Of a stretch of 50,676 bases of DNA, positions 1 to 50,676 are shown piece after piece. The stretch lies in assembly GCA_002839495.1 (NCBI GenBank), contig PGYD01000004.1, positions 1 to 50,676 on the forward strand. Direction: 5' to 3'. The stretch's first letter is position 1. Each line of letters opens with the position of its first letter. The position numbers and the translations under genes are program-made. This DNA comes from Planctomycetes bacterium HGW-Planctomycetes-1. GTDB lineage: Bacteria > Planctomycetota > Phycisphaerae > Sedimentisphaerales > UBA12454. The notes beneath the pieces were generated by a model. That model saw only the letters and a list, made by a program, of their open reading frames with translations, made no database searches and was not told the origin of the DNA.

Positions 1-81
1 GTGAAACAGAAATCGGTTGATTGGCAATTTACATGTGAGAATGCGAGAGTAAAACTTAAACGGCTATATCCACAGTTTTAG
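1..81 (+). CDS. C-terminal end of a possible transposase (partial, cut by window edge)
   Basis: An open frame enters from the left edge and ends at TAG (79-81), giving 26 residues that finish with a KLKRLYPQF tail. A W-Q-F-T...A-R-x-K-L-K-R-L-Y-P ending is familiar to me from IS630-type DDE transposases, so this may be the end of an insertion sequence flanking the flagellar island. Only 26 residues are visible, no catalytic residue is in view, and no terminal repeat can be paired. The family call is therefore weak. Confidence 0.3.
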   Translation: MKQKSVDWQFTCENARVKLKRLYPQF

Positions 82-358
82 AGGTGACAGAGTACTACTA
101 TGGCAGCCAACAGGCTTTGCAGGATGTAATATTTCCAAAGCTTTTTAAATTTGCTCTTTATTGCTGCCCGCTTTTTCATACCAGACTTGTTTGGTCCACT
201 TACTTAATATACGCCTTGTAATAAGTACAAAAACAACGAAAAACAGATAAATGGAGAGGTATTATGCACATTTTTTCGCCAAGTTTACAAAATGTTTTGA
301 GATGTATTGATTTGAGTGTTGGCAAACGGCCCTGTGATATAAACTTTTTGGCCGGCTT
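82..358. other. Intergenic region left of flgM, no convincing gene
   Basis: No well-supported gene is seen between the possible transposase end and the 3' end of flgM. A 58-codon plus-strand frame begins at 264 with a GGAGAGG-like ribosome site, but it runs into the antisense of flgM and has no recognisable content, so it is not called. The far end of an insertion sequence could lie in the first 20-30 bases, but no matching inverted repeat is inside the window. Confidence 0.4.
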
Positions 359-628
359 TTATACGCCAAACTTCACAATCGATTCTGCGGCTGCACGAAT
401 GTTTTCGGGAGTGTCCAGCTTGCCGGACAATAGGAGCTGACGTGCCTGCTGTACTGCGTTGGCATCTTCTGTCGGGACCTGTTTCGCCTTTTCAACCAAA
501 GAATTACTGCTAATCTGCAGCGAAGCATCCGTCTGGTTATTGGCAGAGCCCTTAGACGTCTCAGATATTCTGGAGGACTGCTCTTTCAAGATATCAGAAG
601 CAGGATTATTTTCTATTTTTTCTATCAT
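359..628 (-). CDS. flgM: FlgM-like anti-sigma-28 factor
   Basis: This 89-residue protein is probably the anti-sigma factor that holds FliA inactive until the hook is finished and FlgM is exported. The N-terminal half is polar and low in complexity, as in FlgM, which is largely unfolded. The C-terminal part (about residues 47-89) has the FlgM pattern of a helix, a short S-G-K-L-D-T turn and a second helix ending I-R-A-A-A-E-S-I-V. The match is by pattern and length, helped by a fliA gene in the same strand run. The ATG at 628 follows an AAAGGCG-type ribosome site. A sigma-28-like promoter lies just upstream (662-688), which would give negative feedback. Confidence 0.7.
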   Translation of the reverse strand: MIEKIENNPASDILKEQSSRISETSKGSANNQTDASLQISSNSLVEKAKQVPTEDANAVQQARQLLLSGKLDTPENIRAAAESIVKFGV

Positions 629-661
629 TTTTTCAGCGCCTTTTCGCCTTGACTATTATCC

Positions 662-688
662 TTTTCGCAGGTTTTTGTCAAAACTTTA
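662..688 (-). promoter_or_regulatory. Sigma-28-like promoter of flgM
   Basis: On the minus strand the sequence reads TAAAGTTT-N11-TGCGAAAA. The -35 octamer is a perfect match to the enterobacterial FliA consensus (TAAAGTTT), the 11-base spacer is exact, and the -10 keeps 5 of 8 positions of GCCGATAA. The predicted start is near 655, giving a leader of about 27 bases before flgM. The same relaxed -10 (NNCGAWAA) occurs upstream of fliD and fliC. Confidence 0.6.
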
Positions 689-765
689 CGACTTTTTTAA
701 ATATTTTTCATTTTTTTTTAAAGTTATCACTCACTTATACCGACAAAACGGCGTTTTTTTAATCC

Positions 766-1395
766 TTATTTTCCCACCTTTAAAGTCTCCGCTGTTTCAT
801 AAGCCGCGAATCTAATAAATTTTATCGAACTAACCGTCCCTAATCCGACCTCCAGACTATCTGAGCCCGGTAAAATACGATGGTTATAATACTTTTTTAC
901 CCTATCCTGCGTGTTTTTATCGGCGGCGTCCCAAATTTGCTCCAGAGCCCATAATAACTGTCCATCAGCAAGGTCTATAAGCTCCAATCGAAGGCCGATA
1001 ACCATATGCGGAAAAGGCTGATACCGTGTAACAACGCCTCTTAATACCGCATTGCACCTGAATGTCTTTTGTACCGCGGACAACTGCTCGAATGTGTACG
1101 AAGCATAGGCATCTAACTGCAAATTTCTCCAGGCAGGGTCGTTTTGACGGATAAGGGTCAGTCCGAAAATCTGCTTTTTCTGCACAGACTCGTAAAGCGC
1201 ATCGGTTATGTCGATGGAGATGTGGGGATAAGCCGAATCATTCGCCAATTCGACCAAAATAACTCTGCCGACAGAATCGAGAGCTTTGTCGGAATTTAGA
1301 AAATAATAATTTCCGGCCGATTTATAAGAGGAACCGACTCCGCAGCCCGACACAAACAGCAGCAATATCAAAAATACTGTTCTCAAATTCTTCAT
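766..1395 (-). CDS. Outer-membrane-type lipoprotein, possibly FlgO/CsgG-like fold
   Basis: The 209-residue product starts with a lipoprotein signal (hydrophobic stretch then V-S-G-C at about residues 15-18). The mature part contains V-I-L-V-E-L-A-N, a helix with T-D-A-L-Y-E-S-V-Q-K-K, a strand C-N-A-V-L-R-G-V-V-T, and a final R-L-E-L-I-D-L-A-D-G-Q-L-L-W-A. This strand-helix pattern resembles the nucleotide-free TolB/CsgG/FlgO type of periplasmic domain found in lipoproteins. The family call is inference. It sits downstream of fliA and next to another lipoprotein gene, so an accessory role in the flagellar basal body at the outer membrane is possible (FlgO and FlgP do this in Vibrio), but it is unproven. 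Confidence 0.55.
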   Translation of the reverse strand: MKNLRTVFLILLLFVSGCGVGSSYKSAGNYYFLNSDKALDSVGRVILVELANDSAYPHISIDITDALYESVQKKQIFGLTLIRQNDPAWRNLQLDAYASYTFEQLSAVQKTFRCNAVLRGVVTRYQPFPHMVIGLRLELIDLADGQLLWALEQIWDAADKNTQDRVKKYYNHRILPGSDSLEVGLGTVSSIKFIRFAAYETAETLKVGK

Positions 1396-1417
1396 TTAAG
1401 CCACCTGATACATTTAT

Positions 1418-1966
1418 TTATTCGGATTCCGGCACACTATTTACGTCCAGCGACTGTTCCGACGAGAGTTTAATCTCTCCGCCAAGGACTTCGAGTATCT
1501 TGAGCAGAGTTTGCAATTGCGCCTTGTCGGCCTGGCGAATCTCGTCGCGAAAGCCGAGTATATCGGTTTTCCAGTTGTTCAGCTCGATTCGCATCTGGAT
1601 TAAGAGGTCGTTTGACTCATCGAGTTCTTTCGTCGCCTGCTGCAATTTCGGTTCAAGAACCGCTATATGGTCCTTAAGCCGGGCATTTTCGAGGACGAGT
1701 TCCTGATTTTTTTTCTGCAATTGGGTCATTCTCTCAGAAAGCTCCGCGTACTCCTGCGCCAGCTTTATTGCGGCATCAACGGCGGTTTGGCTGCCCGAGT
1801 CGGCGCCCTGAAATCTTTTCGAGACGGCGGTGTCCTGCTGACTGTCTGAATCGGATTTAAGGTCGGTTTTTGCGGATTTCTGCTGAGCCTGACAGCCTGC
1901 CAATACAAATAAAAACGCTGCCGTGAATAAAATCAGAAAAGAACTGATTTTTTTACTGGTTTCCAT
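1418..1966 (-). CDS. Coiled-coil lipoprotein of unknown function
   Basis: The 182-residue product has a lipoprotein signal with L-A-G-C at about residues 22-25, a polar linker rich in S, D, Q and K, and then a long heptad-like coiled coil (about residues 65-150) typical of proteins that span or line the periplasm. The C-terminus is acidic. It lies 22 bases upstream of the neighbouring lipoprotein gene on the same strand, so the two are probably co-transcribed. I do not recognise the family. Its place between fliA and flgM suggests a flagellar accessory role, but nothing in the protein proves that. Confidence 0.6.
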   Translation of the reverse strand: METSKKISSFLILFTAAFLFVLAGCQAQQKSAKTDLKSDSDSQQDTAVSKRFQGADSGSQTAVDAAIKLAQEYAELSERMTQLQKKNQELVLENARLKDHIAVLEPKLQQATKELDESNDLLIQMRIELNNWKTDILGFRDEIRQADKAQLQTLLKILEVLGGEIKLSSEQSLDVNSVPESE

Positions 1967-2002
1967 TGCTATTTCTCCATTATTCTACCCCTGCATTGCA
2001 AA

Positions 2003-2221
2003 TTAGGGGTTCATATATTCACATTTTATAAGAGTTTTTGCGCCGCAGCCGCATATCACTTCGATTAAAGCATATTCCGGCTGATTTTCCACGATATTTG
2101 CCTGGGCCGGCAACGAATTTGCACTTCTTTCCCTTGCCGCGGCCGGGCCTGCATCGAGCCGACAGCTTCCTTCCAGTTTGACTTCATTACCCCGCAGAAT
2201 TCGTCCTGCTGTTTTTTCCAT
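2003..2221 (-). CDS. Small protein with C-terminal cysteine cluster, unknown
   Basis: This 72-residue frame starts at ATG 2221, 39 bases after the preceding small gene. The first two-thirds are polar. The end carries I-C-G-C-G-A-K-T-L-I-K-C, three cysteines spaced as in a small metal-binding or redox knuckle. No family is recognised. The tight same-strand position behind fliA supports it being a real gene, but its composition gives little else to go on. Confidence 0.45.
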   Translation of the reverse strand: MEKTAGRILRGNEVKLEGSCRLDAGPAAARERSANSLPAQANIVENQPEYALIEVICGCGAKTLIKCEYMNP

Positions 2222-2260
2222 TTTTCGGCTCTTTCTGTTTATTATAATAACGTATTCGAG

Positions 2261-2482
2261 TTATGCACAATAATCAATAGAATGCTTATCTGTGTCATTT
2301 CCTGCAGCACTGCCGCTGATTTTTTCATTGTCCGGCTCGTTTGTATCATCCTGTTGGTGATTTTGCTGTTTATTCATATTTTGCCGTTTCTTTCTTTCTT
2401 CGCGTTCTTTTGCCGGAGTCAAGCCGATGATGCTCTGATTGTTATCAACCGGTTTTATCAGATTGTAACTGTCATCCGCCAT
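2261..2482 (-). CDS. Small hydrophilic protein coupled to fliA, unknown
   Basis: This 73-residue, highly charged and Q/N-rich product begins inside the last codons of fliA, with an 11-base overlap in which ATGGCGGATGA contains the fliA stop. That arrangement suggests translational coupling. The N-terminal piece N-L-I-K-P-V-D-N-N followed by K-E-R-E-E-R-K-K-R-Q recalls short basic proteins often seen beside flagellar genes. No function can be assigned. The rest is probably disordered. Confidence 0.5.
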   Translation of the reverse strand: MADDSYNLIKPVDNNQSIIGLTPAKEREERKKRQNMNKQQNHQQDDTNEPDNEKISGSAAGNDTDKHSIDYCA

Positions 2483-3275
2483 CTTTCCACTGCCTTAATT
2501 TTATAGATAGATTAAATAAAGCTCTCGCGTGCAGTTGGCTGACACGCGGTTCGGTAATATCGAGAACTTCAGCTATCTGCTTCATTGTCAACTCCCTTTG
2601 ATAATAAAGAATAATAATCTGACGCTGTCTTTCGTTCAATTGCCGGATAGCTTCGGTTAATTTGTCTATAAGTTCGGTTTGTTCGAGCTGCTTGTCGGGC
2701 GAGAGCGTATCGGCTGCCGCCAGAGAAGCCCCTAAAGACGAGTAGTTCTCCGACGAGCTGTCAATCGAAACAAAGTGCTTGGTTCGGGCGTTTTCATACA
2801 TTTGATAAAGTTTATCGATGGTTATCTGCAATTTTTCGGCCAGTTCTTCGTCGGTAGGCGCCTTGCCTGTCTGATTCGTGATTTCCAGACTTATCTGAGT
2901 GGCCTGGCGAATCTGCTTTTCCACATTAGGAGGCAGCAAGGAGAAGTTTCGCAGCTCATCGAGAACAGCTCCCCTGATTCTTATATAAGCATAGGTTTTG
3001 AACTCGGCCTGAAGCGAGGGATTGTAATCGCGGGCGGCTTTAATCAGGCCGACGGCACCGGCAGAGACTAAATCATCGTAAGAAAGCGGAGGTTTTATAT
3101 AAGTTACAGCCCGCTGTACTATTTTATGCACCATAGGAATAAACTGCGTTATAAGCTCGTCGCTGACAGTCTCTTCCTTCTGGCTGTTATAGGCATTTTT
3201 GGCGCGGGTTTGTAAATGCCCGCTGTTGTCTTCGGCAATCTGCTGAGGGACAGCTTTTTTAGTTTCCACTGCCAT
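2472..3275 (-). CDS. fliA: Flagellar RNA polymerase sigma-28 factor FliA
   Basis: The 267-residue protein is a group 3 sigma factor for late flagellar genes. Region 2 (about residues 65-110) has D-D-L-V-S-A-G-A-V-G-L-I-K-A and F-K-T-Y-A-Y-I-R-I-R-G-A-V-L-D-E-L-R, the classic FliA/WhiG signature. Region 3 follows, and region 4 is a helix-turn-helix at 228-256 (M-K-Q-I-A-E-V-L-D-I-T-E-P-R-V-S-Q-L). It overlaps the 81-residue membrane protein gene by 17 bases and the next gene by 11, so all three are probably one transcript with flhA. Likely targets in this window are the sigma-28-like promoters before flgM, fliD and fliC. Confidence 0.95.
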   Translation of the reverse strand: MAVETKKAVPQQIAEDNSGHLQTRAKNAYNSQKEETVSDELITQFIPMVHKIVQRAVTYIKPPLSYDDLVSAGAVGLIKAARDYNPSLQAEFKTYAYIRIRGAVLDELRNFSLLPPNVEKQIRQATQISLEITNQTGKAPTDEELAEKLQITIDKLYQMYENARTKHFVSIDSSSENYSSLGASLAAADTLSPDKQLEQTELIDKLTEAIRQLNERQRQIIILYYQRELTMKQIAEVLDITEPRVSQLHARALFNLSIKLRQWKDGG

Positions 3276-3504
3276 CAGCAGATTCCTTTTGCTTATTTAT
3301 TTGGCTGTTCACCATTGCGCTTATCAAAATCGCATTAATTATCTTTACGACCAGCAATGTTACGATATACATAATGACTGCCGCCGCCATCGCCCTCTTA
3401 CAGCAGGTAATTGATGAAATACCGCGGATGCTGCTGACGACCGCAACGCCGAAGAAACACATCACAGCAACGCTTATCGAAATTGTTCTGTCATTTAACG
3501 GCAT
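3259..3504 (-). CDS. Small two-helix membrane protein between flhA and fliA
   Basis: The 81-residue product has two hydrophobic segments (about residues 9-30 and 38-62) with C-C-K-R between them, and a polar tail. In many bacteria flhF and flhG stand between flhA and fliA. Here there is only this short gene, which overlaps the start of fliA by 17 bases. I do not recognise the family. Co-translation with fliA suggests a linked role in the membrane, but there is no direct evidence. Confidence 0.55.
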   Translation of the reverse strand: MPLNDRTISISVAVMCFFGVAVVSSIRGISSITCCKRAMAAAVIMYIVTLLVVKIINAILISAMVNSQINKQKESADGSGN

Positions 3505-3546
3505 AATAAGTTAATCCTTTTCGCGTTGTTATATTTGTCTTTCATA

Positions 3547-5679
3547 TTACACCGACGCTCCGACAAGTTCCTGCTTCTGCAAATTCATCCGGGAATCCTG
3601 CTGCAGGGATATAGTCTGTACGGGTTCTACTTCGGTTCCGAGTACGATTTCGTTATAAGCTATCACCGGCAATGCCGAAATTGTCCGTGCGAGTATCGCC
3701 GCCAGCGGCAATCGCAGTCTCGAATCGCAAAGCAAAACCGTTTTTTCAATGCCTTTGTCCATCGCCGCTTTCCATGCCTTTGCTATATTAGTGCTTATGG
3801 CCATTGTTACTTCGGTCGGCATAGCAAGATTCAGCGATTCGGCATCCTGGCGTAAATTCGAAGCCATCTGATGTTCCAGCGCCGGTTCAAACGTTATGGC
3901 CGAAATTTTACCGTTTTTGTCTTTATACTGGTCGGTAATAGTCCTGGCCAGGCGTTTGCGAACCACTTCGGTCAAAATATCGGTATTTTTAGTTTTCGAG
4001 GCGTATTCTCCGAGCGCCTCAAGAATAGCTGACAATTCACGAATCGGCACTCCGCTAGACAAAAGGTTTTTCAATACCCGCTGGAGCGTTCCGACAGGCA
4101 CAAGCTCTCCGACAACCTCGCCGACGAGTGACGGCTGAGTTTTGCGAAGCCTGTCAACGAGCTGCTGCACATCTTCACGAGTCAATAATTCGTCGGCGTG
4201 TTTTTTCAGCGTTTCAGATAAATGAGTAATAAAGACCGATTCGGGGTCGATAACGGTATATTCGCTGAGTTCCGCTTTTTCCTTGTCGTCTTGCGATATC
4301 CACAAAGCAGGCAGGCCGTAAACAGGTTCGGTGGTTTCTATGCCGGTTATTTTGGTCTGAACGGCGCCGGACTCCATAGCGAGAAACATATTCGGCTCCA
4401 ACTGCCCCTCTGCTACTGTATGGTCGAAAAGTCTGATTTCATAAGCGTTAGATTCGATGTTGATATTGTCTCTTAGACGAACCAGCGGGATAACAATGCC
4501 GAGCTGCTGGGCAAATCTTCTGCGCAAAGCGCCAATACGGTCGAAAATAGTGCTGTCTTTACGGGGGTCAACCAGTCCGATTAGTCTTACGCCGACCTGT
4601 ACGGAAATTCTGTCCATATCGAGCATTTCTTCGACCGGCTGTTTCTGAGGCTTGGTTTTTTGCGACAGTGTTTCACTTTTCTTTTCTTCGGCCTTTTCAG
4701 ATTTGGCCACTATCCTGCCCGTAACGGCAGCGCCTGCGGCCAAGATTAAAAACGGTATCGCAGGCAATCCCGGCACAATCGCCATCGCGGCGATTATAAA
4801 AGACGCCATCGTAAGCGGTTGAGATGTCCTTAAAAACTGCTTGGACAAATCCTGGCCGACGCTGCGGCTCGAGGAAATTTTCGTTACCAAAAAGCCGGCG
4901 CTGATGGAAATTATCATAGAGGGTATCTGGCTTACAAGACCGTCGCCCACTGAAAGAATAGAATATGTTTTTACTGCCGTACCGATTGTCATACCGCGTG
5001 AATAACCTATGGCGATTCCGCCGATGATATTAATGGCGGTAATTATAATGCCGGCGATGGCGTCGCCGCGAATGAATTTACTTGCACCGTCCATCGCCCC
5101 GTAAAATTCGCTTTCCTTGACAATCTTCGCCCTTCGCTCATTGGCCTGCGCCTCGGTAATAGCGCCGGCGTTAAGGTCAGCATCAATCGCCATTTGTTTG
5201 CCGGGCATAGCATCGAGTGTGAAACGCGCAGAAACTTCGCTTATTCGCTCGGCGCCTTTTGTAACCACTATAAATTGTATTATAAAAAGTATCAGGAAAA
5301 TTACCAAACCGACAACAAAACTGCCGCCGGCGACGAACTCGCCAAAAGTTTGGATAATTTTGCCGGCATTCGCCTGCAGCAAAATTAATCTCGTCGAAGC
5401 GACGTTAAGCGAAAGACGGAATAAAGTTACGAACAGAAGCATTGAAGGAAACGCCGATAAATCGAGGGCTTCTCTCGAAAACATCGTGATAATTAAAATG
5501 GCGATAGACAGCGATATACTGCACGCAAGAAGCATATCCATTATCGGCGTAGGCATATGGATTAACAGGGTGGCAAGGATGGTTACCAGACCTACGGCCA
5601 GAATAATATTGCTGTGCGAATATGCCGGCGTGTCGAGATGGCCGACCTTTAATGCACTTGTTTTACCGGAAGCTGCCAT
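3547..5679 (-). CDS. flhA: Flagellar export gate protein FlhA
   Basis: The 710-residue protein is the large gate component of the flagellar type III export apparatus. It uses proton flow to drive export and docks chaperone-substrate complexes on its cytoplasmic ring. Roughly the first 335 residues form about eight membrane helices and contain the FHIPEP family signature at about residues 140-172 (T-K-G-A-E-R-I-S-E-V-S-A-R-F-T-L-D-A-M-P-G-K). A linker is followed by the cytoplasmic domain from about 350 to the end. Length and start (ATG 5679) are normal. The gene sits 32 bases behind fliN on the same strand. Confidence 0.97.
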   Translation of the reverse strand: MAASGKTSALKVGHLDTPAYSHSNIILAVGLVTILATLLIHMPTPIMDMLLACSISLSIAILIITMFSREALDLSAFPSMLLFVTLFRLSLNVASTRLILLQANAGKIIQTFGEFVAGGSFVVGLVIFLILFIIQFIVVTKGAERISEVSARFTLDAMPGKQMAIDADLNAGAITEAQANERRAKIVKESEFYGAMDGASKFIRGDAIAGIIITAINIIGGIAIGYSRGMTIGTAVKTYSILSVGDGLVSQIPSMIISISAGFLVTKISSSRSVGQDLSKQFLRTSQPLTMASFIIAAMAIVPGLPAIPFLILAAGAAVTGRIVAKSEKAEEKKSETLSQKTKPQKQPVEEMLDMDRISVQVGVRLIGLVDPRKDSTIFDRIGALRRRFAQQLGIVIPLVRLRDNINIESNAYEIRLFDHTVAEGQLEPNMFLAMESGAVQTKITGIETTEPVYGLPALWISQDDKEKAELSEYTVIDPESVFITHLSETLKKHADELLTREDVQQLVDRLRKTQPSLVGEVVGELVPVGTLQRVLKNLLSSGVPIRELSAILEALGEYASKTKNTDILTEVVRKRLARTITDQYKDKNGKISAITFEPALEHQMASNLRQDAESLNLAMPTEVTMAISTNIAKAWKAAMDKGIEKTVLLCDSRLRLPLAAILARTISALPVIAYNEIVLGTEVEPVQTISLQQDSRMNLQKQELVGASV

Positions 5680-5711
5680 TACAATTTATTCTCTAAAGCG
5701 GATTTCACTGA

Positions 5712-6113
5712 TTATTTCTTTCCGGCTGCCGCAGGCGGAGCCGCACCGGCGCCGAGAACTTCCTTTACTCGGACGGCAAATTTATCTTCCACTACAACTA
5801 TATTTCCGGTGGCAAATTTCGTATCCTTAAGATATAAATCTACCGGCGCATCAATCGATTTTTCGAGCTTCAATACCGAACCGGGGCCGAGCTGCAGGAA
5901 CTTCTGAATGGGTATTTCAACTTCTCCGACAACGGCCATAACAGGAACTTTCATATCCAGTAAAATATCAATGCTCGTTCCGGCGCCGGCGGCTTTGCCC
6001 TGCTGCGCCTGCGGAAATTCTACGGATTGCGCCTGCGTTTTAGCATCTTCCTGTACAGGCTGAGCCTGCTGCTGGTCGGTCTTTTCTTCTACTGCTTGTG
6101 CTGTTTCTGCCAT
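5712..6113 (-). CDS. fliN: Flagellar motor switch protein FliN
   Basis: The 133-residue protein forms the lower C-ring with FliM. A glutamine- and alanine-rich N-terminal arm (about residues 1-50) precedes the SpoA/FliN domain (about 50-125), with D-I-L-L-D-M-K-V-P-V and V-G-E-V-E-I-P-I near its start and N-I-V-V-V-E-D-K-F-A-V-R-V near its end. A short A-P-P-A-A-A-G-K-K tail closes the protein. It lies directly downstream of fliM (37-base gap). The Q/A-rich arm is longer than in minimal FliN, which is common. Confidence 0.95.
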   Translation of the reverse strand: MAETAQAVEEKTDQQQAQPVQEDAKTQAQSVEFPQAQQGKAAGAGTSIDILLDMKVPVMAVVGEVEIPIQKFLQLGPGSVLKLEKSIDAPVDLYLKDTKFATGNIVVVEDKFAVRVKEVLGAGAAPPAAAGKK

Positions 6114-6150
6114 TTTTTCACTTCCTTTTAACCGTCAATTAAATCAGACT

Positions 6151-7110
6151 TTATTTAGTATTGCATAGTTCTGTAATCATCACGGCTTGTTTATTATCGA
6201 ATTTCGCAAGCCGACCGCGAAGTGCGGACTTGCCGTTAACAAACAGTTCAACCGGTTCATTTATTTTTTTGTCGAGCAATAATATGTCGTCGGCCTGCAG
6301 ACTCATTACCTCCTCGAAATTAAACAACGCCCCGCCCAGCCGGACCATAACAGAAACCGGTACGTGTTGGAGATGGCTCATCATTGCCTTCGCGATGTTT
6401 TGAGCCGGGATATTTTCGCCGGACTGTCCTTTTTGTCCTGCGATTGCCTGCAGCCTGTCGCAGAGTATAAGGAAATATGCCTCGGAAGGCTTCTCCGAAT
6501 CGGCTTTTTTGACGCTGAAAGAGATTTTACAAATTTCATCAGCCGGTTCGATTTCAATGGGCATCTGTCCTTTAACAATCTCGCCGGACGGACGTAAATC
6601 ATCTTTATCGAAGGAACCGGAAACGGCCTCAATAATACCGGATGCTATATCAAACAGCAGAGACTGTTCGAGCGACGACAAATCTCTGTCGGCATTTTCA
6701 GCGGATTTGCTGTCGCCGAGCAATTGTGCAGCCCACAGAACTGCCGTCTGGCTCGGCATACCAATCAGACCGAACTGGTGTTTTTCAGTACCGAAATCCA
6801 GATAATACTCGTTCTTTTTATCTTCGGAAGCTGTAAATTCGCAGGCAAAATGCTGTGTATTAGAAATAATTTCCGCCTTGAACTTGCTATTGTAAAGCTG
6901 AGTGAATTTTTTGGCGATATTTTGTGCCGCTTTTCCCGCAAAATCATTGACTTTTTTCAACTGCTCCTGCGAAAAGTAATGAGACTGCCGCCAATTGTAT
7001 TCGACCGCTTCTACATTCCGGTCTGCCTCTTCCTGAGGCTTAGCACCGATAGAGGCGAGAAGCTGCTGTATTCTTTCACTGCTTAAACTGTTATTTTCCA
7101 TATCGCTCAT
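6151..7110 (-). CDS. fliM: Flagellar motor switch protein FliM
   Basis: The 319-residue protein belongs to the C-ring, where phosphorylated CheY binds its N-terminus in chemotactic species. The N-terminal helix L-S-S-E-R-I-Q-Q-L-L (about residues 9-18) corresponds to the usual L-S-Q-x-E-I-D-x-L-L CheY-binding segment, though it lacks the central acidic pair. The middle CheC-like domain is about 35-225, and the SpoA domain fills the C-terminal 85 residues (V-S-V-M-V-R-L-G). Its ATG overlaps the fliL stop in ATGA, so translation is probably coupled. Confidence 0.92.
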   Translation of the reverse strand: MSDMENNSLSSERIQQLLASIGAKPQEEADRNVEAVEYNWRQSHYFSQEQLKKVNDFAGKAAQNIAKKFTQLYNSKFKAEIISNTQHFACEFTASEDKKNEYYLDFGTEKHQFGLIGMPSQTAVLWAAQLLGDSKSAENADRDLSSLEQSLLFDIASGIIEAVSGSFDKDDLRPSGEIVKGQMPIEIEPADEICKISFSVKKADSEKPSEAYFLILCDRLQAIAGQKGQSGENIPAQNIAKAMMSHLQHVPVSVMVRLGGALFNFEEVMSLQADDILLLDKKINEPVELFVNGKSALRGRLAKFDNKQAVMITELCNTK

Positions 7111-7709
7111 TGTATGTTAAATTCCCTGATAAGAATTCTCTTGATTTGCGGCTTGGCACCGGGAAAAAGAATCTCATTAAAAGCATCGCATATTTGCGAC
7201 AGAATGCGCTGTATATCTTTATCGTTCTGCATTTGGCCAAGCGTCAGACTCTTAAAATAAAGATTAAGCCAGTTTATCAAAAGGGGTTTTTGGGCTAAAA
7301 TAATCTCCGAAGCTTTCATCCCTGTTAATTCGGAACTTATCTCCAAAGTCAAGCCTACCCTTACATAGCGGGTCGCACCCGGCTCATCAGGATTTACCAC
7401 AACGGACTCCAAATCGTTATAATACCATGTATTAGTATTGGATTTTTGTGTATCGTCGCCTACAGTCTTTTTTTCTGTTCTTGCGTCTTGCTGCGCCTCT
7501 TCCTGCATAGATTCCTCCGCTTGAGCCTGAGCCGGGCCGGCAAACAACCGGCCGAGCATAAAGCCTGAACCTGCAAAAAGAACCACAACAACTGCCATTA
7601 TCGCCCACGTCAGGATGCTGATTTTAGATCCTGCCTGCTGCGGCTTTCCTTCTTTTTCGGTTTTTACCGCTTCTTTTGTATCTTTTGGTTTTTTATCTGT
7701 ATCTGCCAT
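7107..7709 (-). CDS. fliL: Flagellar basal-body-associated protein FliL
   Basis: The 200-residue protein has a lysine-rich cytoplasmic start, one membrane helix at about residues 33-52 and a periplasmic domain (about 95-200) with R-Y-V-R-V-G-L-T-L-E-I, typical of FliL. FliL forms rings around stator units and raises motor output. A glutamate- and glutamine-rich stretch (residues 62-85) links helix and domain. It starts 27 bases downstream of the sigma-54 activator gene and overlaps fliM by 4 bases. Confidence 0.92.
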   Translation of the reverse strand: MADTDKKPKDTKEAVKTEKEGKPQQAGSKISILTWAIMAVVVVLFAGSGFMLGRLFAGPAQAQAEESMQEEAQQDARTEKKTVGDDTQKSNTNTWYYNDLESVVVNPDEPGATRYVRVGLTLEISSELTGMKASEIILAQKPLLINWLNLYFKSLTLGQMQNDKDIQRILSQICDAFNEILFPGAKPQIKRILIREFNIQ

Positions 7710-7736
7710 TTTTCTGCCTCAACTTTTAAAAAGAGG

Positions 7737-9221
7737 TTATACTGCCAACTGCAATTCATCTTTCCGGTTATAACGGCGAATCTTGCTCCGCAAGGTTCGG
7801 TCGCTGATGCCTAATATCTTTGCGGCTTTTGTCTGGTTGCCGCCTGTATTGTCCAGCGTATCCAAAATCACTTGCCGTTCTACCTGTTCAAGGGGCATTC
7901 CCGACAGCTCGGACAATGATGTCTGGCCGTTACTGACTGACAGGGTATTTTCCTGCGAGCGAGGCTGCAGCTCGTCAAAGAGCCAGGAAACATCGGCTAA
8001 AGACAATTTTGAGCCTGTTCCGAGAATTAACGATGTCAGCACGACATTTCGCAATTGCCGAACATTGCCGGGCCAATGATATTTCGCGAAAATATTCATC
8101 ATCGCAGGGTCGAGCTCTGTTATTTGACGCTGAGCCTGCCGTACATAAAGATTTACAAAATGCCAAACAAGGTCGGGCAAATCTTCGCACCGCTGTCTCA
8201 GTGGTGCAATGACCAGCCTTACGCCGCACAGCCGATAGTAAAGGTCCTGACGAAATCTGCCTTCGGCGACTTCCGGCAGCAGGTCTTTATTGGTAGTGCT
8301 TATTATTCTAACATCGACTCGAACGGTCTCATTTCCGCCGACGCGTTCGAAATCCTGCTGTTCGAGCACTCTAAGCAGTTTCGCCTGAAATTTCAGAGGT
8401 GTTTCCGTAATCTCATCAAGGAGCAAAGTTCCGCCGTGAGCCATCTCGAACCGTCCTTTGCGCTGGGCATAAGCGCCGGTAAAAGCGCCCTTTTCGTGTC
8501 CGAAAAGTTCGCTTTCGAGCAGCGAATCTGTCAATGCGGCACAATTAACCCTTACATAAGGTCCCTGTGCTCTTCTGCTGTAACGATGAACAAGATACGA
8601 AATAAGCTCTTTGCCGGTTCCGCTTTCGCCGCCGATTAAAACCGGAGCAGAAGTGGGAGCTACTCTTTTGGCCAAGTTAACGGCTTGAGTTAATTTTGCA
8701 CTTTTCCCTACTATCGTGAAAAGGGACTGATTGCCGTCGTGGTCGAAACCGGCTGTTGAAACGCGGTGATTCGGCAGCAAACTATCCAGTAAATTTTCGA
8801 TTTTTTTACAGTCGAGCGGCTTAACAAAAAAACCGCCGCAGCCGAGATTGACGGCTTTTACGGCCGCGTCAAGCAACTGCTGCTGATTTTGAATCTGCTG
8901 ATTTTCGGTATCGCATACCATAATCACCGGCATCTCCGGTGAATTTACTTTAATCTCACGAATTAGCCGAAAATCGTCCTCGAATTGATTTATTCGGGTA
9001 ATATTAAATATAAGGGCATAATTATTCTCGTTGATTAAATCGACAATGCCTCTTTTGTTATCCACAACAGTTCCACTGACGCCTTTACGAGCCAAAATTT
9101 CGAGTATAAATCGGGTCGATTCCTTTTCATTGCCGATTACAAGTACATTCGCAGACGGGCCGCCGCAAATTTGTTCTTTTTTATGAATCGCGTCCAAATT
9201 GTCTATTACGTTTTTGTTCAC
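7737..9221 (-). CDS. Sigma-54-dependent activator with degenerate receiver (FleQ/FlrC-type)
   Basis: The 494-residue protein is an enhancer-binding ATPase for sigma-54 promoters. The receiver-like domain (about 24-148) lacks the phosphoacceptor: I-F-N73-I replaces the usual Asp, and the acidic pair is also missing, although Lys134 in V-K-P is kept. The AAA+ domain (about 168-400) has Walker A G-E-S-G-T-G-K (198-204), an intact GAFTGA loop (245-250) and Walker B G-T-L-L-L-D-E. A Fis-type helix-turn-helix is at about 460-487. It starts at GTG 9221 with an AAAGGA ribosome site slightly far upstream. It lies inside the flagellar run, which suggests it activates flagellar sigma-54 promoters without phosphorylation. 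Confidence 0.93.
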   Translation of the reverse strand: MNKNVIDNLDAIHKKEQICGGPSANVLVIGNEKESTRFILEILARKGVSGTVVDNKRGIVDLINENNYALIFNITRINQFEDDFRLIREIKVNSPEMPVIMVCDTENQQIQNQQQLLDAAVKAVNLGCGGFFVKPLDCKKIENLLDSLLPNHRVSTAGFDHDGNQSLFTIVGKSAKLTQAVNLAKRVAPTSAPVLIGGESGTGKELISYLVHRYSRRAQGPYVRVNCAALTDSLLESELFGHEKGAFTGAYAQRKGRFEMAHGGTLLLDEITETPLKFQAKLLRVLEQQDFERVGGNETVRVDVRIISTTNKDLLPEVAEGRFRQDLYYRLCGVRLVIAPLRQRCEDLPDLVWHFVNLYVRQAQRQITELDPAMMNIFAKYHWPGNVRQLRNVVLTSLILGTGSKLSLADVSWLFDELQPRSQENTLSVSNGQTSLSELSGMPLEQVERQVILDTLDNTGGNQTKAAKILGISDRTLRSKIRRYNRKDELQLAV

Positions 9222-9244
9222 TCTTTATACAATCCTTTCCAAAG

Positions 9245-10219
9245 CTAAAGGCTCGGAGTTTTATACTGTTCGAGCAGCACGTTAGGCTCGTCTTTAATAT
9301 ACCAATCGATTAAATTGACTTTCGCTTTGGCCGAATCCGTCCATAGCGAATTGGGATATCCCATAATCAATTGTTTATACATCTGCAGCGCAGCGGGCGG
9401 GTCGTCCTTTTGCAGACAATTGCCTATTTGAAATAAAATCCACGCTTTATCCTCGGAAATGCTATTGGCATCTGCCGACATCTGTTCCAGAGCATCCCTA
9501 TAACACTTTACAGCTTCTTTTAGTTGGCCGCCTCTGAATAAAACCTCGGCCAGTTCGAGAGGACTTCTTATCTGTTGGGACTGCAGGGAAACCTGTTCAA
9601 ACAATTCTATAGTCTTTCTCGTTATTTGTTTTTTCGGCAGGGGTTTTTCATCCTGCTGTCCCCTGTCGAGCAATTCCTGCGGTGTGATTGCCGATTTCTC
9701 GTATTCGGTTCTTTGCAGCAAGTTTTGACTGGACAAAGACTCTTCCGGTTTGTCCTTTTCAGTCGGCTCTACAACAATAACAGGCGGCGAGACCTGCTGA
9801 TGCGATCTGAATTCGACAGAATTGATTTGCTGAATCAATTCCTGAAGCTCATCCCTGTCATTAGCAGATTTGTCATCCCTGATAAGGCTGACTCCGGCCT
9901 GCCATAATTGACGAATCGCGGCCGATGCAGTACCAACGGCTGAGCCTAAATCAGGTGATTTTGCAGCACTGCCATCGGCAGCCAAATTTGCGACTATATT
10001 GCTGATAAGCTCTTTCTGCCCCCCAACTAATGAACGTTTGTCGAACCGGATATCCGCTATATTTACGTCTTCTAAATCCTTCAGTAAAGACATTTCGAGA
10101 ATATCCATCGGGTCGGTATCTGCCGATGCAATCCCTGCATATACGAAAGAGGTAAACATACAAATAACCAAACCCCAAATCAGGCCGTCGTTTAACTGTC
10201 TCGAAATTTTATTTTTCAT
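9245..10219 (-). CDS. Exported TPR-like protein of unknown function
   Basis: The product is 324 residues if it starts at ATG 10219, just after the upstream stop; another in-frame ATG at 10231 overlaps that stop. It begins with a hydrophobic segment and a plausible signal peptidase site (A-S-A-D, about residues 32-33), followed by a long polar region. The C-terminal part (about 220-310) contains TPR-like helix pairs such as A-E-V-L-F-R-G-G-Q-L-K-E-A and Q-I-G-N-C-L-Q-K-D-D-P-P-A-A-L-Q-M-Y, resembling BamD/YbgF-type repeats. It follows the 858-residue TPR gene with no gap, so the two are probably partners. The function is unknown. Confidence 0.65.
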   Translation of the reverse strand: MKNKISRQLNDGLIWGLVICMFTSFVYAGIASADTDPMDILEMSLLKDLEDVNIADIRFDKRSLVGGQKELISNIVANLAADGSAAKSPDLGSAVGTASAAIRQLWQAGVSLIRDDKSANDRDELQELIQQINSVEFRSHQQVSPPVIVVEPTEKDKPEESLSSQNLLQRTEYEKSAITPQELLDRGQQDEKPLPKKQITRKTIELFEQVSLQSQQIRSPLELAEVLFRGGQLKEAVKCYRDALEQMSADANSISEDKAWILFQIGNCLQKDDPPAALQMYKQLIMGYPNSLWTDSAKAKVNLIDWYIKDEPNVLLEQYKTPSL

Positions 10220-10221
10220 CG

Positions 10222-12798
10222 CTATTTCCATTGTCCTAAAAGGGCCAATACCGCTTTGTCATAATTTTTCTTTTGGTTATAGGCCGCAGCCAAAAGTTCC
10301 AGCGTTTTTTGTTTTATTTGTTCCGGCGGCTGTAAATCCAAAAGCTGCATACATATAGACACGGTTTGCGAACTCCGTTCGAGCGTCAGGCAAACATCTG
10401 CCAGCCTGACCGTTGCCTCATACATCAAAGGTCCGGGCTTGGCCTGTGTAAGAATTTCGGTAAGCTTTCTGTATGCGAACTCTAAATCTCCTTTTTCGAT
10501 ATAGCATTCACACAGTTGGAACTCTATTTCCGCTTTTAGTTGCGAATCTATAATATATTCAGCTCTATCGCCGAGTATCGCAATAGCTTTATCCGTCAAA
10601 CCCATCGTTCTGAGTACCCTGCTTTTGAGCAGCAGTATCTCGACAGATTCTTTCCGGGATAATGTCAGCGATTCAGCGTTTTCCAATAAATTAAGGGCCT
10701 GTACGAGATAGCCCTGCTGCATATATATCTCGACCGAGGCGGGAATATGCTCGATAAACTCCTCTTTGCTTAATCGCGACGGCACACCCGCAAAGGCATA
10801 CTGAAAAGCGTTATACGACGCTTCCGGATTTTCCAAAGCAGCATAAATTTTGCCCAATAGCAGATAAGCCGAATATAAGTCTTTATTCTGACGGTCATTT
10901 GTCTGTCCGATACATTGAGACAGCCACTTTTCTGCCGATACGTAGTCTCCCAAACGATAGGAACATTCTCCTGCTCCGAGAGCGGCGGCAAGTTTCGATT
11001 TTTCAGACAGACCAAGATTATAAACCCTGCTGTAGAGCCTTAGAGCTTCGTTCGTCAGATTCGCTTTAGCGGCGGTATCCGCATAAGACAGATAAGCTTC
11101 ATTTGCGACTTTCGTATCGGGAAATTGCTCGATAAGCTGTTTCAAATCATTATAACCGCCGGCATAGTCCCGCAGATTATTTTTTACTTTGCTCGAATTC
11201 AGCAGAGCATACGGCGCCAACGGTGATTTTATAAATTGATTAGCTATCAATTTGTATTCCGCCATCGACTCGGTGGGCTGATTTTTAGATGCGTATAACA
11301 GTCCCAAAGCAAAATGGACATTCGCAAGACGACTATCCTGAGGAAATTTAAGCAAAAATTCCTGCCACAGTGAAACCGCCTGATTACTTAGGATAAAGAT
11401 ATGTTCGGAAACATAAGAGTATTTAGAGGGATTTAAAATATTTAATACGTTTTTGTCGTCCATTTGCGCCAGCAGACCCGCACAGCCGGCCGCTACTGCT
11501 GTAAATTGCTGTTTCGTCGCCGATAAAAGATTCAAATAAACAAGCTGTTTGCGAATTCCATCTTCATTTGCATAAGATTCCCAATACATATCAATACCCG
11601 CATTGGCGGCAAATCTATTCAGCAGCTCTTCTATCGACGCACCGCTGCAGATAATATCATAGCGTGCCTGCTCGCCTTGATGCTCAAATCGCTGAATTTG
11701 AGGACTGAGAGCGGCAAGGCTTAATTGCTGCGAGCCCGAATTCAGGAAAGTTCGCAGGCTTGTTTCATCAAGATTGGCAAAAAGTTCGTCTGCCCGGCTG
11801 AAATCGCCCCACAAATCTTCGGGAGTATCTTTGTCGGCATCACAAAGCGACAAAACTTCTCTTGTCAGCGCCTCGGCGGCAAGAAAATAACAATCACGTT
11901 TTATTGACGCCGACCAGTTTTCGTCAAAATCTACCGCATCAATCAGAGCTATAGCCTGATAAGCCTTGGCTCGTGCGTTTAAATACTGTTTCTTTCGTAT
12001 TTCGAGTAAACCGTAATTATAGCCTGCAACTACTCTTACAGCAGGAGAGCCGCTGTTCAAGACGCCTCTGATTATGTTCGCCGCCTCGTCATAATCGGCG
12101 ATTTTTACAAGACACAAGGCCTTCTGTAATTGAAATAAATCCCTCATCGCGTCTTCGCTTTGAGTCATCGGCAGGCTTTTATACAATCTGTCATAAGCAT
12201 TTACAGCCTCGGCATAGTCGCCCTTGAGATATAAGGCTTGCCCAGCCTGCAATGATATTGGCTGTATGGAATCAATTTCAGGCGCGGGCTGTGATTTGCT
12301 GACTTGCTGTACTGCTGCTGCGGGGGGCGTTTCAGCAACAGGCCGGGCGGAATATACTGTTTGGCCGGCAGAGTCGGACGGCTCATCGGAAACAGGCATA
12401 AATGTAAATAATTCATACAGCAATACACAAGCTGTTAGAAAGATAGCAGCGGCAAGAATTTTCTGGGTAATGGAAAATCGGCTGACTCTCGCCGGCGCTG
12501 TAAACGGACGCTCTAAATTAGGAGATTGCGGCTGGACAGGAGTATGGGTATCTTCGAGGGATTTATAAAGACTTTCATTTCCGGCAAAAAGCTCCTGAGT
12601 TGATAATTGCTGATGAACAGGACCTGTGAATATTTCGTTATTGGGCATTGATTCTGCGGAATGGGTCGGCTGAGAACCAGACTGCCCTGCCTGAGATTCT
12701 GTATGTTTTCTCGTCATAGCAACACGAATGCCTTTGAGTCTTTCGTGCCACATACGACCCAGATGCCCTAAATCATTTTTTTTGTTCTCTTCTGTCAT
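10222..12798 (-). CDS. Large membrane-anchored TPR protein, first gene of a sigma-54 operon
   Basis: The 858-residue protein has a basic, polar cytoplasmic region (1-107), one membrane helix at about 111-131, a short linker and then about 650 residues of TPR-like helix pairs (for example A-L-Y-L-K-G-D-Y-A-E-A-V-N-A-Y-D-R-L-Y). The repeats therefore probably lie in the periplasm. It is the first gene after a very good sigma-54 promoter (12873-12888), and the switch, export and fliA genes follow. TPR scaffolds often assemble or stabilise large complexes, so a basal-body or motor scaffold is a reasonable guess, but I do not recognise a named flagellar family. Confidence 0.7.
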   Translation of the reverse strand: MTEENKKNDLGHLGRMWHERLKGIRVAMTRKHTESQAGQSGSQPTHSAESMPNNEIFTGPVHQQLSTQELFAGNESLYKSLEDTHTPVQPQSPNLERPFTAPARVSRFSITQKILAAAIFLTACVLLYELFTFMPVSDEPSDSAGQTVYSARPVAETPPAAAVQQVSKSQPAPEIDSIQPISLQAGQALYLKGDYAEAVNAYDRLYKSLPMTQSEDAMRDLFQLQKALCLVKIADYDEAANIIRGVLNSGSPAVRVVAGYNYGLLEIRKKQYLNARAKAYQAIALIDAVDFDENWSASIKRDCYFLAAEALTREVLSLCDADKDTPEDLWGDFSRADELFANLDETSLRTFLNSGSQQLSLAALSPQIQRFEHQGEQARYDIICSGASIEELLNRFAANAGIDMYWESYANEDGIRKQLVYLNLLSATKQQFTAVAAGCAGLLAQMDDKNVLNILNPSKYSYVSEHIFILSNQAVSLWQEFLLKFPQDSRLANVHFALGLLYASKNQPTESMAEYKLIANQFIKSPLAPYALLNSSKVKNNLRDYAGGYNDLKQLIEQFPDTKVANEAYLSYADTAAKANLTNEALRLYSRVYNLGLSEKSKLAAALGAGECSYRLGDYVSAEKWLSQCIGQTNDRQNKDLYSAYLLLGKIYAALENPEASYNAFQYAFAGVPSRLSKEEFIEHIPASVEIYMQQGYLVQALNLLENAESLTLSRKESVEILLLKSRVLRTMGLTDKAIAILGDRAEYIIDSQLKAEIEFQLCECYIEKGDLEFAYRKLTEILTQAKPGPLMYEATVRLADVCLTLERSSQTVSICMQLLDLQPPEQIKQKTLELLAAAYNQKKNYDKAVLALLGQWK

Positions 12799-12872
12799 AG
12801 CGTCCGACTTCTGTTCAAATGCGGCATCTGCCTGCCCTGGCAGCGCGCATCACAGAACTTTTTTATACTTAC

Positions 12873-12888
12873 AGCAATACCTGTGCCA
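12873..12888 (-). promoter_or_regulatory. Sigma-54 promoter of the TPR/fliL/fliM/flhA/fliA run
   Basis: On the minus strand the sequence is TGGCACAGGTATTGCT. It has the invariant GG and GC with 10 bases between them and matches the TGGCAC-N5-TTGCT consensus throughout. The predicted start is 12862, giving a 64-base leader before the ATG at 12798. Confidence 0.85.
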
Positions 12889-12936
12889 GATTCGTCTAAA
12901 GACGCTTTGACGGGAAGTTTTATGCGTTTTTAGCCC

Positions 12937-12952
12937 AAAAAACGCTGTTTTT
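12937..12952 (-). promoter_or_regulatory. Candidate activator-binding site at about -82
   Basis: The plus-strand sequence is AAAAAACGCTGTTTTT, an A-run and T-run flanking a GC-containing centre (near dyad). Its centre is about 82 bases upstream of the predicted sigma-54 start. Similar sites occur at about -83 of flgB and -62 of fliO. This is an inference from position and similarity. Confidence 0.4.
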
Positions 12953-13075
12953 GTTATAAAATCAGCTTTTTTAAGCAGTTAGGAAGTGTTAGAATTTTAT
13001 ACGAACCGGCAAGTTTTCTGACAGAAATTATTTGATATTCGATGTGAAATATTTCGCGCTTCAGTTCGCTGCCGG

Positions 13076-14485
13076 TTATGAAACCGCAGCGCTTTGGCAT
13101 TGTGATGATTCTGAAACTTCGTCCTGCAGGTCATCGCCGTTTTCGAGACTATGCTGTTTTACCTTGGCGTAAAGAGTCGCCCTGCTTATGCCGAGCAGGT
13201 CGGCGGCTTTTGTCTTTTGCCCATTGGTCTCCTGCAATGCACGTGCAATCAACTGACGTTCGGCTTTTGCCAGAGAGAAGTCCTTTATCTTTTCGGATTC
13301 CTTGCCGCCTGCCGAACGGGCAACATTGGCCGAATCAATCACAATACTGCTTAAGCCGATTTTTTCTGTGCTTTCGAGCAATACCGCCCTTTCCATAATG
13401 TTGCGAAGTTCCCGCACATTGCCGGGCCAATTATGCTCCATTAAAGCGTCAACGGCCAGTTTAGTTATCGAAGTTATCTTTTCCGCCTTTTGCGGACAGA
13501 CGGTCGATGTATTTTTGAAGAATTCTGCCAAAAGCGGGATGTCATCCCTTCGATGAAGCGACCGAAGAGGGGCAATAGTAATCGGGCATATATCCAGCCG
13601 ATAGAAAAGGTCGGCTCGAAAACGTTTTGCCTGCACCTCGCCTGAAAGATTACGATTGCTGGAGGCAATTATCGTTGCTTTACAGGATATTTCTTCCGTG
13701 CCGCCTACCTTTCGGAACGTTTTTTCCTGAAGAACACGCAGCAGCTTTGCCTGCAGGTCCATCGGCATTTCGCTTATTTCATCGAGAAAGATTGTGCCTG
13801 CCCCTGCCAGCTCTATGAGTCCTGTTTTTTCCCGCTCGGCACTGGTAAAAGAGCCCTTGACGTGCCCAAAAAGCTCGCTTTCGAGCAGATTTGCGGTCAT
13901 CGCGGCACAATTAACAGCTATAAAAGGCTCGTTCGGATGACGCAGGTTATGAACCGCCTTGGCCGCAAGTTCTTTGCCCGTACCGGTTTCGCCGATTATT
14001 AAGACCGGATTGCATTGGCTCTCGGCCACAAGCCTAATCATTTTTAGCGTCTCTAACATCGCTTTGCTGCGGCCGACCATAGAAACAGAAGCGGCAAGGT
14101 CATCGACAAAAAAACCTTTTGCGCTTTTTTCCGAGTTATTTTTTATAGCGTTTGCGATTTCGGTCAGTTTGCGATAATCCTGTTTGCCCTGCAAATAATA
14201 ATGGGCGCCTGCATCTGTAAACTGCTTGCCGGAATATTTCCCTGCCTCATCACCGCCAATCACTACAATTTGAGGACTTGTTTTTTTGTCGGAAGAGGCA
14301 AGAAATTTTCTAATATCGGCAGGGTTAAACCGGTGGTCAAAAATGATTAAGTCAGAATTCTCTCTATTGGTAATATCTAATGCTTCTTTAATATCGTCAG
14401 CCGCAAATACTTCCCGGCCGACCTGTCGTACCAACTGATGGATATCCGATTCTCTGCTGACTGTAACAACGTTGTGTAATATCAT
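13076..14485 (-). CDS. Second sigma-54-type activator with altered GAFTGA loop
   Basis: I place the start at ATG 14485 (469 residues). The frame could extend to a TTG at 14530, but that would leave almost no leader from the best promoter. The receiver-like domain (1-115) keeps Asp50 (I-I-F-D) but lacks the acidic pair and the conserved Thr/Ser. The AAA+ domain (about 135-370) has Walker A G-E-T-G-T-G-K (165-171) and Walker B T-I-F-L-D-E. The sigma-54 contact loop reads G-S-F-T-S-A (211-216) where GAFTGA is usual. A Fis-type helix-turn-helix (about 425-450) follows. It is transcribed alone, divergently from the hook operon, so it is a candidate master regulator or a modulator of the other activator. 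Confidence 0.9.
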   Translation of the reverse strand: MILHNVVTVSRESDIHQLVRQVGREVFAADDIKEALDITNRENSDLIIFDHRFNPADIRKFLASSDKKTSPQIVVIGGDEAGKYSGKQFTDAGAHYYLQGKQDYRKLTEIANAIKNNSEKSAKGFFVDDLAASVSMVGRSKAMLETLKMIRLVAESQCNPVLIIGETGTGKELAAKAVHNLRHPNEPFIAVNCAAMTANLLESELFGHVKGSFTSAEREKTGLIELAGAGTIFLDEISEMPMDLQAKLLRVLQEKTFRKVGGTEEISCKATIIASSNRNLSGEVQAKRFRADLFYRLDICPITIAPLRSLHRRDDIPLLAEFFKNTSTVCPQKAEKITSITKLAVDALMEHNWPGNVRELRNIMERAVLLESTEKIGLSSIVIDSANVARSAGGKESEKIKDFSLAKAERQLIARALQETNGQKTKAADLLGISRATLYAKVKQHSLENGDDLQDEVSESSQCQSAAVS

Positions 14486-14538
14486 TAATTGTTTATCCGC
14501 GTTTTTGTAATTATTTTTACTGTAAGACAATTTCTCGT

Positions 14539-14567
14539 CAATAATTACATCAATCGGCGAATGTCAA
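14539..14567 (-). promoter_or_regulatory. Sigma-70-like promoter of the second activator gene
   Basis: On the minus strand TTGACA (14567-14562) is followed after 17 bases by TTATTG (14544-14539). The -35 is perfect and the -10 is weak. The predicted start is near 14532, giving a leader of about 47 bases to the ATG at 14485. This also argues against the TTG start at 14530. Confidence 0.4.
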
Positions 14568-14583
14568 AAATATCTTTAATAAT

Positions 14584-14726
14584 TTTATAGGACGGGCCAA
14601 TAATATCGTGTGTTTATTTTCTCCAGTACGATTTTATACTGCCCTGAAGTTTATAGGACGTTTCAATAGAAGCAGAATAAACATCTGATATTTATTTTTT
14701 ATAGGACTTATATTTTTTATAGGACG
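14584..14726 (+). repeat. Four direct copies of TTTATAGGAC(G)
   Basis: Copies lie at 14584-14594, 14650-14660, 14698-14707 and 14716-14726, all in the same orientation. Three of the four continue with G. The spacings are 66, 48 and 18 bases. The copies lie upstream of the activator gene and between it and flgD. I saw no other copy in the window. They may be operators, or they may be remains of a repeat element. Confidence 0.75.
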
Positions 14727-14850
14727 TTCTGCTCTGCTCTGCCGCTTTCAATACCGCCGCGGTAAAATTTTCCGCAATTTTGGAAATTTTGTTCATTAAG
14801 ACGACATTTAATCGAACCAATCTGAAAAAACAGCAGGTCTATCGTTTTTC

Positions 14851-14877
14851 TTAACTTGTTATTTAAGAATAAGTTAA
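14851..14877. repeat. Inverted repeat TTAACTT-N13-AAGTTAA upstream of flgD
   Basis: Two perfect 7-base arms flank 13 bases. The centre is about 70 bases upstream of the predicted flgD start. It could be a binding site for a dimeric regulator. There is no run of T to make it a terminator. Confidence 0.45.
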
Positions 14878-14907
14878 CCATGCTTTTTGCGGTGCAATGT
14901 TTTAATA

Positions 14908-14923
14908 TGGCACGGTAATTGCT
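14908..14923 (+). promoter_or_regulatory. Sigma-54 promoter of the hook operon (flgD to fliD)
   Basis: TGGCACGGTAATTGCT matches the TGGCACG-N4-TTGCT consensus at every fixed position, with 10 bases between GG and GC. The predicted start is 14934, 53 bases before the flgD ATG. Confidence 0.9.
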
Positions 14924-14986
14924 TGTCTTTGAACTGTACTGTTGTGAGCAGTACTCTTTTAAAATTTTTTGAAAAGGCAAAAAATT

Positions 14987-15403
14987 ATGGCCGCATCAAC
15001 AATAACATCAGCAAGTCAAATCCAAATGGATTATATGAAATTGCTTGTTACTCAGCTGCAAAATCAAAATCCGCTTGAGCCTATGGATAATGACCAGATG
15101 GCCTCTCAACTGGCACAGTTTTCATCGCTTCAGCAGTTGGAATCGATGAACACAAGTTTTTCAAAAGTACTTGCAATTACTAACCGCAACTATGCCAATT
15201 CGCTTCTGGACAAAAACGTTACTTTCTACACAGAAGACGCATCGACCGGAGAATATATACAGAAAGTCGGCACAGTTACTTCGGTCTTTTATGATTCGAA
15301 GACGGGACAAACACTTTTAGGGATAACAGCCGGCCAGGGCGAAGAAGCAGAAGAATATACTCTCGGCTTAGGGGCTGTAGTATTAACGGAAAACCAGAAA
15401 TAA
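14987..15403 (+). CDS. flgD: Flagellar hook-capping protein FlgD (short form)
   Basis: The 138-residue protein guides hook subunit assembly and is discarded later. The conserved FlgD segment fills about residues 10-60 (Y-M-K-L-L-V-T-Q-L-Q-N-Q-N-P-L-E-P-M-D-N). The rest is a small Tudor-like beta region ending Y-T-L-G-L-G-A-V-V. The inserted Ig-like domain of larger FlgD proteins is missing, as in other short forms. I chose the ATG at 14987 because GAAAAGG lies 9 bases ahead of it; an upstream TTG in frame (14969) has no ribosome site. It is the first gene of the operon. Confidence 0.93.
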   Translation: MAASTITSASQIQMDYMKLLVTQLQNQNPLEPMDNDQMASQLAQFSSLQQLESMNTSFSKVLAITNRNYANSLLDKNVTFYTEDASTGEYIQKVGTVTSVFYDSKTGQTLLGITAGQGEEAEEYTLGLGAVVLTENQK

Positions 15404-15439
15404 TAATTTGTTAAAAATTTTCTTTAAGGAGAAATAAAA

Positions 15440-17482
15440 ATGGGTTCTGCACTATCAGCGGGCGTTACGGGCTTACAGTCGCATCAAAAGATGCTTGACG
15501 TCGCGGGTAATAACCTGGCGAATGTCAATACCACGGCATTTAAGGCCAGTCGAATCACTTTTTCAGAATTGCTGAGCGAAACAATAAAGAAGGCATCGCA
15601 GCCGACCACTTCTGTCGGCGGTACAAATCCGCAGCAGATGGGCAGCGGCGTCGGAGTATCCGGCATTTCGCCCAATATGACACAAGGCAATATCGTAAGT
15701 ACAGGCAATCCGCTGGATATGGCAATGGAAGGCGAGGGATATTTCGTGCTAAGCGACGGCTCCAAAAACGTTTACACGCGTGCAGGCGCCTTTTCGGTAG
15801 ATGCCAATGGCAACCTTGTGGATGCCTCGACAGGCTATGTCGTTCAGCGTATCGGCTCTGTCGGCGAGGCCGATGGTTTCCAGTTAGCCGGCAACAGCAA
15901 TATTAACGTGCCTTACGATGTGGCAATGGCGGCAAAAGCTACGACATCCATAACGTTGGCCGGCAACTTAAGCGCCAATGCAGCACTCAGTACAGCACAA
16001 ACAAATGTACTCAGGTCTAATATAGCTTTCACGACCAACGACGGCACTATAGCCACTGCCGATACGAAAATATCCGACCTCGACCAGTTTAGCGGAGCAC
16101 TAAATTCAGGCGTGCTTACTTTTTCCGGTTATAAGCCGGACGGTACCGCTTTAGGCAGCAGCCCGACAGTTGACCTGACGATGCCTATTACCGCTGCAAC
16201 AACTTTAGGCGATATAATGAACTGGCTGAATACTTCTGAGGGTACTGCCGCGGTCAGTGAAGTGCAGACACTAACTCCCAGCGCCGTCGCGGCATCCGGA
16301 AGCTTTACCCTGACATATCGCGGCGAAACAACAGCAGCTATTGCCTATAATGCAACGGCAGAACAAATCCAGGCCGCTCTCGAAGCCTTATCAACCGTCG
16401 AAGAGGACGATATAACCGTCGGCGGAACAATGATGAATGCCGGCACAGAAGGCGTAACCTTTACATTTGCCGATACTTTGGGAGACGTAGATATGATAAG
16501 TATCACCTCCTCCCTGAAAGACGCCGGTGACGCGGATATAACCGGAGCATTTGCTGAAACAGTAAAAGGTTTTGAGGAACAGGGTGTCCTTGGCAATGGC
16601 GCTGTTGCAAGTTTGTCCGCCGGCAAGCTAACAATAACCGACGCCGCCAGCGGCTACAGCAAATCTGATTTTGCGATGGCATACAGCGGAGACGGCACAT
16701 TAACACTTCCGGCATATTTTGAAGTTGCTACCGTCGGAGGCGAGGAAATTAAAAATGTCAATATTACCGTCTTTGATTCTCTGGGCGGCAAACACGTTCT
16801 GTCCGGAGCATTTGTACGAACAGATACTTCCAATACATGGGACTGCATACTCACCGCAATCACAGGCGATATTCATTCTATTGATATATCCGGCTTAAGC
16901 AACCGCCGAATCAGTGGAATAAAATTTGATGAAGGCGATGGTTCCTATTCAGGTCTAAATTCCTCAATTGGCGATACCGCCCAGTTTGAAGTAACATTTG
17001 CTCACGACATCCTGAATCCGCAAACTATTACAATAGATATGGGTACGGCAGGTCAGTTTAACGGCTTGACACAGTTTTCAGGCAACTCGACGGCTGTAGC
17101 AAGAGCACAGGATGGTTATGAGGCAGGCAGTCTTTCAACCGTATCCGTTAACAATGAAGGAACGCTTATCGGTGCCTTTTCAAATGGTATCAAGAAGAAT
17201 ATTGCCACTATACAAGTAGCGCTATTCCAGAATGTTCTGGGTTTGGAAAGTGTCGGAGGCGGTTATTTTACCCCGTCAGCCAACTCAGGCGAAGCGGTAG
17301 CCACCTCGGCGATGAGCGGCGGTGCGGGCTCAATTCACGGCAACGCACTGGAAAAATCCAATGCTGATGTTGCAACCGAATTTGTCAATATGATTCAGGC
17401 CCAAAACGGCTTCCAGGCTAACGCAAGAACTATCAGGGTTGCCAACGAAATACTGCGGGAATTAACCTCTCTAATAAGTTAG
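15440..17482 (+). CDS. flgE: Flagellar hook protein FlgE with an inserted domain
   Basis: The 680-residue protein forms the hook. The N-terminal rod/hook signature (G-V-T-G-L-Q-S-H-Q-K-M-L-D-V-A-G-N-N-L-A) and the C-terminal helix (F-V-N-M-I-Q-A-Q-N-G-F-Q-A-N-A-R-T) build the inner tube. The protein is longer than the approximately 400-residue enterobacterial form because of middle insertions. One of them, at about residues 274-383, has L-T-Y-R-G-E-T-T-A-A-I-A-Y-N-A-T and Q-A-A-L-E-A-L, and a closely similar segment occurs in FliD of this window. That domain probably lies on the outer face of the hook. A clear AAGGAG site precedes the ATG. Confidence 0.95.
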   Translation: MGSALSAGVTGLQSHQKMLDVAGNNLANVNTTAFKASRITFSELLSETIKKASQPTTSVGGTNPQQMGSGVGVSGISPNMTQGNIVSTGNPLDMAMEGEGYFVLSDGSKNVYTRAGAFSVDANGNLVDASTGYVVQRIGSVGEADGFQLAGNSNINVPYDVAMAAKATTSITLAGNLSANAALSTAQTNVLRSNIAFTTNDGTIATADTKISDLDQFSGALNSGVLTFSGYKPDGTALGSSPTVDLTMPITAATTLGDIMNWLNTSEGTAAVSEVQTLTPSAVAASGSFTLTYRGETTAAIAYNATAEQIQAALEALSTVEEDDITVGGTMMNAGTEGVTFTFADTLGDVDMISITSSLKDAGDADITGAFAETVKGFEEQGVLGNGAVASLSAGKLTITDAASGYSKSDFAMAYSGDGTLTLPAYFEVATVGGEEIKNVNITVFDSLGGKHVLSGAFVRTDTSNTWDCILTAITGDIHSIDISGLSNRRISGIKFDEGDGSYSGLNSSIGDTAQFEVTFAHDILNPQTITIDMGTAGQFNGLTQFSGNSTAVARAQDGYEAGSLSTVSVNNEGTLIGAFSNGIKKNIATIQVALFQNVLGLESVGGGYFTPSANSGEAVATSAMSGGAGSIHGNALEKSNADVATEFVNMIQAQNGFQANARTIRVANEILRELTSLIS

Positions 17483-17504
17483 TAAGGTTTGGAACTTTAA
17501 AATA

Positions 17505-18803
17505 ATGATAACTCGTTTAGCTGAAATAACCATAAGAACAGGCATTCTGGCATTAACTCCGGTTCAGCGCTGGAGTGCCGCCAGAAAATTTAACAGCGGC
17601 AGCTTTATGAGCGAACGCTGGTTTTTCCATATCAACGCTGCCGCTATTGTAATACTGACTACAATTCTTTTGGTGGTTACTATCAAGAGAATCCTTCGGG
17701 AGCGGAAAAACAGCGAGAGATTGTTTAACGAATATGCCGAAAACAGAGGTCTTACATATTCGGAAAGCCAAACCCTTCTTACGGTTGCCCGTCAAGCGCG
17801 AATAAAACAAAAAGAATCTATTTTTACACTGGCGGCTTCTTTTGATATCGGAGCCGCACAAATGGTTAAAAAACTGGTGGCTAATCACGCTGTAAAAGAA
17901 AGCCAGCACTTAGAAACCGTTCTGTCGTCCCTCCGTGAAAAACTCGGATTCAAAAAAGAAGCTTCATACTCACGAGGCTCAATCGCAAAGTCTGAAAGGC
18001 TAAGCAGCAGGCAAATCCCTGTCGGCAAAGAAGTTAGCGTCAGACGTCCAAATCAAAAAGATTCAGAGGCTATCGAGGCAACCGTCGTAAAAAACAACGA
18101 TTTCGAGCTGGCGATACTATTATCAGAGCCGGTAACGATTACTTTCGGAGATTTTTGGAATATCCGTTATTACTCCGGCGCTTCAATCTGGGAATTCGAA
18201 TCTTACGTTGTCAGTTATGACGGCAATACGATGGTTCTGAATCACAACGATGAAGTTCGGTTCATTAATCGCCGGCGTTTTCTGCGTACACCCGTACAAA
18301 AACCGGCTTTTATCGCCATTTTTCCGTTCGAAAAAAAACTTATATGGACATTCGAAGGCGCACCGGGAAGCACCCCCGATGATTCTGAGGAAATTAGTCT
18401 CCAACCCCTTCAGTTTGTACCCGCATTAGTAACAGAATTAGGCGGGCCGGGCCTGCGAATCGAGGCTCCGATAGAAGTCCAGTCGGGAGACAGAGTCCTG
18501 ATAATGTTCGAATTAGACAGGAAAAAAGAACAAAAGCTAATCAAAAATCCGGAAACTGAAGAAGTTACTGAAATCACTACCACCACGATGAAAGTGGTGG
18601 AAGACATCGGAATAGTAGAAGAAATAGGTGAAGTCAAGCGAACAGAAGATGCACAGGGAAAACTTTCGATAGCAGTCGAACTGAAAGGTTTGCAGGACTC
18701 GGACATCGATTGTTTGATTCGAGCTACCAATATTGCTTCGCTTAATGAAAATAAAAACGTATTAAATGCCGAAGGACAATCTCCGGCACAAATAGGTGTT
18801 TAA
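17505..18803 (+). CDS. Membrane protein with YcgR/PilZ-like domain
   Basis: The 432-residue product has one membrane helix at about 41-60, a coiled region (65-150), then a YcgR-N-like beta region (about 172-250) and a PilZ-like domain (about 255-425). The PilZ arginine motif is present as R-R-F-L-R (257-261). The second motif, usually D/N-x-S-x-x-G, reads E-L-G-G-P-G (311-316), so c-di-GMP binding may be weakened or lost. It lies between flgE and flgF in the hook operon, so a role as a motor brake or assembly sensor is a reasonable inference. A start at Met35 (17607) is also possible. Confidence 0.6.
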   Translation: MITRLAEITIRTGILALTPVQRWSAARKFNSGSFMSERWFFHINAAAIVILTTILLVVTIKRILRERKNSERLFNEYAENRGLTYSESQTLLTVARQARIKQKESIFTLAASFDIGAAQMVKKLVANHAVKESQHLETVLSSLREKLGFKKEASYSRGSIAKSERLSSRQIPVGKEVSVRRPNQKDSEAIEATVVKNNDFELAILLSEPVTITFGDFWNIRYYSGASIWEFESYVVSYDGNTMVLNHNDEVRFINRRRFLRTPVQKPAFIAIFPFEKKLIWTFEGAPGSTPDDSEEISLQPLQFVPALVTELGGPGLRIEAPIEVQSGDRVLIMFELDRKKEQKLIKNPETEEVTEITTTTMKVVEDIGIVEEIGEVKRTEDAQGKLSIAVELKGLQDSDIDCLIRATNIASLNENKNVLNAEGQSPAQIGV

Positions 18804-18813
18804 GGATTTTTTA

Positions 18814-19545
18814 ATGCCGGATATTGCTTCAAAAATCGGCTCAAGTGTCAGCCAGCTAACGCGGGAATTTGACATCATCGCCCATAATCTGGCAAATGTC
18901 AGTACGGTCGGATATAAACGCAGGTGCAATAAATTTTCTCAATTACTGACAGACCGGCAGGCAGGGACAAAAACAGAAGCCGGCAATGAAGCCAATTTAT
19001 GTTCAGCTTTTGACTTCTCACAGGGCAGTTTTACTGAAACCGGCCGAACGCTGGATTTCGCTTTATGTGGTAAGGGTTTCTTCGTGCTCGAGACTCCGGA
19101 AGGACCTCTTTACACCCGAAATGGAATGTTTCATCTGAACCAAAACGGACAAATAGTCGATTCGGCAGGAAAGATCGCAGCGGGTGAATCCGGCCCGATT
19201 TCCGTTCCGCCCGACGTCGGACTTTCGCAAATAAGCGTTTCAAGTGACGGCAGTATCAGCGCTGCAGGAACAGTTATCGGAAAATTCAGACTTGTGGACT
19301 TTAAAGATAATGAAAGTGAACTTACGGCGGCCGGACTTAATTGCTTCAAGGCTCCGCAGGATTTAACGCCGCAGTCGCCTGATAATTTAATCGTGAAACA
19401 GGGCTACACGGAAAGCTCCAACGTTCAAATGGTCGAGGAATTAGTGGATATGATAATGGTAAGCAGACTTTACGAGGCAAATATGAAATTTTTGTCGGTC
19501 GGCGGCGAGGCCTCAAAGAGCCTTTTAAATGTCGCTATGGGCTGA
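18814..19545 (+). CDS. flgF: Flagellar rod protein, FlgF-like
   Basis: The 243-residue protein belongs to the FlgF/FlgG rod family. The N-terminus has the rod signature (I-I-A-H-N-L-A-N-V-S-T-V-G-Y-K-R), the middle has G-K-G-F-F-V-L-E...Y-T-R-N-G-M-F, and the C-terminus has S-S-N-V-Q-M-V-E-E-L-V-D-M-I. I chose the ATG at 18814 because TAAGGA lies 7 bases upstream; a GTG at 18796 inside the upstream gene is less likely. It is FlgF by position, being the shorter copy right before flgG. Confidence 0.88.
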   Translation: MPDIASKIGSSVSQLTREFDIIAHNLANVSTVGYKRRCNKFSQLLTDRQAGTKTEAGNEANLCSAFDFSQGSFTETGRTLDFALCGKGFFVLETPEGPLYTRNGMFHLNQNGQIVDSAGKIAAGESGPISVPPDVGLSQISVSSDGSISAAGTVIGKFRLVDFKDNESELTAAGLNCFKAPQDLTPQSPDNLIVKQGYTESSNVQMVEELVDMIMVSRLYEANMKFLSVGGEASKSLLNVAMG

Positions 19546-19576
19546 GATTATAAATTAAAAATAAAGGAGTAAAATT

Positions 19577-20362
19577 ATGTTAAGAGCCTTTTCCACTGCG
19601 GCAACAGGTATGAGCGCCCAGCAGATGATGGTAGATGTAACGGCCAATAATCTGGCCAATATCAATACCACCGGTTTTAAGCGAAGCCAGATTGACTTTC
19701 AGGATTTGCTCTACATCAAGATGAGGGAAGCCGGCACAGAGGTCTCTTCAGGAATGAAAGCACCGAGCGGCCTGGAAATAGGAAGCGGCGTCCGGGCGGC
19801 GTCCACGGTAAAAGTCTTTACCAACGGCGAGCTTGTCAATACAGGCAAATCATTAGACATCGCTATCGCAGGTGATGGTTTTCTGCAGGTAACTATGCCG
19901 GACGGCACGACAAAATACACACGCGACGGCGCTCTGCAAAAAGGGCCTGACGGACAATTGGTAACGACAATGGGATATCCGATATCGCCGGCTATCACTA
20001 TACCGACAGATGCCATAGGCGTCTCTGTCGCTCCGGACGGCGGCGTTAATGTAACTACCACTTCCGGAACGACCACCGTGGGAACTATTCAGCTGGCAAA
20101 ATTCCCGAATCCGGCGGGTCTTTCAAGCGAAGGAGACAACCTGCTGGCTGAAACCGAAGCAAGCGGCACCGCTACGGTCGGCACGGCAGGCGCAGACGGT
20201 CTCGGTACTATTCAGTCGGGATTCCTTGAAAAATCCAATGTTCAAATGGTAACCGAACTTGTCAATCTTATTACCGCCCAGCGGGCTTATGAGGTAAATT
20301 CCCGAACGATAAAAGCCGGCGATGAGATGCTGCGAAACGCAATACAAATAGCAGGAATGTAA
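19577..20362 (+). CDS. flgG: Distal rod protein FlgG
   Basis: The 261-residue protein forms the distal rod. The N-terminal signature is V-D-V-T-A-N-N-L-A-N-I-N-T-T-G-F-K-R, and the FlgG landmarks G-D-G-F-L-Q-V, Y-T-R-D-G-A-L and the C-terminal E-K-S-N-V-Q-M-V-T-E-L-V-N-L-I-T-A-Q-R-A-Y-E are present. Length is normal. AAAGGAG precedes the ATG. It stands between the flgF-like gene and flgA. Confidence 0.96.
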   Translation: MLRAFSTAATGMSAQQMMVDVTANNLANINTTGFKRSQIDFQDLLYIKMREAGTEVSSGMKAPSGLEIGSGVRAASTVKVFTNGELVNTGKSLDIAIAGDGFLQVTMPDGTTKYTRDGALQKGPDGQLVTTMGYPISPAITIPTDAIGVSVAPDGGVNVTTTSGTTTVGTIQLAKFPNPAGLSSEGDNLLAETEASGTATVGTAGADGLGTIQSGFLEKSNVQMVTELVNLITAQRAYEVNSRTIKAGDEMLRNAIQIAGM

Positions 20363-20388
20363 TTTAGATTAAAAGAACGGGATTAAAT

Positions 20389-21342
20389 ATGAAAAGAATA
20401 AGGAACATACTGCTCATAACCGCGATAGCGAGCTGCTGCAACGCAGATAAATTGCAGATTCATCTGCCGAGAGAGATTACCATTCAAAACGACATCCCAA
20501 ATCTCGGTCAGGTAGCCATAATACGAGGCGATGAGCTCCTTGCATCCAGAGCGGAAAAAGTTACTCTCGGACGTATTTCATCGCCGGGCCAAAAAATTAC
20601 CGTGGACAGACCCACAGTGCTTAGCAGACTGGCCAGCAGCGGGATACCTGCCTCACAGGTAACCTTAACCGGCGCAGAAAATTTGACAATATCGCAGCAG
20701 CATCAAGCTGTCCGCGGCGAAGAATTCGTAGAAAAAGCCCTGACATTTCTTCAGAATAATCCGTTAAATCCGTCGATTTGCCAATACACTCCGACACGAA
20801 TGCCGCAGGATTTAATCCTGTCCGAAATAAGCGAAGACATAAGATTTTCCTGCTCTTTCGTAAACAGCAGTACGGCAAATCCGGTACAAGTCGCTGTTGC
20901 CGTACTTTCGGGTGATAAAGAGTTAGCAACTCGCGAAGTATCTTTTCTCTTAAAATATGACCACCGCAGAGTTGCGGCACAGGTCGATATTCCGCGGGGA
21001 GCTATTCTCAGTTCTGAAAATATAAAGGTGGAAAACTTTGTTTCAAACTATCCAGAACCTGCCGACTGGACTGCGCCTTATGGACTTGCGGCCAAACGTT
21101 TGCTTCCGGCAAACTCCATAATTACTGCAAGTATGGTCGGTCCCGTCAAACCGCCGGTTATCCTGAAACGCAATCAGGCTGTTCTTATTAAGATTGACAG
21201 AGGCGGACTTACCGTTACAGCTATCGGAAAGGCCCTGCAGGACGGCACCCTCGGCGAATATATAAAAGTGCAGAACACCGCCTCGCAGCGAATAATTATG
21301 GCTAAAGTGAACGAAGATGGAAGCGTAGAACCTGTTTTTTAG
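20389..21342 (+). CDS. flgA: P-ring chaperone FlgA
   Basis: The 317-residue periplasmic protein assists FlgI P-ring assembly. The last 130 residues form the SAF-type C-terminal domain (V-D-I-P-R-G-A-I-L-S-S-E-N-I-K-V, then I-K-V-Q-N-T-A-S-Q-R-I-I-M-A-K-V). The N-terminal hydrophobic signal ends with I-A-S-C at about residues 14-17, which resembles a lipobox, so this FlgA might be membrane-anchored; an ordinary signal cleavage is also possible. It lies 26 bases behind flgG. Confidence 0.9.
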   Translation: MKRIRNILLITAIASCCNADKLQIHLPREITIQNDIPNLGQVAIIRGDELLASRAEKVTLGRISSPGQKITVDRPTVLSRLASSGIPASQVTLTGAENLTISQQHQAVRGEEFVEKALTFLQNNPLNPSICQYTPTRMPQDLILSEISEDIRFSCSFVNSSTANPVQVAVAVLSGDKELATREVSFLLKYDHRRVAAQVDIPRGAILSSENIKVENFVSNYPEPADWTAPYGLAAKRLLPANSIITASMVGPVKPPVILKRNQAVLIKIDRGGLTVTAIGKALQDGTLGEYIKVQNTASQRIIMAKVNEDGSVEPVF

Positions 21343-21353
21343 AAGGTGCAATA

Positions 21354-21983
21354 ATGAAAAATAAAATTATATCATCGCTTATTTTAATCCTGCTGGTTTT
21401 TTGTACCGTCTCCAGCCTGCAGGCAAATTCAATCTGGGCCAAAAGAGACCAGAACAACAAGGATTTGTACGCCGACGACAAGGCAAGGCATATCGGCGAC
21501 GTGTTAACCATCATAATAAGTGAAGAAAGCAAGGTCGATAACAAGCAAAACAGGAATATGAGCAAAACGACCAGCAGGGAAATCGCATTTACCGGCGATT
21601 TAGGAATTACGACAGACAATCGTAATTTATTGCCGAGGATGCCGGGAATCAATATGGAAGCATCGTCAGCAAACAAGCTTGACGGCAAAGCAGATTATAA
21701 AGACGAGAAAAAGTTCACCGACTCCATTACCGTAGTGGTCGTGGATATTATGCCGAACAATAACCTTGTGGTTTTGGGAACCCGCAGCAGGGAAATTTCG
21801 GGCGATAAACAGGTCATCGAAGTGAGCGGAATAGTAAGGCCGACCGATATCGCGTATGATAATACCATTAAGAGCGAACAAATCGCGAACTTTTCCATCA
21901 TAACGAAAAATACGGGTATTTCCGCGGACTTTAACAAACCGGGCTGGCTCGGCAGAATATTCGATGTTCTCTGGCCGTTTTAA
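21354..21983 (+). CDS. flgH: L-ring protein FlgH, apparently without lipobox
   Basis: The 209-residue protein forms the outer-membrane L-ring. The family body is clear: H-I-G-D-V-L-T-I-I-I-S-E near residue 50, D-S-I-T-V-V-V-V-D near 125, and V-V-L-G-T-R-S-R-E-I-S-G-D-K-Q. FlgH is normally a lipoprotein. Here the signal has one Cys in L-V-F-C-T, where the Phe before Cys does not fit a lipobox, and a better signal peptidase I site (L-Q-A-N) follows. This FlgH may therefore not be lipidated. Confidence 0.93.
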   Translation: MKNKIISSLILILLVFCTVSSLQANSIWAKRDQNNKDLYADDKARHIGDVLTIIISEESKVDNKQNRNMSKTTSREIAFTGDLGITTDNRNLLPRMPGINMEASSANKLDGKADYKDEKKFTDSITVVVVDIMPNNNLVVLGTRSREISGDKQVIEVSGIVRPTDIAYDNTIKSEQIANFSIITKNTGISADFNKPGWLGRIFDVLWPF

Positions 21984-22000
21984 TTTTGAAAGCATATATT

Positions 22001-23119
22001 ATGAAATCACGATTAACTCTTTTACTAATCATCCTGTTAGGTACGGTACAAAACGCTCAATGCCAGCGAATAAAGGACATCGTTGACATACAGGGCATTC
22101 GCGGCAACCCGCTTACGGGCGTCGGACTTGTTGTCGGACTGGCCGGCACGGGCGATTCCACGCTGCCGGCACAGCAAATGCTTGCGAATATACTTAAAGA
22201 CGCCGGAGAAGTCTTTAAGCCTACCGACCTTAAGGGAGGCAATGTCGCATTGGTGGTAGTTACGGCGGATCTGGGACCCTTCGCCCGTGTCGGAACGGAA
22301 ATTACCGCCACCGTCTCTTCTCTCGGAGACGCTAAAAGCCTTCAGGGAGGCAGACTTTTGCCTACGCTTTTGAAAGGCCTTGACGGCAGAGGTCTGCTCG
22401 ACGGCCAGGTATATGCGATTGGACAGGGAGGCGTCTCAATCGCAGGCTGGACGGCGGCAGGCGATAAGGCGTCAATTACAAAAAATCATCAGGCCGCAGG
22501 CGAAGCAGTCGCGATAGTTGAAAGAGAACAAATAGCTACATTTATAGAATACGCCGCGAACCAGAGATTTATCACGCTCAATCTTCGAAATGTGGATTTC
22601 TCAACTGCCGAGCAAATCAGCAGAACCATTAACCAGATTTATTCCCATAGCGCCATAGCGATTGATGCCGGCGCCGTCAGAGTCAGAATTCCGGACGAAA
22701 TCAGTCAGAAAGATGTTATAGGATTTATCGATAATATCACCAGGCCGCATATTAACGTGGATGTTCCCGCTGTAGTGGTCGTAAACGAACGCACCGGTAC
22801 AATCGTAGTAGGAGAAAACGTTTGCATCTCTTCCGTTGCAATTTCTCAAGGCAGCCTGACCGTAAAAATAAGAGAAAAAGACGAAGTTTCGCAGCCGACA
22901 ACGCCCTTCACCGATGGTGCGACAACGGCAATTACTCAGGCTACAGACATATCCGTAAGCGAAAGAGACGGTTATCTGATTCCTATACGCAAAACCGTTA
23001 CCGTCGCGGAACTTGCCAATACACTTAACGCAATAGGAGCAACACCAACAGACCTTATAGCAATATTCCACGCGTTAAAAAGATCCGGCGCCCTTCAGGC
23101 AAAACTGGAAATAATGTAG
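22001..23119 (+). CDS. flgI: P-ring protein FlgI
   Basis: The 372-residue protein forms the P-ring in the peptidoglycan layer. After a cleavable signal (about residues 1-20) come the FlgI landmarks: R-I-K-D-I-V-D-I-Q-G-I-R-G-N-P-L-T-G-V-G-L-V at the start of the mature protein, G-T-G-D-S-T, and a C-terminal L-N-A-I-G-A-T-P-T-D-L-I-A-I-F. I chose the ATG at 22001 because a TTG in frame at 21986 adds only five residues and has no ribosome site. Its presence with flgH supports a diderm envelope. Confidence 0.95.
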   Translation: MKSRLTLLLIILLGTVQNAQCQRIKDIVDIQGIRGNPLTGVGLVVGLAGTGDSTLPAQQMLANILKDAGEVFKPTDLKGGNVALVVVTADLGPFARVGTEITATVSSLGDAKSLQGGRLLPTLLKGLDGRGLLDGQVYAIGQGGVSIAGWTAAGDKASITKNHQAAGEAVAIVEREQIATFIEYAANQRFITLNLRNVDFSTAEQISRTINQIYSHSAIAIDAGAVRVRIPDEISQKDVIGFIDNITRPHINVDVPAVVVVNERTGTIVVGENVCISSVAISQGSLTVKIREKDEVSQPTTPFTDGATTAITQATDISVSERDGYLIPIRKTVTVAELANTLNAIGATPTDLIAIFHALKRSGALQAKLEIM

Positions 23120-23129
23120 GAACGATTTA

Positions 23130-23474
23130 ATGGATATCTCTAAATTAATGTTAAACGGAGCAGTCCCACAGCAGGCACTGCCGGAGCAGGCGGAAAGAAT
23201 TGATACCGCTTTAGAGGCGCAAAAAAAACAATTCGCCAAAGATTTCGAATCTGTTTTTATCGGCAAATTACTCGATGAAATGAAAAATACCATAGGAGAA
23301 TGGGGAGACGAAAAAGACGGCCCGGCCCAGCAGATTGACGGAATATTCTGGATGTATCTGGCCCGCGATTTGGCGGACAACGGCGGCTTTGGAATGGCAA
23401 AGGATATCTATCAGTTCTTGAACGATTTGGAAAAACAAAACACAGCACCGGAATTATTAGATAAAAAATTATGA
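23130..23474 (+). CDS. flgJ: Rod-binding protein FlgJ (N-terminal domain only)
   Basis: The 114-residue protein corresponds to the rod-capping N-terminal half of FlgJ, with A-K-D-F-E-S-V-F-I-G-K-L-L-D-E-M and G-G-F-G-M-A-K-D-I-Y-Q. The C-terminal muramidase domain of enteric FlgJ is missing, as in many phyla, so another enzyme must open the peptidoglycan. The stop overlaps the start of the next gene by 4 bases. Confidence 0.88.
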   Translation: MDISKLMLNGAVPQQALPEQAERIDTALEAQKKQFAKDFESVFIGKLLDEMKNTIGEWGDEKDGPAQQIDGIFWMYLARDLADNGGFGMAKDIYQFLNDLEKQNTAPELLDKKL

Positions 23475-23992
23475 AAACAGCGGCAATCGAAATAGAAGAT
23501 AAAGTTAACCAGTTGCTGGCCGTTCTCGACAATGACATCCGGCATATTCAGGACAATCTGTCGAGATTAAACGAACTGAGAGGGTTTATTGTCAAGCGTA
23601 ATGACGCCTCTTTGCAGAAACTGCTTGAAAATATCCGGTCCGAATCCGGCGGCTACAGGGAAAACGAATTGAAACGGCAATCGCTGCGGAAAGAACTGGC
23701 AGCAGCTTTAGGCTGCGATTTCAGGCAGATGACATTGTCCAGACTCGAAACGGAATTACCCGAAGAAACAAAATCGCAGGTTGCCCGAAAAAGAACAGAA
23801 TTAAAAACATTAGCCGAGAAGCTTAAGAACGAACATTTAAGCACCGTAATGCTTTTGTCGGACTGCGCCAGATTCAACAGCACACTCCTGAAAAGCGTTC
23901 TCGAACTCGGACAGACCGGAACAATTACATACAGCTCCAGAGGTTTTGCCCGGCGACAAGACGATTCGGCCTTTATGAATTTACAACTTTAA
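23471..23992 (+). CDS. flgN: FlgN-like export chaperone
   Basis: The 173-residue helical, coiled-coil protein fits the FlgN family, which chaperones FlgK and FlgL. Support comes from its length, its heptad-rich helices (residues 8-60 and 90-135) and a typical Y-S-S-R-G-F tail region. It lies directly between flgJ and flgK and overlaps flgJ by ATGA. Sequence identity within this family is always low, so gene position carries much of the call. Confidence 0.72.
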   Translation: MKTAAIEIEDKVNQLLAVLDNDIRHIQDNLSRLNELRGFIVKRNDASLQKLLENIRSESGGYRENELKRQSLRKELAAALGCDFRQMTLSRLETELPEETKSQVARKRTELKTLAEKLKNEHLSTVMLLSDCARFNSTLLKSVLELGQTGTITYSSRGFARRQDDSAFMNLQL

Positions 23993-24020
23993 TGGATTAT
24001 TGATTGAACGGATTTAAAAG

Positions 24021-26006
24021 ATGGCAAATTTCGACATAGGCCTCAGCGGCCTTAACGCCGCCCAGAGATCGCTCGATATAATCGGCAATAACATCGCAAA
24101 TGCGGCTACTGAAGGCTATCATCGCCAAAGAGTGCAGCTCTCGCCGGCTTATTTATCACAGCAGGGTTTTACTCTGGTTGGCGGAGGCGTGGATGTCATA
24201 GGTGTAAAAAGGTCAATAGACACTCTTTTGGAGCAGGAGATATACCGGCAGCAGTCGACGCTGGGGCAAATCGCACAGGAGTTCGATACGCTTCGAACGA
24301 TTGAAAATGCTTTCGGCGATTTTTCTTCAGAAAACGGCGGCTTAAACGCCGCCATAGACCAGTTTTTCCGTTCATTACAGGAACTCAGCACTAATCCGAC
24401 AGACAATACCAGACTGAATCAGGCCGTCAGCAGTGCAATTTCAATGGCTAATCAGTTTAAAACCCTCGGAGAATATCTTACCTCTGTGGAAACGCAAATC
24501 AGATTAGACATTGAGAATACTATTAACACCATTAACGGTCTTGCCAGTCAGATAGCAGAATTCAACAATAAAATCGAATCCATTGAACTGGCAGGCGGCA
24601 ACAGCAATACTATGAGCGACCAAAGGGACAAATGCATATCGGATTTGTCTCAATTAATAGGCATCCAGACCTTGAACAGAGAAAACGGTGTAGTCGATGT
24701 TACTGTCGGCGGAATACCGCTGGTAATAGGACCGTCTTTTAGTAATCTGGAAGTGGGTGTTGATACGAATAATAATATAGGCATTGCCATCGCAGGCGCT
24801 GCTAATTATACCACAAATATCCATGGCGGAAAAATCGGCGGCTTGATGTCGCTTAAAAATGATATCATATCAGATATTCACGAAGACCTGGACTCGCTGG
24901 CTGTCGCTATTATAAAGCAGATTAACCAATATCACGTTCAGGGCATCGGCGTCGCTGGTTCTTTTACGGAATTAAAAGGATGGGCAAATACAAGCGGGGA
25001 TTTAGCCGATTTGGCCGATATTACCGCAGGTTATACCTATATCCGAGTTACAAATACCGGCGACGGCTCCGTCGTCCGAACCGCAATCCCTGTTATACAG
25101 GACGAATCGTCGGATACATTAGCTGAAATAGCGGACTATATCACCAATAACGTTGCCAATGTTACGGCCTCTGTAAATTCTTCCAATCAACTGACTATTT
25201 TGACCGCTCCCGGCTATACATTCGATTTTTTGCCCGCCGCGCTTTCTGAGCCTAAAACTGAAGATATCGATTTTAACGGCACGGCTGATCCGGCCATAAG
25301 CATATCAGGCATTTATACCGGCACACTAAACGATACTCTGATATTTACAGTTTCCGGAACAGGAGAGGTTGGAAACAACGATTCTCTGAAACTCATAGTC
25401 AAAGACAGCAATCTGAATACAATTGCTACCGTTAATATCGGTACCGGTTATGCTGTAGGCGATGAAATCGAAATCGGCAACACAGGAATAAAAATAGCCC
25501 TTGGTATGGGGGACCTGACTGACGAAGATTCGTTCAGTATCGATGTTTTCCAAAATACAGATACAGCGGGGCTTTTGTCGGCGATTGGAATAAATACTTT
25601 CTTTACGGGCACCGACGCAGTGAGTATGGCCGTCTGCTCGGACATAGAGAACGACCCGCGGCGATTAGCGGCATCCCTCAGTGCGGATATGACGGACAAC
25701 ACCAATGTTATACGGCTGGAACAAACAAAAAATGCCGCCGTCAGCAGCTTAGGAAACCTGACCAGCGGGGAGTTTTACCGGCAATTGGTAACCGATATCG
25801 GCCAGCAGCTATCGCTTAAACAGATGCGGCAGGAAAATGTCGAGGTTCTATTGCTGAATCTTCAAAATCAGCAAAGCGAAATAAGCGGTGTTGATATAAA
25901 CGAAGAAGCGGCACAACTGCTGGTTTACCAGCAAATGTTTCAGGCTATCGCGAAATATATGACTACAATTAACGCGATGCTGAAAAACGTAATGGAAATA
26001 TTATAA
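24021..26006 (+). CDS. flgK: Hook-filament junction protein FlgK (HAP1)
   Basis: The 661-residue protein is the first hook-filament junction protein. The N-terminus has G-L-S-G-L-N-A-A-Q-R-S-L-D-I-I-G-N-N-I-A-N and the FlgK-type Y-H-R-Q-R-V. The C-terminus has V-D-I-N-E-E-A-A-Q-L-L-V-Y-Q-Q-M-F-Q-A. A beta-rich middle (about residues 320-510) is longer than in enteric FlgK and contains a repeat-like segment from about 430 to 510. It follows flgN by 28 bases. Confidence 0.95.
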   Translation: MANFDIGLSGLNAAQRSLDIIGNNIANAATEGYHRQRVQLSPAYLSQQGFTLVGGGVDVIGVKRSIDTLLEQEIYRQQSTLGQIAQEFDTLRTIENAFGDFSSENGGLNAAIDQFFRSLQELSTNPTDNTRLNQAVSSAISMANQFKTLGEYLTSVETQIRLDIENTINTINGLASQIAEFNNKIESIELAGGNSNTMSDQRDKCISDLSQLIGIQTLNRENGVVDVTVGGIPLVIGPSFSNLEVGVDTNNNIGIAIAGAANYTTNIHGGKIGGLMSLKNDIISDIHEDLDSLAVAIIKQINQYHVQGIGVAGSFTELKGWANTSGDLADLADITAGYTYIRVTNTGDGSVVRTAIPVIQDESSDTLAEIADYITNNVANVTASVNSSNQLTILTAPGYTFDFLPAALSEPKTEDIDFNGTADPAISISGIYTGTLNDTLIFTVSGTGEVGNNDSLKLIVKDSNLNTIATVNIGTGYAVGDEIEIGNTGIKIALGMGDLTDEDSFSIDVFQNTDTAGLLSAIGINTFFTGTDAVSMAVCSDIENDPRRLAASLSADMTDNTNVIRLEQTKNAAVSSLGNLTSGEFYRQLVTDIGQQLSLKQMRQENVEVLLLNLQNQQSEISGVDINEEAAQLLVYQQMFQAIAKYMTTINAMLKNVMEIL

Positions 26007-26031
26007 AGTTTTTTTGAAAGCCGGATAATCT

Positions 26032-27219
26032 ATGAGCGGAGCACTGGGAAGTGTTTACAATAATACGAGATTTGCCTTGCAATCGCACGCCAAAGCAATG
26101 GCAGCATTACAGGAACAGGTATCTACGGGCTCGCGGATAAATCGGCCCTCGGACGACTCTTCCGCTGCTTATAAGATTTTGGGACTAAACTCTCAAAAAC
26201 GGTCTCTGGCAAACTATATGAGTACTATTGACGAGGTAAGCAGCATCCTCGAAACTGCCGCCACTATTATTCAAGATATGTTCTCATCGGTCTCTCAGGT
26301 GAAGGTAAATCTCAATCAGATTATCAGCGGCACTTACGACGAAGCCGGCCGTCAAAGACTCGCCGACCAGGTCAACGATACGCTCGAACAGATGATTTCT
26401 CTGGCTAATACCCAGCATTTGAGTCGATACATTTTCGGCGGCAGTAATACAAACACCGCGCCTTATGCGGCACAGCGCACCAACGGTAAAATCACAAGTA
26501 TAACTTATCAGGGCAGTTCGCAGCAGCAAAATGTAGAAATCGCTCCGAACGTCCAGGCCAGCGCTTATTACGCAGGTAAAGACATTTTCGGTTCTAATAA
26601 CAGGGCTGCACCGCAATTTCTGGGCGATACAGGCGCAGCCGGCGGCTCAGGAACGTCGAGCGTTAAAGGCAATGTCTGGCTGACTGTAACTTTTGACGGG
26701 ACTGATTATAATCTTTCTATCGACGGCGGCACTACAGTAATAGATGTGGGAGACGCCGCAGACCCGACTAATGTCGCTGTTACAAACGCGAATGGAGAAG
26801 TATTGTATGTAAACGCCGCAGGCATAACCGCCATCGGCGTAAATATGGTTAACGTTCCGGGAACCTGTGATATATTTAACACTCTTATTACTGTCAGAGA
26901 TTTACTGGAAAACAAATATGAACTTTCAGACAGTCAACTGGCACAGTTTAGAAACAGCTTGTCAGGCTCACTGGATGAGATAACTAACCTTCTGGTCGGA
27001 AAGCAAACTTCCATAGGTTCTAAAATCGGATTTATTGAAGACCTTAAAAACTCTCTCGAGAATATAAAGTACACCGCTGAAGACGAGGCCTCTATGCTGC
27101 AGGAGGCCGACATTGCCCAGCTTTCCATTGATATTACACGCAGGGAAACTCTATACCAAATGTCGCTGATTGTAGCTGCGAAACTTTTGTCTGTCTCCCT
27201 TTTGGATTTCATAGATTAA
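26032..27219 (+). CDS. flgL: Hook-filament junction protein FlgL (HAP3)
   Basis: The 395-residue flagellin-like protein forms the second junction ring. N-terminal helices include A-A-L-Q-E-Q-V-S-T-G-S-R-I-N-R-P-S-D-D-S and end near residue 150 with Y-I-F-G-G-S-N-T, a FlgL landmark. The C-terminal helices end E-A-D-I-A-Q-L-S-I-D-I-T-R-R-E-T-L-Y-Q-M-S-L. A beta insert of about 90 residues (205-295) is in the middle. It follows flgK by 25 bases. Confidence 0.95.
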   Translation: MSGALGSVYNNTRFALQSHAKAMAALQEQVSTGSRINRPSDDSSAAYKILGLNSQKRSLANYMSTIDEVSSILETAATIIQDMFSSVSQVKVNLNQIISGTYDEAGRQRLADQVNDTLEQMISLANTQHLSRYIFGGSNTNTAPYAAQRTNGKITSITYQGSSQQQNVEIAPNVQASAYYAGKDIFGSNNRAAPQFLGDTGAAGGSGTSSVKGNVWLTVTFDGTDYNLSIDGGTTVIDVGDAADPTNVAVTNANGEVLYVNAAGITAIGVNMVNVPGTCDIFNTLITVRDLLENKYELSDSQLAQFRNSLSGSLDEITNLLVGKQTSIGSKIGFIEDLKNSLENIKYTAEDEASMLQEADIAQLSIDITRRETLYQMSLIVAAKLLSVSLLDFID

Positions 27220-27234
27220 AAGGAAACACTCAAA

Positions 27235-27759
27235 GTGACTATTAAAACGAAACTGAAAAGAAAACGAAAAAACACAAAGAACCTGTCAACCGCATCCAAA
27301 GACTACCAAAAAGCTCTGGACTTAGCCGAAGCCGGCAAGCACAATGAAGCTCTGAAGTATATTCAAAAATATCTTCGTTCATCGCCAAACAATGCAGAGG
27401 CGATGAACGACGCCGGGGCAATTCTGCATTGTATGAATCGCTCCGATGAGGCCGCCAAACATCTCGTAAAAGCAAGAATCCTGCAGCCCGACTCGGCGGA
27501 AATCATCTGGAATCTGTCCGAAACTTATCTTGCCGCCGGCAACGCCGAACAGGCAATGGAGCTTTTCGACGATATGGAACAAATGGGCATTTTAAACGCG
27601 GAGGTGCTTAACAGAACCGCTGAAATGCTGATAGATGCAGGCAAATTATCCGATGCCGTCAAAATGCTGAATCGGTCATTAAAACTTTCGCCGGATCAGA
27701 AAATTCTTAAGCCAATGATTGAAATAATCCACGGCAAAATGCCGGAGAATAAAATATAA
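27235..27759 (+). CDS. TPR protein in hook-filament gene cluster
   Basis: The 174-residue soluble protein starts at GTG 27235, with AAAGGA 11 bases upstream. After a basic N-terminus it contains about four TPR-like helix pairs (A-L-D-L-A-E-A-G-K-H-N-E-A-L-K-Y-I, A-G-A-I-L-H-C-M-N-R-S-D-E-A, A-G-N-A-E-Q-A-M-E-L-F). It has no signal. It lies between flgL and fliD, where export chaperones are expected, so binding of export substrates is a possible role. No named family is recognised. Confidence 0.65.
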   Translation: MTIKTKLKRKRKNTKNLSTASKDYQKALDLAEAGKHNEALKYIQKYLRSSPNNAEAMNDAGAILHCMNRSDEAAKHLVKARILQPDSAEIIWNLSETYLAAGNAEQAMELFDDMEQMGILNAEVLNRTAEMLIDAGKLSDAVKMLNRSLKLSPDQKILKPMIEIIHGKMPENKI

Positions 27760-27794
27760 ACGCAAAACAAACACCAAAAGGACACCCGGCAGAT

Positions 27795-28424
27795 ATGAAT
27801 AAAAAAAATAAAGATGTCATCGAGCAGGAAACTGATAGCAAAAAATATCAGGAAATGCAAAAATTAGGAGATTCCTATACCGCGCTCGGCGATTATAATC
27901 AGGCTCAAAAATGCTATGAAAAAGCCGCCTCCTTAAACCCCGATGAAGCGGACCCTTATGTCGGGCTCGGCATAATCGACTTTCAACAGGACCTTTTAGA
28001 CAACGCGGAAATCGCATTTAGGGTTGCTTGCCGGCTTGACCCAAATAGCTCGCGTGCTTACGCAGGTCTGGCTATGGTTGCACAGAAAAAAGGCGACTAC
28101 GATAAGGCTTTCGAAATGTATCTTAAATGTCTGGAGCTGAACACAGATAATCTAAACGTTCTTTTGGGACTGTTTCAAATCTCCTGCAAAATGGGGTCTT
28201 TTGGAAAAATTATTCATTATCTTCAGGTATATCTCGATATGCACCCGCAGGACAGCTCGGTTATGTTCTCTTTGGCGGCGCTGTATGTTAAAGAAGGCCG
28301 TCTCGAACAAGCCAAAAAACTGCTCGGAGATATTTTAACCTTAGACCGCGAAAATACAGATGCCGCAAATCTTCTCGAAGAGGTCAACCACTGTCTGGCA
28401 CAAAAACAGCAGGCAGGAGTTTAA
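27795..28424 (+). CDS. Second TPR protein in hook-filament gene cluster
   Basis: The 209-residue soluble protein has about five clear TPRs from residue 20 to 195 (A-L-G-D-Y-N-Q-A-Q-K-C-Y-E-K-A, K-K-G-D-Y-D-K-A-F-E-M-Y, K-E-G-R-L-E-Q-A-K-K-L-L-G-D-I-L). It follows the shorter TPR gene by 35 bases, and the two look like diverged paralogues. The canonical alanine and glycine positions are well kept. Its role is unknown. Its place beside the FliT-like gene suggests a cytoplasmic export or assembly helper. Confidence 0.68.
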   Translation: MNKKNKDVIEQETDSKKYQEMQKLGDSYTALGDYNQAQKCYEKAASLNPDEADPYVGLGIIDFQQDLLDNAEIAFRVACRLDPNSSRAYAGLAMVAQKKGDYDKAFEMYLKCLELNTDNLNVLLGLFQISCKMGSFGKIIHYLQVYLDMHPQDSSVMFSLAALYVKEGRLEQAKKLLGDILTLDRENTDAANLLEEVNHCLAQKQQAGV

Positions 28425-28429
28425 TCCCT

Positions 28430-28741
28430 GTGAATACAGATAAACAAAAACTTCTATTAGATAATCTGCAAAGCCTGCTCGAAAAACAAATTGAACTTGC
28501 TCGCAAAGGCAATTACCGCCGGGTTGAACTGTTATCTGAACAAGCCGGCTCTGCCATTGAAGAATTAGCCAAAATAGATTCGCCGGACAGTTCTGATTTT
28601 GAAAATCGGCGCAAAAATTTGCTTAAATTATATGAAAAACTCGAATTAATGCTCGTAGCCGAACAAAATTCCATCAAGGACCAACAGAAACAGGTTGACA
28701 ACGTCCGAAAAATCCTAAGCGCATATCGCAACAGCGGTTAA
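28430..28741 (+). CDS. FliT/FlgN-like small helical chaperone
   Basis: The 103-residue, nearly all-helical protein (start GTG 28430) has long heptad patterns at about residues 5-40 and 62-98. It lies between flgL and fliD. Small coiled-coil proteins at this place are usually FliT-type chaperones for FliD, and size and composition agree. Sequence similarity cannot be judged by eye, so the assignment is by position and build. It follows the TPR gene by 5 bases and has a weak ribosome site. Confidence 0.5.
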   Translation: MNTDKQKLLLDNLQSLLEKQIELARKGNYRRVELLSEQAGSAIEELAKIDSPDSSDFENRRKNLLKLYEKLELMLVAEQNSIKDQQKQVDNVRKILSAYRNSG

Positions 28742-28755
28742 TTACAATTTGGCAT

Positions 28756-28783
28756 TTAAGTTTATGATAGTCTTGTTCGATAA
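28756..28783 (+). promoter_or_regulatory. Sigma-28-like promoter of fliD
   Basis: TTAAGTTT (7 of 8 against TAAAGTTT) is followed after 12 bases by TTCGATAA (6 of 8 against GCCGATAA). It lies in the 125-base gap before fliD, giving a leader of about 77 bases. fliD could thus be made both from the hook operon and from this late promoter. Confidence 0.6.
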
Positions 28784-28866
28784 TAGCGATAGTAAAAATA
28801 AGGATTACAGCCAAACAAGATGTTTTGGCTACAGTATATAAACAAGTTAAGGTAAAAGGGTAAAAA

Positions 28867-31251
28867 ATGGCAACAATTACATTGCCGGGCTTGACTTCGG
28901 GCATTGATACCAGCAGTCTCATTACAAAGTTGATGACTATTGAAAGCCGAAGACTTTCCACATATAACGCCAAGAAAAGCAGTTATGCTACGCAGAAAAC
29001 CGCTCTGGATACGATACGCAATAAACTCTCATCTCTTAAAACAGCAACAAACGCTCTGTCCGATGTCAATAATATGAATATTTTCAACACGAGTTCCAGC
29101 GACATGGACAAGCTTACAATCTCTGCATCGTCAGATGCAAATGCAGGTTCTCATTCAATCGAGATAAATCAACTGGCAACAACCGAAACATGGATACAGG
29201 ACACATCGACTTTCAGCTATAAAACTGATTATGTAGGCAGCGGAACATTTATATACACATATAACCATCAAACAAGAGCTATAAATACCGTTGCTAATGA
29301 AACTACACTTCAGGACCTTGTCAATCTGATAAATAATGATACAAACAATCCCGGCGTTACAGCCAGTCTTCTCTCTCATGGCGGCAAATACCACCTGATG
29401 TTAAGCGGCCGCAACGCAGGCGAAGATTATCAGATATCCGTCGATTCGAAATACACAGAGACCTGGAAAGCCGCGACAAGCCTGACTATCAGCAGCGGCA
29501 CAAATGCCCGTCTTACTACGAAAATTACTGCGCTTAATCAGTTTACTCTAAACGAAGGATTACAGGGCGGCGAAAAAATTATAATCAGCGGCAAAAATCA
29601 TTTCGGCATAGACCTGGCAGATAAGGAACTCGCCCTTACGGTAAATACAACCGTAGGCCAGATTATCGATGCGATTAATGAACAATTTGACGGCGTAGCA
29701 ACCGCAAGGTTTGTGAACGGACAAATAGTACTGACCGACCATCTTTCAGATACGAGCAGTCTGAAAATCAGTTTAGCTTACGACCCCGGCGAAGGCGACA
29801 CGGACCTCGCTCTGCCGACAATGGCTGTCTCCACAGAAGGAGGCGGAACTCCGACAATTCTGCCGCTCGGCTCTTTCAGTCAAACTCAAGCCGCCCAGAG
29901 CTCACAAATCAAAATAAACGGTTATCCATCTTCTTCAACCGCCGAAGAGCAAAGACTGACGCTCGGCTCGGTCGCCAATGGAGGCACCTTCCGTCTCACA
30001 TATAACGGCAATACCACAGCAGACATCGCTTATGATGCAAGTACCGCAAACATAGAAGCCGCTCTCGAAGCCGCAGGCATTAGCGGTATTACTGTCGGAG
30101 GCGACAGCCTCGATGAGAACATTTTAGGATATACAAGCTTTAAGTTTCTCAGCTCCGCAGGCGATGTCCGAATGCTCTCGATTGATACTGCCAGCCTTTC
30201 ATTCTCCGACGAAAGTTCCGCTATATTTACCGAATACACCAAGGGCAATAACGGCTATCTGCAAAGAAACAGCAATAGTATTTCCGATGCATTGAGCGGT
30301 ATAACATTAACTCTCAAAGATGTTACAGAAGATGACAAGCCCGTAAAAATAACCATCAGCGAAAATACATCTACGGTTTCACAATCGGTTCAAGCCGTAG
30401 TTTCCGCTTATAACAGTCTAATTACGGAGTTAAAGACCTATACCGAATATGACAGCACTACAAAAAAGCTGGGCATATTAAACACTGATATGGGTATTTC
30501 ATTTATCAAATCTCAATCACGCAATCCGTTTATCGGAACAGCGGCCGGCTTTATAGACTCCATAGATAGTTTTGTTAAAGCCTCCGACATAGGTATTACC
30601 TTTGACGGCGATGGAATGATGCAACTCGATACGAGCATATTCAGCGACGCTGTAAAAGAAAACTTTAACGGTGTTCTTTCATTGCTCGGCGCCAACAAAA
30701 CCAGCAATAATGAAAGCGGTATTATTGAGTTTTATTCTTCCAGCGAAAAATATACTACCGCAGGCACTTACGATATCGAGGTGGACATAAACGACAGCCA
30801 TCAAATAACCGGCGTCAGAATTAAGCTCTCCACCGAAGCCGAATACCGAACCATCAGCAACTGGAACAACAATCTCGTAACCGGAGAAATGCTTTTCGAT
30901 GACAAAGGCAATCCCGTTTATCCGGAACACAGTCTCCAGTTCACCGTCGATTTGACTCAGTCCGAAGGAACTTACACTTCAACGCTGTCTGTCAAACAGG
31001 GTATTATCGGCGCACTTAACGAATTCATCAGCACGACGCTTAAAACCAACAGCAGACTTGATATAAGTAAAAGCGCCCTTGACGATAAAATAACGGCGAT
31101 GGAAAAGAAAATCGAAAAAGAGAAAAAACGGCTCGAAGCATATAAGGCAAGACTTGTCGATAAATATGCACGTCTTGAAAGAATAATGACTACGCTGCAG
31201 CAGCAGATGGCAACCGTCAGTCAATTAAGCACAATGTACAGCACATCTTAA
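28867..31251 (+). CDS. fliD: Filament cap protein FliD (HAP2), enlarged
   Basis: The 794-residue protein caps the filament and folds flagellin. FliD_N is at about residues 1-110 (L-P-G-L-T-S-G-I-D-T-S-S-L-I-T-K-L-M) and FliD_C at about 480-780 (coiled ending with Y-K-A-R-L-V-D-K-Y-A-R-L-E). It is longer than most FliD because of middle inserts. One, at about 359-467 with L-T-Y-N-G-N-T-T-A-D-I-A-Y-D-A-S, is like the insert in FlgE. The stop codon overlaps the stop of the convergent flhB in TTAA. Confidence 0.95.
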   Translation: MATITLPGLTSGIDTSSLITKLMTIESRRLSTYNAKKSSYATQKTALDTIRNKLSSLKTATNALSDVNNMNIFNTSSSDMDKLTISASSDANAGSHSIEINQLATTETWIQDTSTFSYKTDYVGSGTFIYTYNHQTRAINTVANETTLQDLVNLINNDTNNPGVTASLLSHGGKYHLMLSGRNAGEDYQISVDSKYTETWKAATSLTISSGTNARLTTKITALNQFTLNEGLQGGEKIIISGKNHFGIDLADKELALTVNTTVGQIIDAINEQFDGVATARFVNGQIVLTDHLSDTSSLKISLAYDPGEGDTDLALPTMAVSTEGGGTPTILPLGSFSQTQAAQSSQIKINGYPSSSTAEEQRLTLGSVANGGTFRLTYNGNTTADIAYDASTANIEAALEAAGISGITVGGDSLDENILGYTSFKFLSSAGDVRMLSIDTASLSFSDESSAIFTEYTKGNNGYLQRNSNSISDALSGITLTLKDVTEDDKPVKITISENTSTVSQSVQAVVSAYNSLITELKTYTEYDSTTKKLGILNTDMGISFIKSQSRNPFIGTAAGFIDSIDSFVKASDIGITFDGDGMMQLDTSIFSDAVKENFNGVLSLLGANKTSNNESGIIEFYSSSEKYTTAGTYDIEVDINDSHQITGVRIKLSTEAEYRTISNWNNNLVTGEMLFDDKGNPVYPEHSLQFTVDLTQSEGTYTSTLSVKQGIIGALNEFISTTLKTNSRLDISKSALDDKITAMEKKIEKEKKRLEAYKARLVDKYARLERIMTTLQQQMATVSQLSTMYSTS

Positions 31252-32318
31252 GCTCTTCTTTGCCGCAGTCTGTAAATCATAGCCAAAACTTCCGCCACAG
31301 CGGCATACAGCGACTGCGGAATACTGTCGCCGGGTTTTTTCACCGTCGAATAAATTGTCCTCGCCAGTTCAGGCTTTCTCACAACAGGCACCCCGTAAGC
31401 GCGGGCGATTTCTCTGATTTTCTCCGCCAAATGGTCGGCGCCTTTAGCTACCATAATCGGAGCATCCATCGTCTTGGCATCATAACGAAGCGCAACTGCT
31501 ACGTGCGTCGGGTTCACAAGAACAATATTCGCTTTCGGAACTTCCTGCAGCATTCGCTTTTTGGACATTTCTATCTGAATCCGGCGAATACGGGATTTAA
31601 CCTCAGGCGAACCGTCGGTATCTTTGCGGTCCTGCTTTACTTCCTGCTTTGTCATCCTCAAATCTTTGATATATTTCCATTTCTGAAATACGACATCAAT
31701 AACCGCTATAACCAGCAGCGCCGCACAAACGCGAGCCATCATCCCGAATACCATTTTCGCAATGGCCGTTAATATCTGTCCGGTCCACGCCCATCGAATA
31801 GCGGCAATCTCCTCGATTCTGCCTTGCAAATACCGCCAGACGATAATTGAAATGAAAAGAAATTTTGCTATGGAAATGCCCAGTTTTACGAGTGACTTGA
31901 CGCTGAAGATTCTGCCGAAGCCCTTTACAGGATTTATTTGGTCGAATTTCAGGCTCACGGCCTTCGGTGCGAAATTAAAACCGCTTACGGCAACACAGGA
32001 AAAGACGGCACTTGCAAAAAGCGCCGCTAAAATCGGACACATAATAAATATTACGCCGATGACTTTTTCATTGAAAAAACTTATGAACGTCCTGCTGTCG
32101 GTAAAAACACCGGCCTGACAGGACATCCCCTGCTTCATCTGCATAACGAACCATTGAAGCAGAGTCGGCGAGAATAAAGCCAAAACCAAAACAAGCATTA
32201 TAACCGAAGCAGCGGCCGGCAGCTCCTCGCTGTGCGCAACCTGTCCTTCCTTTCTTGCTTTCTCCAGCCGTCTCGGAGTCGGCCATTCCGTCCTTTCTGA
32301 TGCCGGTTTCTCTGCCAC
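31248..32318 (-). CDS. flhB: Flagellar export switch protein FlhB
   Basis: The 356-residue protein controls the change from rod/hook to filament export. The N-terminal half has four membrane helices. The cytoplasmic C-terminal domain contains the self-cleavage motif N-P-T-H at residues 269-272 followed by V-A-V-A-L-R-Y, so autocleavage should work. It starts at GTG 32318 with AGGAA 7 bases ahead. It is the last gene of the fliO-flhB operon and meets fliD tail to tail. Confidence 0.96.
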   Translation of the reverse strand: MAEKPASERTEWPTPRRLEKARKEGQVAHSEELPAAASVIMLVLVLALFSPTLLQWFVMQMKQGMSCQAGVFTDSRTFISFFNEKVIGVIFIMCPILAALFASAVFSCVAVSGFNFAPKAVSLKFDQINPVKGFGRIFSVKSLVKLGISIAKFLFISIIVWRYLQGRIEEIAAIRWAWTGQILTAIAKMVFGMMARVCAALLVIAVIDVVFQKWKYIKDLRMTKQEVKQDRKDTDGSPEVKSRIRRIQIEMSKKRMLQEVPKANIVLVNPTHVAVALRYDAKTMDAPIMVAKGADHLAEKIREIARAYGVPVVRKPELARTIYSTVKKPGDSIPQSLYAAVAEVLAMIYRLRQRRA

Positions 32319-32378
32319 AATTTATTCCTGTTTTAAACCTGCAAATCGCAATAAAATTTATAGTTCATCAACGAACAA

Positions 32379-33131
32379 TTAAAGAGGTACTAATTTATTC
32401 ATCCAGTCGGCGAATTCAGCCGTAAATTCATTAATAAACGGAAATAATATGCCTGCCATCAACAACCCCAATCCGACACGCAGCGGCATACTGATAAACA
32501 AAATATCCATATCCGGTATCATACGGGCGAACACCGCCAGTACAATCAGCAAAAGTACAAAGCCGGCCAGCAGCGGCGCAGCCAGTCTTAAGCCCGCGAT
32601 GAGCATTATCGAACCGGATTTAGCCACCCCTTCGACCAAAACCGGTATTGTCGGAATACTGCCGGCAGGAAACGCCTCATAACTTCGTGAAATGATTAAC
32701 AGCAGCAAATGATGGCCGTTCGCGCTGAGGAAAAGAAGTATAAAAATCATTTCAACGAGTATGCTCAGCGAATCTGAACCTTCGCCGCTCATCGGGTCAA
32801 AAGTCTCGGACATAACCAAACCCATCTCCCGTTCGACAATTTGTCCGCTTATTTTGACCGCTAAAAATATAAAAATAGCAACTAATCCGAGGGCAAAACC
32901 GTAAATTGCCTCCTGACTTATCAGAAGTATCGCTTCAAACGAGGAAATTTGTTCCGCAGGAACGGCAGCCGGAGTAACGGCAGCAAAAAAAATGGAAAGT
33001 AAAAATATAATTGCGACTTTGATTCTGACCGGCACGGCTTCAGCGCTGAAAACAGGCGCCACTAAAAAAAAGGCCGATATCCGCGTCAGCACTAATACGA
33101 ATCCGAGCAGTTTAACTATCATCAACTCCAT
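32379..33131 (-). CDS. fliR: Flagellar export protein FliR
   Basis: The 250-residue protein is part of the export gate core (FliP-FliQ-FliR). It is mostly hydrophobic with about six membrane helices and family features such as F-L-V-A-P-V-F near the N-terminus, V-P-V-R-I-K-V, and P-L-R-V-G-L-G-L near the C-terminus. It lies 3 bases behind fliQ, with flhB downstream. Confidence 0.95.
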   Translation of the reverse strand: MELMIVKLLGFVLVLTRISAFFLVAPVFSAEAVPVRIKVAIIFLLSIFFAAVTPAAVPAEQISSFEAILLISQEAIYGFALGLVAIFIFLAVKISGQIVEREMGLVMSETFDPMSGEGSDSLSILVEMIFILLFLSANGHHLLLLIISRSYEAFPAGSIPTIPVLVEGVAKSGSIMLIAGLRLAAPLLAGFVLLLIVLAVFARMIPDMDILFISMPLRVGLGLLMAGILFPFINEFTAEFADWMNKLVPL

Positions 33132-33134
33132 AAA

Positions 33135-33404
33135 TTATCGCCCGATACTCTGGATATAGCTGAAAATCTCATTTGTGAATTTAAGCAGCATACCGAGCAT
33201 CCAGTTGCCGAACATCAGCGTAACAAATCCCACGGCAATAAGTTTGGGAGCCACTGTCAATGACATATCGCGTATGGATGTAACCGCCTGAAACAGCGTT
33301 ATAACGACTCCGACGATTATACAGGTCAGCAAAATAGGAGCGGCTACGAATAAACATACTTCGAGTGTTTGCCGTCCGAGATAAATAACAAAACTGCTGT
33401 CCAT
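33135..33404 (-). CDS. fliQ: Flagellar export protein FliQ
   Basis: The 89-residue protein has two membrane helices and the FliQ pattern P-I-L-L-T-C-I-I-V-G-V-V-I-T-L-F-Q-A-V-T-S-I, then L-T-V-A-P-K-L. It forms the export gate with FliP and FliR. Normal length; start ATG 33404. Confidence 0.95.
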   Translation of the reverse strand: MDSSFVIYLGRQTLEVCLFVAAPILLTCIIVGVVITLFQAVTSIRDMSLTVAPKLIAVGFVTLMFGNWMLGMLLKFTNEIFSYIQSIGR

Positions 33405-33427
33405 TTATTCAAATCCTTATAAAAACT

Positions 33428-34234
33428 CTAATTAAATCCCAGACCGAGGCTTTTGGCCAACAATCCCCATCCGTCAACAAGAATAAATAATATCAGTTTA
33501 AAGGGCAGTGAAATCATCACCGGCGGCAGCATCATCATACCGGCGCTGAGCAGAACGCTGGCTATAACAAGGTCAACCACCAAAAACGGAATAAACAATA
33601 AACAGCCTATTTCAAAAGCCGTACGAAATTCGCTAATGATAAAGGCCGGTATAACCACGTGCATACCAATAGCTCTCGGGTCGCTCGGCGTTTCCATCTT
33701 TGCCATTTGGACAAAAAGCATTAAATCAGCCTGTCGGCACTGCCGAAGCATAAATTCCTTAATAGCGTCGCCTGCCCTGCTGCCTGCCATTTCGAAATCA
33801 ATCTGGTCCGCTAAATACGGCTGAACGCTGGTTTCGTTAATATTGGAAAACGTAGGCGCCATTGTGAAAAGCGTTAGAAATAATGCCAGCCCTATAATAG
33901 CAATAGTCGGCGGTATCGTCTGAGTACCTAAGGCCTTGCGAACAAAGGATAATACTATAACTATACGGGTAAATGAGGTCATCATTACTAAAAGACTCGG
34001 CAAAATCGCCAGGCCGCTGAAAATGATTACCAGTTTGACGGGCGTTGACCACTCTTTGCCGGCAGCATCTTCACCGGCTGTTGTTTTATCTATTATTGTG
34101 GCAAGGTCGTTAATGCTCGGAAGTGAACTTGTTGTCGGGTTGCTGTCCTGACCGAATAAACAGCTATTTATCGACAAAATAATGAGGACTAAAAAAAATA
34201 TTCCGACAGGCCTTGCTGACATTAGAGACCTCAA
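33428..34234 (-). CDS. fliP: Flagellar export protein FliP
   Basis: The 268-residue export gate protein has an N-terminal signal (about residues 10-28) and then membrane helices with L-V-M-M-T-S-F-T-R-I-V-I-V-L-S-F-V-R-K-A-L-G-T and V-I-P-A-F-I-I-S-E-F-R-T-A-F-E-I-G, both FliP hallmarks. Its start overlaps fliO by ATGA. Confidence 0.97.
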   Translation of the reverse strand: MRSLMSARPVGIFFLVLIILSINSCLFGQDSNPTTSSLPSINDLATIIDKTTAGEDAAGKEWSTPVKLVIIFSGLAILPSLLVMMTSFTRIVIVLSFVRKALGTQTIPPTIAIIGLALFLTLFTMAPTFSNINETSVQPYLADQIDFEMAGSRAGDAIKEFMLRQCRQADLMLFVQMAKMETPSDPRAIGMHVVIPAFIISEFRTAFEIGCLLFIPFLVVDLVIASVLLSAGMMMLPPVMISLPFKLILFILVDGWGLLAKSLGLGFN

Positions 34235-34701
34235 TTACCATCTTTCTGGTCTGCCGTTAAATCTGTTTCTGACAGGCCCGTTAAATCCGCTAATTTGGTA
34301 ATATTATCGTTCGTACTGCCGATAAGAAGAGTCTGTTTCCCTACTTTTATTAAATGGATTGCCCTGCGAGGTCCGATGTGAATTGTTTCAGAGACCTGAA
34401 TCATTTTGCCCGGCAGGTTTAATTTCGGCAGAAGTCTTTTGGACAGATAAATTGCCGCTGCGCCGAGGGCAACAACCAGCAAAACCATAAACATCATCTT
34501 GAAAAACAATCCGCTTGTATTCAGATCATCGCTTGTTCCTACGGTAAAGCTCGGCTGATTATTGCTCGGAGGAACTGATTCGCCCACAAGCGCCTTTACA
34601 TTTTCTCCTGTGCCGGCTTGGGCAAGATATGCGAATGCAGCGATGCCGCACAGCAAAATCACCGCCCAAAACACCCTGTTTTTTCTCTTATATAATTCCA
34701 T
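34231..34701 (-). CDS. fliO: Flagellar export assembly protein FliO
   Basis: The 156-residue protein helps FliP assemble. It has a hydrophobic segment at about residues 10-30, a membrane helix at about 66-88 and a FliO-type cytoplasmic domain (I-H-I-G-P-R-R-A-I-H-L-I-K-V-G-K-Q-T-L-L-I-G). It is the first gene of the fliO-fliP-fliQ-fliR-flhB operon. AGGTG lies 8 bases before the ATG. Confidence 0.88.
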   Translation of the reverse strand: MELYKRKNRVFWAVILLCGIAAFAYLAQAGTGENVKALVGESVPPSNNQPSFTVGTSDDLNTSGLFFKMMFMVLLVVALGAAAIYLSKRLLPKLNLPGKMIQVSETIHIGPRRAIHLIKVGKQTLLIGSTNDNITKLADLTGLSETDLTADQKDGN

Positions 34702-34737
34702 AATTATACACCTGTTAGACTAACCATTATCATTAGT

Positions 34738-34753
34738 AGCAAACTGTGTGCCG
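34738..34753 (-). promoter_or_regulatory. Sigma-54 promoter of fliO-flhB operon
   Basis: On the minus strand the sequence is CGGCACACAGTTTGCT. GG and GC are present with 10 bases between them, and only the first base differs from TGGCAC-N5-TTGCT. The predicted start is 34727, leaving a 26-base leader to fliO. Confidence 0.75.
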
Positions 34754-34780
34754 AAACATCAAAACAGGCTCTAATGGCCT

Positions 34781-34796
34781 AAAAACCGCTATTTTT
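34781..34796 (-). promoter_or_regulatory. Candidate activator-binding site at about -62
   Basis: AAAAACCGCTATTTTT lies about 62 bases upstream of the predicted fliO start, in the gap behind the second motB. It resembles the sites at -82 (12937-12952) and -83 (44044-44059). The 20-base shift is close to two helical turns. The same 16-mer also occurs inside a gene at 46814-46829. Confidence 0.4.
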
Positions 34797-34863
34797 GCGT
34801 AAAAATGAGGAAAAAAACTTACAGAATGTCGAAAAAATTGACGAGGGTATGAGCGCTTTTCGA

Positions 34864-35592
34864 CTAATTTTCTCTAAGAACCGCGATTAGTATCTGCGAC
34901 TGTTCCGACATCGGAGCATCGCTTGCAACCCAGCAGCCTCCCGGCCCTGCTCCCCAGGAATAAACGGCGTTTCGGAGATGCTGCGGCAGGGTTTGTTTGA
35001 GAAAATCCGCAACCGCTCCGGCCCGCATAGCCGACAATGTCCATTGTTTTTTTTCAGTATGTTCGTCGCGGGCAAGACCAAGTACATAAAGTTTAATCTT
35101 TCCCGACTTGGCATCCTGCGGCAAATTCATAGCAAACTGAGTCAGAAATTTCTTCGCCGACTCGTTCAACTGCGCCTCGCCCGGTAAAAAACTGATACCC
35201 GTAACCGAAAAATCGGCCTTTTTTCCAACTATTTGAGAACGCGCCGTTTCCATAGAATGGTGGATTTTTTGGAAAATTCGTCGAAGGTTCTCTTCTCTTG
35301 CATCTATGGTTCTGACAACAAGGTCTTCATTTTCATTGCTTATGCAGTATTTGATTTTCACTTCGCTGAAATCCGGCGTCATTTTTTTGCCGAAAAGCAT
35401 ACCAAGCCCCATAGTATTTATATGCCGTACAAATGAGTCACGGCCGACATTAAACTTTTCAGGGTCCTGCATCTTCGCAAGCGATATAAGCAACACAAAA
35501 AATGTCAGCAGCAGCGTTACCATATCCGAAAAGGTAACGATATAAGCCGGCACTGATGGCGAAGTGCTCTGTGATACAGATTTGCGGCTCAA
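34864..35592 (-). CDS. motB: Second MotB-like stator protein
   Basis: The 242-residue protein has a short polar N-terminus, one membrane helix with the proton-carrying Asp at residue 23 (V-T-F-S-D-M-V-T-L-L-L-T-F-F), and a periplasmic OmpA-like domain (about 120-240) with L-S-A-M-R-A-G-A-V-A-D-F-L. The terminal arginine signature of peptidoglycan-binding domains (N-R-R-V-E-I) is replaced by S-Q-I-L-I-A-V. Its start overlaps the first motB gene by ATGA. Two motB genes behind one motA suggest a mixed MotB dimer or two alternative stators. Confidence 0.85.
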   Translation of the reverse strand: MSRKSVSQSTSPSVPAYIVTFSDMVTLLLTFFVLLISLAKMQDPEKFNVGRDSFVRHINTMGLGMLFGKKMTPDFSEVKIKYCISNENEDLVVRTIDAREENLRRIFQKIHHSMETARSQIVGKKADFSVTGISFLPGEAQLNESAKKFLTQFAMNLPQDAKSGKIKLYVLGLARDEHTEKKQWTLSAMRAGAVADFLKQTLPQHLRNAVYSWGAGPGGCWVASDAPMSEQSQILIAVLREN

Positions 35593-36302
35593 TTATAAAT
35601 ACTCCTTTCGAGCAAAACAATTTCGAGCATACGCTCGGCCTTGGCATCCTCTATATCCTGCATTCGGTCATTTGCCGGTTCTGTATCAATTTCTGTCTTT
35701 GTTGTGCTTGCCGCTGCAATGCTGAACTGCTGTTTGTTGAGAGGCTGCTTTTTTGCCATATATTCCATAACAGCCCAGCTGCGGTTTAGCCCCAGATGCT
35801 TGTTTTTCGCATCGTCCTGGCTGTTTTCGCTTATAACTATTCTGGCAGCGGGCATTTCCCTTAAAAATGACGCCATCACAGCAAGGATTTCCCGTCCTTC
35901 GAGTGAAATAAGCGCTCCTTTGCCGTAGAAAATTTTATCAGATGAGATTAAAAATATTTTTCGATTGCGGAAGTCCGTAGGTTCCGTGTCTTTTACAAGA
36001 TTTTCTTGGGTACCTCTTTCGAGGGTCGGTTTTTCACTGCCTTTTTCAAGAGTTACATCGGTTTCCTGAACCGTCTCGGTTGGCACTAATGCGTCTTTTT
36101 CAATGGCGTTTTTTTCAAAGAAAGAAAACTGTTTCTCAAAAATCCTTCTCCACATAAGAACGGCTTTATCATCAAACGATGAAAAGCTGAGCATAAGCAC
36201 AAAAAATGTCAGCAGCAGCGTCATACAATCGCTGAACGTTACCATCCATTCCGGCGCCCCAGGCTCGCTTTCGGCTTCGGCTTGTTTCTTTCTTCGCCCC
36301 AT
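35589..36302 (-). CDS. motB: First MotB-like stator protein
   Basis: The 237-residue protein has the MotB membrane helix with Asp25 (V-T-F-S-D-C-M-T-L-L-L-T-F-F) and a periplasmic OmpA-like domain (about 110-235). That domain is diverged: the usual G-H-T-D is replaced by S-E-N-S-Q-D-D, although L-N-R-S-W-A-V-M-E-Y-M remains. The C-terminus ends M-L-E-I-V-L-L. It directly follows motA (TAAATG junction). Its periplasmic half differs strongly from that of the second motB, so this is not a recent duplication. Confidence 0.85.
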   Translation of the reverse strand: MGRRKKQAEAESEPGAPEWMVTFSDCMTLLLTFFVLMLSFSSFDDKAVLMWRRIFEKQFSFFEKNAIEKDALVPTETVQETDVTLEKGSEKPTLERGTQENLVKDTEPTDFRNRKIFLISSDKIFYGKGALISLEGREILAVMASFLREMPAARIVISENSQDDAKNKHLGLNRSWAVMEYMAKKQPLNKQQFSIAAASTTKTEIDTEPANDRMQDIEDAKAERMLEIVLLERSIYN

Positions 36303-37073
36303 TTAAATGCTTACCTTTACCTCTTCACGTTTGCCGTGAGAAACAAACGCCTGCATCTTTTCCCGTACCGCGGTCGGATTCTCACCCTGCGAGATTGAAC
36401 ATATACCTTCCGTAATCATTTCCATCGCTGTTACCTCGGCTTTGGAATAAATACCCAGCTTACCCGCTAACGGAATAAAAATCAGGTTCGCCACAAAAGC
36501 GCCGTAAAAAGTAGTTATCAACGCAACTGCCATTCCTGCACCGATACTGTCAGGCGAATCAAGATTCCGCAGCATTTGAACTAAACCGATAAGCGTACCT
36601 ATCATTCCGAATGCAGGCGCAGAGGCGCCCATAAATTCGAGTATTTTTTTGCCGGTCGAATGACGGTCCTGAAGATACTGAATCTCAAGCTCCAAATGGT
36701 CGCGGATTTTATCCGCCTCCTGTCCGTCAATAAGCATCTGCAGCCCCTTAAGAAAAAAGGGATTAGACACAGAATGAAGCTCCTTCTCCAGCGCCAATGT
36801 TCCATCCCGTCTGTTGATAGCGGCGTAATTAACCATCTTTTTAATCAATTCCGACGGCGACGGTACTTTGGCTACTATTGTTTTCTTTACTATGGAAAAT
36901 ATACCTAAAAATTGCGGCAGCGAAAAATGAATAAGAGTCGCGCATAACATCCCGCCTATCGTAATTGCCAGCGACGGAATATCGACAAATATCTTGGCGC
37001 CGCCGCCCGCAACAATTGCGCTGGTTATAACTATAAGACCCGCTATTACGCCTACTATTGTCGCTATATCCAT
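36303..37073 (-). CDS. motA: Flagellar stator protein MotA
   Basis: The 256-residue protein is the stator subunit that turns the rotor. It has four membrane helices (about residues 5-25, 30-50, 150-172, 182-205) and the MotA/TolQ pattern G-M-I-G-T-L-I-G-L-V-Q-M-L and A-L-I-T-T-F-Y-G-A-F-V-A-N in the last two. The large cytoplasmic loop lies between helices 2 and 3. It is followed immediately by two motB genes. Confidence 0.95.
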   Translation of the reverse strand: MDIATIVGVIAGLIVITSAIVAGGGAKIFVDIPSLAITIGGMLCATLIHFSLPQFLGIFSIVKKTIVAKVPSPSELIKKMVNYAAINRRDGTLALEKELHSVSNPFFLKGLQMLIDGQEADKIRDHLELEIQYLQDRHSTGKKILEFMGASAPAFGMIGTLIGLVQMLRNLDSPDSIGAGMAVALITTFYGAFVANLIFIPLAGKLGIYSKAEVTAMEMITEGICSISQGENPTAVREKMQAFVSHGKREEVKVSI

Positions 37074-37076
37074 CGC

Positions 37077-37760
37077 TTACTCTTTTTCCATTATTTGTTT
37101 TAATCTCTGACTAAACTCCGCTGATACCGAAGGTTCCGTCTCGGCAACAGAAGCCAATACCTTGGCTTTGGTTCTATCGGACATATAATAAAGAATTTTC
37201 ACAGCATCATTATTTTTGGTCTGGTTCATAGTCGATAATATCTTGCCCGCCTGAGCCGCATCCATCTTGTCATAAGTGGCCGCTATCGATGCGAGATTAT
37301 TCCTTTCGATATTGGAAATCTCGATTCTGCTCTTTTGCAGTTTATCCTGCTCGCTCTTAATGGTGGAAATCGTCGAAGCAAGTTCAATTCGCAGATTGTC
37401 CATCTCCTGTATGTCTTTTTTCAACATTTCCTGTGTTGTTTGCAGTTTTTGCTCCCGCGATGAAAGTTCCTGCAGCTTGTTGTCGTATTCTCTAATCTTC
37501 TCGCGGACTTCGTAAATAATCTCTTTGAGCTGTTTTTCCGTCATAGCCGTTTTTATTCTGCCCTCGGCTGCGCCGCCGATGCCCGCCAGCATTTGAGTCT
37601 GCATCAGTTTAAGGCTGTCATCTTCAGCCGATGTTGTCTGCCCTGCGGCGGCCTGCTGAGTATCCGATACTGTTTTTTTGGTAAGTAAACCAAATACGAA
37701 CATCCCCGCAAAACTTATTAGTCCGGCCGCTGCTATCATTATTATCAATTTTTTATTCAC
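37077..37760 (-). CDS. MotE-like membrane coiled-coil protein
   Basis: The 227-residue protein has an N-terminal membrane helix (about residues 5-25), a long coiled coil (about 75-150) and a C-terminal helical domain (about 155-225) of the MgtE-N/FliG-middle type (Y-D-K-M-D-A-A-Q-A-G-K-I-L). This layout is that of MotE/FliJ-adjacent proteins that assist MotB or the stator in other bacteria. It starts at GTG 37760 with AGGAG 7 bases ahead. It lies between fliJ and motA, which fits a stator-related role. Confidence 0.7.
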   Translation of the reverse strand: MNKKLIIMIAAAGLISFAGMFVFGLLTKKTVSDTQQAAAGQTTSAEDDSLKLMQTQMLAGIGGAAEGRIKTAMTEKQLKEIIYEVREKIREYDNKLQELSSREQKLQTTQEMLKKDIQEMDNLRIELASTISTIKSEQDKLQKSRIEISNIERNNLASIAATYDKMDAAQAGKILSTMNQTKNNDAVKILYYMSDRTKAKVLASVAETEPSVSAEFSQRLKQIMEKE

Positions 37761-37803
37761 AAGTTTATCTCCTTAATCTTGCAATTAACAAATACAAGAA
37801 ATT

Positions 37804-38277
37804 TCAATAGACGAAATTGCCGGTTTTATCCGCCTGCATTATCTTTCGAGCAAAACCCATAGTGGTCATTTCGTCCGCATCTTTCTGTTCGAGTTTTTCC
37901 TGTTCTTTTATAAACCGCATTTTTGTTTCAGCCCTCAGTTTCTCAAGGCCCTTTCTGAACTTTTTGACCTTTAAGACCTCACTGATTTTTTCTTTCTGCT
38001 TTATTTCGATTTCTTTTACTTTATTTTCGAGCTTTTTAATTAACTCGTCATTTATTGCCGCATATCTCAGAAAAAGAGCCTGCTTGTCCAGACGTATTTT
38101 CGGATGCTCCTGCGACAAGCTGTTAATCACGTCCGTCAATATCCGCCTTTGCATCAGCAGTTCGCTTTGCGCCTCAGCTAATTTGTGGGTTATCGCAAGC
38201 AGTTCGGCTCTTTTTATCTGTTCTTCCTTTATTTTTATGTCAAGAACCCGCTGCAGACGCCATACAAATCGTTTCAT
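37804..38277 (-). CDS. fliJ: Flagellar export coiled-coil protein FliJ
   Basis: The 157-residue protein is a long helical hairpin that links the FliI ATPase ring to FlhA. The N-terminus F-V-W-R-L-Q-R-V-L-D-I-K matches the FliJ start pattern, and heptads cover most of the protein. It lies 14 bases behind fliI. The family is weakly conserved, but position and build agree. Confidence 0.85.
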   Translation of the reverse strand: MKRFVWRLQRVLDIKIKEEQIKRAELLAITHKLAEAQSELLMQRRILTDVINSLSQEHPKIRLDKQALFLRYAAINDELIKKLENKVKEIEIKQKEKISEVLKVKKFRKGLEKLRAETKMRFIKEQEKLEQKDADEMTTMGFARKIMQADKTGNFVY

Positions 38278-38291
38278 TTATTTTGCACCAT

Positions 38292-39707
38292 TTATTTTTT
38301 TACAACATCAACGCTTAATAATTCGTCCCATACTTCCGCAAGAGCGATTAACTGACTGACGGTTTCTTCGAAATCAGTCCTTTCCCTTACAGGCTGGATA
38401 AGAAAACTGTTTAACCTGTCAATCAGCGCAATCGCCCCGTCGATACGGCGGTTGCTGCCCGCTGAAAACGCGCCGATATTTATCAGGTCTTCGGCGTCGA
38501 TATACGTAGCGTATATCTCTTTAATCTTCTGGGCAGCCTGTTTATGCTCTTTACTAACCACAGCGGGCATCAATCTGCTTACGCTTGCCAGTATATCCAC
38601 CGCGGGAAAATGTCCCCTATCAGCTAATTTTCTCGACAAGACAATATGCCCGTCAAGCAGACTTCGTGCACTGTCGGCAACTGGGTCGCTTAAATCGTCG
38701 TTTTCGACAAGCACCGTCAGAATTCCCGTGATGCTTCCATACTCGGAACAGCCCAGCCGCTCTACAAGTCGGGGCATTAGCGCAAAAACGCTCGGACAAT
38801 AACCCTTAGCGGCGGGCGGCTCGCCGGCGGCAAGCCCAATTTCACGCTGAGCCTGGGCAAATCGAGTGAACGAATCCATCATAAACAAGACGCTTTTGCC
38901 TTTATCCCTGAAATATTCGGCAATCGTTACCGCTACAAATGCCGCTTTTACTCTTTGAATCGGCGGACAATCGGAAGCGGCAATAACAACCACGCTGCGG
39001 GCCAGTCCTTCGGGGCCAAGGTCTCCTTCGAGAAATTCACGAACCTCACGGCCTCGCTCGCCTATTAATGCGACCACATTTACATCTGCATCGCTCGAAT
39101 TGGCAATATCGCCCAGCAGCACGCTTTTGCCTACTCCGCTGCCCGCGAAAATACCTACACGCTGGCCCCTGCCGCAGGTCAGCATTCCGTCCATCGACCT
39201 GATGCCTAACGCCAAAGGCTGATTGATTTTTTTCCGGGTCAGTGCGGAAGGACTGGCTGAATCCAGCGCCTTTTTATCGCTGCCTGCCAACGGCCCTTTC
39301 CCATCAATAGGCTCTCCCAATCCGTTTACTATCCTGCCTAATATATTCTCACTCAAAGTAATGTATCGCGGAGTCGTTCGCGTCGTTACGGTGTCGCCGG
39401 GCGATATACCTTCGATATGCTCCAGCGGAAGCAGAACAAGCCGGTCGTTATGAAAACCTACCACTTCTGCCAATACACGCCGGCCATCGCGGATATTAAT
39501 TCCGCAAAGTTCTCCCAGCCCGACTTTCGGCCCACTGGATTCGACGGTCAAACCTGAAACTCTAATTACCGAACCCTGACAATTTAACAGATTCACCGCA
39601 CGCAGCGCAGAGTGGAATTTATCAAAATCAATCAATTCATTTCCTGCCCCGGCCAAGACATCCTGCTGCGTTTTAAGTTTTTGCTCTCTGATTTTGCCCG
39701 TACTCAT
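38292..39707 (-). CDS. fliI: Flagellum-specific ATPase FliI
   Basis: The 471-residue ATPase powers or primes the export apparatus. Walker A is A-G-S-G-V-G-K-S (188-195), Walker B lies in V-L-F-M-M-D-S-F-T-R-F-A, and the family signature P-P-A-A-K-G-Y-C-P-S-V-F follows. The N-terminal beta-barrel and C-terminal helical domain are present. Its ATG lies 3 bases after fliH. Confidence 0.97.
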   Translation of the reverse strand: MSTGKIREQKLKTQQDVLAGAGNELIDFDKFHSALRAVNLLNCQGSVIRVSGLTVESSGPKVGLGELCGINIRDGRRVLAEVVGFHNDRLVLLPLEHIEGISPGDTVTTRTTPRYITLSENILGRIVNGLGEPIDGKGPLAGSDKKALDSASPSALTRKKINQPLALGIRSMDGMLTCGRGQRVGIFAGSGVGKSVLLGDIANSSDADVNVVALIGERGREVREFLEGDLGPEGLARSVVVIAASDCPPIQRVKAAFVAVTIAEYFRDKGKSVLFMMDSFTRFAQAQREIGLAAGEPPAAKGYCPSVFALMPRLVERLGCSEYGSITGILTVLVENDDLSDPVADSARSLLDGHIVLSRKLADRGHFPAVDILASVSRLMPAVVSKEHKQAAQKIKEIYATYIDAEDLINIGAFSAGSNRRIDGAIALIDRLNSFLIQPVRERTDFEETVSQLIALAEVWDELLSVDVVKK

Positions 39708-39710
39708 AAA

Positions 39711-40256
39711 TTATTCCGTCTTTTTATTAAGCGCCTTTGCGATTTGCTCGAGATTTTCATCGATTAACGATTTGATTATTCCTTTTGGACTCTCGAGTAC
39801 ACACTCTGCCCGTCCGATACCGCCGTCTGCAACAAGTTTGATGCCGGATAATTCCTCAATGCCGCCCTGCTGCTGAATTTTCTGACAGTCTGCAAGGTCT
39901 TTAGGATTTAAACGCACTACCAAATCCTGATGGGCCGGAGCGTTCTTAAGTATTTCTTTTATAATCTCTTCAATTTTATAGTCGCCGTCCTCGACTTTCC
40001 GCATCAATATCTTTCTGGCGATTTCAACAGAAAGCCGGGCGATTTCCTCGCTGTGCTCGACAAAAATTCTCTCGTAAAACTGATTAAGTTTGTCGGCAAG
40101 GTTTTGAACCGTCCGGCAGGCATTGCCGTACAAATTCTTTTGTGCCTTCAATTCCTCCATCTGCCGGAAATCCGCTGCCGTATTGCCGCCGCTGTAATTA
40201 TTTACTATTCTTACAGCTTTAAGCGGTTTATCGAGTTTTATTGCCATCTGAGCCAT
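39711..40256 (-). CDS. fliH: FliI regulator FliH
   Basis: The 181-residue protein binds FliI and regulates its ATPase. It has a helical middle (about residues 25-100) and a C-terminal domain with R-L-N-P-K-D-L-A and L-V-A-D-G-G-I-G-R-A-E-C-V-L-E-S, a pattern shared by FliH and V-ATPase E subunits. It lies between fliG and fliI with gaps of 3-4 bases. Confidence 0.9.
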   Translation of the reverse strand: MAQMAIKLDKPLKAVRIVNNYSGGNTAADFRQMEELKAQKNLYGNACRTVQNLADKLNQFYERIFVEHSEEIARLSVEIARKILMRKVEDGDYKIEEIIKEILKNAPAHQDLVVRLNPKDLADCQKIQQQGGIEELSGIKLVADGGIGRAECVLESPKGIIKSLIDENLEQIAKALNKKTE

Positions 40257-40260
40257 TGTA

Positions 40261-41268
40261 TTATTCTTCTACAAAGCTGATTTCGCCTTTTTTATTCATC
40301 TCACGCATAGCCAGTACAAGTTCTTCTCTGGCGGCTTCAATATCCTCTTTTTTCGGCGCAGACATAAGCGATGTTTCCTCGTCGATTGCCGCTGCCGCAC
40401 GTTCGGAAATATTAGACCTGATTTTTTTGACAATCACTTCATCTGCTTTGAACAGCGCCAACGCCAATTTACGAGAATCAACTCCCCGCAGAGCTTCCTG
40501 CATCGACCTGTCGGTAATCTGCGGAATATCCTCCCAAAGCACCATAAGCTCGGCAACTTTTTCGCCTGCCTGACTGTCTTTTCCCTGCAGTGCCGCAAGC
40601 AGACCATCGCGGATCTCTTTACTGAGGTTTCGCACAATCACAGCTACTTTTCGTAATGGCTGCTCATCAAGGGTTGGCTCAGCGCCGCCATGGCGAGCAG
40701 CGGCAGCAAGAGCTTCCAGACGCCCGTAAACCATTTGTGCTATTCGTCTTTTCGCCTCTGTGGAAACGGAACTAATGCTGGTCATTCCGCTGATAGCGCC
40801 GAGTCGAACATCCTGCTCTAAAAGTCCGAGAACCTCCGAGCTTTTTCTGGGCGGCAGTTCCGACAAAACAACCGCTACCACCTGCGGATGCTCCGTTCCC
40901 AAAATCGACGCTAAAGTTTTCGAGTCCGCCGAGCGAATCGATATGAAGGGGTCGCGTTTCTGAAGTAAATTACCAATCTCTGTTTGTATTTGCTTGGCCT
41001 TTTCGCCGCCTACCGTGCTTTTCAGCATCGCATCAAGAAACTTATTGATATGAAACCCCTTTTTGGCGGTATTTAACGAATTACAGAACTGAGACGCGAC
41101 CTCGATGATTTGCCTGCCGTTTCGCAAGCCTGACGCATCCAGATATGCCAACTCTACCGCCAATTCCTGAACCACTTCCGGTTTTACGCCCTTGAGCAGC
41201 TCGGCAGCGGTTACCGCGTCAAGACTTGTCAGCAGCATCGCAGCTTTTTGTTTGCCTGTTAATACCAC
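40261..41268 (-). CDS. fliG: Motor switch protein FliG
   Basis: The 335-residue protein links the MS ring to the C ring and meets MotA. The E-H-P-Q motif of the middle domain is present (L-G-T-E-H-P-Q-V-V-A), and the C-terminal torque helix contains T-D-R-S-M-Q-E-A-L-R-G-V-D-S-R-K-L-A-L-A-L, with the expected charged residues. It starts at GTG 41268 with GGAG 8 bases ahead, just behind the fliF stop. Confidence 0.97.
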   Translation of the reverse strand: MVLTGKQKAAMLLTSLDAVTAAELLKGVKPEVVQELAVELAYLDASGLRNGRQIIEVASQFCNSLNTAKKGFHINKFLDAMLKSTVGGEKAKQIQTEIGNLLQKRDPFISIRSADSKTLASILGTEHPQVVAVVLSELPPRKSSEVLGLLEQDVRLGAISGMTSISSVSTEAKRRIAQMVYGRLEALAAAARHGGAEPTLDEQPLRKVAVIVRNLSKEIRDGLLAALQGKDSQAGEKVAELMVLWEDIPQITDRSMQEALRGVDSRKLALALFKADEVIVKKIRSNISERAAAAIDEETSLMSAPKKEDIEAAREELVLAMREMNKKGEISFVEE

Positions 41269-41272
41269 TTAC

Positions 41273-42745
41273 TCAGCTCCCTTTTTCATCAATCCAGCTC
41301 GCGAACAATTGTTTGGCTTGCTCAGGGTTATTCCGCAAACTATTGGCGATTTGCCTGCGCAGCATCGACGGGTCGGCGCTTTCCACGCCGGCTGTCAGAA
41401 GTCCCTCTGTTCCGCCTGCCGGCAGTTGTGCCATTCCGGCGGCAGGCATTAAAGCGGCCTTGTTCTTTGCTCCGCTGAACATTTTCAGCACCAATAACGC
41501 GCAAACCGCCATAATTCCAAGCGAGGCCTGTCCTGCAATCGCCGCAATATCTAATTTTTTAGGTTCTTCGACTTCCGCTATAACCGGCCGTGAAAATCTG
41601 GCGTTTACCACCTTGATTGCGCCGGCATCTTTAAGACCGAGGGCATTCTTAATAATATCTACAACGCTGTCCTCTGCGAGTATAAGGTCTTTTTCGTTGG
41701 GGTCGCTCGGGTATAAATCTACAAAAGCGGCCACTGATAAAGATTTTATTCCTCCCGGCAGTGCGCTTATTGTCTGTGTTTTTTCGCCGAAAAGTTTGTT
41801 TGTGGTAATAGTATTGTCAACTTCCTTGCCGCCTGCCGCACCGCCATCGCCGCCGTTCTGAGTTTTGGATTTTTCCTTAATCTCTTCTTTTACAACCACA
41901 CCTGCCGCGTCGTAAGATTTCGTAATAAGACTTGTGCTGTTCATATCGAGCTCGGCGCTGACCTTTACGGAAGCCCGTCCGGGGCCAAGAACAGCGGTGA
42001 GCATATCTTCGACTTTGGCGGCCAGACCCTGTTCCACCCTTTCCCTGTAATCAACGACAGCCCCTACGCCTGCGCCCATTACCTGATTGGATTCGGAAGA
42101 AAGAAGTCTGCCCTGACTATCCACGACGGTTATATTTTCGGGTTTCATTCCTTCGATACTGCCGGCAACCAGATGCGTTATAGCCGCGATATTCGTACCG
42201 CTTAATCTGTAGCCGGGCCTCAACCGAAGAACCACAGAAGCGCTGCTCGGCGATGCCGCAGAATTGAACACACTGCGCTCAGGAGCTACTATATGAACCC
42301 TTGCGTGCATAACTCCATCTATCATCTGAATACTTTTGGCAAGTTCGTCCTGCAGGGCACGATTGAGATTAACGTTTTGAACAAACGGACTTATTCCGAT
42401 TTTCTCAGTATCAAATATTCCGTAGCCTTTCTGACCGCCTGCCGGAAGACCTTCTTTCGCCATATCCAGACGAAGCTGGGCAACGGTTTCCCGCGGAACA
42501 TAAATAGTTGTTCCGCCGTTTGCCAGTTTGTAAACAACGCCTTTTTCGCCGATTTTCTCGACTATTTTTGCCGCTTCTTCGACGTCAAGACCTGAATATA
42601 ACAGCCCCATCTCCGGCCTTGCGGCCCAGCGAGTCAGCACTACACTTACGGCGATAAACGTTATAACGATTGCCAGTAATAAAGCCCGCTGGACAAAACT
42701 CACGTTTTCCCAAATTGTTTTTATTTTCTGAAAAAAATCCATCAT
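41273..42745 (-). CDS. fliF: MS-ring protein FliF
   Basis: The 490-residue protein forms the MS ring. It has a membrane helix near residues 20-40, ring-building motif regions (L-L-Y-S-G-L-D-V-E-E-A-A-K-I-V-E and N-R-A-L-Q-D-E-L-A-K-S-I), a beta-collar region, a second helix near 400-420 and a C-terminal FliG-binding tail. Length is a little shorter than in enteric forms. It lies 48 bases behind fliE. Confidence 0.96.
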   Translation of the reverse strand: MMDFFQKIKTIWENVSFVQRALLLAIVITFIAVSVVLTRWAARPEMGLLYSGLDVEEAAKIVEKIGEKGVVYKLANGGTTIYVPRETVAQLRLDMAKEGLPAGGQKGYGIFDTEKIGISPFVQNVNLNRALQDELAKSIQMIDGVMHARVHIVAPERSVFNSAASPSSASVVLRLRPGYRLSGTNIAAITHLVAGSIEGMKPENITVVDSQGRLLSSESNQVMGAGVGAVVDYRERVEQGLAAKVEDMLTAVLGPGRASVKVSAELDMNSTSLITKSYDAAGVVVKEEIKEKSKTQNGGDGGAAGGKEVDNTITTNKLFGEKTQTISALPGGIKSLSVAAFVDLYPSDPNEKDLILAEDSVVDIIKNALGLKDAGAIKVVNARFSRPVIAEVEEPKKLDIAAIAGQASLGIMAVCALLVLKMFSGAKNKAALMPAAGMAQLPAGGTEGLLTAGVESADPSMLRRQIANSLRNNPEQAKQLFASWIDEKGS

Positions 42746-42793
42746 ACTATTCCATTAAATTGTTTGTTTTTTGATGTTTTTCTCAATTACCGC

Positions 42794-43114
42794 CTACAAA
42801 GGCATACTCATAGTTTGCTTATAGGCCTCAATCAGCTTGTTCCGGACGCCTACAAGAAGTTTAAAGCTCATATCGGCCTTGGCCGCTGCCGAGACCACCG
42901 AGGTAAGGTCCTCATTTTTTCCGGACAGCAAATCCTGTATGGATACATCCGCTGTCTGTTGAAGGCCGTCAACTTTGGATATCTGCTGGCCAACAGCCTT
43001 AACCGCATCGGCAAAGCCGGAACCGGCGCCGGCAGTCTTGCCGTTATTGGCTCCGGCAGAGCCGGAATTTCCGACAGGCATCACCGAGCTTACATTAGCA
43101 TTTAAATTAATCAT
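42794..43114 (-). CDS. fliE: Hook-basal body adaptor FliE
   Basis: The 106-residue protein connects MS ring and rod. The C-terminal signature S-F-K-L-L-V-G-V-R-N-K-L-I-E-A-Y is typical. The N-terminal third is rich in glycine, asparagine and alanine and probably flexible. It lies 11 bases behind flgC. Confidence 0.92.
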   Translation of the reverse strand: MINLNANVSSVMPVGNSGSAGANNGKTAGAGSGFADAVKAVGQQISKVDGLQQTADVSIQDLLSGKNEDLTSVVSAAAKADMSFKLLVGVRNKLIEAYKQTMSMPL

Positions 43115-43125
43115 TTTGATTTACC

Positions 43126-43530
43126 TCACTTTAACAATTCGAGCGTCGTCTCAACCATTTCCTGATAACGCTTAAGAACCGCTGTATTGGCCTGATATGT
43201 CCGTGCCGCGATGTTTAAATTCATCATTTCGCTCGGCACATTAACATTCGGCATAGTTACGTATCCCTGCGAATCGGCATCCGGATGGCCGGGCTTAAAA
43301 ATCTTCGGAAATGCGCTCATATCCGATGTAATTTCCTCCAGATTTACGCCGCCCAGGCCGTCACTTTCCGCTTTCAATATGGCTTCGAGCCTGCGATAAG
43401 GCTGGCCGCTGCCGTCATCTGTAGATTGGGCATTGGCGACATTCGATGAAATTACCTCCATATTTTTGCTTTGCGCACGCAGACCGGAAATGGCGATATC
43501 TATCGGCCCGAAACTCGTGTCTATTCCCAT
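43126..43530 (-). CDS. flgC: Proximal rod protein FlgC
   Basis: The 134-residue rod protein has the rod signature (I-A-I-S-G-L-R-A-Q-S-K-N-M-E-V-I-S-S-N-V-A-N-A) and a C-terminal N-I-A-A-R-T-Y-Q-A-N-T-A-V-L-K. I chose the ATG at 43530 because the A/G-rich GAAAGG site lies 9 bases ahead; an ATG at 43548 is in frame but would place that site inside the gene. Confidence 0.92.
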   Translation of the reverse strand: MGIDTSFGPIDIAISGLRAQSKNMEVISSNVANAQSTDDGSGQPYRRLEAILKAESDGLGGVNLEEITSDMSAFPKIFKPGHPDADSQGYVTMPNVNVPSEMMNLNIAARTYQANTAVLKRYQEMVETTLELLK

Positions 43531-43567
43531 TTTCATTTTCCTTTCCATAAAACCTTATGGCCAAGAA

Positions 43568-43930
43568 CTATCTATTCAAATCCATCGCCATATCTATTTG
43601 CTGATATTTTTTCTGAAGAAGCCGGACATACGCCTTATGGCGAAGACTGTTTTTAACCATTTCGCCGACTTCTATTTCGAGGCTTACATCGTTGCCGTCC
43701 GATTTCACCGGCGTATTTTTCGGCTGGTAAATCTCGGCCTCGATATCGCTTAACTCAACTGCTCCCGATGAATCCAGAGCCTTGGCAAGCAAATCCTGAA
43801 ATTTGACATCCGCCCTGCGGTATCCGGGAGTCTGGAGATTGGCGACATTATTGGCAATCGTCTTTTGACGAAGGCTTTCCGCTTTAACGGCGGCCCCAAT
43901 TACATCGATGATATCGTTTATTTTAGACAT
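43568..43930 (-). CDS. flgB: Proximal rod protein FlgB
   Basis: The 120-residue protein is the first gene of the large rod-motor operon. It has the rod motif (K-T-I-A-N-N-V-A-N-L-Q-T-P-G-Y-R-R) and a C-terminal helix ending Y-V-R-L-L-Q-K-K-Y. Length is near normal. The sigma-54 promoter at 43979-43994 lies 49 bases upstream of its ATG. Confidence 0.94.
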   Translation of the reverse strand: MSKINDIIDVIGAAVKAESLRQKTIANNVANLQTPGYRRADVKFQDLLAKALDSSGAVELSDIEAEIYQPKNTPVKSDGNDVSLEIEVGEMVKNSLRHKAYVRLLQKKYQQIDMAMDLNR

Positions 43931-43978
43931 CGATAAACTCCAAATTCATTGACAAAATCTATGCCTGAAGCAACAAAA

Positions 43979-43994
43979 AGCAATAATCGTGCCA
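43979..43994 (-). promoter_or_regulatory. Sigma-54 promoter of the flgB-motB operon
   Basis: On the minus strand the sequence is TGGCACGATTATTGCT. It matches the TGGCACG-N4-TTGCT consensus at every fixed position. The predicted start is 43968, with a 38-base leader before flgB. Confidence 0.9.
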
Positions 43995-44030
43995 AACCCA
44001 ACAAAGTTTGACATTTTCAATCTATTACCC

Positions 44031-44131
44031 CATTTTTTACACCAAAAACCGCCTTTTCAGCAAACAGAGCCTTACGCAAGCCGAACCTGTGATGTCAGAA
44101 TCCTGTACACCTGCAATACATTTTTTACACC
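44031..44131 (+). repeat. 13-base direct repeat CATTTTTTACACC
   Basis: Two exact copies lie at 44031-44043 and 44119-44131, 88 bases apart, in the flgB/fliK control region. The first ends at the candidate activator site. They may be part of a regulator-binding array or chance in AT-rich DNA. Confidence 0.5.
44044..44059 (-). promoter_or_regulatory. Candidate activator-binding site at about -83
   Basis: AAAAACCGCCTTTTCA lies about 83 bases upstream of the predicted flgB start. It resembles the sites at -82 of the TPR operon and -62 of fliO. The role is inferred from similarity and position. Confidence 0.4.
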
Positions 44132-44314
44132 TATTTCGAAAGGCGATAAAGCCGCCGCGGACAGGCAAAACCGGAAATTCTTTCCTGCCTTGCGGAACAT
44201 CTGTCCGTAAATTAAAGCCGCTCATAAAATACCGCCGTTCAGCAGCCAATATTTTTTATTTGTAAAGCATTGCCAAAGAACGAGTTATATTTTTGTATAG
44301 CTGCTTTTCAATCG

Positions 44315-44330
44315 TGGCACAATACTTGCT
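44315..44330 (+). promoter_or_regulatory. Sigma-54 promoter of fliK
   Basis: TGGCACAATACTTGCT matches the TGGCAC-N5-TTGCT consensus at all fixed positions. The predicted start is 44341, only 4 bases before the ATG of fliK, so the transcript would be nearly leaderless. Confidence 0.85.
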
Positions 44331-44344
44331 AAAATAATTGGAGT

Positions 44345-45892
44345 ATGGATATATCTCTGTCACAAACTATATTTGCGGCTAACGTTGGCACGGCATCCAA
44401 TCCGTTGAATCTCGCCTCAGCCGCCCAGACACAAAACTCTGCCGAGATAGCCGCAAACGCCAATACCGGCGAAACGGGAACGACCGATAATATCCCGTTT
44501 ATTGTCCAAAATAAGCCCGCTGATTTGCTGGAAAACTTTAGCAGCACCCTTGCAAAAAAAATGACGGTCAAGCTGTCCTCGGATGACCAAGCCGATGAGA
44601 ATACTCAGGAGCAAAATCAAACGCTTGCCGAAATCGTCATACCTCAGGAATTGTTTGCTCTGCCGGTTGTGCCGGATTTCGCTCCCGATATAGAAGCTAA
44701 CAAACCGCTGCCGCAAATAGCAGAAAACCAAATTCCAAACAATTTTGTTCAGCCGACTGCCGACGTTGAAGTTATTCCGTCTCCCGTCATTCAGATTGCC
44801 GAACCTGTCCAATTAGCCGCAGAGCAAAAACAAATCAAATTTGAAATAATGATGCCCGATATTCCTGCCGATGAAAAACCGGCACCAACAAATAATCCGG
44901 CTTCTATTCCTTTAAACACCGCTGAACCCGCCCCATTGACCGAGGCCTCAACACCGGTTTTCAACCAACAAAACAACAGCGAAGCATCGCCGCAAACACC
45001 AACCGGCGGCAGCAAACCGGAAATTGCCGCTGAAAAATCCGATGCAATTGATACCCCAAAGACAAAAACGCCGAACATCCAAATTACCGATACTGAAGAC
45101 AAAAATCAGCAAAACACCGCACAGATAACGGAAAAACCGGCTGCTGATAAAGCCGATATTGACACCAGAGCTCCTCGAGTTAAAGCAGAATCTTTTGACC
45201 CGCTTGAAAACAACAAATTTCACATCGAGACTATCTCTGTCAAAACTGTCGAACAGAAAATCAGCCAACCTTCGACGCAATCGGACAATGGAGAGGACGA
45301 AATCAATGACGATTTACAGCCTGCCCAAACGGCTAACGAGCCGCTTGCGGGCAATAATGTTCAATCTGTCGTTTCTGAACAATCGCCGGATGCGGCTGTA
45401 TCCGTCAAGGCCGCCGGCAATGACAAAACTGCCGTCAGTATTCGCAATCAAATTCAGGAATCTATTTACACCTCTTTCCGTTCGGACAGCAGGGAAATCG
45501 TTGTTCGGCTCAATCCGCCGGAACTCGGCAAAGTCGCGATAAAGTTTTCCGAGCAGAACAACGCAATTACAGGTTTGCTGCAGGTTGACAATCTCCAGAC
45601 AAAAAACAGCATACAGCAGTCGCTGCCGGAAATAATCCAAAATCTCAACGACGGCGGCGTCCTCATAAAAAAGATTGAAGTTGTATTAACCAGCCAACAG
45701 GAGCAATATATGCCGAAAGAGCATTCAGCAGCAGGACAGCAAAACTGGGCAGGCAACCAAAGCGAGTCGAATTACGAATCACAGAGAAATAACGGCTTTT
45801 ATGGAGAGTCTTTCAGGTATGCCGAAAGCAGCGCCGACCTTATGGAAACACAGGGACTGCTTACGGATAATTACATAAATGTATTGGTATAA
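44345..45892 (+). CDS. fliK: Hook-length control protein FliK
   Basis: The 515-residue protein measures hook length and triggers the FlhB switch. The first 370 residues are low-complexity, rich in P, N, Q, A and acidic residues, as expected for the ruler part. The conserved C-terminal switch domain (about 375-450) contains E-I-V-V-R-L-N-P-P-E-L-G-K-V and L-P-E-I-I-Q-N-L. The only reasonable start is ATG 44345; the next Met is about residue 73. GGAG lies 1 base before the ATG, too close to act as a normal ribosome site. Confidence 0.88.
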   Translation: MDISLSQTIFAANVGTASNPLNLASAAQTQNSAEIAANANTGETGTTDNIPFIVQNKPADLLENFSSTLAKKMTVKLSSDDQADENTQEQNQTLAEIVIPQELFALPVVPDFAPDIEANKPLPQIAENQIPNNFVQPTADVEVIPSPVIQIAEPVQLAAEQKQIKFEIMMPDIPADEKPAPTNNPASIPLNTAEPAPLTEASTPVFNQQNNSEASPQTPTGGSKPEIAAEKSDAIDTPKTKTPNIQITDTEDKNQQNTAQITEKPAADKADIDTRAPRVKAESFDPLENNKFHIETISVKTVEQKISQPSTQSDNGEDEINDDLQPAQTANEPLAGNNVQSVVSEQSPDAAVSVKAAGNDKTAVSIRNQIQESIYTSFRSDSREIVVRLNPPELGKVAIKFSEQNNAITGLLQVDNLQTKNSIQQSLPEIIQNLNDGGVLIKKIEVVLTSQQEQYMPKEHSAAGQQNWAGNQSESNYESQRNNGFYGESFRYAESSADLMETQGLLTDNYINVLV

Positions 45893-45899
45893 TCTTTCG

Positions 45900-47759
45900 C
45901 TATAATGAGCCGAGCTCTTGAGCGACTTTTGAAATTACCGGCCCCCATTTTTCCCTGTCTTTTTGGCGAAACAGACGCATCGAAGGATACCAACAGGTTT
46001 TCTCACCTTGCAGTCCCCATCGCCAGTCCGGCGCCGTCGGCAATAATGTCCAAACTTTAACTCCGAGCGCTCCGGCAAAGTGTACCGTCGAATTATCGAC
46101 CGAAATAACCAAATCCATCGCCGCCGCCTGGGCGGCAAAACTTTCGATGTCCGTTAAAGGATTAACTTTGTCGTCCTTTATAATCTCCACACAGAATTTC
46201 TCACGAGCCGTCTGTAATTGCCTCGAACATTCGCCATATTGAAGACTTACAAAACGCACACCGCTGACTTTAAAAATCGGTTCCCATAGCTCTAAATCTA
46301 TCGACCTTTTGGGGCCTTCCTGACTGTTGCCGCTTTTCCAACTTATTCCAACCAGCAATTCATCTTTGCCGTTTTTATACCGCTGCCGCAATTGATTTCG
46401 CAGGTTTTCATCGGGCAAAAGATATGGTTTTATATCCATAGGCCAGCCCAATACCTGCGGAATCGAACACATCGGAATCTGATGGGTAATAGCCTTATCT
46501 TTAAGAACATCTGCCGGCGGGTCGCTGCGCCCGACAACCGTAATTTTGGAAAAACTCCTCTGCAAAAGCGGAACAAGACGCCTGTCGCATTCGACAACAA
46601 CGTCAATCCCTTTAGCGATTATAGGCTGAATAAGCCCTGCAAACTGCACCTCATCGCCAATTCCCTGTTCTGCCCAAATTAACAATTTTACCACGCCCCC
46701 GCTCTTGCTTTCGCCTGCTGCCTCATCTTGCGATGAGAATCGCAGAGGCACGCAAGAAAGCGCGGGGGCAGAGCCATCCCAGCGTTTTTGGGTAAAAGGT
46801 CTGATTGGAGTGGAAAAACCGCTATTTTTCCATCGCCATTCGTATTCTTTCCAGCCTTGCTCGAATCGGCCGGTGAGCAATAAAATAAGTGCTCGATTGA
46901 AATGCGGCTCGGCTTGCCGGGGGTCGATGGCAATTGCCTTTTCAAAGGCCGCGACAGCTTCATCAAATCTGCCAAGTTCCATCAACGCCGTACCAAGATT
47001 ATTATAAGCCCCTATATAATCAGAAGATATGGTTATCGCTTTACGGCTGGCGGCGATTGCCTCTTCAAAACGGCCTTGTCTGTTGAAAAAAACTCCGAGA
47101 TTATTGTGAAATTCAGCGCAATGCGGCGATAAATCGACTGCTTTTTGCAGATTTTTGCCCGCCTGTTCAAATTTCCCCTCGGCGATAAGTGTCATACCGA
47201 GATTGCTTAACGCTTCGGCGTATTGAGGGTCGATATCTATCGCTTTGGCGTAAGTTGCCTCCGCTTCGGTTAATTTTCCCTGTTTTTTCCGTATCAGGCC
47301 GAGGTTATTGTATGCCTGTTTGAAATCGCTTTGCAGATGTATCGCCTCCGTACAGGCATCAGCGGCCTCATTCAACCGGCCGAGCTTCATTAACGCAACG
47401 CCGAGATTGTTATAAGCCTTTGCAAAATCAGGCTTAAGCTCTATTGCCTTTTGAAATTCCGAGATAGCCTCATCGTTTTTTTTCATCTGGTAGAGTATCA
47501 TTCCGAGGTTGTTATGAAGCTGAAAATGCCCCGGTTTTTGCTCAATGGCCTTGCCGAGCATTTCCGCCGCTTCAGCATTTTGTCCCTGTCCGCTGAAAAT
47601 CATACCGAGCAATTGCAAGGCATCGACCTGATTGGGGGCTTTTCGGAGAACCTGCCGGCAAAGTTCCTGAGCCTTTGAAATATCCGCGTTTTTATAGCTC
47701 AAAAAGGCGAGGTCAAGGGCCTTGGCAATATCGCTGTCTATACCATCCTTAGGCGGCAA
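45900..47759 (-). CDS. TPR-glycosyltransferase fusion, possible flagellin glycosyltransferase
   Basis: The 619-residue protein has about eight strong TPRs (residues 10-290), many with the consensus Y-N-N-L-G-x-A-L-x-x-L-G-R-x-x-E-A, then a GT-B-like region (about 350-615) with A-E-Q-G-I-G-D-E-V-Q-F and A-A-M-D-L-V-I-S-V-D-N-S-T-V-H-F-A-G-A-L-G, a pattern close to glycosyltransferase family 9 and 41. FlmG of Caulobacter has a similar TPR-GT layout and modifies flagellin. The divergent fliC gene supports this role here, but the substrate is unknown. It starts at TTG 47759 with GGAG 7 bases ahead. Confidence 0.75.
   Translation of the reverse strand: MPPKDGIDSDIAKALDLAFLSYKNADISKAQELCRQVLRKAPNQVDALQLLGMIFSGQGQNAEAAEMLGKAIEQKPGHFQLHNNLGMILYQMKKNDEAISEFQKAIELKPDFAKAYNNLGVALMKLGRLNEAADACTEAIHLQSDFKQAYNNLGLIRKKQGKLTEAEATYAKAIDIDPQYAEALSNLGMTLIAEGKFEQAGKNLQKAVDLSPHCAEFHNNLGVFFNRQGRFEEAIAASRKAITISSDYIGAYNNLGTALMELGRFDEAVAAFEKAIAIDPRQAEPHFNRALILLLTGRFEQGWKEYEWRWKNSGFSTPIRPFTQKRWDGSAPALSCVPLRFSSQDEAAGESKSGGVVKLLIWAEQGIGDEVQFAGLIQPIIAKGIDVVVECDRRLVPLLQRSFSKITVVGRSDPPADVLKDKAITHQIPMCSIPQVLGWPMDIKPYLLPDENLRNQLRQRYKNGKDELLVGISWKSGNSQEGPKRSIDLELWEPIFKVSGVRFVSLQYGECSRQLQTAREKFCVEIIKDDKVNPLTDIESFAAQAAAMDLVISVDNSTVHFAGALGVKVWTLLPTAPDWRWGLQGEKTCWYPSMRLFRQKDREKWGPVISKVAQELGSL
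46814..46829. repeat. Intragenic copy of the 16-base fliO upstream motif
   Basis: AAAAACCGCTATTTTT here is identical to the site at 34781-34796. It lies inside the TPR-glycosyltransferase gene, where it encodes part of the link between TPR and GT regions. A coincidence is possible in a window of this size. Confidence 0.5.
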
Positions 47760-48090
47760 TGCAAATCTCCGTTTTCAAGTTGTTTGCCGCATTGTATAAA
47801 CCTCTTGAACGCCTTTCAAAGTTTAATTTTCAAAAAACCGGCCAATAAAGGGTGATTTTTCAGGATACAGCATATCCGAAATTTTAAATTTTTTGACTTT
47901 TTGAAAATTTTTCCGTCGTTACCGCCTCTCGGCAGGCCGTTATCAGTATGGCTGGGGGCGATATTAAAAGACCTCAAAATTTCTCATCGAATTTTTTGCC
48001 GGATGCAGCCGCAAATATGCGTTTATCAGTATTGATAAAGGGGATTTTGCAGGCAAATTTTTACATTGTTTCTTCAGACATAAAAGCCTC

Positions 48091-48117
48091 TTAAGTTTTT
48101 TTAATCCGAATCGAAAA
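48091..48117 (+). promoter_or_regulatory. Sigma-28-like promoter of fliC
   Basis: TTAAGTTT (7 of 8 against TAAAGTTT) is followed after exactly 11 bases by ATCGAAAA (5 of 8 against GCCGATAA). The -10 resembles the flgM one (TGCGAAAA). The predicted start is near 48124, giving a leader of about 105 bases. Confidence 0.6.
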
Positions 48118-48145
48118 TGCAGATTGAAAGGGAATTTTCACCTCG

Positions 48146-48162
48146 ATGCGCTCGTCGCGCAT
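48146..48162 (+). other. Hairpin in the fliC leader
   Basis: ATGCGC-TCGTC-GCGCAT forms a perfect 6-base stem with a 5-base loop, about 22 bases from the predicted 5' end of the fliC transcript. It has no T-run and so is not a terminator. It may stabilise the mRNA. Confidence 0.45.
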
Positions 48163-48228
48163 TAAGGCGAAAACAAAAGTATGAAGGAATTGAAAAAGTG
48201 AACGTTTATTTTTTAAGGAGTCAAAACT

Positions 48229-49053
48229 ATGTTAGCGATTAAGAACAACATCATGGCAGGTAATGCTGCCAGACACTTAGGCACAGCTTATGACAGCTTG
48301 GCCAGGAGTGTCGAAAGGCTTGCATCTGGCCTCCGTATTAACAGTGCGAAGGACGATGCGGCAGGTATGGCTGTTCGAGAGTTAATTCGAGCAGACATTG
48401 CAGTTTTGCAACAGGGTGCACGTAATGGCCAGGACGCCATTAGTATGCTGCAAACAATGGAAGGTGCGATGGGTGTTATCGATGAGAACCTTATCAGAAT
48501 GAAGGAACTGGCAGAACAGGCTGCAACGGGTTCATATTCATCCGGTCAGCGCGATATTATGCAGGCTGAGTTTGCGGAAATGGCCGACGAAATCGACCGT
48601 ATCGCAAAATCTACCTCGTTTAATGGTATAACTCTGCTGGACGATATCACAGGAACTGCCACAGTTACTATTCACGTAGGCACAACCACAACGATTGTAA
48701 TTAACAAGGTCAATATGACTAAAGACGTAACCGGTCTCAATCTCGCGGCCACCACTATCGGCGGTGACGGAACCGGCGCTGCTGCTGCCCTGGACACGGC
48801 AACGGCGGCCATTAACCTGAAAGACACCGCACGTGCATCATTCGGTTACAAGATGAACCGTCTTGAAAGCACGATATCGATTCTCGATATTCAGGCGGAA
48901 AACCTGATGTCTGCAGAAAGCCGTATATCTGACGTCGATGTTGCGACAGAAATGGCTGCTCTGACAAGAACTCAAGTGCTGGCACAAGCCGGTATCGCTA
49001 TGTTGGCTCAGGCCAATGCGATGCCGCAGATGGCACTTACACTGCTTAGATAA
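48229..49053 (+). CDS. fliC: Flagellin FliC
   Basis: The 274-residue protein is the only flagellin in the window. The N-terminal D0/D1 helices (about residues 1-135) contain L-A-S-G-L-R-I-N-S-A-K-D-D-A-A-G-M-A and the C-terminal helices end A-Q-A-N-A-M-P-Q-M-A-L-T-L-L-R. The middle is only about 60 residues of beta-rich, Thr-rich sequence, so the outer D2/D3 domains are absent. Thr and Ser residues there are possible glycosylation sites. AAGGAG lies ahead of the ATG. A strong stem-loop follows the gene. Confidence 0.97.
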   Translation: MLAIKNNIMAGNAARHLGTAYDSLARSVERLASGLRINSAKDDAAGMAVRELIRADIAVLQQGARNGQDAISMLQTMEGAMGVIDENLIRMKELAEQAATGSYSSGQRDIMQAEFAEMADEIDRIAKSTSFNGITLLDDITGTATVTIHVGTTTTIVINKVNMTKDVTGLNLAATTIGGDGTGAAAALDTATAAINLKDTARASFGYKMNRLESTISILDIQAENLMSAESRISDVDVATEMAALTRTQVLAQAGIAMLAQANAMPQMALTLLR

Positions 49054-49075
49054 TTACCCACAATTGAACGATTCA

Positions 49076-49102
49076 GGGGGACGGCATCAAAAGCCGTCCC
49101 CC
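49076..49102 (+). terminator. Stem-loop behind fliC
   Basis: GGGGGACGGC and GCCGTCCCCC form a perfect 10-base stem with a 7-base loop. The stem is very strong. There is no clear T-run after it, so it may be a partial terminator or mRNA-stabilising structure between fliC and fliS. Confidence 0.7.
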
Positions 49103-49157
49103 ATAATTAAAATTGCAATAATAACGTATCCAAATTAGCAGAACGGAGTGCTAAATT

Positions 49158-49520
49158 ATGAACAAGGGCATCGAAACATATCAGGAAAACACAATAACCA
49201 CACAAGGTCAGGGCCGCATTATTGTTATGCTCTACGAGGGTGCGGTAAAATTCTTAAAACAGGCGATTCCGGAAATGCAGGCGGGCAATCACGAAGCAAA
49301 AAGCAAATACCTGAACAAAGCCGAGGATATAATAAACGAGCTAAGCACCGTTCTGGATATGGAAGCCGGCGGCCAAATCGCCACCAATCTCCGCGCATTA
49401 TACACATTTATGATTCGCCAGCTTCACGAGGCCAATCTAAAAAATGAACCGGCCAAGCTCGAAGAAGTAATCAAGCTGTTAGAGGAACTGAATCAAAGCT
49501 GGAAAGCTATTGCCGGCTAA
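49158..49520 (+). CDS. fliS: Flagellin chaperone FliS
   Basis: The 120-residue helical protein binds flagellin before export. FliS landmarks are Y-Q-E-N-T-I-T-T near the start, I-I-V-M-L-Y-E-G-A-V-K-F-L and K-A-E-D-I-I-N-E-L. CGGAG lies 10 bases ahead of the ATG. It stands directly behind fliC, separated by the stem-loop, so its expression is probably lower than that of flagellin. Confidence 0.95.
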   Translation: MNKGIETYQENTITTQGQGRIIVMLYEGAVKFLKQAIPEMQAGNHEAKSKYLNKAEDIINELSTVLDMEAGGQIATNLRALYTFMIRQLHEANLKNEPAKLEEVIKLLEELNQSWKAIAG

Positions 49521-49861
49521 TTTCGCGTTTCTGCGTTAAAAATGCCAATTCAGGTCGCAGATTACCTATTTAAAAGAGCAAACACCAAAAAATCAGACAA
49601 TTTCCAATAAAAAGCTGAAATCTGCGCTGATAAGTAAAGATTACGCATTTTTAAGTCGAAAATATATATATTGGCAATTACAGACTGAAAAAGACCAATT
49701 TATCGGGCGGCACCTATCCGTCGCCTGCATACGGCGGAAAAAAATGACAATATACTTGCTATAAGAACAGCACTGAACATATAACTCTTGAAATCCATAT
49801 TGAGGTATCTATATTCAGTAAAAACGATATAAAATAATTTAAATCGGAAGTCAGGATTAAA
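49521..49861. other. Boundary between flagellar and ATP synthase genes
   Basis: This 341-base gap is AT-rich and has no recognisable gene. It contains the sigma-70-like promoter at 49788-49815. A sequence TGACAATATACTTGCT (49745-49760) resembles a sigma-54 site but lacks the invariant GG. It marks the end of the flagellar island. Confidence 0.5.
49788..49815 (+). promoter_or_regulatory. Sigma-70-like promoter of the ATP synthase operon
   Basis: TTGAAA is followed after 16 bases by TATATT. The predicted start is about 49822, 40 bases before the ATG at 49862. It fits a housekeeping promoter. Confidence 0.45.
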
Positions 49862-50188
49862 ATGGAACTGATAAAACAAATCAAAGAAGCTGAAAGCAAG
49901 GCTAAACAACTGCTCGAAGACGCCCAGAAACAGGCCGCCCAGACCGAAGAGCAGATAAAAAAAGACCGTATCGTTCGGCTCGAACAGGCAGGCCGTCAGA
50001 GAAAAGAAACTATTGAGCAATCGAGACAGCAGGGCCGAGCAGAAGGTCAGCAGCAGGCTGAAGAACTAATGCAAAACGCAGCTCAGCAGCAGCAAAAAAT
50101 AATTGCCGACGCAGAGCAGCATAAGGATACGGCGGCAAATAAAATCATCGATTTTCTGCACAACAATCTTACAGAGAAAAAACAATAA
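49862..50188 (+). CDS. V/A-type ATP synthase subunit G/H-like stalk protein
   Basis: The 108-residue protein is one long, highly charged, Q/A/E-rich helix (about residues 1-100) of the kind that forms the peripheral stalk of V/A-type ATPases (AhaH/NtpF/subunit G). The start I-K-Q-I-K-E-A-E-S-K-A-K-Q-L-L-E-D-A is typical. The following gene encodes an ATP synthase subunit I-like protein, which supports the call. AGGA lies 6 bases before the ATG. Confidence 0.75.
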   Translation: MELIKQIKEAESKAKQLLEDAQKQAAQTEEQIKKDRIVRLEQAGRQRKETIEQSRQQGRAEGQQQAEELMQNAAQQQQKIIADAEQHKDTAANKIIDFLHNNLTEKKQ

Positions 50189-50207
50189 ATTTTATGCCGG
50201 ATAGACA

Positions 50208-50676
50208 ATGTCGATAGCACGGATGCAAAAAATTCTTATCGCAAGCCATCACATCGAAGCGGCGGAGGTTCTCGAATCGCTTCAGGATTCCGGCATCGTG
50301 CAGATTTACGACGCCCAGCGTGCCTTTGTCAGCAAGGAATGGCCTGAGCTTCATACCGAAGTCGAACGTCCTAAAAAAATAGAGGATTTAAGCTCAAAAA
50401 TCGATTCAGCGGTGGAATTTCTTAACCAATACGCCCCGAAACAGGGCATAGCGCAGGCCCTTGCTCCCCGTGCGGTAATAAGCGGCAAACAATACGCAGA
50501 GATAATCAGCACCGATAGGGCAACGCAGATTCTTGAAAAATGCGTCGAATTTTCCGGCCAACTGCATAAACTACGCGACCGGCAGGAACACCTTTTAGGA
50601 CAGTTAGACATACTTTTGCCGTGGGAAAAGCTCGACTCAGACCTTGCCGATTTGGAAAAGTTCGAAAAAGGCGCCG
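50208..50676 (+). CDS. V/A-type ATP synthase subunit I, N-terminal part (cut by window edge)
   Basis: The frame begins at ATG 50208 and runs off the right edge, giving about 156 residues. The N-terminus S-I-A-R-M-Q-K-I-L-I-A-S-H-H, then L-Q-D-S-G-I-V-Q-I-Y-D, matches the cytoplasmic arm of subunit I (NtpI/AtpI, the V0 a-subunit), which holds the stator and contains the proton or sodium path in its missing C-terminal half. It lies 19 bases behind the stalk gene. An earlier ATG at 50194 is stopped by TAG after seven codons. Confidence 0.8.
   Translation, partial: MSIARMQKILIASHHIEAAEVLESLQDSGIVQIYDAQRAFVSKEWPELHTEVERPKKIEDLSSKIDSAVEFLNQYAPKQGIAQALAPRAVISGKQYAEIISTDRATQILEKCVEFSGQLHKLRDRQEHLLGQLDILLPWEKLDSDLADLEKFEKGA

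Follow-up and report, generated by a model that had tools for sequence, protein, structure and literature searches.

In the window analysed here, a 50,676-nucleotide stretch from the MAG of an uncultured planctomycete of the Sedimentisphaerales (Planctomycetota), a block of flagellar switch and export genes begins with two genes for TPR proteins, TPR858 and TPR328. The question raised by this locus is what such a pair does at the head of a flagellar operon. The preliminary description proposed a new periplasmic scaffold of the motor. The open-access literature searched yielded no study of planctomycete flagellar motor structure and, for these organisms, no mutants, no interaction data and no images of the motor; the pair provides testable gene candidates for accessory motor structures in the whole phylum.

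Gene block and promoter

The genes given here with coordinates are all encoded on the reverse strand. TPR858 (10222-12798), the first gene of the operon, is an ORF of 858 aa for a membrane-anchored protein with a TPR-STN-TPR order, and overlaps by 10 bases the ORF of TPR328 (9245-10231), which encodes an exported TPR protein of 328 aa. After a gap of 23 bases there follow an NtrC-type, FleR-like activator (7737-9221; Pfam Sigma54_activat, 5.9e-68), FliL (7107-7709; PF03748, 1.1e-12), a divergent FliM with a SpoA/FliMN_C domain (6151-7110; PF01052, 1.4e-16), FliN (5712-6113; read from its sequence and its place in the conserved order) and FlhA (3547-5679; PF00771 (FHIPEP), 4.4e-245), with a FliA-type sigma factor gene in the block after FlhA. 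The FliM model PF02154 matched neither the 6151-7110 protein nor any other in its own genome. Both the ORF order and the Pfam matches agree with the earlier placement of the pair directly before the activator and fliL.

An exact consensus of a sigma-54 −24/−12 promoter, TGGCACAGGTATTGCT (12873-12888), lies about 75 bases upstream of the TPR858 start codon. Within the window, sequences matching TGGCACN5TTGCW with up to 2 mismatches were not enriched, and a lone match there could be due to chance. Upstream of the TPR858 homologues, the element scored 11/11 in 35 of the 40 testable loci and 10/11 in another 4, and on this ground it was judged real. The assignment to a sigma-54 operon, already made in the preliminary description, is thus upheld, and TPR858 and TPR328 are probably co-transcribed with FliL, the switch genes and FlhA.

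Retention of the pair with the flagellum

The co-occurrence of the pair with flagellar genes was analysed in 59 genomes of the same order. FlhA served as the flagellum marker, since the FliM model (PF02154) failed on the too divergent FliM of this lineage. TPR858 and TPR328 were found in identical sets of 34 genomes, comprising every FlhA-positive genome outside family f4 (33 in all) and a single one, 78% complete, of the 13 that lack FlhA. Joint loss was seen even within one genus, where G003, G004 and G006 have none of these genes and G001, G002 and G005 have them all. Moreover, the order TPR858-TPR328-NtrC2-FliL-FliM-FliN-FlhA(-FliA) was unbroken in nearly all of the 42 sufficiently long loci. 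The pair is therefore retained and lost with the flagellum and its operon order is conserved, which strongly favours the flagellar assignment. The idea that family f4 has no such TPR protein was rejected, as an 818-821-aa membrane-anchored TPR protein precedes FleS-FleR-flgB there; its orthology is based on position and weak scores.

Profile scans of the phylum were performed with A1, an alignment of TPR858 homologues with 25 rows, closer sequences being used for the scan. Given that phylum-wide matches were mostly to generic TPR, only those within flagellar clusters were used. Distant and partly split relatives adjoin FleS-FleR-flgBC-fliEF in many Planctomycetota. In the Brocadiales-like family f52, the TPR858 counterpart is divided between two genes, the first encoding TM+TPR and the second, of ~600 aa, a signal peptide with STN+TPR; next come a small TPR gene, FleS, FleR, flgB, flgC, fliF and fliG. 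The second of the split genes argues for export of the C-terminal half of TPR858. In a phylum-wide sample of 36 planctomycete loci, a large TPR gene lay upstream of flgB-flgC-fliF in 24, and no such gene was found upstream of fliF in the other 12 clusters. The presence of relatives in flagellar clusters of many Planctomycetota points to an old flagellar module. The location beside FleS-FleR outside the Sedimentisphaerales would likewise be compatible with a role in regulation or as a checkpoint.

Domain architecture of TPR858 and TPR328

Pfam identified TPR repeats in TPR858 (TPR_16, 3.6e-8; TPR_19, 6e-8), and its AlphaFold2 model had a mean pLDDT of 80.8. A single transmembrane helix is placed at residues 110-132 (12403-12471) by the model and by hydropathy, residues 114-132 being the sole strong hydrophobic segment; this peak was kept in 24 of the 25 A1 rows and the remaining row begins at a contig edge. 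ORF, TPR matches and hydrophobic segment are in agreement with the membrane-anchored TPR protein first described. Its N-terminus is probably cytoplasmic and its bulk periplasmic.

After the helix, the model contains an N-terminal TPR block at residues 183-318 (11845-12252; helices with pLDDT ~90; Pfam TPR_16 and TPR_7), an alpha/beta domain at residues 365-455 (11434-11706) and a C-terminal TPR superhelix at residues 463-853 (10240-11412). The superhelix matched the TPR folds of OGT, LGN and YbgF (VIA-align, Z up to ~19.8), while residues 854-858 are coil and the model has no C-terminal strand.

The strand and helix order of the alpha/beta domain, together with profile matches, suggests a secretin N0/STN-like domain. 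Domains of the N0/STN type are found in secretins and outer-membrane receptors. Searched alone against Pfam, the domain matched only TcpQ (0.0012). In a profile search against the PDB the five best matches were all to PilQ/HofQ N0/N1 regions, although weak (E 0.0066-0.9). Its strand-helix topology, judged within the whole-protein model, fits PilQ/HofQ N0. On the split Brocadiales-like homologues, STN and GspD_N0 gave 14.9-23.7 bits, below the gathering values of 27-28.4.

The cytoplasmic tail is disordered and carries a tandem [ED]-x-F-A-G motif (EIFTG ... ELFAG, 14 residues apart, residues 55-73, 12580-12636). In 54 homologous tails 69 copies were counted against 0.6 expected, with a shuffle maximum of 4, and the spacing was exactly 14 in 23 of 24 cases. 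This motif might dock TPR858 onto a cytoplasmic partner such as the rotor, FlhA or MotA. It may also resemble the LSxxEI motif of the FliM N-terminus. The proposal of a periplasmic scaffold is consequently incomplete: topology and fold fit it, but a conserved motif in the cytoplasmic tail and a secretin-N0/STN-like domain have to be added.

In TPR328, a TPR_12 match (8.7e-9) and a signal-peptide-like segment at residues 17-35 agree with its earlier reading as an exported TPR-like protein. Its AlphaFold2 model has a C-terminal TPR block (residues 205-324) and a low-confidence middle, and reaches a pLDDT of 78-98 only across residues 201-320. No AMIN domain was seen in TPR328.

Function of the pair

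Taking together the gene block, the conserved promoter, the co-retention with the flagellum, the domain order and the tail motif, we infer that both proteins are partners in the motor with a role at the stator. With a probability of about 0.6, they would form a stator/E-ring scaffold working like PflA/PflB, MotC/MotK or FlcA/B. Its role would most likely resemble that of the Campylobacter scaffold, with a different build; membership in any of these three families is not demonstrated, as no sequence match was seen among those listed and the C-terminal beta pair of PflB is missing from the model.

TPR858 would sit in the inner membrane with a cytoplasmic N-terminus, presenting to the periplasm a TPR block, the N0/STN-like domain and the long TPR superhelix, to which TPR328 would bind as a soluble periplasmic partner. 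Both may build a ring or spokes surrounding the basal body, connecting the stator (MotA and two MotB) with the E-ring and FliL and keeping its units in position, in the way that PflA/PflB work in Campylobacter. The E-ring would be formed by a FlbB/FlgY/MotE-like candidate (37077-37760) that adjoins fliJ and motA. NCBIfam collar_FlbB matched it below its cut-off (0.0027), and matched syntenic Brocadiales-like genes with 5e-14, also below the curated cut-off, and 8e-11; its counterpart lies between FliI and MotA in two loci (L094 and L099). Since the same sigma-54-dependent mRNA probably also encodes FliL, the switch proteins and FlhA, TPR858 and TPR328 could assemble early, along with the rotor and export gate.

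It is possible, if only tentatively proposed, that the Planctomycetota have a phylum-old scaffold of their own, independent of PflAB, in which a TM protein, docking by the tandem motif of its tail, couples the cytoplasmic rotor/export side to a periplasmic ring of TPR and secretin-derived N0. If true, this would be a motor structure absent from the tomograms found in the literature.

A role in an assembly checkpoint is unlikely. The pair would then be a membrane-spanning sensor reporting rotor/rod assembly to FleS-FleR/NtrC, which controls later sigma-54 flagellar genes; TPR858 does cross the membrane with a conserved cytoplasmic motif, and in many Planctomycetota outside the order of the window the genes directly after the TPR genes encode a FleS-like kinase and a FleR-like activator. 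However, no FleS-like kinase was found in the window or in the 42 loci of its lineage, although the genome has other kinases elsewhere, and yet the pair is kept. The activator receiver also has no canonical phospho-acceptor Asp: this column is replaced in all aligned Sedimentisphaerales-type loci and kept only in the distant L094, with an Asp one residue further along in about one third of the loci. Besides, most of TPR858 is a long periplasmic superhelix, like structural scaffolds.

Quite unlikely, too, is that the pair aids assembly through the wall or outer membrane (rod, P/L-ring, peptidoglycan), with the N0/STN domain docking there, instead of serving as a stator scaffold. Such domains are typical of secretins and outer-membrane receptors, the PilQ/HofQ matches are in line with this, and the closest named TPR relatives include YbgF/CpoB and BamD. 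Both act at the envelope. Nevertheless, the gene neighbours are fliL, switch and export genes, or flgBC-fliEF and FlgY-motA, and not flgH/flgI, while PilQ-type domains also occur in the stator scaffolds PflA, MotK and PflD (PMC11870540, PMC13023049). That they are envelope TPR proteins heading the operon by chance is very improbable, even though TPR proteins are abundant in Planctomycetota and many weak TPR-only matches are unrelated to flagella, given that across 59 genomes they are present or lost together with FlhA, that promoter and gene order are conserved, and that distant homologues of other classes still lie inside flagellar clusters.

Comparison with known scaffolds

Naming by Pfam and NCBIfam was rejected, as it gave only generic TPR families and sub-threshold matches to YbgF, PorW, BamD and MamA. 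For part of TPR858 the closest named relatives are YbgF/CpoB and BamD of Tol-Pal and BAM (tol_pal_ybgF, 9e-19, 68.2 bits against a cut-off of 90.1), but this likeness is confined to TPR segments and those proteins have no TM-TPR-STN-TPR architecture. A PDB sequence search gave no relative beyond TPRs among the matches listed and, in phmmer and profile searches of PDB sequences for a PflB-like sequence, the matches listed included no motor-scaffold chain. In Foldseek many eukaryotic TPR proteins outranked 9hmf_K, a chain of the Campylobacter scaffold (rank 36, TM 0.18), and no flagellar protein was in the VIA-align list, which does not count as exclusion. As TPR folds are generic and unrelated TPR proteins dominate, fold likeness was not taken as evidence of role and no family was assigned.

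TPR scaffolds are a known class of motor part, represented by PflA/PflB, FlcA/B and MotC/MotK, and the reports on them describe scaffolds made of TPR arrays, with a TM in the case of PflB and with FlgY and FliL nearby (PMC12222027, PMC11870540, PMC13023049). The kind of part is therefore not new, contrary to what had been suggested, although no sequence match to those families was seen among the matches listed. TPR858 shares with the class that it is a large TPR protein in a flagellar cluster co-occurring with flagella.

The PflB of Campylobacterota, a stator-recruiting protein of the proximal-disk rim (PMC12222027, PMC11870540), is, like TPR858, a protein of ~820-860 aa with an N-terminal cytoplasmic stretch, one TM, a TPR block, a beta element near residue 370-390 and a second TPR block to the C-terminus. 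Both genes lie among flagellar genes, and FliL is a partner of PflB and a neighbour of TPR858. Of the PflB features of Feng et al. (2025), TPR858 has the N-terminal TM and the TPR arrays flanking a middle beta element; the C-terminal beta pair, which in PflB joins the middle strand to C-terminal residues in an antiparallel hook-and-loop, is absent from its AlphaFold2 model. The beta element is two 5-residue strands in PflB and an entire alpha/beta domain in TPR858. The tandem cytoplasmic motif is not described for PflB, or for the other known scaffolds, in the available parts of these sources, which also state that the sequence of PflA/B is not conserved (PMC11870540).

The spirochete FlcA/FlcB/FlbB collar also combines TPR proteins with FlbB, and a candidate FlbB-like protein is encoded in the cluster of the window; the periplasmic-flagellum context of the collar differs, and the Flc models of NCBIfam matched neither TPR858 nor TPR328 at E<=1. 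PflA (Campylobacterota) and MotC/MotK (alphaproteobacteria) are exported TPR proteins beside FlgY/MotE-type E-ring proteins, as would be the case here with the E-ring candidate. PilQ-derived AMIN or N1 domains are reported there for PflA and PflD, and AMIN for MotK (PMC11870540, PMC13023049). In PflA and MotK the TPRs are joined to AMIN, whereas TPR328 is limited to a short TPR block, and the secretin-like piece is located in the membrane-anchored partner. Compared with the secretins PilQ, HofQ and GspD, the TPR858 domain has a similar strand-helix order, with weak but consistent profile matches, but the protein has no secretin pore domain and the N0/STN-like domain sits between TPR arrays. 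The pair would thus add a further case for the repeated recruitment of TPR arrays and type IV pilus secretin pieces into motors, the recruited piece being here N0/STN in place of AMIN or N1.

The flagellar gene block and its promoter

The draft genome carrying the window was 1.83 Mb, and its nearest sequence relatives carry the names of Sedimentisphaerales, Phycisphaerae or Planctomycetota MAGs. A minus-strand gene block was headed by TPR858 (10222-12798), a membrane-anchored TPR protein of 858 aa, followed by the exported TPR protein TPR328 (9245-10231, minus strand; 328 aa) and an NtrC-type (FleR-like) activator (7737-9221, minus strand), past which lie fliL, fliM, fliN, flhA and a FliA-type sigma factor. 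Since the first joints are gaps of 0-30 bases and the two TPR genes share a 10-base overlap, the block is presumably transcribed as one unit. A perfectly matching sigma-54 element was located about 75 bases upstream of TPR858. In the 40 homologous loci whose upstream sequence was usable, the best upstream element matched at 11/11 positions in 35 and at 10/11 in four, scores equaled by 0-2% of shuffled sequences, the sole locus without it being the distant L094. The gene order was kept across 42 loci as far as contigs extend, with few exceptions.

Within the block, FliM (6151-7110, minus strand) has diverged too far for the Pfam FliM core model to match it, although it has a clear C-terminal SpoA domain and a clear switch-gene position; canonical FliM occurs instead in family f4 of this order (most of its 13 FlhA-positive genomes). 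Two lipoprotein-like genes of no known family (766-1395 and 1418-1966, minus strand) end the operon after the sigma factor and are retained there in most related loci. Elsewhere, nearly every related locus has, between flgE and flgF, a conserved 432-aa protein of no known family (17505-18803, plus strand). The genes flgL and fliD flank two short TPR proteins (27235-28424, plus strand); these match SycD/LcrH type III chaperones weakly and may be filament or cap chaperones. A TPR protein adjoining flagellin (45900-47759, minus strand), which by its sequence resembles O-GlcNAc-transferase-type enzymes, is a possible flagellin glycosyltransferase.

Co-occurrence with the flagellum

The check proposed in the preliminary description, whether both TPR proteins co-occur with flagellar genes in relatives, had a positive outcome. 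Among 59 genomes of the same order, 46 of which carry the flagellum marker FlhA, TPR858 and TPR328 were present in an identical set of 34, leaving out a few weak TPR-only matches to TPR858 in other genomes. Outside f4 the pair was found in all FlhA-positive genomes (33/33), and in only one of the 13 FlhA-negative ones, this exception being 78% complete. In the window's genus, three members have neither flagellum nor pair and four (the window's genome counted) have both. Comparable joint losses recur in families f1, f3, f6 and f7; therefore, the link is not one inherited event. The 13 FlhA-positive f4 genomes had no close copy of the pair, but in the f4 clusters examined FleS, FleR, flgB, flgC and fliF are preceded by a TPR protein with a membrane anchor (818-821 aa).

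Architecture and distant relatives

The AlphaFold2 model of TPR858 (mean pLDDT 80.8, pTM 0.65) comprised a disordered N-terminal tail, a helix (110-132), a disordered linker, TPR helices (183-318), an alpha/beta domain (365-455) and further TPR helices (463-853), while that of TPR328 was confident at residues ~201-320 only. The alpha/beta domain is consistent with a secretin N0/STN-like fold, if not strongly so: its profile had PilQ, HofQ and PilQ as top matches in PDB sequences (E 0.0066, 0.028 and 0.061), and split homologues matched GspD_N0 (4.5e-5) and STN (0.0012) in Pfam, both under curated cut-offs.

These split homologues belong to family f52, probably Brocadiales-like, in which a profile search across 294 genomes of the phylum gave strong partial matches (E to 4e-47), most of them ~20-26 kb or less from FlhA. 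There, a TM+TPR gene (242-341 aa) and a signal-peptide+N0/STN+TPR gene (~600 aa) precede a small TPR gene, FleS, FleR, flgB, flgC, fliF, fliG, fliI, FlgY, FliM and FlhA. Positions 354-833 of A1, the 25-row alignment of TPR858 homologues, matched the split C-half with 99.9% probability in profile-profile comparison; as a mismatched TPR-to-TPR pair also scored high (96%), score and position were used jointly. The signal peptide on this C-half independently supports a periplasmic location for the corresponding half of TPR858. In L094, from a distant Planctomycetota MAG, the large gene is still unsplit and is accompanied by the small TPR gene; their neighbors are an NtrC gene, fliF, fliG, fliI, FlgY and motA. 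A large TPR gene lay upstream of flgB-flgC-fliF in 24 of 36 fliF regions sampled from varied families.

The TPR858 tail carries a repeated motif, [EDQ]-[LVIM]-F-[AGVST]-[GSD]. It occurred 69 times in 54 non-identical homologous tails (at least once in 45, at least twice in 23) against 0.6 in shuffles (maximum 4), but the tails share kinship, so that counts are not independent, and the motif class was defined after viewing the alignment, so that the shuffle figure overstates the surprise. The spacing, which is outside the pattern definition, was exactly 14 residues in 23 of 24 cases. Because the disordered tail keeps the motif while most flanking residues vary, it points to a putative docking site; with the C-half exported, the N-terminus of the single helix would face inside, which implies a cytoplasmic motif.

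Possible role in the motor

The main rival to the scaffold reading given below is a checkpoint role, suggested by the TPR genes adjoining FleS and FleR outside the window's order. In the window's lineage, however, the locus has no kinase gene and, L094 aside, every aligned locus has another residue in place of the activator's phospho-acceptor Asp, yet the TPR pair is kept. This weakens a purely kinase-linked role only in part, since other kinases are encoded elsewhere in the genome and an Asp lies one residue further along in about one third of the loci. The activator itself differs from relatives in other planctomycete classes, which have the canonical Asp and an adjacent kinase gene.

The best-supported reading, by functional analogy with the Campylobacter motor, is that TPR858 and TPR328 form a motor scaffold, in which the membrane-anchored and the soluble protein would build spokes or a rim linking E-ring, FliL and stator. 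An E-ring candidate of FlbB/FlgY type lies between fliJ and motA (37077-37760, minus strand); it matched the FlbB collar family weakly (0.0027), and its Brocadiales-like counterparts did so at 5e-14 and 8e-11. Behind the single motA, two unlike motB genes stand in tandem (34864-35592 and 35589-36302, minus strand; 4-base overlap), so the stator may contain two types of MotB.

In Campylobacter, PflA spokes and a PflB rim are described as recruiting FliL and stators (PMC12222027), and MotC/MotK and FlcB are reported as TPR partners of E-ring proteins (PMC13023049). PflB is presented as a TM and TPR protein with a beta element in the middle (PMC11870540); its C-terminal beta pair was not seen in the TPR858 model, which speaks against membership of PflB, and no motor-scaffold chain was among the PDB sequence matches listed. 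Our literature search found no description of the TM-TPR-N0-TPR architecture, its split form, the tail motif or the phylum-wide placement, and Planctomycetota go unmentioned in the main text of a large survey of TPR proteins (PMC11870540). A TPR flagellar scaffold is nevertheless already known as a kind, since, by the tally of that survey, roughly half of flagellated species have TPR proteins next to flagellar genes that could be related to PflA and PflB.
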